DNA from: Candidatus Neomarinimicrobiota bacterium
GTDB taxonomy: Bacteria > Fidelibacterota > Marinisomatia > Marinisomatales > TCS55
Direction of reading: 5' to 3'
Assembly: GCA_018651745.1 (NCBI GenBank)
Contig: JABIDL010000030.1
Coordinates: 27,032 to 68,849, forward strand
DNA length: 41,818 nucleotides
This document shows positions 1-41,818 of this stretch, one piece after another. Each line of letters opens with the position of its first letter. Positions within the stretch are counted from its first letter, which is position 1. The position numbers were made by a program, and so were the translations under genes. The notes below the pieces were generated by a model. It searched no databases. It had not been told where the DNA came from and saw nothing but the letters and a program-made list of their open reading frames with translations.

Positions 1-1
1 T

Positions 2-205
2 AGTGTTGTCATTACTTACGATCAATCTATTTGCACACCGATTCCAAATAGCGATCCACAGCAGTACGAAGATTATACTTCATCAGTTACTGCCACTTTA
101 TTAGATCCTGTTGGAATTACCACAGAAACGCCCGCTCAAATTGAATTCCTTCGATCTTGGGCCGGCAAATCCAAGCCGAATTCAGAAACATTAGGGTCGA
201 AATAA
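2..205 (+). CDS. 3' end of an unidentified gene (67 codons visible)
   Basis: The frame is open from the window edge to a TAA at 203-205, and the stop lies 3 bases before the ATG of the PilB-type gene. The visible residues run from SVVITYDQS to the C-terminal SETLGSK. They show no motif, membrane segment or sorting signal that I recognise. The tight spacing suggests the gene is co-transcribed with the pilus/type II secretion ATPase, so a pilus or pseudopilus component is possible, but this is inference from position only. The start lies outside the window. Confidence 0.6.
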   Translation, partial: SVVITYDQSICTPIPNSDPQQYEDYTSSVTATLLDPVGITTETPAQIEFLRSWAGKSKPNSETLGSK

Positions 206-208
206 ACA

Positions 209-1933
209 ATGACAACTGAATTTAATCCGCAATTTAAAAAGATTGGTGAAATCCTCATCCATGAGAGGAAAATATCTGAAGCTGATCTAGAAAAAACGTT
301 GTCATCTCAAAGAAACAGTAATGACAAATTGGGGACTTTATTAATAAAAGCCGGATATATCACAGAAGATGAATTGATACAAGTGTACTCCATGCAATTG
401 GGTTATAAATCAGTATCGGAAGATGAATTATTCAAAGCAGATCCGGAAGCAGTAAGATTGATCCCCGAAGATTTTGCAATACAAAATCGCATGCTTGCTA
501 TCCGAAAAAATGAGAGTTCTTTGGTAGTCGCCATGGAAGACCCCGAAAACTTGATTGGCATTGATGCCCTAAAGCGCCATACAGACTTAAACCCGGAAAT
601 ATACGTTGCCCCGCCATCTGCCCTTGCGAAAGCTTTGAAAGAAATTTATGGAAAAATTCAAAAATCGGGCGAGGTAGAAGAAGCGATTGAAGGAATCAGA
701 GTTATTTCTGGAGATGAAGATCATCAGGAAGAAGTTGACCTTTCTCCGGATAAAGCATCTAGCGAAGATGCACCTATTGTCAGATTAGTAAACCTGATTA
801 TACAGGAAGCGATCAAAGAACGTGCCACAGATATTCATATTGAACCTCAACAAAATTCCGTTGAAGTCAGGATTCGAATTGACGGTGTGTTACAAATGAT
901 TATGACTCCGCCAAAATCTTCGCTCAGTGGATTGGTTACGCGAATAAAAATTCTTTCGAAGCTCAATATAGCTGAACGGCGTTTATCTCAAGATGGACGG
1001 TTCGGAATTAAAACATCGTCTAAAGATATTGATGTTCGCGTGTCTATTCTCCCAACTGTGCATGGAGAGAAGGTAGTTATGCGTCTTCTAGACAAGTCCG
1101 GATTTGATTTTAACCTAAGTAGTTTAGGATTTGATAAGGATATGTACCACATTTTCAGAAAAGTGATCGCCCAGCCGTATGGAATGGTTATGGTTTCCGG
1201 GCCAACCGGTAGCGGAAAATCAACATCGCTCTACGCATCTTTGAAGGAAATCAAAAATGTGAATACTAACATTACAACGGTTGAAGATCCGGTTGAATAT
1301 CAATTAGATGGAATTAATCAAGTTCAGGTTAATGATAATATCGGTCTTACGTTTGCTTCTACACTACGATCTATCCTTCGTCAAGATCCTGATATTTTGC
1401 TGATTGGTGAAATTCGAGATGCAGAAACAGCCGATATTGCAGTAAAATTTTCACTTACAGGACATTTAGTTTTTTCAACAGTTCACGCAAACGACGCCGC
1501 TTCAACAATAACTCGACTATTGGATATTGGATTAAAACCCTTTTTGGTTGGTTCTTGCGTGAATCTTGTGATGGCTCAGAGATTGGTCAGGCGTATATGT
1601 GAAAATTGTAAAGAAGAATACATACCGGATAAAGAAACCTTGGATCTGCTTGGCAAGGATGTGGAAGCCCTGAAAGGAAAAAAGTTTATCCATGGAAAAG
1701 GCTGTAATCACTGTAGAGATACCGGGTACCTTGGACGGATTGGAATTTTTGAATTAATTGCGATGTCGAGAGACTTAAGGCAAATGGTTTTTGAGAATGC
1801 GAGTGAAGATGATATTCGAGCGAAAGCAATTGAAGAAGGAATGGTATCACTGCGCGACAGCGGTATTCGAAAAGTTGGGGATGGAATTACCACAGTGGAA
1901 GAAGTATTGAGGTCAACAGTAGCGGATTCCTAA
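209..1933 (+). CDS. pilB: PilB/GspE-type secretion ATPase
   Basis: This is a hexameric cytoplasmic ATPase that powers assembly of type IV pili or type II secretion pseudopili. The N-terminal MshEN/T2SSE_N region covers about residues 8-150. The ATPase core follows, with Walker A GPTGSGKST at 331-339 (Lys337), Walker B DPDILLIGEIRD at 393-404 and a His box around LVFSTVHAND. A four-cysteine zinc motif is present (C464, C467, C499, C502), as is usual for PilB/GspE and not for the retraction ATPase PilT. The 574-residue length is normal. The stop overlaps the next ATG by one base (TAATG), so it is coupled to the PilC-type gene. The sequence alone cannot decide between pilus and type II secretion, because no pilin or secretin is in view. 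Confidence 0.93.
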   Translation: MTTEFNPQFKKIGEILIHERKISEADLEKTLSSQRNSNDKLGTLLIKAGYITEDELIQVYSMQLGYKSVSEDELFKADPEAVRLIPEDFAIQNRMLAIRKNESSLVVAMEDPENLIGIDALKRHTDLNPEIYVAPPSALAKALKEIYGKIQKSGEVEEAIEGIRVISGDEDHQEEVDLSPDKASSEDAPIVRLVNLIIQEAIKERATDIHIEPQQNSVEVRIRIDGVLQMIMTPPKSSLSGLVTRIKILSKLNIAERRLSQDGRFGIKTSSKDIDVRVSILPTVHGEKVVMRLLDKSGFDFNLSSLGFDKDMYHIFRKVIAQPYGMVMVSGPTGSGKSTSLYASLKEIKNVNTNITTVEDPVEYQLDGINQVQVNDNIGLTFASTLRSILRQDPDILLIGEIRDAETADIAVKFSLTGHLVFSTVHANDAASTITRLLDIGLKPFLVGSCVNLVMAQRLVRRICENCKEEYIPDKETLDLLGKDVEALKGKKFIHGKGCNHCRDTGYLGRIGIFELIAMSRDLRQMVFENASEDDIRAKAIEEGMVSLRDSGIRKVGDGITTVEEVLRSTVADS

Positions 1934-3180
1934 TGCCTACATTTGCATATCTCATCAAAGATCCTGAGGGAAACCGACAAGAGGGAGAAATCAGAGCTGA
2001 CTCAATTGATAAAGCAACGCAAAAATTATCCTCTAATAGTCAAATGGTTATCAGTCTCAAAGAGCAAGATACATCATGGGATTTTCTTGGCCCGTTTCTG
2101 GATGAAATAAATTTATCAATCGAGCGGATTAAAAATCGTGTTCCGCTAAGCAATCTCGTTTTTTTCACTCGCCAGCTTTCTACCATGTTTTCTGCGGGTC
2201 TCACATTAGAGCGTGCTATTCATGGCCTTGCAGCTGAAGAAAAACACTCGAAATTAAAACAGGTGCTCACTAATGTAGCCGAAAACATCCGAAAGGGACT
2301 TTCTCTTTCAGAAGCACTTGCCCGTCATCCGGGAGTATTCACAAACCTCTACGTTGCACTTACTAAAGCAGGAGAAGTTAGTGGAAACTTAAACGAAATT
2401 TTGGATGACCTTGCCACCTATCTTGAAAATTTGGATGATACACGGCGAAAGGTGCGATCGGCTATGACCTACCCAATTTTTATGGTTTTGTTTTTAGGTG
2501 CGATGATGTCAGCGATGTTTTTGTGGATTATTCCAATGTTTTCGGGAGTCTACGCACAACTCGGAGCCAACTTACCTCCGGCAACACAAACACTTGTCGG
2601 AATGAGTGAGTGGATGAGTGGGCACTTCGGCCAGATTATCTTTATGACCTTTTTTATATTAACGTCAATTTGGTTGGTTTCAAAAACACAGCAAGGTGGG
2701 TTCGTTGTGGATTCTATTAAAAGACGAACTCCTATTTTTGGAAATTTGCTTGATCAGTCTATTTTGAATAAATTTTCTAAAACACTCGGAATTTTACTCG
2801 GGGCCGGTGTACCTGTTATCGAATCAATGAATCTTATGCAAAAGATTGTTGGCAATCGTGTGTATGAGCGTGCCATCCAGGATGCGACAAATTTTATTCG
2901 AGATGGATTTAACATTAGTACAGCGCTCCGGCGGACAGAAATATTTCCCGCTATTCTTCTTCAATTGGCTTCAACGGGTGAAGAAACGGGAGAATTGGAC
3001 TCACTTCTCGGGAGGGCGTCAGATTATTATTTTAAACAAGTGGATGCTTTGGTAGAACGCATGACTACGCTTATAGAACCTTTATTAATTTTAATGGTTG
3101 GCGTTGTGATCGCGGTCATGGTTATTGTTACCTATCTACCCGTATTTTACCTCGGCGCTGCACTTCAATCGGGACTGTAA
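1933..3180 (+). CDS. pilC: PilC/GspF-type inner-membrane platform protein
   Basis: This polytopic inner-membrane protein is the platform on which the PilB/GspE ATPase acts. It has the standard layout: a short N-terminal domain (residues 1-60), a first T2SSF domain (about 75-200, from LVFFTRQLSTMFSAGLTLE), a membrane segment near 180-205, and a second T2SSF domain (about 280-400, from ILNKFSKTLGILLGAGVPV). It ends in a strongly hydrophobic segment before the C terminus. The two domains repeat the same pattern, including AGEVSGNL and TGEETGELD. The 415-residue length is typical. It begins inside the stop of the ATPase gene and ends 2 bases before the C25 gene. Confidence 0.92.
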   Translation: MPTFAYLIKDPEGNRQEGEIRADSIDKATQKLSSNSQMVISLKEQDTSWDFLGPFLDEINLSIERIKNRVPLSNLVFFTRQLSTMFSAGLTLERAIHGLAAEEKHSKLKQVLTNVAENIRKGLSLSEALARHPGVFTNLYVALTKAGEVSGNLNEILDDLATYLENLDDTRRKVRSAMTYPIFMVLFLGAMMSAMFLWIIPMFSGVYAQLGANLPPATQTLVGMSEWMSGHFGQIIFMTFFILTSIWLVSKTQQGGFVVDSIKRRTPIFGNLLDQSILNKFSKTLGILLGAGVPVIESMNLMQKIVGNRVYERAIQDATNFIRDGFNISTALRRTEIFPAILLQLASTGEETGELDSLLGRASDYYFKQVDALVERMTTLIEPLLILMVGVVIAVMVIVTYLPVFYLGAALQSGL

Positions 3181-3182
3181 TC

Positions 3183-6100
3183 ATGATAAATAAAAATAAA
3201 CTCATTCCAATCTTTAGCCTTTGTATTTCCCTTGGGCTTCTATCCGCACGGTCTGGTTCAGGTTCTGTCGCCGTAAAAACCAATGCAGAATTTTCTGTAA
3301 ATCGGTCAGAATTAGGGAATGTCCTTACCTTTAATTTGCCTGATTATGCTATTCAGGAATTAACTCATTTAGGATCCCAATTTCATCAAATAGCGGTGGA
3401 TGGATCTGGATCTATCGCCACTACAGAAGAACCTGATTTTCCGTCATTCACAACTTTCTATGCAATTAACCCCGAAAAAGAATACCATGTTACCGTAGAT
3501 ATTCTTGATTCTGAATTTCATTCAGGTGTGAATATGATTCCAAAAGGTACGTGGGAAGATTCTGATTTGGATCCGGTGATTCCCTTGGTTAAAAAATCTT
3601 CAGTTTATTTGTCATCACAATCGTATCCTGAAAAAATGGCAGTTATTTCTGAAAAAATGGTAATGAGAGATGTTCATTTTGTTTCTGTAACTGTGACTCC
3701 ATTTCAATATAATCCGGTAACGCAAGAACTTGAAGTAGTAACATCTGCACGGGTTGAATTAACGGAAACAGGAAATACGAATGTTAATATGGAGGGAATC
3801 AGGAAACCATCTCGCGCGTTTGAAAATTTATACAATTCTTTTATTGTCAATTATGAGCGTAGATCCATGGATTACCAAAAACCGTCGATTTTATATATTT
3901 TATCAAATAATTCTTCGTCATATCAATCTATTTTAGATGTCTTATTGGATTGGCGCAAAGAACAGGGCTACGTTGTAAATACGGCCAACATAGCGGATAT
4001 TGGTTCGTCCACAGGTTTAATAAAAAATTATATTTCCACTGCTTATACTAATTGGACAAACCCTCCGGAATTTGTTGTATTGGTTGGCGATGCAGGCGGT
4101 TCTTACAACGTTCCTACTTATTTTGAATCGTGGAGTGGATACTCCGGAGAAGGTGACCATCCCTATACTACATTAGAAGGGAATGATCAATTGTCGGATG
4201 TTTTGATTGGTCGGCTATCTTTTTCTGGAACGACGGAACTGGCAACTATTGTCAATAAAATTATTAACTACGAAAAAACACCATATATGGGAGAAAACTG
4301 GCTTTCAAGAGCAAGTCTTGTCGGTGATACAAATCCATCTGGAATATCTACAATCACGACGAATGAATATATTCACGAAGTTTTAGACAGGAATGGATTT
4401 GAAGATGTTCGAACTATATATAGTGGAGATTTTGATGCGCAAATGGTGAGCGACATTAATGATGGGGTTGCCTTTACAAATTATCGTGGTTATATAGGTA
4501 TGAGTAATTTCGGCGTAAATGACATCAATGGATTGAATAACGGATTTATGCTACCTTTTGCAACATTTATTACGTGCGGTACTGGGTCGTTCTCAGGTTC
4601 AGGTTCCACTGTTATTGAAGCTATGATTCGCGCTGGTACACCGAGCCAACCCAAAGGAGGAGTTGCTGCTATTGGTACTGCGACCATTTATACGCATACC
4701 ATGTTTAATAATGTGATGGATATGGGTTTTTATTCGGGGATTTTTATTGATCATATTCATTCTGCCGGCGGTGCGCTCATGGCAGGGAAATTAAATCTTT
4801 GGAAACAATACCCATCAAACCCATCTGATTTTACCAATATCTTTTCCCATTGGAATAATTTAATGGGAGATCCTTCCTTAAGGCTATGGACAGGAACCCC
4901 CAAATCCATGGATGTAACATTGAAGACATCCATAAAAGTCGGCACAAACTTTTATGATATACTTGTTGAAGATGATGTTCATAATCCAATTCAAGATGCA
5001 AGAGTGGTGATATACCGCGCAAATCAATTGCAGGAAATCCAATATTCCAATGAAAATGGACTGGTCACTATTCCATTAGGTGCTATTACAGCTGGTGAGG
5101 TTACCGTTACGGCTCTCAAAGACGGATTTATTCCTTTTCAGACGGATATTCTTGTTGAAGATCCTCCCGTAAATATCAATGTGGATTTGAATGATGTGAT
5201 TATCACGGATAATGGGTCGGGCGCATCGATTGGGAATGGGAATGGATTGCTCAATGGCGGAGAGAGCATCGAACTATCTATCCCCTTATCAAACCTTAAT
5301 TCATCTGATGCAACCGGAGTGTATGGATTATTATCATCAGCAAATCCACGGGTTACCCTATCAATTGATAGTGTGTTTTATGGGAACATATCCGGTTCGG
5401 GTGGACCATTTCCATCTGACCCATTTGTATTTCACCTTTCCGCTAATGTAAGGGAAGAAGAAAACCTTCAAATTCGGTTATTAATGGTGGATGATAACAA
5501 CCGGGAATGGGAAACTGACTTACAATTGACTTCAACTGCGAGTGAAGTTGTTTTTAGTAATATGAATATATCAGATAATAATGATGGTATTTTAAATCCG
5601 GGTGAAACAGTAAACTTAAATGTAGTACTAAAAAATAGTGGATCTTCTACAGCCTTCAATGTTTTTGGCGTTTTAAGTACAAATTCATCGCTACTTACCG
5701 TAGAAGATGGAATTGGTTCATGGGGATCCATGAGCCCCTCAAACGCGAATGTAATGAATACAGATGGTTTTAGTGTTTCGGCAAATCCCTCCGCAATTCC
5801 GGGATCCATTGTAAATCTGGAATTAACTTTAACCATTGGCGGCGGACAGCAATCTACAATCATGTTTCCGGTTCAGATTGGAGAGGCAGAAGTAACCGAC
5901 CCATTGGGACCGGATGAACACGGATATTATATTTATGATAGTGGCGATTGGCTTTACGCAAATGCACCCACATTTGATTGGATTGAAATTGATTCCCGTT
6001 ATGGAGGGGAGGGGACAACTGTTTCACTTAGTGACGGCGGGGATAATCAAGATGATGTCCAAGTGTTGACTTTGCCATTTATGTTTCGAATGTATGGGCA

Positions 6101-6791
6101 ATCGTATAATCAAATATCTGTTTGTAGCAATGGATGGATTTCTATGGGTACCACCACATTAAATTCATTTCGTAATTATCGTCTTCCCGGAACGGGGGGT
6201 CCATCTCCGATGATTGCCGCATTTTGGGACGATCTTGTACAAACAAACAGCGGGCGTATTTACAAATGGCATGACGCTATAAATCACCGATATATAGTTC
6301 AATGGTCTTCTGTAAGGACGTTTGATAAAAATGATACAGAAACATTTCAGGTTATTCTTAAAGATCCAACATATTACTACACACCCACTGGCGACGGTGA
6401 AATTATTATTCAATACAAAGTTTTTAATAATACATCTTCCGGTCAATATTCTTGGAATCAGGTTCATGGCAATTACGTTACCATTGGAATTGAAGATCAA
6501 ACAGGAACGGTTGGACTTGAATACACCTTTGACAATCAATATCCTGTGACGGCCATGCCGTTGGAGGATTCTACGGCCATTTTAATTACCACACGCGGTT
6601 CAGATATTTTGTCCAAAGGTGATATCAACTTCGATAAAAAAATTGATCTTTTTGATTTATTAGCTCTCATTGATTATATCCAATCTGATCAAAACGGGTC
6701 CATAAATCCTTATCTTGCTGATATTAACGGTGATGGAAATGTAAATTATATTGATATGATTAGTCTCATCAAAGAAGTGATGAATTACTGA
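3183..6791 (+). CDS. Secreted C25 (gingipain-like) protein with dockerin-like C terminus
   Basis: This 1202-residue exported protein starts with a signal peptide (about residues 1-22, IPIFSLCISLGLL). A C25 propeptide-like region follows to about residue 210, then a caspase-like C25 domain (about 230-570). The active-site Cys is present at C465 in CGTGSF. The usual G-H-G motif reads NYRGYIG (433-439), so the canonical His is absent. After it come a carboxypeptidase-regulatory-like domain, two or three beta domains with an NGxLNxGE signature, and a beta-sandwich also found in the C25 protein at 17861. The last 60 residues hold two calcium-loop repeats of dockerin type (DINFDKKIDLFDLL, DINGDGNVNYIDMI) instead of a T9SS sorting domain. 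It may be a surface protease or a catalytically dead relative; a PorU-like role is less likely. Confidence 0.8.
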   Translation: MINKNKLIPIFSLCISLGLLSARSGSGSVAVKTNAEFSVNRSELGNVLTFNLPDYAIQELTHLGSQFHQIAVDGSGSIATTEEPDFPSFTTFYAINPEKEYHVTVDILDSEFHSGVNMIPKGTWEDSDLDPVIPLVKKSSVYLSSQSYPEKMAVISEKMVMRDVHFVSVTVTPFQYNPVTQELEVVTSARVELTETGNTNVNMEGIRKPSRAFENLYNSFIVNYERRSMDYQKPSILYILSNNSSSYQSILDVLLDWRKEQGYVVNTANIADIGSSTGLIKNYISTAYTNWTNPPEFVVLVGDAGGSYNVPTYFESWSGYSGEGDHPYTTLEGNDQLSDVLIGRLSFSGTTELATIVNKIINYEKTPYMGENWLSRASLVGDTNPSGISTITTNEYIHEVLDRNGFEDVRTIYSGDFDAQMVSDINDGVAFTNYRGYIGMSNFGVNDINGLNNGFMLPFATFITCGTGSFSGSGSTVIEAMIRAGTPSQPKGGVAAIGTATIYTHTMFNNVMDMGFYSGIFIDHIHSAGGALMAGKLNLWKQYPSNPSDFTNIFSHWNNLMGDPSLRLWTGTPKSMDVTLKTSIKVGTNFYDILVEDDVHNPIQDARVVIYRANQLQEIQYSNENGLVTIPLGAITAGEVTVTALKDGFIPFQTDILVEDPPVNINVDLNDVIITDNGSGASIGNGNGLLNGGESIELSIPLSNLNSSDATGVYGLLSSANPRVTLSIDSVFYGNISGSGGPFPSDPFVFHLSANVREEENLQIRLLMVDDNNREWETDLQLTSTASEVVFSNMNISDNNDGILNPGETVNLNVVLKNSGSSTAFNVFGVLSTNSSLLTVEDGIGSWGSMSPSNANVMNTDGFSVSANPSAIPGSIVNLELTLTIGGGQQSTIMFPVQIGEAEVTDPLGPDEHGYYIYDSGDWLYANAPTFDWIEIDSRYGGEGTTVSLSDGGDNQDDVQVLTLPFMFRMYGQSYNQISVCSNGWISMGTTTLNSFRNYRLPGTGGPSPMIAAFWDDLVQTNSGRIYKWHDAINHRYIVQWSSVRTFDKNDTETFQVILKDPTYYYTPTGDGEIIIQYKVFNNTSSGQYSWNQVHGNYVTIGIEDQTGTVGLEYTFDNQYPVTAMPLEDSTAILITTRGSDILSKGDINFDKKIDLFDLLALIDYIQSDQNGSINPYLADINGDGNVNYIDMISLIKEVMNY

Positions 6792-6829
6792 TCGTATGAA
6801 CTTGATCTGATAACCATCAGTAATCTATC

Positions 6830-8008
6830 ATGTTTTCCCCATTGATCATTTTATCTATTATAACGCTTACTTTGATAATGATCGGGGGGGTCGAATATTT
6901 TCGCCACAAACAGGTCTTGGGGCTACTTCCACTTAGAATTCACATCAATGGAACACGAGGGAAATCAAGTGTAACGCGCCTTGTTGCTGCCGGGCTTCGG
7001 GCAGGTGGGTTAAAAACATACGCCAAAACTACCGGCACTGCCCCAAGAGTTATTGATCCCAAAGGAAGGGACAGGATTATTCATCGGTTAAGATCACCAT
7101 CTATCGGAGAACAAGTTCGTTTGTTAAAGTATTTCGCCCAAGATAAACCTGATGCTGTGGTGCTTGAATGCATGGCTGTCCAACCGCAATACCAGTGGAT
7201 TTCCGAACAAGAAATGGTTCGCTCACATATTGGCGTTATTACAAACGTTCGCCCGGACCATGTGGACGAAATGGGACAAACACTTTCTGATATTGCATCT
7301 TCTTTGAGCAATACAATTCCAAGACAAGGAGTATTTATTTCAGGAGAAGAATCTGTAATAACCATATTTGACGAAGTAGCACAGAAAAGGCAAACAAGGG
7401 TAGTTAAAGTGAACGAATCTGAAATTGGTGACGATATTTTGGACCAATTTTCTTATATGGAACACCCTCAAAATATCGCGTTGGCTTTGGCAGTTTGTGA
7501 ACAGGCAGGCATCGAACGAACCATTGCGCTTGATGGTATGGTAAATGTTAGCCCGGATTTAGGTGCATTGGTTGCATGGAAATTGGATTTTTCAGATAGA
7601 TCTGTTTCCTTTATCAATGGAATGGCTGCCAACGATCCTGTGTCAACTCTAACAATATGGAACTACATTTCCGGACGGTTTTCATGGAATGGTGAATCCT
7701 GTGTATTCCTGAACACTCGAGAGGATCGTAGAACAAGATCCCGCCAATTATTGAGTTTGGTTATGGAAGAAATCAAACCGGATTACTTTATCATTCGTGG
7801 CGAAAACCTTGAAAAAATGGTGAGTCATCTGAAGCATTATTCACCGAATACACATGTAATCATGATTCATTCTCAAGACACGGTCAAAGCTGTCTCAAAC
7901 GCATTTTCTAATCTTTCCGATGATTCTCTGATTTACGCTATGGGAAATCAAGTGGGCTTTGGGCAGGAATTGGTTGACCATATTAAAATATATCGACATC
8001 ATGGTTGA
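6830..8008 (+). CDS. pgsB: Poly-gamma-glutamate synthase subunit PgsB/CapB
   Basis: This membrane-anchored amide ligase polymerises glutamate through an ATP-driven acyl-phosphate step and is related to the Mur ligases. A hydrophobic N-terminal anchor (residues 3-20) is followed by the P-loop NGTRGKSSVTRL (40-51, Lys45), the YAKTTGTAPRVI stretch and a NVRPDHVDEMG segment, all typical of PgsB. The 392-residue length matches the Bacillus protein. pgsC begins 8 bases before its stop. A run of seven G bases lies at codons 19-21. It starts 38 bases after the C25 gene, with no clear terminator between, so it may belong to the upstream transcript. Confidence 0.93.
   Translation: MFSPLIILSIITLTLIMIGGVEYFRHKQVLGLLPLRIHINGTRGKSSVTRLVAAGLRAGGLKTYAKTTGTAPRVIDPKGRDRIIHRLRSPSIGEQVRLLKYFAQDKPDAVVLECMAVQPQYQWISEQEMVRSHIGVITNVRPDHVDEMGQTLSDIASSLSNTIPRQGVFISGEESVITIFDEVAQKRQTRVVKVNESEIGDDILDQFSYMEHPQNIALALAVCEQAGIERTIALDGMVNVSPDLGALVAWKLDFSDRSVSFINGMAANDPVSTLTIWNYISGRFSWNGESCVFLNTREDRRTRSRQLLSLVMEEIKPDYFIIRGENLEKMVSHLKHYSPNTHVIMIHSQDTVKAVSNAFSNLSDDSLIYAMGNQVGFGQELVDHIKIYRHHG
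6884..6890. repeat. G7 tract in pgsB
   Basis: Seven consecutive G bases lie at codons 19-21 of pgsB, near the start of the gene. Such runs are rare in this A+T-rich sequence and can slip during replication. Confidence 0.6.
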
Positions 8009-8444
8009 AATAACTATCGGGCTTGGAATCGTTTTAAGTTTGATTTTATCTGAGACACTCGGTGTTACAGCAGGTGGAATTATTGTCCCAGGCTATATCG
8101 CGCTGAATTTGCACCAGCCGCTTCAGGTAATTATAACTTTATTGGCTGCGGCACTGGTGTTGGGCATCATTCGCGGTTTGGGAAGATTTATGTTTATCTA
8201 TGGAAAGCGACGCCTTGTTTTAGCGCTTATCCTCGGATTTATGGTAGGATATGCTTCTCGTAATTATTTCTTTTCTCCGTTAGAAGATGTTTCTCTTGCT
8301 GTAATAGGGAATATCATTCCCGGCCTTATCGCAAGTTGGATGGATCGACAAGGAGTTATCCGAACTGTTTCAGTCATTTTAGTTACAGCCGTTTTGGTAA
8401 AACTGATAGTAATGCTTTTTTCAGGCGGAGTTCTGAATGCCTAA
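8001..8444 (+). CDS. pgsC: Poly-gamma-glutamate synthase subunit PgsC/CapC
   Basis: This is the integral membrane partner of PgsB in the polymerase complex. Its 147 residues form about four or five hydrophobic segments, beginning MVEITIGLGIVLSLILSE and containing the family-typical GVTAGGIIVPGYIAL. I chose the ATG at 8001 because it gives the standard PgsC N terminus. An in-frame upstream start at 7959 would add 14 residues and lie deep inside pgsB. The gene overlaps pgsB by 8 bases and the next gene by 8 bases, so the three are almost certainly translated together. Confidence 0.92.
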   Translation: MVEITIGLGIVLSLILSETLGVTAGGIIVPGYIALNLHQPLQVIITLLAAALVLGIIRGLGRFMFIYGKRRLVLALILGFMVGYASRNYFFSPLEDVSLAVIGNIIPGLIASWMDRQGVIRTVSVILVTAVLVKLIVMLFSGGVLNA

Positions 8445-9591
8445 TCCATCTAAATCCGGAATGTTTCGCCCAATCATCCAAATGACACGAACATTGACTA
8501 TAATGGCCGGAATAAGTGTCTTATGTTTTTGGTTTGCCTTCAATGCAAGAGTAGAAAAAGTGTCAGATAATTTTGATAGTAAAGTTCAAGCAGCCACCCG
8601 TATGCAGGAGGCAATGAATATCTTAAAGTTATTTCGGATGGAAAAGGGTGTATTTGTTGACATCGAAAATGATCCGAATGAAACCGGACTTGTAGGAGCT
8701 CAATTTAGTTTGATAACCACTGACGAAGGCGACCTTGATGCAAAGCTTACAACGCTTGATCCTAATTTTGCGGCGGCAATGATTGAATTATTATCCCGTG
8801 CCGGATTAACAACAGACGATACAGTGGCAGTTTTATTAACGGGGTCTATGCCCGGCGCCAACATGGCAGTTTTGATTGCGGCAGAAACCTTGGGAATTAA
8901 CACGGTAGCAATAACCTCATTAGGAGCATCTCAGTGGGGTGCAAATTATCCCGATTTCACATGGCTGGATATGGAAGCAATTCTCATTGAAAAAGGAATG
9001 TTAAAAAACCGTTCTATTGCAGCTTCCATTGGCGGCAGGAATGATCTCGGTCGGTTACTGAGTCCCAGAGGACGAAATCTAATTATTCAAAATATTGAAA
9101 AACATTCATTGCCACTTATTCGGGCAACGAGTTTGTCGGCCAATATCGATATGAGGATGGAAACACTTTTCAAATATGGTCCGAGCCGGGGATATGATTT
9201 AATGATAAATGTTGGAGGTGGCGTTGCGAGCTTGGGAACATCATTTAATTTAAAGCTTTTGAATCCGGGGTTAGTGACGCGTGCGAACATTGAACCAATC
9301 AGCCGACCAGACGGAATCGAAGGTGTAATGGTTCGATTCCTAAAATCTGGCGTGAATGCGCTTCATATATTAAATATTTCAGCATTGACAGACATGCTTC
9401 AAATGCCTTACGCTCCAATACCCAATCCTGAAATCGGGAAAGGTCCATTATATGCAATTGAACAATTTAATTTGACGATTACTTTTCTATGTTTTCTAAT
9501 TGTTGCCGGAATGGTATTTGCAGTTGGACACCATAGCCACAATCAAATATCCCAACGGATGAAAGAACATGAACCTGACAGCGTATTGTAA
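8437..9591 (+). CDS. pgsW: Poly-gamma-glutamate system protein (PgsW type)
   Basis: The 384-residue protein has one N-terminal membrane segment (about 17-34, TLTIMAGISVLCFWFAFNA), a large extracytoplasmic domain and a second membrane segment near the C terminus (about 348-367). The middle contains VAVLLTGSMPGANMAVL and INVGGGVASLGTS. It matches the family called 'poly-gamma-glutamate system protein', which accompanies PgsB/PgsC where the usual PgsA/CapA is absent. Its exact role is not established; it probably acts in polymer export or release. It overlaps pgsC by 8 bases and the next gene by 23. The family name is from memory, so the symbol is less certain than those of pgsB and pgsC. Confidence 0.78.
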   Translation: MPNPSKSGMFRPIIQMTRTLTIMAGISVLCFWFAFNARVEKVSDNFDSKVQAATRMQEAMNILKLFRMEKGVFVDIENDPNETGLVGAQFSLITTDEGDLDAKLTTLDPNFAAAMIELLSRAGLTTDDTVAVLLTGSMPGANMAVLIAAETLGINTVAITSLGASQWGANYPDFTWLDMEAILIEKGMLKNRSIAASIGGRNDLGRLLSPRGRNLIIQNIEKHSLPLIRATSLSANIDMRMETLFKYGPSRGYDLMINVGGGVASLGTSFNLKLLNPGLVTRANIEPISRPDGIEGVMVRFLKSGVNALHILNISALTDMLQMPYAPIPNPEIGKGPLYAIEQFNLTITFLCFLIVAGMVFAVGHHSHNQISQRMKEHEPDSVL

Positions 9592-10453
9592 ATTACTTCT
9601 TTTCTGCATTTTCTTCGGATCATTGGATGTCCTTTCTGCTGAACTATTGAAACCAGTCGAAGGGGGAGAAGAAAAAGAAATTTTAATTGTTAGCGGAAAT
9701 CGGAGATTGTATTATGTCGTTCGCTCTAAAGAATTGATGTACGAAGTTAGCGGACCGGTGAGATTAAAATTCATCACTCGCTTTCCTGCGATGCAACCAG
9801 GGAAAAGAACCCGCCATGCGTTTAAATATGATCTATTAATTGATGAAGCAGACACCATACATGTGAACCATAAATATCTCCGACAAAAAGGAATTCGATC
9901 CATTCAACATCCGAATCATCATTATACACATTCAGGGCATTATACAATCAATATCCCTGAAGGACGTCATTGGGTCAGAGTTTTGGTCCCTGAAAATCAA
10001 GATTATCCTGTTTTGATGCGAGCGGTTGCAAAAACATTTGAACTACCAAAAGGTGCGAAAAAAATTCTGACACCAATGGTTCACCAACTCAGCAAAATTG
10101 TTCAAGTTGGTAGTAAGGAAATTGAGTATTTTGAGCTTAAATATGGTGCACCTCTTCAAGTTGCAGTTAAAGGTCCAAAAATACTTAGGGTGACTAGCAG
10201 ACTATTATTTGAAAATTGGATGGGAGATGAAGAAGCTTACCGGCTTCAGTTGAAAGAGGGTAAAGACATTTTTGGAACATATTATTTTAGTACGGATCGA
10301 TCAGATAAATCATCGCTGAAATCGAATGATGAAATTGTTCCAGGAAAATGGCGTACTTGTGAAATCAAACTTTCGGAAGGAGACCATATTATAACGGTCA
10401 AGGTATTAGAAAAAGACAAAACAGTATTATTGAGATTTTTGGAATTCAATTGA
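9569..10453 (+). CDS. Secreted two-domain protein of unknown function
   Basis: The 294 residues start with a signal peptide (about 1-24, ending VLSA-E). The mature part contains the same beta-rich domain twice, at about 48-153 and 187-292. In both copies a GP motif (SGPVRL, KGPKIL) is followed by a charged middle, a P-E-G-x-H or S-E-G-D-H turn (EGRHWVRVLV, EGDHIITVKV) and a closing L(M/L)R. I do not recognise a named family. The gene starts 23 bases inside pgsW and its stop overlaps the start of the barrel gene (TGATG). It therefore sits between polymer synthesis and the outer membrane, and a periplasmic role in handling poly-gamma-glutamate is a reasonable but untested idea. Confidence 0.75.
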   Translation: MNLTAYCKLLLFCIFFGSLDVLSAELLKPVEGGEEKEILIVSGNRRLYYVVRSKELMYEVSGPVRLKFITRFPAMQPGKRTRHAFKYDLLIDEADTIHVNHKYLRQKGIRSIQHPNHHYTHSGHYTINIPEGRHWVRVLVPENQDYPVLMRAVAKTFELPKGAKKILTPMVHQLSKIVQVGSKEIEYFELKYGAPLQVAVKGPKILRVTSRLLFENWMGDEEAYRLQLKEGKDIFGTYYFSTDRSDKSSLKSNDEIVPGKWRTCEIKLSEGDHIITVKVLEKDKTVLLRFLEFN

Positions 10454-11496
10454 TGCGTTTTAATTATATCGGAATTATTTTTCTCGGTTTGGGATATCCT
10501 CAAGCACAAGCAACCATTTTAAACACACCGATATATTTCAACATCAAATTGACCAATGGATATGATTCCAATGTACTTCGTTTTTCTAGTGGAGAACAAG
10601 AATCTGCTGCGGTCGAACCGGACTTAATGGGTGGAATGTCCACATTTGATTCCCACTATTTACGTGGCGAATTGCTTGGAAAATCTATTTTCAATTTTAG
10701 CAGGAAACGCAATATAACTTTTTCGGGGAGAGCAGCATTAATCCGATATTCTCACAGTCAGGAAAAACAATACACAAGTGGAAAAATAGAATTGAAGTAC
10801 AGTTGGGGGCCGTATAGATCTTTTAAATATTCTATCCGTGATTTGTCTGATTATTATTTGCGGGACTATGTGAATAAAGATGTGACGAATACTCAATTTA
10901 TCGCCTGCATGTTTTCCGATAGAGATCAACAAATTGCTTTATCATATCCAATTGTTCGTCGAACTTGGATTTCACTTGCTGGCGGATACTTGCAGCGATA
11001 TTTTAATGGTGATTTTTCTGAATTTGATTTGGACATCCTATATCAGAAAGGTCGAATTTCATGGAAAACTCCATGGAATTTGACGATGAGTATAGAAGGG
11101 GAAATTGGAAAAGCAGATAATATCACTTTTGGAGAAACCGCCCGCGCGAGCGATTTGGATAGATCTTATCAATATTCCCAATTCTATTTTCCTCTTAAAT
11201 CATCTACTTCCCTTTGGTTATTGGACGAATTAGGAGGCGCTTTTCGACAGGAAATTCGTCAATATGCTGCTGAATCATTAGATGATCCACTTCACAGCGG
11301 AAGGGCGCACACCGATCGTAAATTAGATATATGGATGAAAAAAAATATCTCAGAATCGTTATCTGTTAAACTCATGGTAAGAAACCGCGAAAGAATTACA
11401 CACTCCAATTATAGTTGGGTCCAAAAATTAAAGTCTTTCAGACAAGTTCAGGTGTGGGTTGAAATTGGATGGAGGTCGGTGTATGACAAATATTAA
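10453..11496 (+). CDS. Probable outer-membrane beta-barrel protein
   Basis: The protein has 347 residues. A short signal peptide (IGIIFLGLGYPQAQA) is followed by a region of alternating polar and aromatic residues typical of outer-membrane barrels: IYFNIKLTNGYDSNVLRFS, then many short strands with Tyr, Trp and Phe at their ends. The final strand VQVWVEIGWRSVYDKY is not a perfect barrel terminus. I place the start at the ATG at 10453, which shares a base with the previous TGA; a TTG one codon earlier is the only alternative. No named family was recognised. Its position in the pgs run suggests an outer-membrane channel or anchor for the polymer, which is inference. Confidence 0.7.
   Translation: MRFNYIGIIFLGLGYPQAQATILNTPIYFNIKLTNGYDSNVLRFSSGEQESAAVEPDLMGGMSTFDSHYLRGELLGKSIFNFSRKRNITFSGRAALIRYSHSQEKQYTSGKIELKYSWGPYRSFKYSIRDLSDYYLRDYVNKDVTNTQFIACMFSDRDQQIALSYPIVRRTWISLAGGYLQRYFNGDFSEFDLDILYQKGRISWKTPWNLTMSIEGEIGKADNITFGETARASDLDRSYQYSQFYFPLKSSTSLWLLDELGGAFRQEIRQYAAESLDDPLHSGRAHTDRKLDIWMKKNISESLSVKLMVRNRERITHSNYSWVQKLKSFRQVQVWVEIGWRSVYDKY
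11471..11475 (+). promoter_or_regulatory. Ribosome-binding site that sets the lipoprotein start
   Basis: GGAGG lies 7 bases before the ATG at 11483, inside the end of the barrel gene. It is one of the few strong sites in the window and decides between this ATG and an upstream TTG. Confidence 0.65.
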
Positions 11497-12529
11497 ACAT
11501 TTCAAAATACTTGGTATTTTGGCAGTTTTCATGCTGCAGTCTTGTATGGAACCAGACTTAGACTCTGTTTGGGATATTGAGAGAATTACAACATTGAATA
11601 CCATTGGATATTGCCGATCAGCGGTTGTGGTGAATGACACCGCTTATGTTGCTGCCGGTCAGAACGGATTTCAAATTTGGGATATGTCCGCTTTTATAAA
11701 TATGGGGACCGATCCAACTCTTGTTGCAGCTATGGATTCTTATGCTACAGAACAGGATTTTGATGATATTACACAAGTAGAATATTCTCAAACTCACAGA
11801 GTTGTTTTTGCAGTTGAAAGCAACTCTCTTGTAAATATTATTGATAAAATTGGTAGTGATAGTTTGGATTGGGACGGTGCAAAAATGAGCGAGAAAACTC
11901 GCGAAATTCGTGTCATAGATGATAGTAGCGGATTTACGATTTATGCTGCAGATAACGATGACGGTCTCAAATGGAATTATTTCGAATTACAGAGTTGGGG
12001 AGAATGGTTTCATACGTCCGGGGAAGAAATTTGGGAAAATGGCAAACCGACGGGAATTGATATTGTTGGCAATCAACTTGCACTTACAACTGACCAAACC
12101 GGAGTAAGTTTATATCAGTTGAGCGATTTAAAAACGAACCCAGAGTTCATCAATTCGGTTGATACCCAAGGTAGCGCCGATAAAGTAACATTAACCAATA
12201 CCGGCTTATTTGTGGCGTCCGAAGAGGCTGGGGCTTATTTTATTCCATTTATGGATTTTCCCAGTAGTGCTAATAGAACACCGCCCGAACTGTTAAAAAC
12301 AACTCGATTTGCTGAAGACTTGTATGTTAAACATATATCAGTTTCTGGGAATACAGCAGTTTTATCGCTCGGATCCGGAGGCATAGCATTATACGATATT
12401 TCAAATTTGTTTGTCCCAATTTCGCGAGGGATTTTTGAAATTGGGTATGTGTATAAAACAGTCTTTGAATCTAGCTATATTCTTGCTTGCTCACGAGAAG
12501 GACTACAAGTTTTATCCATTAAGGAATAA
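11483..12529 (+). CDS. Lipoprotein with LVIVD-like beta-propeller repeats
   Basis: The 348-residue protein starts at the ATG at 11483, which has a GGAGG ribosome site at 11471-11475. This start gives a lipoprotein signal, with a hydrophobic stretch ending LQSC (Cys21). A TTG further upstream would bury it. The mature part carries propeller-type repeats of the LVIVD style, for example VVVNDTAYVAAGQNGFQIWD, GNQLALTTDQTGVSLYQLSD and GNTAVLSLGSGGIALYDISN. Such proteins usually sit on the outer membrane as binding scaffolds. It overlaps the barrel gene by 14 bases and ends 1 base before the next ATG. Confidence 0.75.
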   Translation: MTNIKHFKILGILAVFMLQSCMEPDLDSVWDIERITTLNTIGYCRSAVVVNDTAYVAAGQNGFQIWDMSAFINMGTDPTLVAAMDSYATEQDFDDITQVEYSQTHRVVFAVESNSLVNIIDKIGSDSLDWDGAKMSEKTREIRVIDDSSGFTIYAADNDDGLKWNYFELQSWGEWFHTSGEEIWENGKPTGIDIVGNQLALTTDQTGVSLYQLSDLKTNPEFINSVDTQGSADKVTLTNTGLFVASEEAGAYFIPFMDFPSSANRTPPELLKTTRFAEDLYVKHISVSGNTAVLSLGSGGIALYDISNLFVPISRGIFEIGYVYKTVFESSYILACSREGLQVLSIKE

Positions 12530-12530
12530 T

Positions 12531-15500
12531 ATGAACCACCCAATAAAACATACCAAAATTCTTGTTTCATCCATATTTCTAATAGTGTTTCTCTTTGGAC
12601 AAACTGATGCATGGCAAGCCAATGGAGTCGCAATTCGGCAAGGTGTTCATATTGAATGGCAAAAAACTACGTGTCCGGGTTCAGTTGGATCGGCTATTAT
12701 GATTTGGTCAGATACAAGAAATGGGAATCGAGATGTTTTTGCACAAAAAGTCAGTTTTACCGGTGATGTTTTTTGGGGAACAGGTGGCGTTCCGGTTACA
12801 GAATTGCCGGGAAGACAGGAAGATCCTGTTGCGATTGAGGACAATGCTGGCGGCGCGTTTATTGCATGGGTGGATTATCGTTTTGATAAAGAGGGAGACA
12901 TATATTTACAACATATTAATTCAGACGGAAATAGCGTTTTAGATAATTTGGGTATTGCAATATGTAATGTGGCTGGAAAACAGGGTTCCATCAATATGTG
13001 CACAGACAGTTCCGGAGGTGTTTTTATTACATGGCAAGACGGACGTAACGGTTTAGATGAAGATATTTATGGAACACATGTGGATTACAATAATAATGTT
13101 GGTCACCCGGGAATCGGTGTTGCAATTATAGAAGCATCCGGTACTCAAGGACCAAAAAGCATTGAATATGCAGGGGACGGTGATGCTTTTGTAGTTTGGT
13201 CCGATGCAAGAATCAGCGCAGAAAATTTGGATATTTACGCTCAAAGAATTCACCAAGATTTGTCTCTTCAATTTGATGTCGGTGGTTTACCGATAGCAAA
13301 TACGATGGAATTAGAAACACGCCCAAAAGTTACATTTATGTCAGGAGTAAAATCCTGCGTTGTTTGGCAGCAGGGATCAGGAATTACGGAAGTCGTTTAC
13401 CAAGTAGTTGACACATCCGGTTTAGTTTTGTCCAATGAAAAACCATTAACAAAAGACCCGGCGTCAAAGGCAGGTCCCCGTGTGAAGCGTGGAACCGGTG
13501 GTACAGTTTTCGCATCATGGGAAGATTACAGGTTTGACTCCACAGATCCGACTTATTTTATCCAAAAAATTAGCAACGATGGCTCTATTCTTTGGGATTC
13601 AGCAGGAGTGCCTCTGGATTCAATTTACAATACACAAGATGGCGCCAGATTTTCCGGTGATGAAAATGGTGGCGTAGTTTTCGTATGGGAACGAGGTACA
13701 TTTCCAGATAAGGATATTGTAGCCCAACATTTTGATTCGTTTGGAAATCGTATTTTGCCGGATTCCGGTCTTGCTATTTCTAACGCAAATGGGAATCAAG
13801 ATTCACCGATTATTACATCAGATGAAGTGGTTGGGCAATTTGTTATTTTTTCTGATGTAAGTGGCGGAAGTATTGATCTTAAAACTCAGTTAATTGATGA
13901 TATGAATACTATTGGTTTTTCTGAAAATGGAATCACAGTCATCGAAGGATTGGATGGGGATATAAATTATGTTCGAGCGGAAACTATGGAAAATGGACAA
14001 GTAGTGCTTGCTTGGGAGGATAATAGATATGGGAAAGTGTTGTTTGCGAACTATATTTTAGAGGAGGGCTCAGATTCTACCGAGCCAAATGGAAAACAAA
14101 TCGGCTTTGCCTCTTTCCATTCAGATCCCCTAATAAATGAACCGGTGTTTACCAATTCATACGGAAGCTTTTATACAGGTATTTACGATAAAAGTAGCGG
14201 TGTAGCATTATCTCGCGTTAACCGTTTGGATATGAATTTGATAAACCAATGGGATTCTACCGGTATATATCTTAATAATGGATCTGATCAGATTAACCTA
14301 CATTTAACACCCCATATATCTGGTGTTGCGTGTGTTTGGTCAGAAATTCGCAATGTATGGGATTATGATATATATTTTACTGTACTGGGTGATGATGGCA
14401 ATATCCTAGAAGCTGAAAACACCATTGCAAATGAATCAGTTAATGAATTTGTTGAGTTAGTTTTTCAGCTTCCTGATGGAGATTATATGGTTCTTTGGCA
14501 AGAGGGGCATTGGAATGCAGGCGTTCTAAAATATATTCGTCTAAATTCGTCCGGAACACCTGCGAGTGGGTGGGTATCGAGCGGAAAAGTATTATCACAC
14601 TCGGGAGATGCCAGTAATCTAATTGGAACAATGAACCATGATTCAACAGAAATTATTTTGGTTTGGGAAAACAGATTTTCAGCGACAAAAAAAGACATTT
14701 ATAGTCAAACCATTGATTTGGATGGGAATACACTTTTTGGTGAGGATCCCCTTATTTTGACAGAAGCTATAAATGATCAGAGATCTCCGTCTATTGCTCT
14801 AGATGAAAACACCGCTGCATTTGTTTCATGGGCAGATTTTCGAAATGGTGATGCGTTCTCAATCTATGGCCAGCGGATTGATGTGGAAAATCGATCCTTA
14901 ATTGATTCTAATATTCTTATTTGTTGTGACCAAGATACATTTTACCGAGACAATCCTGATGTGATAGCGTTTGGTGATGATTCATTTTTTATCACATGGG
15001 AGGATGAACGTGGTTCAGCGGTTGACGATCCTCTTCTTTCTGGTGGGTTGGATATTTATGGTGCAAAAGTAGTCAATGGTTTAGTTCAAAACCAAATTAT
15101 CATTGCTGCAGAATACCATGATCAGAAATCCCCAAAAATAATTCCCATCGGTGGGATCGATTCTAATGCTTGGTTTTTATATTGGCAAGATTATAGAAGT
15201 TCGGGAAAAGCTGATTTAGTGAATTTATATGGACAAGTGTTGTTAATTGATCCAAATATGAATATCAATTCACATACAGTTCCAATTGAGTTTAGAGTTG
15301 GTCCGGCATACCCTAACCCATTTAATGGGATAATTTCAATCCCGATCCAAACCCATTCTTCAGCACCAATCCGGATTTCTATTTACAATGTGCTTGGCCG
15401 TCAGGTTTATGATGCAATACTCATCCCAAATCATCCGGGCGAAATGACGTTTAATTGGACGGGGGAAGATATATTTGGTCGTGAAGTAGCAAGTGGAATT

Positions 15501-15563
15501 TATTTGTATCAGATTCAATCAAGAGATGCTGTTTTTAAAGGCAAGGTCTCTTTTTTAAAGTGA
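12531..15563 (+). CDS. Large secreted repeat protein with T9SS sorting domain
   Basis: The 1010 residues begin with a signal peptide (KILVSSIFLIVFLFGQTDA). The body is built from about a dozen repeats of 55-80 residues with a consensus like W-x-D-x-R followed by D-I-Y-x-Q; examples are IWSDTRNGNRDVFAQ, TWQDGRNGLDEDIYG, SWADFRNGDAFSIYGQ and YWQDYRSS. The pattern suggests beta-propeller blades. The last 85 residues are a T9SS type A sorting domain (AYPNPFNG, IYNVLGRQVYD, KGKVSFLK). I place the start at 12531, one base after the previous stop with AAGGA just upstream; a start at 12411 would overlap the previous gene and lose the signal peptide. The ligand or enzyme role is unknown. Confidence 0.82.
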   Translation: MNHPIKHTKILVSSIFLIVFLFGQTDAWQANGVAIRQGVHIEWQKTTCPGSVGSAIMIWSDTRNGNRDVFAQKVSFTGDVFWGTGGVPVTELPGRQEDPVAIEDNAGGAFIAWVDYRFDKEGDIYLQHINSDGNSVLDNLGIAICNVAGKQGSINMCTDSSGGVFITWQDGRNGLDEDIYGTHVDYNNNVGHPGIGVAIIEASGTQGPKSIEYAGDGDAFVVWSDARISAENLDIYAQRIHQDLSLQFDVGGLPIANTMELETRPKVTFMSGVKSCVVWQQGSGITEVVYQVVDTSGLVLSNEKPLTKDPASKAGPRVKRGTGGTVFASWEDYRFDSTDPTYFIQKISNDGSILWDSAGVPLDSIYNTQDGARFSGDENGGVVFVWERGTFPDKDIVAQHFDSFGNRILPDSGLAISNANGNQDSPIITSDEVVGQFVIFSDVSGGSIDLKTQLIDDMNTIGFSENGITVIEGLDGDINYVRAETMENGQVVLAWEDNRYGKVLFANYILEEGSDSTEPNGKQIGFASFHSDPLINEPVFTNSYGSFYTGIYDKSSGVALSRVNRLDMNLINQWDSTGIYLNNGSDQINLHLTPHISGVACVWSEIRNVWDYDIYFTVLGDDGNILEAENTIANESVNEFVELVFQLPDGDYMVLWQEGHWNAGVLKYIRLNSSGTPASGWVSSGKVLSHSGDASNLIGTMNHDSTEIILVWENRFSATKKDIYSQTIDLDGNTLFGEDPLILTEAINDQRSPSIALDENTAAFVSWADFRNGDAFSIYGQRIDVENRSLIDSNILICCDQDTFYRDNPDVIAFGDDSFFITWEDERGSAVDDPLLSGGLDIYGAKVVNGLVQNQIIIAAEYHDQKSPKIIPIGGIDSNAWFLYWQDYRSSGKADLVNLYGQVLLIDPNMNINSHTVPIEFRVGPAYPNPFNGIISIPIQTHSSAPIRISIYNVLGRQVYDAILIPNHPGEMTFNWTGEDIFGREVASGIYLYQIQSRDAVFKGKVSFLK

Positions 15564-15566
15564 TTT

Positions 15567-17882
15567 ATGGTAAACAAATTTATATTATGTCTGTTTGCCT
15601 TGAATTGTGGTCTTTTTGCCGAGCCGCTCGACCCGCGCTTTCACTCGTTTAATGAAATAAAATCCTTCCTCGATTCGCTCGATCAATTAGAACAATACGA
15701 GGATATATTTCGTGTGGATACGATTGGCTACTCCGGCGCCGAAACTTTGCCTATACTTGCGGTGAAAATTTCCGATAATGTTCACATAAAAGAAGATGAA
15801 CCAAGAGTATTATTTCTTGGACAATGCCATGCAGAAGAAATACTTGGTGTGGAGGCAGTATTGGAAATGATTTTGACACTACTGAGTCCACCCCCCCCTA
15901 TGGCAAGTCATGTTCAGATTTTGCGACAGGAAATTGAAACATGGATCATTCCCACCTACAATCCGGAAGGCTTAAATGTGGTTCATTCGGAAATGGATTT
16001 AAGCTATCGAAAAAACAAACGCGATTTCAGCCCGACCGGGCCGACTCCCAACGGTGTGTTTGATTTTGATCCGAGTATCGGTAACGATGTGGATGGTGTG
16101 GATTTAAACAGGAATTACGATTTCAATTGGTTTTTTGGTGATTCGTTTTTAGTTAATGATCCAACGGATTATGCTGCCCATTATGATTATTATCGTGGTC
16201 CTGAACCTTTTTCAGAACAGGAGACAAAGGCTATTCGTGATTTTGCATTGGAACAGGATTTTCTTTTTTCCATTGCGTGGCACAGTGCTAGATCGGGGCG
16301 TTATTCTGAATTGGTGATTTCATCTTGGAAATGGGCAGAAGGGAAAAATACCCCGGACAATAATGCTCAAAATACCATTGCCGATGCATTGGCTGGAAAC
16401 CTTCAAAAAGAGTACAGTGAAGATTTTTACCAGTCTGAGCAGAGTGTGTCACGTCGGGGGAATGCTCACGATTGGTTTTATACTGCAACGGGTTGTTTTC
16501 AATATCTTGTTGAGTGTGGGACTGCAAATCTGCAACCCGACAGCGCGTTGATTGAAGATACGATCCAGAGGTTAATCCCTGGAATGGTGTACTTAATGGA
16601 TCGAACGATTGGTTATCAAGAAGATGCCGCCCAAATCACCGGAATTGTAACGGACGAATTGGGAAATCCTTTTGAGGATGTGGAAATTATCATCAATGAA
16701 TTAAACGGTGGTGTTAACGATCCGCGCCTGACGGATGAATTTGGGCGGTATCGGCGTATTGTCACTGAAGGCACTTATCAGTTAACGGCGCAAAAATACG
16801 GGTATGAACCGGTAACAAATACGATCACCGCAAACAACAGTGGAACCACAATACTGGATTTTTCTTTGGATCCGCTAACCGAGGTTAACATCAATTTATC
16901 GATCGGGTTTTACCAACAATTATGGCACGATGAACATTTCTCATGGATAATGACTAATGATTTTTTTACAGATACAATCATTGTTGATGATGGTAGTAAT
17001 ACATTTGCGATGCCAAAGGGTAATTGGGACATTCAAACAGTTTATGACGACAGCTATTTTCCGTGGATAAGGAATCTTGAATTGGACTCAGACATGGAAA
17101 TCAACGTGAGTTTTAGGCAGAATGTAATTGACACAGTTTTAGGCTTCGGCGATTCGACGATGTGGAACCAAATTGGAGGTGACTGGACAATTGATTCGGG
17201 ATCTCTTAGATCTCAAGTTGGTTCTTTCTACAATAATGGAAACAGGGAAGATACCCTTGAAATTCGATCCCGATGGTTTGATATGACCGGAATGCAACAG
17301 ATTGCTTGTGTAATCAATCACCGCTACGAACTTGAATGGGACGTGGATTCCCTGTTTCTTACACTGGTGAACGGACAGGACAGCGTTTTAACAGAATGGT
17401 CCGCGACCGACCAGAATTGGCATGCATTTCGTACGGACAGAATTGTTGCGCGGGATACGTCTGGATTTGACTCAGTCCGAGTGCGGTTAAGGTTTTCACG
17501 GGATGCTTCTGTCAATTACCGCGGCTGGGAAATAGCATCATTGCGCATCTTGGGTTTGGATGACCCGTATCTGAATGTTACAGAATCAGGCCCTCAAATC
17601 CGTTCTTCTTTCTCGGTTTCCGACCCGTATCCAAATCCGTCATCCGGTATGATTTCCATTGATATGGAGCACATTCAATTTCCGTTGCAAGTAACTATAT
17701 TTAATCTGCTAGGACAGGAAATATTCAACCAATCGTTGAATCAGGGATTTAGGGAACAAATTACATGGCAATTGAATTTGTTTAATCAAATGGATGTACC
17801 AATAAGTTCAGGTGTATATTTCCTGCGCTTTTCTACCTCACACAAGGAGTTCATCAAAAAATGCGTTTACTTGCGGCCGTAA
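15567..17882 (+). CDS. Secreted M14 zinc carboxypeptidase with T9SS sorting domain
   Basis: This metallo-carboxypeptidase has 771 residues and a signal peptide (FILCLFALNCGLFA). The M14 zinc site is complete: H88-x-x-E91 in GQCHAEEILG and H239 in IAWHSARSG. The catalytic Glu is probably E316 in LVECGTANL. A carboxypeptidase-regulatory-like domain follows (about 355-430, ITGIVTDELGNPFEDVEI), then a beta domain, and a T9SS type A sorting domain ends the protein (SDPYPNPSSG, IFNLLGQEIF, KKCVYLRP). It starts 3 bases after the previous stop and overlaps the next gene by 22 bases. Substrate is unknown; because some M14-related enzymes cut gamma-glutamyl bonds, the neighbouring pgs genes make that worth testing. 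A run of eight C bases lies at 15891-15898. Confidence 0.9.
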   Translation: MVNKFILCLFALNCGLFAEPLDPRFHSFNEIKSFLDSLDQLEQYEDIFRVDTIGYSGAETLPILAVKISDNVHIKEDEPRVLFLGQCHAEEILGVEAVLEMILTLLSPPPPMASHVQILRQEIETWIIPTYNPEGLNVVHSEMDLSYRKNKRDFSPTGPTPNGVFDFDPSIGNDVDGVDLNRNYDFNWFFGDSFLVNDPTDYAAHYDYYRGPEPFSEQETKAIRDFALEQDFLFSIAWHSARSGRYSELVISSWKWAEGKNTPDNNAQNTIADALAGNLQKEYSEDFYQSEQSVSRRGNAHDWFYTATGCFQYLVECGTANLQPDSALIEDTIQRLIPGMVYLMDRTIGYQEDAAQITGIVTDELGNPFEDVEIIINELNGGVNDPRLTDEFGRYRRIVTEGTYQLTAQKYGYEPVTNTITANNSGTTILDFSLDPLTEVNINLSIGFYQQLWHDEHFSWIMTNDFFTDTIIVDDGSNTFAMPKGNWDIQTVYDDSYFPWIRNLELDSDMEINVSFRQNVIDTVLGFGDSTMWNQIGGDWTIDSGSLRSQVGSFYNNGNREDTLEIRSRWFDMTGMQQIACVINHRYELEWDVDSLFLTLVNGQDSVLTEWSATDQNWHAFRTDRIVARDTSGFDSVRVRLRFSRDASVNYRGWEIASLRILGLDDPYLNVTESGPQIRSSFSVSDPYPNPSSGMISIDMEHIQFPLQVTIFNLLGQEIFNQSLNQGFREQITWQLNLFNQMDVPISSGVYFLRFSTSHKEFIKKCVYLRP
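15891..15898. repeat. C8 tract in the M14 carboxypeptidase gene
   Basis: Eight consecutive C bases encode part of the Pro run SPPPPM near residue 110, just after the first zinc-site motif. A one-base slip would stop the protein early. Confidence 0.6.
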
Positions 17883-20800
17883 TTATATCCATCAATGTTT
17901 TATTTTCTGCGGATGCAAATTTTCGCGGAAAATCAAAAGCAGATTTAACCGGTCAAGCAATTCCGATGGCATTTAAATCATTAGTACAAGCGGAATACGG
18001 CCTTGCTGGGAATGACATCAATCCGATGCGCGGGACGTATATGATTATTGTTCCGGATGCTTGGGAATCGTACATCAGTATGTTTGCCTCTTTCAAAATG
18101 TCTCAGGGATTTGATGTGATTGTCAAGAAACAATCTGATGCTGGTAGTTCGGCTGATGAAATAAAAGCGACTATTTCCAATCATCTCGATCAAGATCCAC
18201 TCTTGGAATATGTACTACTAATTGGTGAAGTGAATGAAGGCTCAGGAAGTGTTATTCCTACTTTTTATTATGGTGATGCTAACGATGTTACGGATCAAAA
18301 ATACTCGCACTTGGTTTCGGATGATTTCATTCCTGATATTTTTATCGGACGCATGTCGATTACATCTGTAACAGAATTGATGGTTATAACACAAAAGACG
18401 ATCCAATACCATCGTGATCCCCTGGCGTTCAACCCAGATTGGTTGAACAAGGCGCTAGTTGTCGCCGGAAATTACAGCAATTCAATTCCGATTCCGACTA
18501 CACCCAAATGGACTTCCTACTGGCTACGGGATGAACTTTTAAACAACGGCTATGCTTCTGTAGATACGGTCTATTATCCCCCGACACAGCAAGGTGCTTC
18601 TCAAATATCTGCTTCAATTGATGCCGGCGTAGGCATTGTAAACTACCGCGGTTGGGGTGATGCAAATGGATGGCATTATCCCGAGTTTCATGTAAGCGAT
18701 GTGGCAGGGCTTAACAATGGCTGGATGACCCCGGTCTTCACCAGCTTTGTTTGCAATGCGAATGATTTTGGGAACCCTACAGTGCCAACTTGTTTTGGTG
18801 AATCGTTAATTCGTGCTGGAACACCCACAGTTCCGCAGGGTGGCGTTGCCATTATCGGTCCGTCAGATTTACATACGAGCACAAAATTCAATAATGTGAT
18901 AAATGCTTATATGTTTGATGCAATGTTTGACAACGGTGTTACGGAACTTGCTCCGGCAATGCTTGCAGGACAGTTAGGATTACTAACCGAATTCCCGCAT
19001 TTAGACGGACCGGGTGAAGGACAAGAATTTTATTTTCACGTGTACAATATCTTGGGCGATCCTTCGCTTTCCATGCACTTGGGTACGCCGGATGTATTTG
19101 CGATTGAAGCAGATTCTATCTGGTCGGCTGATGGATATATTTCATTAAACGTCACAAATGCCGCCGGGAATCCGGTACGGGATGCAGTTGTCGCAATCAT
19201 GGCGGATGATTCTCTATTAGCAAAAGGAATCACAAATTCCAGCGGACAATTTCAAGTTTCGGTGGATCCGGGAGATGCTGCAGCATTGGACATTTACGTG
19301 AATAAAAGTGGATTTATCCAGGGACATGAAGAAGTGTCGATTCATGAATCCGGACAGTCCATTGGATTTATTGGATACGTCTTGAGTGACAATGGAAACG
19401 GGCTTGTAGATCCTGGAGAAAAGGTGGCACTTTACCCAATATTAAAAAATCATTTGGATATCATGATTTCAGGTGGGACCGGAACTGTTTCATCTTCATC
19501 CGATATTGAACTTTTGGATTCCACCTTTTCTTTTACAGATATTCCGGAAGGAAGTGAAGTGACTGCTACAGATTCTATTGTTTTCCGTTATAAAGGAATG
19601 GGATCAATGACTGATCCATTGCTTTTATCATTTGAAGCAAATGGGGACGTTGGAAATACATTGGTTTCTGTAAGTGATCCAATTCTCAAAATTGACCTGA
19701 TTAATACCCCATCACAATCAACGGACGGATCTTTATCCATTAGTCCTGATTTAATATTCCACAATTTCAGTAATGCACAACTTGATACAATAAATATCGT
19801 GTTGCTCTCTTTGACGGATTCAATTTCCATTGATGTTTTTACTACAGAAGTAAAACCACCATTTACTTTGAATTCTTGGGACACCGCTTTTGTGGATTTG
19901 GAATATTACAATTTAAATATTGGTGATGTTTCCATAAGCAGTGAGTTATCTCTTGCGATAATATTAACGGATGCAGTTTGGAATAAATTGGATTCTATAC
20001 GCATTGATATTCCTATAAATCCATCAAATGAAAATCAGACAATGAACCCATCGGATTACGGTTATTGGTCCTACGATGATATTGATTCAGGTTATACACA
20101 GACACCTGAATTCAACTGGGTTGAGCTTGATCCTGCTCACGGGGGTTCCGGCGGAACGGAATATGTTTTGGACGACGACGATCACATCCGCGTGGACCTG
20201 CCGTTTGCATTCCAATATTTTGGGAATTCCTACGATCAGATTACCATCAGTTCCAACGGCTGGACATCCTTCGAAACAACGCCAGTGGATTATTTCTGGA
20301 ATTTTTCGATTCCCATGGCGATGGGTCCGAATGCCATGCTTGCGCCGTTCTGGGATGACCTTGAAACCATTGACACGGACGGAGACGACGCAATTGATGT
20401 GTGGATAAATGTTTTCACAAGATATGACGAATTGGAAGGCCGCTTCATCATTGAATGGTCTCGCGCACTGAACGGTTACGACGAGGCGACAGAAGAGACA
20501 TTTGAAATTATTTTGTATTCCCAGTCCGCCATACCGACAGCAACCGGCGACGGCGTGATTGAATTTCAGTATTACAAGATAGACAATGTGGATGTGACTA
20601 AGAATTATTCCACGGTCGGGATCGAGTCGCCGGACAAGAATGACGGACTTCAAATCACTTTCAATAATACATACGCCGCCGGCGCGGCAGCTTTGGACAG
20701 CGGGCGGGTGATTCGATTTACAACTGAGGCGCCGGAAAATTATGTGCCGTCCTTGAGCGTTGAGGATGACATTATTCCAAGCGGATTCCAACTGCATCCC

Positions 20801-21055
20801 GTATTTCCCAATCCATTCAATCCTTCCACAACCATTCGTTTTCAAATCCCTGTAGGGGCGAGATATATCTCGCCCCTACAATTACGGGTTTACGATATAA
20901 CCGGAAGATTGGTGGAAACATTGGTGGATGGAAACATGCAACCGGGAAGGCACGAAATTGTTTGGAATGCCAAACAACACAGCAGCGGAATGTATTTTGT
21001 AGAATTAGGGTCAGGGTCATTCCGCCAGACGCAAAAAATGATTCTCCTGAAATAG
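17861..21055 (+). CDS. Secreted C25 (gingipain-like) protein with T9SS sorting domain
   Basis: The 1064 residues start with a signal peptide (MRLLAAVIISINVLFSADA). There is almost no propeptide: the C25 caspase-like domain begins near residue 60 (GTYMIIVPDAWESY). The active-site Cys is C298 in FVCNANDFG, but the residue 33 positions before it, where gingipain R has His, is W265 in NYRGWGD. Later domains follow the order in the protein at 3183: a regulatory-like beta domain, an NGNGLVDPGE domain, a beta-sandwich (WVELDPAHGGSGG, SSNGWTSF) and then a T9SS sorting domain (VFPNPFNPSTTIRFQIP, RVYDITGRLVETL, QKMILLK). Ten residues inside that domain (from VGARYISP) come from an exact palindrome at 20851-20880. 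The start overlaps the M14 gene by 22 bases. Confidence 0.85.
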   Translation: MRLLAAVIISINVLFSADANFRGKSKADLTGQAIPMAFKSLVQAEYGLAGNDINPMRGTYMIIVPDAWESYISMFASFKMSQGFDVIVKKQSDAGSSADEIKATISNHLDQDPLLEYVLLIGEVNEGSGSVIPTFYYGDANDVTDQKYSHLVSDDFIPDIFIGRMSITSVTELMVITQKTIQYHRDPLAFNPDWLNKALVVAGNYSNSIPIPTTPKWTSYWLRDELLNNGYASVDTVYYPPTQQGASQISASIDAGVGIVNYRGWGDANGWHYPEFHVSDVAGLNNGWMTPVFTSFVCNANDFGNPTVPTCFGESLIRAGTPTVPQGGVAIIGPSDLHTSTKFNNVINAYMFDAMFDNGVTELAPAMLAGQLGLLTEFPHLDGPGEGQEFYFHVYNILGDPSLSMHLGTPDVFAIEADSIWSADGYISLNVTNAAGNPVRDAVVAIMADDSLLAKGITNSSGQFQVSVDPGDAAALDIYVNKSGFIQGHEEVSIHESGQSIGFIGYVLSDNGNGLVDPGEKVALYPILKNHLDIMISGGTGTVSSSSDIELLDSTFSFTDIPEGSEVTATDSIVFRYKGMGSMTDPLLLSFEANGDVGNTLVSVSDPILKIDLINTPSQSTDGSLSISPDLIFHNFSNAQLDTINIVLLSLTDSISIDVFTTEVKPPFTLNSWDTAFVDLEYYNLNIGDVSISSELSLAIILTDAVWNKLDSIRIDIPINPSNENQTMNPSDYGYWSYDDIDSGYTQTPEFNWVELDPAHGGSGGTEYVLDDDDHIRVDLPFAFQYFGNSYDQITISSNGWTSFETTPVDYFWNFSIPMAMGPNAMLAPFWDDLETIDTDGDDAIDVWINVFTRYDELEGRFIIEWSRALNGYDEATEETFEIILYSQSAIPTATGDGVIEFQYYKIDNVDVTKNYSTVGIESPDKNDGLQITFNNTYAAGAAALDSGRVIRFTTEAPENYVPSLSVEDDIIPSGFQLHPVFPNPFNPSTTIRFQIPVGARYISPLQLRVYDITGRLVETLVDGNMQPGRHEIVWNAKQHSSGMYFVELGSGSFRQTQKMILLK
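20851..20880. repeat. Exact 30-base palindrome inside a coding region
   Basis: The two 15-base halves are exact reverse complements (left half TGTAGGGGCGAGATA). The repeat is read in frame as ten codons within the T9SS sorting domain of the C25 protein, between the FQIP strand and the LRVYDITG strand, where this domain normally has a short turn. Thirty bases is exactly ten codons, so frame is kept. It looks like a small dispersed palindromic unit that landed in a tolerant loop, comparable in principle to the Rickettsia palindromic elements. Confidence 0.85.
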
Positions 21056-21110
21056 GAATTTTCCACCGAAATCTGTAATTTTTACCGATTAAAAAGAATG
21101 GAAAACTAAA

Positions 21111-21365
21111 ATGAACGTCACAATTTATACCACATCCCGTTGCCCGTACTGCTCCATGGCGAAACGCTTATTTGATGAGCAGAACATTGAATATAATGAA
21201 ATCGATATTGAAGCTGAAAAAATGAGCAGGGAAGAGATGTCTAAAATTGGTAAAGGGTCAACTGTTCCACAAATTTTAATTGACGAAAAACCAATCGGTG
21301 GTTATGATGATCTTTTGGTTTTGTATCAATCCGGGAATCTTGGTTCCAATCAGGCGGGTGAATAA
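21111..21365 (+). CDS. grxC: Glutaredoxin (GrxC type)
   Basis: This is a small dithiol oxidoreductase that reduces disulfides with glutathione or a similar thiol in the cytoplasm. The 84 residues form one thioredoxin fold with the active site CPYC at 11-14, the cis-Pro motif TVPQILI and the GGYDDL motif that contacts the thiol cofactor. Length is standard. It stands 55 bases after the C25 gene, with GGAAAA shortly before the ATG. Glutathione use in this lineage is not shown by the window. Confidence 0.92.
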   Translation: MNVTIYTTSRCPYCSMAKRLFDEQNIEYNEIDIEAEKMSREEMSKIGKGSTVPQILIDEKPIGGYDDLLVLYQSGNLGSNQAGE

Positions 21366-21373
21366 AGAAATTA

Positions 21374-21445
21374 TGTCACTCTGATCCTGACGAAGGGTAA
21401 CATAATATCAATTCCTAATCATGCTTCGTCTAGCTCAGCATGACA
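21374..21445. repeat. Imperfect palindromic repeat between grxC and a lipoprotein gene
   Basis: The left arm at 21374-21395 and the right arm at 21424-21445 are inverted copies matching at 17 of 22 positions, with a 28-base A+T-rich centre. Read on the minus strand, the right arm starts TGTCATGCTGAGCTAGACG. That shares 17 of 19 bases with the core of the repeat at 40126, so the two may belong to one dispersed family. The arm also explains a spurious upstream ATG at 21421 in frame with the next gene. Confidence 0.65.
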
Positions 21446-21456
21446 ATTATTCTTTC

Positions 21457-22302
21457 ATGAGGTTTTTCTCATTTTCATTGCTTCTCTTTGTCTTTATTTC
21501 CTGTGCTGGACATAAATCAACAATCCGGAAATATCAGGATGTCCAAGCCATGACCTCCCAAGTGTTGAATTATCGGGAAAAGATTCGCGATAATGGAAAT
21601 GATTTAATAGCGCTTAAAGGAGCATTGGAACCCACACTTACTTTTTCACTTCGTAAAGATTTTGAACTATATGATGAACTTTCATCCGCTCTCACAGCTA
21701 TGGATGAAACACACAACTTTATTCTTGGGAAAGTTCAGATTCAACGCAAAACAGTTTCGATGATTCGAAAAGACTCGAAAGTTTCTTTAGATACAGAAAT
21801 CCCGGATACTGAAACGACATACGGCGATAATTTTTCAAAACTGGATTCTCTAATAAATGATGCTTTCAATAAACTTAATCGGGACCGAGAAAGGCTCATT
21901 AAAGCGTTGAAAAAAAAGAATAAAAATCTCATCTTTATTTCGAATCAATTGCTCAAATGGAAGCCAACTATTTTAAAACTTCAGGAAAAACGGAAAAATT
22001 TTCAACCACGTATTGATAAATTAACTGAGTCTATTGCGATTGAAATCACGTTTGATAAGGCAGGTGAATCTGTTGAACTTATTTCTCAAAAGACGGCTAA
22101 AGTTGATGAAGTAACCCAACGCATGATAAAAATTGACAGATATTTTTCTGCAATGGAATCTATTGCAAAAAAGGAAGCTGGCGGGAATGTTTATCTCATT
22201 GGGATAGGTAGTAAGAAAATGAAATACGAACGAAGGTATCATCAATTTGTCGAAGAATACAGAGACCACCTGAAATCTCTCAATATTTTGCTACCGGATT
22301 AA
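21457..22302 (+). CDS. Coiled-coil lipoprotein of unknown function
   Basis: I place the start at 21457, giving 281 residues with a lipoprotein signal (MRFFSFSLLLFVFISC, Cys16). An ATG 12 codons upstream lies within a palindromic repeat and would add a polar stretch before the signal. The mature protein is charged and helical (TSQVLNYREKIRDN, KLNRDRERLIKALKKK, LKLQEKRKNFQPRIDKL), consistent with long coiled coils in the periplasm. No family is recognised. Its stop directly abuts the stop of the convergent minus-strand gene, with no room for a separate terminator. Confidence 0.65.
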   Translation: MRFFSFSLLLFVFISCAGHKSTIRKYQDVQAMTSQVLNYREKIRDNGNDLIALKGALEPTLTFSLRKDFELYDELSSALTAMDETHNFILGKVQIQRKTVSMIRKDSKVSLDTEIPDTETTYGDNFSKLDSLINDAFNKLNRDRERLIKALKKKNKNLIFISNQLLKWKPTILKLQEKRKNFQPRIDKLTESIAIEITFDKAGESVELISQKTAKVDEVTQRMIKIDRYFSAMESIAKKEAGGNVYLIGIGSKKMKYERRYHQFVEEYRDHLKSLNILLPD

Positions 22303-24042
22303 TTATTTAAGATATAATATTTTTTCAGATGTCGTAGTTGATTGCCCAATTGCATTTACAAAATATAAACCGGATGGAGCACGTTCACCGGTTTCCATTC
22401 TTCCGTCCCATGTTAAAGGTGTACCACCTGCTTCTACATTTCCTTCCAAAATCGTTCGAACTGTTTGTCCAATGGAATTAACAATTTCCACTTCCATTTG
22501 TTGTGTCTCGGCTATATTGATTTGAAATGATGTGGTTCCATTGAATGGATTTGGGTAATTGGATTCTATTTTGATTTCACCCGGGAGTAATGGCTCGCCG
22601 ATTACTGATGGAATTCCATCCGTAATCGAAATGGAATAGTCCCAGTCTCCGCCAACAGTATCTTGGCTAACAATTGCAAGCGTCATAGCTATCATTCCGG
22701 TTGGATCAATATTGACTTCGTTTCCGCTGAAGATTGTAATCAAGCCGGTATTATTTTGTAAAATTGCATTCATTTGAAAATCAGCGGTGTAGGTGGAGAC
22801 TGAAGATAAAACAACTTTCATAGGATTATCAGATTCGAGTTTGATATACTGAGTTGCATATTTGTTGAGTGATGTACTTGTGACTGAGGATTCAAATCCT
22901 TTGATAAAACTCACTGTTCTATAAATGCCGGGCTCTGAAATTGGATAATCTTCTGCTTCGCTATAAGTGTAGTCACTTGTTTCTGAATCGGAAGTGAGGA
23001 GTAGGTTTGCAATTGCCATTCCATTGAGTGCCTCTATAAAAGAAAATCCTTGTTCCACCAACGCTTGGTCAATGTTTGATTGGCTAAAATCCGTTTCATC
23101 GCTTGGTTGACTTACACCAATCTCAAAAATCCGCTGCATCGCACTACTTCCACCCATGTGTTCCTCAATATATTGAAAGAAAATGAAAGAGCCGTACCAA
23201 TGTGTTCCTCCCGCATTCAAGGAAGTTTGCGGGTACGCAAACCAAGACGGAAGATATTGATAGCAATCGTTAATAGAATCGTAAACCTGCTCTTCCATCC
23301 AAACGGCTGTAGCTTCCATCAGCCAAGGTTTTTCGTAGGCATTGTACCCAAATTGGATTGCATGAAAAAACTCATGTGCTGCAGTAACCTGAATATTTTC
23401 GATCGGTGTGTTGGACGGGAATCCATCGTAATCATTTCTCATGGCCATATAACTTGTAACTGCCAGCATTTCTGTTCCCTCGCTATTTTCATTATCGCCA
23501 TTTCCACTGGCAAAATTTTCAGCTTGAACGTATCCATAATATCCTGCTTGTAGATTGCGGATATAGATATCATAATGGTCAGACCCACCGCCGGAACCAT
23601 CTGAAGGCGGTTGAACATAATTCATATCTAAAAGCTGATTCGTATGAACATTGCTAAAAATTGTTACCATAGAATCAACGTAGTCAGGGATAGAATTTCC
23701 ATTCAAATCTTCGCTGCCAACCGAATGGGTTCCATCGGTTGTGTAATGAAATCGAAACATTCCACTATCGGTAAATTGGTCCAGACCATCGGCCTCCCAA
23801 CGTGTTATGGATGTATGGTTGACCAATTCTCCGGTAAATGAATATCCCAATTCTCTTAGAGATTCCTTTTGATTTTCGGAAAGTGAATGTCCATGAAGGG
23901 CGATATTAAGAAGGTGTGGAGTTGTATGAATCCATGGATCAGCTGTCGGATTTAAAATGAAATCAGCAGATAATTCTACTGGTCTTTTCTCAGCAGTGAC
24001 TACAGACAAAAGAGCCAAAATTAGTAGGAAATATCGTATCAA
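22303..24042 (-). CDS. Secreted metalloprotease candidate (MXAN_6640-like) with T9SS sorting domain
   Basis: The 579 residues start at a TTG that overlaps no upstream gene and gives a clear signal peptide (YFLLILALLSVVTA). The centre has a zinc-protease motif H223-E224-F-F-H227 and a possible third ligand, E243, in WLMEATAVW. The surrounding sequence (GNSIPDYVDSM, YDIYIRNLQAGYYGY) resembles the MXAN_6640 family of putative metalloproteases. A beta domain follows, then a T9SS type A sorting domain (NYPNPFNG, IVNSIGQTVRTIL, SEKILYLK). It is the last gene of a minus-strand group with one base between it and the preceding gene. No ATG is available near the N terminus. Confidence 0.78.
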   Translation of the reverse strand: MIRYFLLILALLSVVTAEKRPVELSADFILNPTADPWIHTTPHLLNIALHGHSLSENQKESLRELGYSFTGELVNHTSITRWEADGLDQFTDSGMFRFHYTTDGTHSVGSEDLNGNSIPDYVDSMVTIFSNVHTNQLLDMNYVQPPSDGSGGGSDHYDIYIRNLQAGYYGYVQAENFASGNGDNENSEGTEMLAVTSYMAMRNDYDGFPSNTPIENIQVTAAHEFFHAIQFGYNAYEKPWLMEATAVWMEEQVYDSINDCYQYLPSWFAYPQTSLNAGGTHWYGSFIFFQYIEEHMGGSSAMQRIFEIGVSQPSDETDFSQSNIDQALVEQGFSFIEALNGMAIANLLLTSDSETSDYTYSEAEDYPISEPGIYRTVSFIKGFESSVTSTSLNKYATQYIKLESDNPMKVVLSSVSTYTADFQMNAILQNNTGLITIFSGNEVNIDPTGMIAMTLAIVSQDTVGGDWDYSISITDGIPSVIGEPLLPGEIKIESNYPNPFNGTTSFQINIAETQQMEVEIVNSIGQTVRTILEGNVEAGGTPLTWDGRMETGERAPSGLYFVNAIGQSTTTSEKILYLK

Positions 24043-24043
24043 T

Positions 24044-24247
24044 TTAATCTCGATTTCTCCGGTGTTTCTCGGCGTCCTCTTTTATCTTTTTCGCCATTTC
24101 TTCTGCTACTTTTTCTCCACCACCTATTTTTAAGATTTTCTCATTTTCCCTAAGACGTTTTCGAGCAAGATAAAACCGAATAAAAAGTCCAAAAGCTATA
24201 ATGCCGATTCCATAAAATATTGCAAAGTATGGTAAAAATTCACCCAT
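24044..24247 (-). CDS. Small single-pass membrane protein
   Basis: The 67-residue protein starts MGEFLPYFAIFYGIGIIAFGLF. It has one membrane segment (about 6-25) and then a basic, charged helix (LARKRLRENEKILKIGGGEK to KHRRNRD). I chose the ATG at 24247; a start at 24319 would run 67 bases into the gene before it and put a polar stretch first. The start lies 5 bases after the preceding stop and its own stop lies 1 base before the T9SS metalloprotease start. No family was recognised. Composition and spacing support a real gene, but it is short. Confidence 0.55.
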   Translation of the reverse strand: MGEFLPYFAIFYGIGIIAFGLFIRFYLARKRLRENEKILKIGGGEKVAEEMAKKIKEDAEKHRRNRD

Positions 24248-24252
24248 GGTTT

Positions 24253-24876
24253 TTAGTATCCATATTTTTCCCAAAGCCACGTTCCAACAATCATTCCGGC
24301 TCCCGTAGGTAATTCCCAACCAAGATTTTCTCCGTGATCTTGGTCAATGATTCCGGCAACGAAAAGGGATGCGCCAATAAAATAAAGCCCTTTCCTAATT
24401 AATAGAACATTCTTTGAAACGGGGTTCATATTTGAAGAAAGAAATTCGGCCTCATCTTCTTTTTTTGCTATCAATTCTTCAATCGGGAACCGTAATGATG
24501 CTAGAATTTCCGGAGGATTTTCAGAAAAATAAAATTCGGATTGTTCAATATATCGAGCGGATTTAATTGCAATTTGTGCCGAGCTGTCTTCGGTTGAAGC
24601 CTGGATTTCCAAAATGGGGAATGTTGTTTTCTTAGTTGAAAGAGATGCGGAATCTACTTTTGCATGAAGGATGGAAATGTAAAACCAGCCTGTGGTGGGC
24701 GCGTACCACGATGTTAAATTATTTTGAAGTACAGGACGAGTACAGGACAAGGAAACCATGTATCCATTCTGTTTCGTTTCAATGGAAATTCCGGTGATTT
24801 CTGTTATTTCCTCAGAGAAAACAATCTGGATAGAAAATAGGATCAGAATAATTGACTTGGGTATGTTATGCATCAT
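24253..24876 (-). CDS. Exported protein of unknown function, AMIN-like start
   Basis: The 207 residues begin with a signal peptide (SIILILFSIQIVFS-EE). The next 110 residues read like a small beta domain (ITEITGISIETKQNGYMVSL, then short strands and NPPEILASLRFP), which resembles an AMIN domain, a fold found in envelope proteins. Two hydrophobic stretches near the C terminus (LYFIGASLFVAGII, GAGMIVGTWLW) could be membrane helices or a hydrophobic hairpin. It is the first gene of the minus-strand group of three and diverges from the gene at 24972. The AMIN assignment is tentative. Confidence 0.6.
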   Translation of the reverse strand: MMHNIPKSIILILFSIQIVFSEEITEITGISIETKQNGYMVSLSCTRPVLQNNLTSWYAPTTGWFYISILHAKVDSASLSTKKTTFPILEIQASTEDSSAQIAIKSARYIEQSEFYFSENPPEILASLRFPIEELIAKKEDEAEFLSSNMNPVSKNVLLIRKGLYFIGASLFVAGIIDQDHGENLGWELPTGAGMIVGTWLWEKYGY

Positions 24877-24971
24877 ATCTTTGCAGGAAAATTAACAAAA
24901 CACTCTTCATTTAGCGAAGGATTTAGACGTTGAACCATCCCTGCTCTCAACCCTAATTTTTGACCTTACAC
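24877..24971. promoter_or_regulatory. Divergent intergenic region, likely promoters both ways
   Basis: Only 95 bases separate two divergent transcription units, so both promoters should lie here. On the plus strand, TTGAAC (24930-24935) and TAATTT (24954-24959), 18 bases apart, form a plausible pair, though the second box lies only 12 bases before the ATG. On the minus strand I see only a weak TAATTTTC box close to the start. The assignment rests mainly on gene layout. Confidence 0.35.
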
Positions 24972-26537
24972 ATGAGCCACATATCCTTACATCGTTTTTT
25001 ATGGATTTTAGTTCCATTAGGAATCATATCCCTGAAAGGTCAGCCTCAAGTCCAAGGTGCGTTTGGCGCGGTTACGATTGATGGAAAAATTTGGAATCAA
25101 ATAGCACTGCGCCCGGTTATTCCAATTGGGAAATGGGGAGTTGCACTTGATTTAGTATTTTATATTGACGAAGATGGAAATCTTCATAAAGATGAATGGG
25201 ATTTTTCTTCCGGTGAAGCATCTAAAAATACGATTATCGATAAAATTTATTATATCAGGTATGGATTCCCAAATCAACCACTTTATTTTAAGGTTGGTGC
25301 GCTAGACCAAGTTGACATGGGATACGGTATTTTAGTTAGCCAATATTCAAATTCTATTCAATATCCATCTGTTCGAAAAGTTGGATTGGATTTCGGATTT
25401 AGACGATCTTCATTATTTATTGAAGGATTTTCTAATGATTTCAAAGAAAACCTTGGGTTGGTTGGATTCCGCGCAGGATCAACCAATATATTTTCGGTTC
25501 CGGTTGCAGCATCATTCGTAATAGACCGAAATCAATTTCTTGGTCTTAAAGATCGAGATGGTGATGGAAGACCGGATATTGTGGATGATTTCCCCGAAAA
25601 TAATATGTACTGGCTTGATTCGGACGATGATGGGATTGCCGATGCTGATCCTGCCGAATGGGATATTGACGGTGATGGCATTACGGATACACTTGATTCC
25701 GATATTCCCGGTTGGGATCAGGATACTATTCTTGTATTAGATACTGATATTTGGAGGAAAAATGAACCTCTGAACGTGAGAGAATCTCAAGATGATATTA
25801 GCGCTATTGCAGTTGATGTTGCCTACCCAATTATTCGGGAAGAAAAATTATCTGTGACACTATATGCTCAGGCAGCTAAAATGATTGGTGAAACCGATCA
25901 CCCGAACCAGTTGGGAGAAAAACTGCAATTAGGAACAGGATTGGTCCCGGTTGCCATCAGTGCAAAATTTGGCCCAGCACGTTTTAATCTTGAATATCGG
26001 ATGATCCCACAAGGACAGTTTGAATTCGGTTATTGGAATCGATCTTATGAAATTGAACGTGTTAGTTTCTCATCAACTTCGTCTGGGAATGTCACGATTC
26101 GTACCAAAGAATCCCAATTGGGTCGTTATGGAAAACAAAAGGGGTTTTATGCGCAATTAGGTGTCAGCCTCGGATCTTATTTGGCTTTTAGTTCGTCCTA
26201 TCAGAATTTGAATGGCGATATTTGGGATGATGTTACTCAAGAATACGAAACACAAGAAAACAGCAGTTTTTTATCGATTTTGTCGTTAAGTAAATCCATT
26301 AGCAGAATCAAAAAGGCGCAAGGATTTTACCAACAAAGAAATGTTCCTAACCCTTTTAAATTTGAATACTCAGAAAGCACCATCATGGGATACGAAGTCG
26401 GAATAGAACTCGGATCTGGAATGGTGCTGATGTACAAATTCCAACGATCTTTTCGAGATTTAAACGGCGATGGTTCTGTTGATGGTCCAAATGAAACCGT
26501 GAACAATTCCACAGTTGAAACGTCTTTCATGTTCTAA
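24972..26537 (+). CDS. Outer-membrane protein candidate with calcium-binding aspartate repeats
   Basis: The 521 residues start at the ATG at 24972; a TTG four codons upstream is less likely. After a signal peptide (FLWILVPLGIISLKG) the sequence alternates in barrel fashion, and residues about 190-245 carry thrombospondin-type-3/EF-like loops (DRDGDGRPDIVDD, DSDDDGIADADP, DIDGDGITDTLDSD). Another DLNGDGSVDGPNE loop lies near the C terminus. The end, ETSFMF, has the terminal Phe typical of outer-membrane barrels. No exact family was recognised. Its stop shares one base with the alaS start (TAATG), an odd pairing of a surface protein with a tRNA synthetase. Confidence 0.7.
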   Translation: MSHISLHRFLWILVPLGIISLKGQPQVQGAFGAVTIDGKIWNQIALRPVIPIGKWGVALDLVFYIDEDGNLHKDEWDFSSGEASKNTIIDKIYYIRYGFPNQPLYFKVGALDQVDMGYGILVSQYSNSIQYPSVRKVGLDFGFRRSSLFIEGFSNDFKENLGLVGFRAGSTNIFSVPVAASFVIDRNQFLGLKDRDGDGRPDIVDDFPENNMYWLDSDDDGIADADPAEWDIDGDGITDTLDSDIPGWDQDTILVLDTDIWRKNEPLNVRESQDDISAIAVDVAYPIIREEKLSVTLYAQAAKMIGETDHPNQLGEKLQLGTGLVPVAISAKFGPARFNLEYRMIPQGQFEFGYWNRSYEIERVSFSSTSSGNVTIRTKESQLGRYGKQKGFYAQLGVSLGSYLAFSSSYQNLNGDIWDDVTQEYETQENSSFLSILSLSKSISRIKKAQGFYQQRNVPNPFKFEYSESTIMGYEVGIELGSGMVLMYKFQRSFRDLNGDGSVDGPNETVNNSTVETSFMF

Positions 26538-29128
26538 TGAAAAGTAAACAAATCAGATCTTCATTTATTGACTTTTTTGAAAAAAAGGATCACCATTTTG
26601 TTCGCAGTTCACCTGTGGTGCCAATTCAGGATAAAACACTTCTGTTTACCAATGCAGGAATGAATCAGTTTAAACCCATATTTTTGGGTGATGAATCTCC
26701 GGAACATCCACGAGCAGTCAACTCTCAAAAATGCATTCGAGTAAGCGGAAAACACAATGATCTTGAAGTAGTAGGATTGGATGGATTTCATCATACCTTT
26801 TTCGAAATGCTAGGAAATTGGTCCTTTGGGGATTATTACAAAGCAGAAGCTATTGAATGGGCTTGGGAATTGTTAACAAACGTTTGGGGATTGGATAAAA
26901 ACCGGTTGTGGGCAACGGTGTATAATGATGATGAGGAATCATTCAACCTTTGGCCTGATGTCACGGATATTTCAAAGGACAGGGTGTTAAAGTTTGGTGA
27001 TAAAGAGAACTATTGGGAAATGGGTGAAACCGGTCCCTGTGGACCGTGCTCAGAAATTCATTATTATGTCGGTGATGATCTAAATAACCAATCAGCAAAA
27101 GGTGTAAACCGATCTGATGATTACTGGGAATTATGGAATTTGGTGTTCATTCAATCCAACCGCGATGTACATGGTAAACTGAACGATCTTGCGCAAATTC
27201 ATATTGATACCGGCGCAGGGCTTGAGCGAATTGTGTCTGTTATTCAAGGGAAAACGAATAATTATGAAACGGATTTATTTTCGCCAATCATTCAATCCAT
27301 TGAAAAACTGACTAGCTTGAAGAGCGAAGATAACCCATCTCCGTTTCATGTGATTTCAGATCATATCCGTATGCTGTGTTTTTCAATTGCAGATGGTGCA
27401 TTGCCATCTAATGATGGCCGCGGCTATGTCCTCCGTCGTATTCTAAGACGTGCATCACGATTCGGAAGAATGTTGGATCAGCGAGAACCTTTTATGTTTG
27501 AACTTGTTGATTCCGTTGGAAAAATTATGGGTGATATCTATCCGGAAGTGGCGGAAAAATCCGCGCATATTAAAAAAGTAATCCAAGCAGAAGAGTTGAT
27601 GTTTAACAATACGCTGGATCGCGGTCTGGTTCATTTTGACAAATGCCTCCAAGCAACAACAGGAAAAACCATTTCGGGAAATGACGCTTTTAAACTGTAT
27701 GATACCTATGGATTTCCACTAGATTTGACAGTTTTAATGGCACGTGAAAAAGGATATTCCATTGATGAGAAAGGATTTGAAACTGAAATGGGAATTCAAA
27801 AGAAAAGGGCAAAATCTTCGGGGAAATTTAAAGCGGACAGTAGCTCATTGGATTGGGTGGATTTGTCGGATGGGGCTGATTCACAATTCGTCGGTTACGA
27901 AACGCTCGAATTTGATTCTAAGGTCAGACGTTTTTCTGAGGCGAACCAAAACCTTCATCTCTTGTTGGATAAAACACCGTTTTACGCAGAATCAGGTGGG
28001 CAAATTGGAGATACGGGCACCATTAATGGGGAAGGAATTTCACTGATTGTTGAAGATACGCTGAAAGATGGGAATTCGCATATTCATGTGTGCTCAGGGA
28101 AATGGAACATTTCCGCATTAAAGTCAGTTTTGTCCTGCAGTGTGGATAAACCTCGCAGGCAAAATATCCGCAAGAACCACACAGCCACTCATTTATTAAA
28201 TGCTACCCTGAAAGTTGTTCTCGGAGACCATTGCCAACAGGCCGGTTCGCTTGTTCACTCGGATTATTTAAGATTTGATTATACTCATTCCGAAAAAATG
28301 ACGCTCGAACAAATTCAAAATGTTGAAACCATTGTCAATTCAGAAATCCAAAATAATACTGATTGCAACCTTTCGATTAAGGATTTTAAGCAAGCTCAAA
28401 AAGATGGGGCTGTTGCAATGTTTGGGGAAAAATATGGTAAAAAAGTTCGGGTGCTAACCATTGGCGATTTTTCGATGGAACTTTGTGGCGGAACGCATTG
28501 CGATACAATTGGAGAAATCGGATTATTTAAAATCACCGAAGAATCATCCTTGGCTTCCGGCGTAAGGCGAATTGTTGCATTGACCGGCCCCGGTGCTGTT
28601 GCGTGGGCACAAAAACAGGCTGGAATTTTGGGGGTCTTGCAAGCGGAATTAAAATGTTCAGCGGATGATTTACCAGAAAGAATTTCGCAATTAAAGACCC
28701 AACGAAAAGATCTTGAGAAAAAATTAAAACAAAAGAAAAGTTCTTCTGATTTTAATGCGAAAAGTCTAGTAGAAAAGGGAACAGAACAGGATGGATTCAC
28801 CATCGTTGTTTCCCATGTGGATGCAGTTGGAATGAATGAATTAAAATCCTACGGCGATTCCCTCATTTTAGCATTAAAATCCGGTGTAGGCGTCCTTGGA
28901 TCTTCTGATGGCGAAAAGCCCGGAATTGTTGTGGTAGTCACGGAAGATTTGATTGAAAAAGGATTAACAGCTAATGATTTAGCAAAAACTATTGGCACTG
29001 TGATGGATGGCGGCGGCGGCGGAAGTGCCCGCTTGGCAACTGCAGGAGGAAAAGATAAAAAGTTGTTACAAAAAGCAATGAAAAAAAGTAAATCAATTAT
29101 TTATAAAGCACTTAAGGAAAAAACCTAA
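26537..29128 (+). CDS. alaS: Alanine--tRNA ligase
   Basis: This cytoplasmic class II synthetase charges tRNA-Ala. The N-terminal catalytic part starts IRSSFIDFFEKKDHHFVRSS and includes FTNAGMNQFK and FFEMLGNWSFGDY. The editing domain has the zinc ligands H548 and H552 (HTATHLLN) and C650 with H654 (CGGTHC). The C-terminal DHHA1 region ends in the glycine-rich GGGGGSARLATAGG. At 863 residues it is full length. It overlaps the upstream membrane-protein gene by one base and is followed 2 bases later by the PPC-domain gene. Confidence 0.97.
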   Translation: MKSKQIRSSFIDFFEKKDHHFVRSSPVVPIQDKTLLFTNAGMNQFKPIFLGDESPEHPRAVNSQKCIRVSGKHNDLEVVGLDGFHHTFFEMLGNWSFGDYYKAEAIEWAWELLTNVWGLDKNRLWATVYNDDEESFNLWPDVTDISKDRVLKFGDKENYWEMGETGPCGPCSEIHYYVGDDLNNQSAKGVNRSDDYWELWNLVFIQSNRDVHGKLNDLAQIHIDTGAGLERIVSVIQGKTNNYETDLFSPIIQSIEKLTSLKSEDNPSPFHVISDHIRMLCFSIADGALPSNDGRGYVLRRILRRASRFGRMLDQREPFMFELVDSVGKIMGDIYPEVAEKSAHIKKVIQAEELMFNNTLDRGLVHFDKCLQATTGKTISGNDAFKLYDTYGFPLDLTVLMAREKGYSIDEKGFETEMGIQKKRAKSSGKFKADSSSLDWVDLSDGADSQFVGYETLEFDSKVRRFSEANQNLHLLLDKTPFYAESGGQIGDTGTINGEGISLIVEDTLKDGNSHIHVCSGKWNISALKSVLSCSVDKPRRQNIRKNHTATHLLNATLKVVLGDHCQQAGSLVHSDYLRFDYTHSEKMTLEQIQNVETIVNSEIQNNTDCNLSIKDFKQAQKDGAVAMFGEKYGKKVRVLTIGDFSMELCGGTHCDTIGEIGLFKITEESSLASGVRRIVALTGPGAVAWAQKQAGILGVLQAELKCSADDLPERISQLKTQRKDLEKKLKQKKSSSDFNAKSLVEKGTEQDGFTIVVSHVDAVGMNELKSYGDSLILALKSGVGVLGSSDGEKPGIVVVVTEDLIEKGLTANDLAKTIGTVMDGGGGGSARLATAGGKDKKLLQKAMKKSKSIIYKALKEKT

Positions 29129-29130
29129 TT

Positions 29131-29553
29131 ATGAAATCATCGCAGCGGAACCAAAACCATATTATTTTCGTCGAAAAGGGCGAAAATGTAATGGAAACAT
29201 TAACTGAGTATTGCGTAACCCATGGAATCCGGAATGGGAAAGTTTCTGGAATTGGTGCCGTCGAAAAAATTAATATGGGTGCCTTTGATATAACCAGTAA
29301 ACAATATGTGCAATCAACTATTCTTGATGTAAGAGAACTTGTTTCTTTTCAGGGAAATGTTACGTTGAAAGATGGACAACCGTTCATTCATGCGCATGCA
29401 ATTGTTGGTACCCACGATTTGGATATTAAAGGAGGGCATATGTTTGAATGTACTGTAGCAGTGGTCGGCGAATTTATTATCACGGAAATAGACACCAACA
29501 TTTCTCGAAAGATTGATGAAACAATTGGTCTTGCCACCATGTGCCCCCAATGA
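29131..29553 (+). CDS. PPC/DUF296 domain protein
   Basis: This 140-residue protein is a single PPC (DUF296) domain, a small trimeric fold found alone in bacteria and fused to AT-hooks in plants. Diagnostic features are the GKVSGIGAVEKINMGAFD stretch, the paired histidines in PFIHAHAIVG and the GGHMFECTVAVVGEF end. Bacterial function is poorly known; the histidines suggest metal binding. It overlaps ridA by 4 bases (ATGA). Confidence 0.88.
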   Translation: MKSSQRNQNHIIFVEKGENVMETLTEYCVTHGIRNGKVSGIGAVEKINMGAFDITSKQYVQSTILDVRELVSFQGNVTLKDGQPFIHAHAIVGTHDLDIKGGHMFECTVAVVGEFIITEIDTNISRKIDETIGLATMCPQ

Positions 29554-29936
29554 GCGAACCAACCGTAATTACTACCTCAAATGCACCGGCGGCAATTGGA
29601 CCATATAGTCAGGCAAAAGTTGTCAATGGGTTTATATTTACTGCCGGGCAAATTCCATTGGTGCCGGATACCGGAAAACTAGTGGATGGTGGTTTTACCC
29701 AACAGGTTACCCAGGTATTAACCAATCTGGATGCGATTTTAAACGTAGCCGGATCTAATTTGGGTAAAGCGGTAAAATTAACGGTATTTTTAAAGGATTT
29801 TTCCAACTATGCAGAACTAAATGACGTATTTGCAGATTTTTTCTCTGAGTCGGAACCACCCGCAAGATCGGCATTGCAAGTCACCAAATTGCCTATGGAT
29901 GCAGAAGTAGAAATTGAGTGTATTGCTGTTCTTTAA
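29550..29936 (+). CDS. ridA: RidA family enamine/imine deaminase
   Basis: RidA hydrolyses reactive enamine and imine intermediates made by PLP enzymes, protecting them from damage. The 128 residues match the family length and include GPYSQAKVVNGFIFTAGQIP, the KLTVFLKD strand, the key Arg106 in PPARSALQV and the closing VEIECIAVL with its conserved Glu. I chose the ATG at 29550 over a GTG three codons earlier, because the ATGA overlap with the preceding gene is a common coupling. Confidence 0.95.
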   Translation: MSEPTVITTSNAPAAIGPYSQAKVVNGFIFTAGQIPLVPDTGKLVDGGFTQQVTQVLTNLDAILNVAGSNLGKAVKLTVFLKDFSNYAELNDVFADFFSESEPPARSALQVTKLPMDAEVEIECIAVL

Positions 29937-29950
29937 ACTTTGGTGATTGA

Positions 29951-30346
29951 TTGGTCCGCTTATCATTTTTAATCGTATTTGCAACCTTGAGTTTTGCCCA
30001 GCAGCCGGACAGCCTTATCTATCCTTCTCCCAAAAAAGCAGGGATGTATGCTTTACTTTTTCCGGGTGCAGGTCAATTATATAATGGGCGATATTTGAAG
30101 GCAGCTTTCATACTGTCTTTGGAAGGGATATCAATCTGGAGATATTCTGAAAATGCCAACTCTTATGCTAATTTTGATGAATCAATTCATACACTTGGGA
30201 AACATCGTTATCTAGAGAAACGGAACAAATATATTTGGTGGGCAGCATTTTTGTATCTTTATGGTTTTTTAGATGCCGTAGTTGACGCACATTTATACCC
30301 CTTCGATCAGGTGATGGAAGAGGATTTGGAAGTAAACAACCAATAA
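29951..30346 (+). CDS. Small exported or membrane protein, DUF5683-like
   Basis: The 131 residues start at TTG, since an in-frame stop lies one codon upstream and the first ATG is about 30 codons inside. This gives a signal peptide (LSFLIVFATLSFAQQ). The core KKAGMYALLFPGAGQLYNGRYLKAAFI is characteristic of DUF5683-like proteins in this group of bacteria; a second hydrophobic stretch (IWWAAFLYLYGFLDAVVDA) follows. Function is unknown. It lies 14 bases after ridA. Confidence 0.75.
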   Translation: MVRLSFLIVFATLSFAQQPDSLIYPSPKKAGMYALLFPGAGQLYNGRYLKAAFILSLEGISIWRYSENANSYANFDESIHTLGKHRYLEKRNKYIWWAAFLYLYGFLDAVVDAHLYPFDQVMEEDLEVNNQ

Positions 30347-30371
30347 AGTAAAAACACATTTAGGGAGTTAC

Positions 30372-31817
30372 ATGGAAAAAAGAGAGCATTGGGGATCTAA
30401 ATTTGGATTTATTCTAGCCGCCGCAGGCTCAGCGATTGGTTTAGGAAATATTTGGAAATTTCCATACATCGCCGGTGAAAATGGTGGAGCTGCTTTTGTT
30501 TTTATTTATCTTATTTGTATTGCATTAATTGGATTACCAGTGCTCATGGCAGAAGTGCTAATGGGACGAACAACGCAGCGAAATCCTGTAGGTGCTTTTA
30601 AAAAACTATCGGGTAAACCATTTTGGGTTGCGGTTGGAAGCTTGGGCGTTATCGCCGGATTTGTGATTCTTTCATTTTATACGGTTATCGCCGGTTGGTC
30701 TATTGGTTACATTGTTGAAGCATTAAAAGGATCTTTTTCACAATTCTCGGATCCCGCCGTTTCGTCCGCATATTTTGAAGCGCGAGTCGGTGACGTCAAT
30801 TGGATTGTCGGTTATCATACTTTATTTTCAATTTTAACAATGTGGGTGGTTTATGCCGGAATCAATAAGGGCATTGAACAGGGAAGCAAAATCATGATGC
30901 CCATTCTCTTTTTTCTATTAATTATTTTAGTAATTCGAGGTATAACGCTTCCCGGTGCAGAAAAAGGTTTGAATTTTTTATGGTCACCTGATTGGTCCAA
31001 AATTACTGGTCAGTCCGTGTTAATTGCACTAGGGCATGCATTCTTCACCATTAGTCTGGGGATGGGTGCGATGATGACGTATGGGTCATATTTATCAGAG
31101 AAAGATCATATTCCGAGTGCAGCGCTTCAAATTGTTTTCTTAGATACATTAATCGCTTTATTAGCAGGTATTGCTATTTTTTCATCCGTTTTCGCGATGG
31201 GACAAGATCCAGCGGCGGGACCGGGACTCATATTTCATACGTTACCGGTTGTCTTTGCAAAAATGCCCGGAGGTGCAATCTGGGCTGTTTTATTTTTCTT
31301 ACTACTAACGCTTGCCGCGCTGACTTCTGCCATATCTTTGTTAGAAGTTGTCGTAGCTTATTTTGTGGATGAACGGCGATGGAAACGCCATAATGCTGTG
31401 TTGGTATTTGGGTGTATTGTATTGCTGATTGGAATTCCAAGTGCCCTATCTTTTAATGTCATGAAAGAGGTTCACTTTTTTGGAAAAACATGGTTTGACA
31501 ATGCAGATTATTTAGCTTCTAATATCTTGCTTCCGGGAGGCGGACTTTTTATTGCCATTTTTGTAGGGTGGATTTGGGAATTCGATAAAGTTTTGATCGA
31601 GCTGAAAAAAGGATCTGAATCATTATTTGACACCTATCCAATTATCATAAAAGGATGGAGGATATTTTTACGGTATCTATCGCCGGTAATGATCCTCATT
31701 GTTTTTCTGCATTCTGTAAACTTGTTAGAAAGCGCCTGGCAGCAGGTTCAATCGTCATGGGTTATAATCCTGATGTTGGTTTCAGTTTTGATAAAGGTAT
31801 TTCAAAATAAGAAATGA
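30372..31817 (+). CDS. Sodium-dependent transporter of the SNF family
   Basis: This LeuT-fold symporter couples sodium entry to uptake of an amino acid or similar solute. The 481 residues form 11 or 12 membrane segments. The N terminus has the family signature for sodium and substrate binding, GSAIGLGNIWKFPYIAGENGG, and the central part has TISLGMGAMMTYGSY. A good ribosome site (AGGGAG) lies just before the ATG. The substrate cannot be read from the sequence; bacterial members often carry tryptophan, tyrosine or branched residues. It overlaps the next gene by 4 bases (ATGA). Confidence 0.93.
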   Translation: MEKREHWGSKFGFILAAAGSAIGLGNIWKFPYIAGENGGAAFVFIYLICIALIGLPVLMAEVLMGRTTQRNPVGAFKKLSGKPFWVAVGSLGVIAGFVILSFYTVIAGWSIGYIVEALKGSFSQFSDPAVSSAYFEARVGDVNWIVGYHTLFSILTMWVVYAGINKGIEQGSKIMMPILFFLLIILVIRGITLPGAEKGLNFLWSPDWSKITGQSVLIALGHAFFTISLGMGAMMTYGSYLSEKDHIPSAALQIVFLDTLIALLAGIAIFSSVFAMGQDPAAGPGLIFHTLPVVFAKMPGGAIWAVLFFLLLTLAALTSAISLLEVVVAYFVDERRWKRHNAVLVFGCIVLLIGIPSALSFNVMKEVHFFGKTWFDNADYLASNILLPGGGLFIAIFVGWIWEFDKVLIELKKGSESLFDTYPIIIKGWRIFLRYLSPVMILIVFLHSVNLLESAWQQVQSSWVIILMLVSVLIKVFQNKK

Positions 31818-32617
31818 TTCTCGAAAGATTATTCCCTAAAAACACTTCCCGTTATGCACAAGCACGGGACGCTATGGCCTTTTTGAAGCCGATACTACAG
31901 TGGAATCCTGAACGGTGGATTTCCGGATGGCTAATGGTTCTGAGCGGTGCGAATGTTGTGTTTGCCGCTGATGATAGATATTTCTACTGGGACATGTCCA
32001 CTTTTTCAATTCCACTTTTAATATTTTTAATTGGAGGTGGAATAGGGACGGCAATGCTTTCAAAGTTTCCGAAATTTCCCCAATCCATTGTATCGGCAAG
32101 GGGGATATTGTTTTATGCCCTTACCGGTTCAATTCTGTTTATTTCGGGATTTGCTACATTTGAATTCAATATCAAGTACCTATTTTCTGGAGGGGCTTAT
32201 TTGGCATACTTTTTGGCAGCGTGGTTAGTGTATTCCATTGAAATCAAACTCGAATCGGATAAAAAAACAGTTCCGCCAAAAATAGATCAGGTTGGGATAT
32301 TGATTTCGGTTCTAATACTTTTGTCTTTTTCATGCTTTGCCGGGTTTAGTCAAAATGATCCTATGATTAGCACCGTTTCGGCGATTTTCATTCCATTCAT
32401 TTTGGTTGCACTGATTTTTCCGGCTCACGTAAGGCACATTCAACGTGCACGGATGTATGGTGTATTTGTACCGGCTATGTTTCTTTCAATTCGGTTTCCA
32501 TGGTTTTTAATTCCGTTGGCAGTTGTTTTTTACGGATTGAGAAAAATAACCTATTTCCAGACCGATGAAGTGTATCCTTCATTTCGGGTAGATTTTGACG
32601 AATTAGAATCGGACTAA
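31814..32617 (+). CDS. Multi-pass membrane protein of unknown function
   Basis: The 267-residue protein has about seven hydrophobic segments, including WLMVLSGANVVFA, FSIPLLIFLIGGGIGTAML, GILFYALTGSILFISGFA and FLIPLAVVFYGLRK. The C terminus is acidic (DFDELESD). There is no clear signal peptide and no motif I can name. It overlaps the symporter gene by 4 bases and lies 3 bases before the flavoprotein gene, so the three are probably expressed together. A role beside the flavoprotein in membrane lipid metabolism is possible but only positional. Confidence 0.7.
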   Translation: MILERLFPKNTSRYAQARDAMAFLKPILQWNPERWISGWLMVLSGANVVFAADDRYFYWDMSTFSIPLLIFLIGGGIGTAMLSKFPKFPQSIVSARGILFYALTGSILFISGFATFEFNIKYLFSGGAYLAYFLAAWLVYSIEIKLESDKKTVPPKIDQVGILISVLILLSFSCFAGFSQNDPMISTVSAIFIPFILVALIFPAHVRHIQRARMYGVFVPAMFLSIRFPWFLIPLAVVFYGLRKITYFQTDEVYPSFRVDFDELESD

Positions 32618-32620
32618 TTC

Positions 32621-33835
32621 ATGTTTGATGTCATTATTGTTGGAAGTGGTCCTGCAGGCGCCACAGCAGCTTTGTATTGTCACAAAGCCGGATTAAAAAC
32701 CATTGTTCTAGATAAAGCCACTTTCCCACGAGATAAAGTTTGTGGCGATGCGTTATCAGGAAAAGCTATCCGAATTCTAAGAGAACTTGACTTATTAGAA
32801 TCTCTGCAAAACCTAGAAGGCGCACCGATCCGACGGATCACGTTTGGGAGTCCAAATCACAAACAGTTTGATCTCGAATTAAAGGACTCTCCGAACACAA
32901 ATCACATTAGGCAAGGATTTGTAATTCCTCGAAAAATATTCGATCACTTTTTGTTTCAGGAAGCACAAAATGTAACAGAAATACGGGAAAATTTTTCAGT
33001 AAAGGATGTTCTGGTTGAAAATGGAAATGTTACTGGAATAATTGGGTGTCAAAACGACGGTTCGGATGAAGAGATTCGGGCAAATATAGTTTTTGGCGCT
33101 GACGGATTTAACTCGATTCTTTCGAGGAAATTAGGATTGTATAATATGGATATGGAACATACATCTGTAGCAATTCGGTGTTATTACGAAGGAGTGAAAA
33201 ACCTGACAGACCAAATCGAATTACATTATGTTGACGAGGTGAATCCGGGTTATTTTTGGATTTTTCCTGCCGGCGGAAATAAAGCGAATATCGGGCTTGG
33301 ATTATCAAAAGATGATGTGAAGAAGAAAAAAAAGAATTTGGCGAATCTTTTGGATGATGTAACGGCTTCTCCGTATTTCAAAGAACGGTTCGCCGATGCA
33401 AAGCCATTGGAAAAACCGGTCGGGTGGAATCTACCGCTGGGTAGCATTCGCAGGCCAAATCATGGGGATGGATTTATGCTCCTTGGCGATGCGGCCGGAT
33501 TGGTCGATCCCTTTACGGGAGAGGGAATCGGCAATGCGCTTGTAAGTGCAAAATTTGCGGCAGAAACGGCACAAAAGGCCAAAGCCAGTAACAATTTCAG
33601 TTCAGCGGTTTTACAAGAATATGATACCCAACTTTGGGATGAAATAGGTTCTGAGTTAAGGGTGAGTTATAAACTTCAAAAACTTGCAAAATCGCGCTTT
33701 CTGTTAAACTTTGTTATGAATCGTGCCACGCGAAATGTAAAAGTTCGGAATATCATTTCCGGTATGCTTGCGAATGAGATTCCACGTAAGGATCTTGCTA
33801 ACCCTCTTTTTTATCTTAAAATACTTTTTGCATAA
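32621..33835 (+). CDS. Geranylgeranyl-reductase-family flavoprotein
   Basis: This FAD-dependent oxidoreductase (404 residues) belongs to the geranylgeranyl reductase family, which reduces isoprenoid double bonds in lipids, quinones or chlorophyll side chains. The FAD-binding GSGPAG sits at 8-13, DKVCGDALSG at 38-47, and the second FAD motif LLGDAAGLVDPFTGEGIG has G289-D290. Related monooxygenase-like members exist, so the substrate is open; menaquinone or archaeal-type lipid is possible. The end (NEIPRKDLANPLFYLKILFA) is hydrophobic and may touch the membrane. It lies 8 bases before the DinG-type gene. Confidence 0.87.
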   Translation: MFDVIIVGSGPAGATAALYCHKAGLKTIVLDKATFPRDKVCGDALSGKAIRILRELDLLESLQNLEGAPIRRITFGSPNHKQFDLELKDSPNTNHIRQGFVIPRKIFDHFLFQEAQNVTEIRENFSVKDVLVENGNVTGIIGCQNDGSDEEIRANIVFGADGFNSILSRKLGLYNMDMEHTSVAIRCYYEGVKNLTDQIELHYVDEVNPGYFWIFPAGGNKANIGLGLSKDDVKKKKKNLANLLDDVTASPYFKERFADAKPLEKPVGWNLPLGSIRRPNHGDGFMLLGDAAGLVDPFTGEGIGNALVSAKFAAETAQKAKASNNFSSAVLQEYDTQLWDEIGSELRVSYKLQKLAKSRFLLNFVMNRATRNVKVRNIISGMLANEIPRKDLANPLFYLKILFA

Positions 33836-33843
33836 GGAATTCT

Positions 33844-36651
33844 GTGGATACATCTACCCTATTAGAAAAGCTTGATTTATCAAATTACGTTGCCTTCGAT
33901 TTTGAAACCACCGGGCTAAGTTCCGAAGATGATAGAATCATTGAAGTTGCTGCAGTCTTGTTTGAAAATGGCGAAGTGAAAGATTCGTATGTAACCTTAA
34001 TCAACCCCAAGCGACCGATTCCACATTTCATCACTCGAATTACGGGAATTTCGGATGAAATGCTTATTGACGCTCCTTACGAAAAAGATATGGTGTCTGA
34101 TTTATTTAAATTCATTGGGAATCATCCATTGGTTGCGCACAATATTCATTTTGATATTGATTTTTTGGGTGTGCTCGCTAACAGGTACGATCTTCCTGAG
34201 CCGGAAAATGACTTATATGATACGCTTCAACTGAGCCGAACTTTTCTCTATTTTCAGCCTACGCATAACTTGAGTGCTCTCGCGGAATATTTTAATCGAT
34301 CATCCGCAGGTGCACACCGCGCAGAATCTGATACCATGAATACCGGGTTTGCATTTCAGGATTTGGTGCAAGAAGCGGCAAGTTATCCGCTGGATGTAGT
34401 GTCTAAGCTTAATGCCGTGTTGGATTCGGGTCTTCCCAATAGCCGTTTATTTGCATCTCTTGCATCCGCACTTACAAAGGCAGGTGATTTAAAAAATGGA
34501 TTGATGAAATCCAATGTAGATCGCCCTCGTCTAACCAATATATTTCATTATGACGGTGAAACTAACTTAGATACTGTTTCTGTAGAGGATGTATTTGCAG
34601 AAAATGGGAGTTTGAGTGGAGTCGTTGAAGCATTCGAAAACCGGCCGACTCAGGTAAGTTACAGCCAATTTATAGGTGAAACGTTCCAAAAAGGCGGGAT
34701 CGGAATCGCTGAAGCCGGAACCGGACTCGGCAAATCTTTTGCCTACTTGTTTTCTGCGTTGAAATCAGCCAAGGCAGATCCGGACCATAAACCGGTCATT
34801 ATTTCCTGCTATACGCGACATCTGCAGGGACAGCTTTTTCAAAAAGATCTTCCTATGCTGGCCAATGCGCTGGATACGGAGGTTCTTGCTGTTGTGCTAA
34901 AGGGGAGAGGAAATTATTTATGTAAAACGCGACTCAGCTGGCTTTTGTCTGAACCGTCCCGATTTTTGAAAAAAAGAGAGGCAGAAGGATTGCTGCCTTT
35001 GATTGTATGGTTGCACTGGACTTCGACCGGCGATATGGACGAATGTTCAGGATTTTGGAATTCCTTTGCTTCCTCTAGAATATATTCACTTGTGCAAAGC
35101 GAAGCGGGTTTTTGCACCGGACGATTGTGTGTCAGACATCAAGGATGTTTTTTCGGTCCGATCCGACAGGCAGTTCACGATGCCCAACTTATTGTTGTCA
35201 ACCATGCATTGCTTTTGGCTGAAGTTGAATCTCCCGGGTTTTTACCAGCTTACGATACAGTTTTAATTGATGAAGGACATAATCTTGTAAATGTTGCCTA
35301 CGGGCAATTCACTGTTAAATTGGGTGAATATGAATTAAGAAGTGCGCTGGATAAAATGGATCCCGGTCGTCCTGGAAGTCTTCGCTGGAGTAGTAAACTA
35401 AAGTTGTTGGGGCAAATGCATCACAACCTTGGCACGTTAATATCGGATCTTGGCGAAACTCTCTCAGATGTTAGGGAAGCAGTAAAACAGTTTTTTGAAG
35501 CAATTCAATCAGAAGTTTCTCCTAAAATGAATCCGGAAGCGCGATATTCTCAATCATTTATTATTCAAAACCCTGTGGAAGAATTTACCAATTACCATCA
35601 GGAATTGAGTTTTATTCAAAGGTCATTCAAGGAATTGCTGGATATTTTGGCTAGAATTAAAGGTGAATTGAATGAAATTGATCCAGAAAAAGCTGATTAT
35701 CTTGAGATTCACCAAGTCATGGACATGGCGATTGAAAAAGCAACGGACGGTCTCACTAGATTTATTCTATTAACCCAATCTCAAAAAGATGATTGGGTGT
35801 ATTGGTATGAAGGAATTATACGAGGGCAAAATACACAGCAAATTATTATTTCGGTCAAAGGTGCACCGGTAGATGTGGCTGAAGATATAAGCGAGGGGTT
35901 TTTTAAACAAATTCGGGCGTCTGTTTTAACATCCGCTTCGTTTCAGGTTGAAGAATCGTTTGAGTATTTACTACACCGCACCGGTTTAGACCGACCCGGA
36001 ATCAATTCAGTAGAAACACGGGTGTTTCCAAGTCCATTCCATTATAGCGATCAGGTGAAATATTATCAATATAGCGGAGCGCAAGGTTCATCTGCAGAGG
36101 CAATTGCATCCATCATTTATGAATGCCATAAAACATATAATAAAAGGATGTTAGTTCTATTTACCTCAAGGAAAAGATTAAATGATACAACGGATCTTTT
36201 AAAGGGTTTCGAAGGTGGGAGAGACATGCCGATTTTAGCTCAAACAGCGCGGAGCTCACATGCAGGATTGGTTCGTGGACTCAGACAAACTCCCAATGGA
36301 ATTCTACTAGGAACCGATGCCATGTGGGAGGGGTTAGACTTGCCAGGCGATTTACTGGAAATTTTAATCATTACCAAGCTTCCGTTTGATGTACCGAGCG
36401 AGCCATTGGTAAAAGCCTATTCACAACTGTTGGGCTCTGAAGGAAAAAATTCTTTTATGCAATATTCTGTTCCCGAAGCGGTGATTCGCTTTCGGCAAGG
36501 ATTCGGGAGATTGATTCGTACCATTTCAGATTCAGGTATTTTTATCGTCACAGATGAACGGATTGTTCAAAAAAGGTACGGCTCTTATTTTAGTGATTCA
36601 ATTCCGGTACAAATGACGGTGTTTACGGATCCAAAAGAAATTCAAATGTAG
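33844..36651 (+). CDS. dinG: DinG-type helicase fused to a DnaQ-like exonuclease
   Basis: The start is GTG with AAGGA just before it. The 935 residues join two enzymes. An N-terminal DEDDh 3'-5' exonuclease (about 1-180) has D19 and E21 in FDFETTGL, an Asp in HNIHFDIDF and the HRAESDT motif. An XPD/DinG superfamily 2 helicase follows, with Walker A AGTGLGKS (291-298, K297), DEGH (476-479) and RFRQGFGRLIR near the end. Four cysteines between the helicase motifs (C360, C424, C429, C435) fit the iron-sulfur cluster of this family. The combination is known from Firmicutes DinG and acts in DNA repair. Spacing to the flavoprotein gene is 8 bases. Confidence 0.93.
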   Translation: MDTSTLLEKLDLSNYVAFDFETTGLSSEDDRIIEVAAVLFENGEVKDSYVTLINPKRPIPHFITRITGISDEMLIDAPYEKDMVSDLFKFIGNHPLVAHNIHFDIDFLGVLANRYDLPEPENDLYDTLQLSRTFLYFQPTHNLSALAEYFNRSSAGAHRAESDTMNTGFAFQDLVQEAASYPLDVVSKLNAVLDSGLPNSRLFASLASALTKAGDLKNGLMKSNVDRPRLTNIFHYDGETNLDTVSVEDVFAENGSLSGVVEAFENRPTQVSYSQFIGETFQKGGIGIAEAGTGLGKSFAYLFSALKSAKADPDHKPVIISCYTRHLQGQLFQKDLPMLANALDTEVLAVVLKGRGNYLCKTRLSWLLSEPSRFLKKREAEGLLPLIVWLHWTSTGDMDECSGFWNSFASSRIYSLVQSEAGFCTGRLCVRHQGCFFGPIRQAVHDAQLIVVNHALLLAEVESPGFLPAYDTVLIDEGHNLVNVAYGQFTVKLGEYELRSALDKMDPGRPGSLRWSSKLKLLGQMHHNLGTLISDLGETLSDVREAVKQFFEAIQSEVSPKMNPEARYSQSFIIQNPVEEFTNYHQELSFIQRSFKELLDILARIKGELNEIDPEKADYLEIHQVMDMAIEKATDGLTRFILLTQSQKDDWVYWYEGIIRGQNTQQIIISVKGAPVDVAEDISEGFFKQIRASVLTSASFQVEESFEYLLHRTGLDRPGINSVETRVFPSPFHYSDQVKYYQYSGAQGSSAEAIASIIYECHKTYNKRMLVLFTSRKRLNDTTDLLKGFEGGRDMPILAQTARSSHAGLVRGLRQTPNGILLGTDAMWEGLDLPGDLLEILIITKLPFDVPSEPLVKAYSQLLGSEGKNSFMQYSVPEAVIRFRQGFGRLIRTISDSGIFIVTDERIVQKRYGSYFSDSIPVQMTVFTDPKEIQM

Positions 36652-36731
36652 CAAATTGAAGTGTTAGTTATTTCCCAATCCTGATCCTTCTCTGTCTTTG
36701 CGATGAAGAAAATTTCTCGGTAAATTAGCCG

Positions 36732-38258
36732 ATGGCGAACCTATCGATTTCAGACCGTTCCTTCGCGTATGCGGATTTTGAATCATTTTTATGCGCTCCC
36801 CGAAAATGTTCTCTTGCGGGTTCTGCTCGATCAACCATTCGCAATTCCCATAAAACACTTTCGAATATTATTGCCTCCGGGAAACCGGTGTATGGAGTCA
36901 ATACCGGATTTGGAAAATTGAGCGATATTCCCATTAAGCTCGAGGACCAGCAACAGCTTCAATTGAATTTAGTCCGTAGCCACGCCGCTGGAGTTGGTTC
37001 ACCATTTGACACAGGAATTACACGACTAGCGATGGTGTTGAAAATCATGACAATTGCAAAGGGATACAGTGGAGTCCGGCTTGACGTAGCGGATCAACTT
37101 TTATTTTTCCTGAATCATGACATATTGCCTCTTATGCCAAAACAGGGTTCGGTCGGCGCCAGTGGAGATCTTGCACCGCTTGCGCACATGGCGCTTGCGT
37201 TAATTGGCGAAGGTGAAGTGCATTTTCTTGATAGAATTATGCCGGCAATGGTTGCGCTTAAAGAAGCAGGTCGTCCGCCATTGGAACTGCACGCTAAGGA
37301 AGGTCTTTCCCTCGTGAACGGAACCCAGGTTTCAACAGCGATTGGACTGAAGGCGGTCATCGAGGCAAGCCGTATTGTAAAATCTGCAGATATTGCGGGA
37401 GCTCTATCAGTTGAAGCAAGCCTTTCGTCTAAACACGTTTTTGCTGTTAAGATTCATCGGCTAAAAAAACATACAGGACAGATTACATCTGCACAGAACA
37501 TCGTAAACTTGCTTAAAGGGAGCGAAATCGTCCAATCGCATGCGGATTGCGGGGTTATCCAAGATCCATACAGTTTTCGCTGTATTCCGCATATTCACGG
37601 CGCATCTCGGGAATTGTTCAACGCCGTCGTGGACATTATTGAAAATGAAGCCAATAGCGTGAGCGATAATCCGCTAATTTTTCCTAACGAAGAGGCAATC
37701 AGTTCTGGGCATTTTCATGCAGAGGCCGTTGCGCAGGCATTGGATATGTTGGCTATTTCCATCTCAGAAATCGGTGCAATTTCAGAGAGAAGAATTCATC
37801 ATTTTATGAAAGGAATTGGCGAAGATGTTCCACCTTTTATTACTTCAAATCCTGGAATTGAATCCGGTTTTATGATGGCCCACGTGACGGCGGCGGCAAT
37901 TGCTTCCGAAAATAAATCACTTGCACATCCGGCTTCAGTAGATTCCATTACAACATCCGGCGGACAAGAAGATATGGTTAGCATGGCTCCATGGGCGGGG
38001 AGGAAGTGTCTAAGAATTATTCGAAATGTCGCCCAAATACTTGCGATTGAATGCTTGGTGTCAGGGACAGTTACGGCTGTGTTTCATTCCAAGAAAAAAC
38101 CCGGCGCAGGAACCGGTAAAGCTGTCGCATTATTGAAGAAACATATCAAATTTAGGTTAGAAGACAGACCGCTTCAAAAAGACATGGAAACTATAGCAAA
38201 CCTCATCCTACAAGGCGATCTATTAAAAACAGTAACTAAAACAATACGGGTGAAATAA
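36732..38258 (+). CDS. hutH: Histidine ammonia-lyase
   Basis: This cytoplasmic enzyme removes ammonia from L-histidine to give urocanate, the first step of histidine breakdown. Its self-made MIO cofactor comes from A143-S144-G145 in GSVGASGDLAPLAH. VYGVNTGFGKL, the SHAAGVG motif and VNGTQ support histidine rather than tyrosine or phenylalanine as substrate. At 508 residues the length is normal. The other hut genes are not in the window. It lies 2 bases before guaB and 80 bases after dinG, with no strong ribosome site. Confidence 0.94.
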   Translation: MANLSISDRSFAYADFESFLCAPRKCSLAGSARSTIRNSHKTLSNIIASGKPVYGVNTGFGKLSDIPIKLEDQQQLQLNLVRSHAAGVGSPFDTGITRLAMVLKIMTIAKGYSGVRLDVADQLLFFLNHDILPLMPKQGSVGASGDLAPLAHMALALIGEGEVHFLDRIMPAMVALKEAGRPPLELHAKEGLSLVNGTQVSTAIGLKAVIEASRIVKSADIAGALSVEASLSSKHVFAVKIHRLKKHTGQITSAQNIVNLLKGSEIVQSHADCGVIQDPYSFRCIPHIHGASRELFNAVVDIIENEANSVSDNPLIFPNEEAISSGHFHAEAVAQALDMLAISISEIGAISERRIHHFMKGIGEDVPPFITSNPGIESGFMMAHVTAAAIASENKSLAHPASVDSITTSGGQEDMVSMAPWAGRKCLRIIRNVAQILAIECLVSGTVTAVFHSKKKPGAGTGKAVALLKKHIKFRLEDRPLQKDMETIANLILQGDLLKTVTKTIRVK

Positions 38259-38260
38259 TT

Positions 38261-39730
38261 ATGAGCAATCAACCTCCATTTGAACTTGCATTAACCTTTG
38301 ACGATGTTTTGCTGGTACCGCAAAAATCATCTGTCCTTCCAAAGGAGGTGGACATTACCACGCGCCTCACCAATAAAATATCTCTTAACATTCCCATTTT
38401 AAGCGCTGCCATGGATACGGTAACAGAATCGAAAGTGGCGATTGCCTTGGCGAGAGAAGGTGGACTAGGTATTATACATAAAAATTTGAGTATCGAAGAT
38501 CAAATTGCGATGGTTGACAAAGTAAAACGATCCGAAAGCGGTATGATTCAAAACCCGATATCTCTTGGTGAAACAAAAACCATTGGAGAAGCTCGCGATT
38601 TAATGGCCCATTACAGAATTAGCGGGCTTCCGGTAGTGAAAGGAAAAAAACTCATCGGTATTTTAACGAATCGAGATATTCGATTTGAAACTGATTTGAA
38701 TCTAAAAGTCAGAGATAGAATGACCAGCAAAAATTTAGTAACAGTTCCGGTTGGAACTACCTTAGAAAAAGCAAAAATTATTCTGCAAAAACATCGGATC
38801 GAAAAATTATTAGTTGTAAATAAACGTGGAACGCTTGTTGGGCTTATTACGGTTAAAGATATCCAGAAAAAGGAACAGTTTCCCCATGCGTGTAAAGATG
38901 ACGGAGGCCGTCTGCGGGTTGGCGCTGCAGTGGGGGTTGGAAATGATCTGATTGAAAGAGCCCAAGCCTTGGAATCTGCAGAAGTAGATGTCATTGTGCT
39001 TGATTCTGCGCATGGTCATTCCAAAGGAATTTTGGATGCAGTTGCACAGTTGAAGAAATTGTTTAAATCGACTCAAGTAATTGCCGGAAATGTTGCTACG
39101 CCGGAAGGTACGAAAGCATTGATTGATGCCGGTGTTGACGCTGTAAAAATTGGGATTGGCGCAGGTGCAAGTTGTACGACTCGGATTATTGCAGGCGTAG
39201 GATTTCCGCAATTTTCCTCTATTTTGAATTGCGTGGAATCAGCCCAGAAAAAAAATATACCTGTTATTGCTGATGGCGGAATCCGGTATAGTGGAGATAT
39301 CGCCAAATCATTGGCGGCCGGCGCGGATACGGTCATGCTAGGTAGTTTGCTTGCAGGCGCAGAAGAATGTCCGGGAGAAACCATTTTATTTGAAGGAAGG
39401 CAATATAAATCGTATCGTGGAATGGGATCGCTTGGCGCAATGAAAAGAGGCAGCGGCGATCGATATTTTCAGGAAAATTCCGAACCGTCTAAATTGGTGC
39501 CGGAAGGGATTGAAGGTATTGTGCCATTTCGTGGACCCATAAGAAATACCATTCACCAGTTGCTCGGAGGAGTTCGCGCTTCGATGGGATATTGCGGTGC
39601 AAAGACAATTTCAGAATTTACTGAAAATGCGAAATTTGTTAAAATTACTGCAGCAGGATCAAAAGAAAGTCATCCGCACGAAGTACGGATTGTTAAAGAA
39701 GCACCGAATTACCAGATTCTGGATAAATAA
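38261..39730 (+). CDS. guaB: IMP dehydrogenase
   Basis: The enzyme oxidises IMP to XMP, the committed step of guanine nucleotide synthesis. The barrel starts LALTFDDVLLVPQKSSVLP. Two CBS domains (about 95-205) are inserted, from ISLGETKTIGEARDLMAHYR. The catalytic loop is GAGASCTTRIIAGVGFPQ with Cys305, and the flap region includes YRGMGSLGAMKRGSGDRY. The 489-residue length is standard. The gene starts 2 bases after hutH. Ten bases after its stop comes the first 36-base repeat copy; no T-rich intrinsic terminator follows on this strand. Confidence 0.97.
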   Translation: MSNQPPFELALTFDDVLLVPQKSSVLPKEVDITTRLTNKISLNIPILSAAMDTVTESKVAIALAREGGLGIIHKNLSIEDQIAMVDKVKRSESGMIQNPISLGETKTIGEARDLMAHYRISGLPVVKGKKLIGILTNRDIRFETDLNLKVRDRMTSKNLVTVPVGTTLEKAKIILQKHRIEKLLVVNKRGTLVGLITVKDIQKKEQFPHACKDDGGRLRVGAAVGVGNDLIERAQALESAEVDVIVLDSAHGHSKGILDAVAQLKKLFKSTQVIAGNVATPEGTKALIDAGVDAVKIGIGAGASCTTRIIAGVGFPQFSSILNCVESAQKKNIPVIADGGIRYSGDIAKSLAAGADTVMLGSLLAGAEECPGETILFEGRQYKSYRGMGSLGAMKRGSGDRYFQENSEPSKLVPEGIEGIVPFRGPIRNTIHQLLGGVRASMGYCGAKTISEFTENAKFVKITAAGSKESHPHEVRIVKEAPNYQILDK

Positions 39731-39737
39731 TCAAACT

Positions 39738-39773
39738 CTGTCAAGCTTAGCTTGACGCCCGCCTGCCGGTGGA
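39738..39773. repeat. 36-base dispersed repeat, copy 1
   Basis: It begins CTGTCAAGCTTAGCTTGACG and ends GCCTGCCGGTGGA, and matches the copy at 40125-40160 at 34 of 36 bases. The first half is an inverted repeat (GTCAAGC, three-base loop, GCTTGAC). The second half is a G+C-rich stem remnant. It begins 7 bases after the guaB stop. Confidence 0.85.
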
Positions 39774-39777
39774 GGGA

Positions 39778-39796
39778 TTTTCGCCATTGGCGAAAA
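39778..39796. repeat. Short inverted repeat after guaB
   Basis: TTTTCGCC and GGCGAAAA are exact inverted copies around an ATT loop. An eight-base stem with three-base loop could end transcription from guaB weakly, but no T run follows it, so I list it as a repeat rather than a terminator. Confidence 0.55.
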
Positions 39797-39926
39797 AGGT
39801 ATGTAATAATAATCCTGACATTGCGAGGTTCCACAAAACCGAAGTAAACTCACTTTTTTGGTGATTGCCGCGCCTTTTTGGCCTACAATGAAACAAACAG
39901 GCGAATGGTTTGTGATTTATATATCT

Positions 39927-39951
39927 GTTCTTTTGTCTGATACAAAAGAAC
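39927..39951. repeat. Inverted repeat with 10-base stem
   Basis: GTTCTTTTGT at 39927-39936 pairs exactly with ACAAAAGAAC at 39942-39951 around a 5-base loop. It is one of several hairpins in the region between guaB and rpsT. Confidence 0.6.
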
Positions 39952-39992
39952 CAAAAAATCACAGCTGGATAAATTTTTCCTAAACCTTCGTC

Positions 39993-40069
39993 CGGTTTTT
40001 AGAAGAAACAAACTCGTTCCCGTAATGGTGCGGGAACTCAGACAACGTTTCTTCTGCAAGAAAAAACCG
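39993..40069. repeat. Nested three-part hairpin of 77 bases
   Basis: Three exact inverted pairs are nested: CGGTTTTT (39993-40000) with AAAAACCG (40062-40069); AGAAGAAAC (40001-40009) with GTTTCTTCT (40047-40055); and GTTCCCG (40016-40022) with CGGGAAC (40031-40037). Together they give 24 base pairs with small internal loops, so RNA or single-stranded DNA from either strand would fold strongly. Nothing in the sequence assigns a function. Confidence 0.7.
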
Positions 40070-40116
40070 TACTTGTTTTTACACGGTAATATTTATCAGG
40101 CGGAATATTTCTTAAT

Positions 40117-40143
40117 AAAAAAAACTGTCAAGCTGAGCTTGAC
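40117..40143 (-). terminator. Intrinsic terminator of rpsT
   Basis: Read on the minus strand, the hairpin GTCAAGC-TCA-GCTTGAC (40143 to 40127) is followed after two bases by eight T (40124 to 40117). It begins 37 bases after the rpsT stop. The stem is the first half of the second copy of the 36-base repeat. Confidence 0.65.
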
Positions 40144-40160
40144 GCCCGCCTGCCGGCGGA
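40125..40160. repeat. 36-base dispersed repeat, copy 2
   Basis: This is the same unit as at 39738-39773, in the same orientation, differing at two positions. With copy 1 it brackets the palindrome-rich stretch. Its inverted half doubles as the stem of the rpsT terminator on the minus strand. Confidence 0.85.
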
Positions 40161-40180
40161 CAAGAAGCAGGGTATTACAA

Positions 40181-40435
40181 TTAACTAAGCGAATTTAAAT
40201 GACGGGTGATCTGCGATTTACGTCGGGCTGCTGTATTTTTATGAATCATATTCTTGCTCGCCATCTTGTCGATGGTGCTTACAGCATTTGCATACAATTT
40301 ATCTGCCTCGGCCTTATCTGTAGTGTTCAGTACATTTTTGACGGCAGTTTTTAGCGTTGATAATCGAGCGACATTCCGTGTGTGACGGGTTTTGTCCTGA
40401 CGGGTGCGTTTGATCTGTTGTGGATGTCTGTCCAT
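40181..40435 (-). CDS. rpsT: 30S ribosomal protein S20
   Basis: This primary binding protein contacts 16S rRNA in the small subunit. The 84 residues are basic and helical, with the family pattern RTRQDKTRHTRNVARLSTLKT, then DKMASKNMIHKNTAARRKSQ and a terminal LNSLS. Length is normal. AAAGGA at 40447-40452 serves as ribosome site. A promoter and a terminator are visible on either side, so it is a single-gene transcript. Confidence 0.96.
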   Translation of the reverse strand: MDRHPQQIKRTRQDKTRHTRNVARLSTLKTAVKNVLNTTDKAEADKLYANAVSTIDKMASKNMIHKNTAARRKSQITRHLNSLS

Positions 40436-40446
40436 TAATTTAGTTT

Positions 40447-40452
40447 TCCTTT
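40447..40452 (-). promoter_or_regulatory. Ribosome-binding site of rpsT
   Basis: AAAGGA on the minus strand lies 11 bases before the rpsT ATG. It supports the chosen start. Confidence 0.5.
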
Positions 40453-40466
40453 TGTTTCGGGCGGCG

Positions 40467-40495
40467 AAGTTATTGCGGATTCACTCTTAAGTCAA
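40467..40495 (-). promoter_or_regulatory. Likely rpsT promoter
   Basis: On the minus strand TTGACT (40495 to 40490) is followed after 17 bases by TAACTT (40472 to 40467). The longer box TAACTTCG also fits the Bacteroidetes-type TAnnTTTG pattern at five of its six fixed bases. The predicted start of transcription would leave a leader of about 25 bases containing the ribosome site. Confidence 0.5.
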
Positions 40496-40645
40496 CTGGA
40501 TAACGATTTAATTAAATTTTTGTTTTCCATTGTGATTAGTACAAACATCACCGTTTTAAATTGCATTTGAGAATAGCACGATGAATGATGAGCTACCCTA
40601 ACCCACGGTTTTGTAACGAATTTGTGGTTCAACTGCAACCGTTTC

Positions 40646-41284
40646 TTAGACAGAAAGTGAACCATCGCTGGATCTACGGCGGGTTTTTCCCCGAAAAAAG
40701 AGTACCAGTGATCCACAGAAGAGTGGCGTCATTATAAGCCATGGAAGTTGCCCCTGAAAGGTAATGGTCCGGCCGTTAAACTCGAATAGCGTGGGATTTA
40801 ACCAAGGGCCTGTTGGGGCGAAAGGCGCCCAAGACAATGGCTTTCCCACAGCAACCTGATCATGGTAGAGAAACATTTCAACAAAAATATTTTGCCCAAG
40901 AAACCAGATTAAGAGAAGCAGGAATGCCCCCCAATGCCAGCGGACGAATACTGATGCAGGATCACCGAAAAACCGCCATACTAGCAAGAGGCCAACCAGG
41001 CAGATGGACCCCGCATCTGCAAGAGAATTGAGAATCCAATTCAGGTGAATCGGAATTGCTGCACTCAAAGCTGGTGCGCGCCGAAGGTCGACAGAATCTC
41101 CGGCGACCCAACCATAGGTAAACCAGAGTTCCCACCCTATTGCACAGGTTGCAAAGCAAGCTCCGTAAAATGGAAGCACCCAAGATGGGATGCGCTGCTT
41201 CTGATGCAACACCGACACGAGAACGAGTGGAATAAGTGAGCTCAGATAGATGACGGCGACAATCCTAATGTGTTCGGGACTAAT
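40646..41284 (-). CDS. Multi-pass membrane protein of unknown function
   Basis: The frame encodes about five or six hydrophobic segments, for example WVLPFYGACFATCAIGWEL, SICLVGLLLVWRFF and GAFLLLLIWFLGQNIFVEM, and ends in a basic tail. The first standard start is a GTG at 41218 without a ribosome site. Upstream in frame there is one more hydrophobic segment (IRIVAVIYLSSLIPLVLVSV). No ATG, GTG or TTG precedes it before the stop at 41318-41320, but an ATT at 41284 has AGAGGA nine bases before it, so I extend the gene to that point (213 residues from ATT, 190 from GTG). It lies 52 bases after the thioredoxin-like gene. No family was recognised. Confidence 0.65.
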   Translation of the reverse strand: MSPEHIRIVAVIYLSSLIPLVLVSVLHQKQRIPSWVLPFYGACFATCAIGWELWFTYGWVAGDSVDLRRAPALSAAIPIHLNWILNSLADAGSICLVGLLLVWRFFGDPASVFVRWHWGAFLLLLIWFLGQNIFVEMFLYHDQVAVGKPLSWAPFAPTGPWLNPTLFEFNGRTITFQGQLPWLIMTPLFCGSLVLFFRGKTRRRSSDGSLSV

Positions 41285-41336
41285 AGCTGTTTTTCCTCTG
41301 CTTTTTAACGAATAAACTCACCGGCGGCATTAATTC

Positions 41337-41807
41337 CTAATTCTCATTGCCGTCCGGGGGTGGAGTGAGGGATATATTATTTCCGAGCCACTCGAGAAAT
41401 TCAGCTTTGTTCATTCCCCCTTTTTTCCATTGCAGGACATTACCTTGTGGGTCAGTGATGATGGTGATTGGCGTCATGCTCACGCGGTAACGACTCAACA
41501 CTGCGGCCGCGTCAGGATCATCCACGTCTATTGTTACAGGGATAAATGCTGCATTGACCATAGCCGTCACCTGCTCGTCGGACCAGACTTTGCGTTTCAT
41601 GATCCGACAAGGAACGCACCACTTGCCCGTGAAGAAAATGATGATAGGCTTGCCAGATTTGGAAGCTTGTTGTTGAGCCGACCTGTAGTCGTCTGCCCAA
41701 GCGACGTTGTTGGAAGGGGCATAGAAAGAGTACCAAGCGTAACCAAGTGAGACAACGAGAAAGACAAGCCAGAAAAAGCGCCAAAACTCACCAGTTTTAA
41801 ATTTCAT
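41337..41807 (-). CDS. Membrane-anchored thioredoxin-like protein
   Basis: The 156-residue protein has one N-terminal membrane anchor (about 9-26, WRFFWLVFLVVSLGYAWY) and then a thioredoxin fold on the far side of the membrane. The redox motif is C64-V-P-C67 in TGKWCVPCRIM, and the cis-Pro loop is SMTPITIITDPQGN. It resembles the thioredoxin_7/DsbD-C-terminal group, which reduces or oxidises disulfides of exported proteins. Bases here are richer in G+C than in most of the window. The start is 11 bases from the window edge, so upstream context is missing. Confidence 0.85.
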   Translation of the reverse strand: MKFKTGEFWRFFWLVFLVVSLGYAWYSFYAPSNNVAWADDYRSAQQQASKSGKPIIIFFTGKWCVPCRIMKRKVWSDEQVTAMVNAAFIPVTIDVDDPDAAAVLSRYRVSMTPITIITDPQGNVLQWKKGGMNKAEFLEWLGNNISLTPPPDGNEN

Positions 41808-41818
41808 TGTCCGGTGGA

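What the first reader, a model, noticed from the sequence alone, without database searches (positions are those of the whole stretch)
6830..21055. Poly-gamma-glutamate synthesis genes coupled to an envelope and protease gene run
pgsB, pgsC and a PgsW-type gene overlap by 8 bases each. The next gene overlaps by 23, then 1 and 14, then gaps of 1 and 3, then an overlap of 22. This is one unbroken chain from polymerase to a two-domain exported protein, a barrel, a lipoprotein, a T9SS repeat protein, an M14 carboxypeptidase and a C25 protein. In a diderm the polymer needs a path across the periplasm and outer membrane; the genes at 9569, 10453 and 11483 are natural candidates for an undescribed export or anchoring route.
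Basis: partly seen in the sequence, partly recalled or inferred. Interest (0 to 1): 0.62.

Follow-up and report, generated by a model that had tools for sequence, protein, structure and literature searches.

The report
Candidate outer-membrane exit for polyglutamate
Next to genes that make the sticky polymer poly-gamma-glutamate lies a set of three previously unnamed genes (a positively charged two-domain binding protein, a membrane channel and a surface lipoprotein) that turns up only beside those polymer genes in about ten bacterial phyla, which makes it the best candidate so far for how double-membraned bacteria get this polymer out of the cell.

Summary
The gene chain is real and every stated overlap and gap is correct. 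In 245 genomes of the phylum (Marinimicrobia/Fidelibacterota) PgsW was found in 100, the 10453 barrel in 97 and the 9569 protein ("X294") in 95. Every barrel or X294 hit lies beside pgsW or on a broken contig. In 345 evenly drawn Bacteroidota genomes, X294 and the full barrel occur in the same 7, all beside pgsW. The module also occurs in Ignavibacteriota, Calditrichota, Fermentibacterota, Eisenbacteria, Latescibacterota and others. X294 is a tandem repeat of a CBM/BcsB-like beta-sandwich with pI about 9.6. The barrel is a 14-stranded CymA/OmpG-like channel, with conserved Arg/Lys at positions inferred to face the lumen. The 11483 gene is a conserved acidic propeller-like lipoprotein. The T9SS repeat, M14 and downstream C25 genes belong to the chain only within this phylum. 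Best reading: a dedicated periplasm-to-outer-membrane route for the PgsBCW product. The linkage and folds are computed. The export function and the identity of the polymer are inferred. I found no description of it in the papers searched.

The parts
3183..6791 (+). upstream secreted C25-family protein (C25a) with gingipain-like propeptide and a dockerin-type C-terminus; catalytic Cys kept, gingipain catalytic His replaced by Tyr
   Evidence: a C25 gene sits upstream of pgsB in 44/50 loci of the phylum and 26/39 loci of the wider set
6830..8008 (+). pgsB, poly-gamma-glutamate synthase (Mur-ligase-like amide ligase)
   Evidence: TIGR04012 419 bits, cut-off 222.7
8001..8444 (+). pgsC, membrane subunit
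   Evidence: TIGR04011 119 bits, cut-off 96.5; PF14102
8437..9591 (+). PgsW-type poly-gamma-glutamate system protein, long type (384 aa); hydrophobic segments at both ends by eye
   Evidence: TIGR04332 294 bits, cut-off 100; tree
9569..10453 (+). X294: exported basic protein, two homologous CBM/BcsB-like beta-sandwich domains; candidate periplasmic polyanion-binding subunit
   Evidence: AlphaFold pLDDT 91.2; CBM35 Z 9.7 and BcsB Z 9.3; halves homologous, hhalign 99.7%; mature pI 9.49
10453..11496 (+). 14-stranded outer-membrane beta-barrel, candidate exit channel
   Evidence: AlphaFold pLDDT 89.6, pTM 0.83; CymA Z 23.8, OmpG Z 21.5; 24 Lys/Arg against 13 Asp/Glu at inferred inward positions
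11483..12529 (+). surface or periplasmic lipoprotein (lipobox LQSC), LVIVD/propeller-like, acidic
   Evidence: same slot 50/50 in the phylum and 27/34 in the wider set
12531..15563 (+). T9SS-tailed repeat protein (lineage-specific extension)
   Evidence: 45/46 in the phylum, 1/24 elsewhere
15567..17882 (+). T9SS-tailed M14 zinc carboxypeptidase with catalytic residues kept (lineage-specific extension; possible polymer trimming)
17861..21055 (+). T9SS-tailed C25-family protein (C25b, lineage-specific extension)

Best explanation
The genes pgsB-pgsC-pgsW-X294-barrel-lipoprotein encode a synthase-dependent poly-gamma-glutamate secretion machine for diderm bacteria. Inferred steps: PgsB/PgsC make the chain at the inner membrane. 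PgsW takes the place of PgsA/CapA, which is absent from this genome, and is the membrane-anchored periplasmic part. X294, a basic tandem beta-sandwich protein, receives the polyanion in the periplasm and leads it to the barrel. The 14-stranded barrel, with a conserved basic lumen, is the outer-membrane exit. The lipoprotein holds or caps the barrel or the emerging polymer. In Marinimicrobia the T9SS-exported repeat, M14 and C25 proteins add surface attachment or trimming. Shown by computation: gene order, near-obligate linkage over about ten phyla, folds, charge. Inferred: direction of transport, polymer identity, each subunit's role.
For: Linkage in the phylum: 100, 97 and 95 of 245 genomes have PgsW, barrel and X294; every hit is linked to pgsW or on a broken contig. 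New sample: in 345 Bacteroidota genomes, X294 (7) and the full-length barrel (7) occur in the same genomes, all beside pgsW, 5 of them not used in the profiles (hypergeometric 2e-8 for those 5). X294 is single-copy in 40 of 42 other genomes, with only weak extra matches in the other two. PgsW proteins with the module form one group in the tree, apart from two rows cut off at contig ends. L141 has the gene order changed but the module kept together. L163 has an X294-like domain joined to the barrel protein. Folds. Charge: X294 pI above 8 in 32/33 and 20/22 proteins, while neighbouring exported proteins sit near 4.2. Inferred lumen positions R138, R270, R313, R315 and K106 nearly invariant as Arg/Lys. 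No PgsA/CapA (PF09587) in the genome. Lipoprotein in the same slot across phyla.
Against: No polymer or transport has been measured in any carrier. The nearest solved folds (CymA, OmpG) are passive porins; the polysaccharide secretin PgaA matches less well (Z 14.2). Lumen charge was inferred from strand alternation, not from coordinates, and there was no porin control. In G173-G175 the barrel is kept but no X294 is found (PgsW is 461 aa there). L160, L161 and L167 have X294 but no recognised barrel, though ORFs of 272 and 319 aa fill the slot in the first two. Barrels outside the phylum are less basic overall (median pI 7.5). A short PgsW type lacks the module altogether, so PgsBCW can do without it, at least with other partners. 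The co-occurrence p-values are not corrected for phylogeny.
Confidence: 0.63

Rival explanations
1. Anchoring or retention: the module does not pass the chain through the outer membrane but fixes or stores it. X294 and the lipoprotein hold the polymer in the periplasm or at the outer membrane, and the barrel serves another solute.
For: X294 resembles binding modules, not transporters. The lipoprotein and T9SS proteins are surface or adhesin-like. In the short PgsW type a CapD-like gamma-glutamyltranspeptidase sits in the cluster, which suggests that anchoring is a normal companion function.
Against: The barrel is as tightly tied to pgsW as X294 is, and its inferred basic lumen has no reason to be conserved if it carries something else.
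Confidence: 0.17
2. Uptake or recycling: the barrel imports gamma-glutamyl oligomers released by surface M14/C25 enzymes, as CymA imports cyclodextrins.
For: CymA, an importer, is the best structural match. An M14 carboxypeptidase with intact catalytic residues is in the chain.
Against: M14 is absent from the module in other phyla (0/22). The module is tied to a polymerase, not to oligomer transporters or catabolic genes. The upstream C25 lacks the gingipain catalytic His.
Confidence: 0.09
3. The machine exports a different amide-linked anionic polymer or glutamylates surface proteins; PgsB is an amide ligase whose substrate here is unknown.
For: PgsB homologues outside Bacillus are mostly named by similarity only (general knowledge). 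The neighbouring T9SS proteins are possible acceptors.
Against: PgsB and PgsC score well above the equivalog cut-offs.
Confidence: 0.08
4. Passenger genes: X294, barrel and lipoprotein merely travel in the same operon.
For: Tight operons are inherited together (spacing).
Against: Presence and absence coincide over 84 genera of the phylum and in an independent sample of Bacteroidota. Order was reshuffled in L141 without separation. The T9SS genes of the same operon did not travel with it to other phyla.
Confidence: 0.03

Closest known systems
PgsBCA(E)/CapBCA(DE) poly-gamma-glutamate synthases of Bacillus (TIGR04012, TIGR04011)
   Same: PgsB and PgsC are clear members
   Different: no PgsA/CapA homologue in the genome; PgsW (TIGR04332) plus X294, barrel and lipoprotein follow instead; described operons have no outer-membrane part
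TIGR04332 poly-gamma-glutamate system protein
   Same: the third gene is a strong member
   Different: the family is a named protein of unknown role; here its members split into a long type with the X294/barrel module and a short type with gamma-glutamyltranspeptidase and, in Bacteroidota, SusC/D
Synthase-dependent exopolysaccharide exporters (AlgE/AlgK, PgaA, BcsB/BcsC)
   Same: same logic: inner-membrane synthase, periplasmic binding domain (BcsB-like sandwich), outer-membrane barrel, lipoprotein, one operon
   Different: amide polymer not polysaccharide; 14 strands; no TPR scaffold found; no sequence similarity to these families
CymA and OmpG monomeric 14-stranded porins
   Same: closest solved folds (Z 23.8 and 21.5)
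   Different: 7-8% identity; strict linkage to pgsBCW
Gingipain R (peptidase C25)
   Same: C25a aligns over propeptide and catalytic domain
   Different: catalytic His replaced; probably not a working protease of that kind

Membership tests
Poly-gamma-glutamate synthase system (PgsBC) | PgsB and PgsC equivalogs side by side | tested here: met
   TIGR04012 419 bits, TIGR04011 119 bits, overlapping by 8 bases
Poly-gamma-glutamate synthase system (PgsBC) | PgsA/CapA accessory protein (PF09587) | tested here: not met
   no match in the window's genome, 95.8% complete; Bacillus subtilis control positive. Treated as accessory, not defining, in PMC5542703
Poly-gamma-glutamate synthase system (PgsBC) | gamma-linked polyglutamate is made | not testable with these tools
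   needs polymer assay
TIGR04332 poly-gamma-glutamate system protein | score above curated cut-off | tested here: met
   293.7 bits against 100
Synthase-dependent exporters (Alg/Pga/Bcs) | outer-membrane beta-barrel in the operon | tested here: met
   14-stranded barrel model, pLDDT 89.6, porin folds
Synthase-dependent exporters (Alg/Pga/Bcs) | periplasmic polymer-binding domain | tested here: inconclusive
   CBM35 and BcsB folds match X294 (Z 9.7 and 9.3); binding untested
Synthase-dependent exporters (Alg/Pga/Bcs) | TPR scaffold on the barrel or a lipoprotein | tested here: not met
   no TPR family in X294, barrel or lipoprotein by Pfam or NCBIfam
Synthase-dependent exporters (Alg/Pga/Bcs) | cyclic-di-GMP control | not tested
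   -
CymA/OmpG porins | 14-stranded monomeric barrel fold | tested here: met
   (strand number and fold by prediction; monomeric state not tested)
CymA/OmpG porins | sequence homology | tested here: inconclusive
   profile search of PDB sequences found no porin
Peptidase C25 (gingipain), for C25a | catalytic His-Cys pair | tested here: not met
   Cys kept in 77/78 aligned proteins; the window has Tyr at the His position, Tyr or Glu in most others
Peptidase M14, for 15567-17882 | HxxE...H zinc site, Arg and catalytic Glu | tested here: met
   zinc ligands, DLNRN Arg and Glu kept in all 39 aligned proteins

The most novel reading that the evidence does not exclude
A previously undescribed, FCB-wide outer-membrane secretion pathway dedicated to poly-gamma-glutamate: basic tandem-sandwich chaperone, 14-stranded exit barrel and capping lipoprotein. 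It would be the first defined route for this polymer through an outer membrane, alternative to a CapD-like gamma-glutamyltranspeptidase type that uses a different PgsW clade.
Probability: 0.6. Interest if true: 0.82.

Novelty: new variant of a known kind. Interest (0 to 1): 0.7.

Why it matters
Poly-gamma-glutamate capsules are predicted in many diderm phyla from CapB/CapC alone. The same source states that diderms need at least one more protein to cross the outer membrane, yet its PGA model names none (PMC5542703). This module gives specific, testable candidates for that step, defines three protein families tied to it and lets genome annotators tell two PgsW-based systems apart. It may also point to envelope coatings in abundant uncultured marine bacteria.

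Tried and rejected
Looking for a relative of X294, barrel or PgsW among solved structures by sequence gave only chance matches. A BLAST comparison of the two X294 halves failed, but the profile comparison succeeded. Consensus promoter and terminator scans were near chance level (55 found against 47 expected; 18 against 13), so they cannot define the transcript. The literature term PgsW returned unrelated papers only; other searches found no paper describing an outer-membrane step for polyglutamate. A search of a third phylum (Fermentibacterota) held only 3 genomes, all already known carriers. I considered and dropped the idea that the whole chain to 21055 is one functional module: REP1050, M14 and downstream C25 are not with the module in other phyla. 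I considered PorU for the C25 genes: they score 42-46 bits against a cut-off of 420, and the real PorU is on another contig.

Full report
Observation. The chain exists as described. pgsB (6830-8008), pgsC (8001-8444), the PgsW-type gene (8437-9591), the two-domain exported protein (9569-10453, here X294), the barrel (10453-11496), the lipoprotein (11483-12529), the T9SS repeat protein (12531-15563), M14 (15567-17882) and C25 (17861-21055) follow with exactly the stated overlaps and gaps. PgsB, PgsC and PgsW score far above curated cut-offs; X294, barrel and lipoprotein match no curated family above cut-off. Upstream, a second C25 gene (3183-6791) ends 38 bases before pgsB.

Conservation in the phylum. 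TIGR04332 (PgsW) is found in 100 of 245 genomes of the phylum. Sixty loci around pgsW were fetched. In 56 of them X294 and/or the barrel follows pgsW, usually in the order C25-pgsB-pgsC-pgsW-X294-barrel-lipoprotein. Among loci with enough sequence on the contig, X294 is present in 55/56, barrel 54/54, lipoprotein 50/50, REP1050 45/46, M14 35/43 and an upstream C25 in 44/50. Spacing is as tight as in the window (median -23 for pgsW-X294, -1 for X294-barrel, from longest ORF starts).

Profiles of the barrel and of X294 were searched in the same 245 genomes: barrel in 97, X294 in 95. Of the X294 hits, 94 of 98 lie within 2.5 kb of pgsW on the same strand, and of the barrel hits 95 of 105. All the others are on contigs that end there, and two of those contigs still hold the tail of pgsW. 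Fisher p is about 1e-59, but this is not corrected for phylogeny. Genomes without PgsW lack all three, apart from G233 (pgsW cut at a contig end) and G145 (a barrel fragment at a contig end).

Outside the phylum. A scan of genome contigs with PgsW gave 80 loci. 48 carry X294 or part of it and 38 a recognised barrel next to pgsW, in Bacteroidota, Ignavibacteriota, Chlorobiota, Calditrichota, Fermentibacterota, Eisenbacteria, Latescibacterota, a genome labelled Fibrobacter and unnamed bacteria (some of these are MAG labels and may be wrong). The lipoprotein profile recovers the gene after the barrel there too (27/34). In whole genomes of 42 of these carriers X294 is single-copy in 40, with only weak extra matches in the other two. 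As an independent test, 345 Bacteroidota genomes drawn evenly were searched: PgsW in 14, X294 in 7, full-length barrel in the same 7, all contiguous. Five of those seven genomes were not in the profiles. Seven further weak partial barrel matches (E 4e-6 to 1e-4) lie in unrelated long frames.

Two PgsW systems. In a tree of 140 PgsW proteins, those with the module form one group, apart from two rows that end at contig breaks (L085, L169); 0 of 500 label shuffles were as clustered. The other, short-type branch lacks X294 and barrel. It has a gamma-glutamyltranspeptidase before pgsB in Bacteroidales (L107) and in a Marinimicrobia locus (L102), and in Bacteroidales also SusC- and SusD-like genes after pgsW. 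CapD of Bacillus anthracis, which attaches the polymer to the wall, is a member of that transpeptidase family (general knowledge), so the short type may anchor where the long type exports. This is inference.

What the new proteins look like. X294 is predicted with high confidence (pLDDT 91.2; pTM only 0.63, so the arrangement of its domains is unsure) as two beta-sandwich domains. The best folds are carbohydrate-binding modules (CBM35 2w1w Z 9.7, 113 residues, 3.1 A) and, tied with them, the periplasmic part of the cellulose synthase subunit BcsB (5eiy Z 9.3, 105 residues, 2.8 A). The two halves are homologous (hhalign 99.7%), and the invariant or nearly invariant Y48/R71 and Y187/R211 fall at corresponding places. 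The barrel has 14 strands (pLDDT 89.6, pTM 0.83); CymA is closest (Z 23.8, 287 residues, 3.4 A), then OmpG (21.5), while the polysaccharide secretin PgaA is at 14.2. X294 carries a strong positive charge (mature pI median 9.63 in the phylum and 9.78 outside), whereas the lipoprotein, repeat, M14 and C25 proteins have pI near 4.2. In the barrel, residues inferred to face the lumen from strand alternation carry 24 Lys/Arg against 13 Asp/Glu. R270 is invariant, and R138, R313, R315 and K106 are nearly so or exchanged for Lys/Arg. No coordinates were available and no control porin was run, so this is suggestive only.

Physical partnership hints. L163 has an X294-like domain in front of the barrel in one 851-residue frame; the frame also runs on from X294 and an internal signal-peptide-like stretch suggests two genes in one frame, so only the domain-barrel joint is counted. 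L141 has the order barrel-lipoprotein-pgsB-pgsC-pgsW-X294, which shows that the module stays together after rearrangement.

Mechanism. Shown: order, linkage, folds, charge, absence of PgsA/CapA. Inferred: PgsBC polymerises and moves the chain over the inner membrane, PgsW and basic X294 take it through the periplasm, the barrel lets it out, the lipoprotein and, in this phylum, T9SS-exported proteins hold or trim it. The M14 enzyme keeps its zinc site and catalytic residues in all 39 aligned proteins, and a conserved basic residue (Arg in 35/40, position 296) near the expected specificity pocket could suit glutamate ends. That is a guess. The upstream C25 protein keeps the catalytic Cys but not the gingipain His, so it is probably a binding or structural protein.

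Known work. Capsule surveys predict PGA capsules in most phyla from CapB and CapC, and state that diderms need at least one more protein for the outer membrane, without naming one for PGA (PMC5542703). Fusobacterium nucleatum was the first Gram-negative shown to make the polymer (Candela 2009, cited in PMC4497714 and PMC3815933). Cloacimonadota genomes were reported with CapBC and unspecified transport proteins (PMC8542988). None of the papers found describes this module; subscription papers and preprints were not searchable.

Verdict. A real, strongly conserved, apparently undescribed module and the best current candidate for the outer-membrane step of polyglutamate secretion. The function itself remains to be tested.

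Noticed in passing
L102-L122 (e.g. L107:3959-17523): A second PgsW lineage (mostly 348-363 aa) without X294/barrel sits next to a gamma-glutamyltranspeptidase, and in Bacteroidales also SusC/SusD-like genes, an Asp/Glu racemase-like gene and a histidine kinase.
   Followed up: partly
window 3183-6791: C25a keeps the catalytic Cys but has Tyr where gingipain R has its catalytic His; relatives in other phyla often have Glu there. A conserved pseudo-peptidase tied to pgsBCW.
   Followed up: partly
L163:2271-4826: X294-like domain in front of the barrel in one long frame; a natural fusion or two genes run together.
   Followed up: partly
L141:4719-10782: Module order changed: barrel and lipoprotein precede pgsB, X294 follows pgsW.
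   Followed up: no
L071:3386-4771 (G173-G175): PgsW enlarged to 461 aa and no X294 found, barrel kept; PgsW may have taken over X294's role.
   Followed up: no
window 21421-22302: Small basic putative lipoprotein (SCAG) after the last C25 gene; a fragment of a relative follows the same chain in L097.
   Followed up: no
window 209-3180: Type IV pilus/type II secretion-like ATPase and inner-membrane (PilB/PilC-like) genes lie directly before the upstream C25 gene with 1-2 base spacing, so the transcript may start still further upstream.
   Followed up: no
window 24960-26537: Exported, probably outer-membrane protein with calcium-binding-like D-rich repeats in the middle, directly before alaS.
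   Followed up: no
L059:6988-8229: A 413-aa gene on the other strand is inserted between barrel and lipoprotein.
   Followed up: no
L143 and L150: Nearly identical module loci under two phylum labels (Fibrobacter, Latescibacterota); one label is probably wrong.
   Followed up: no
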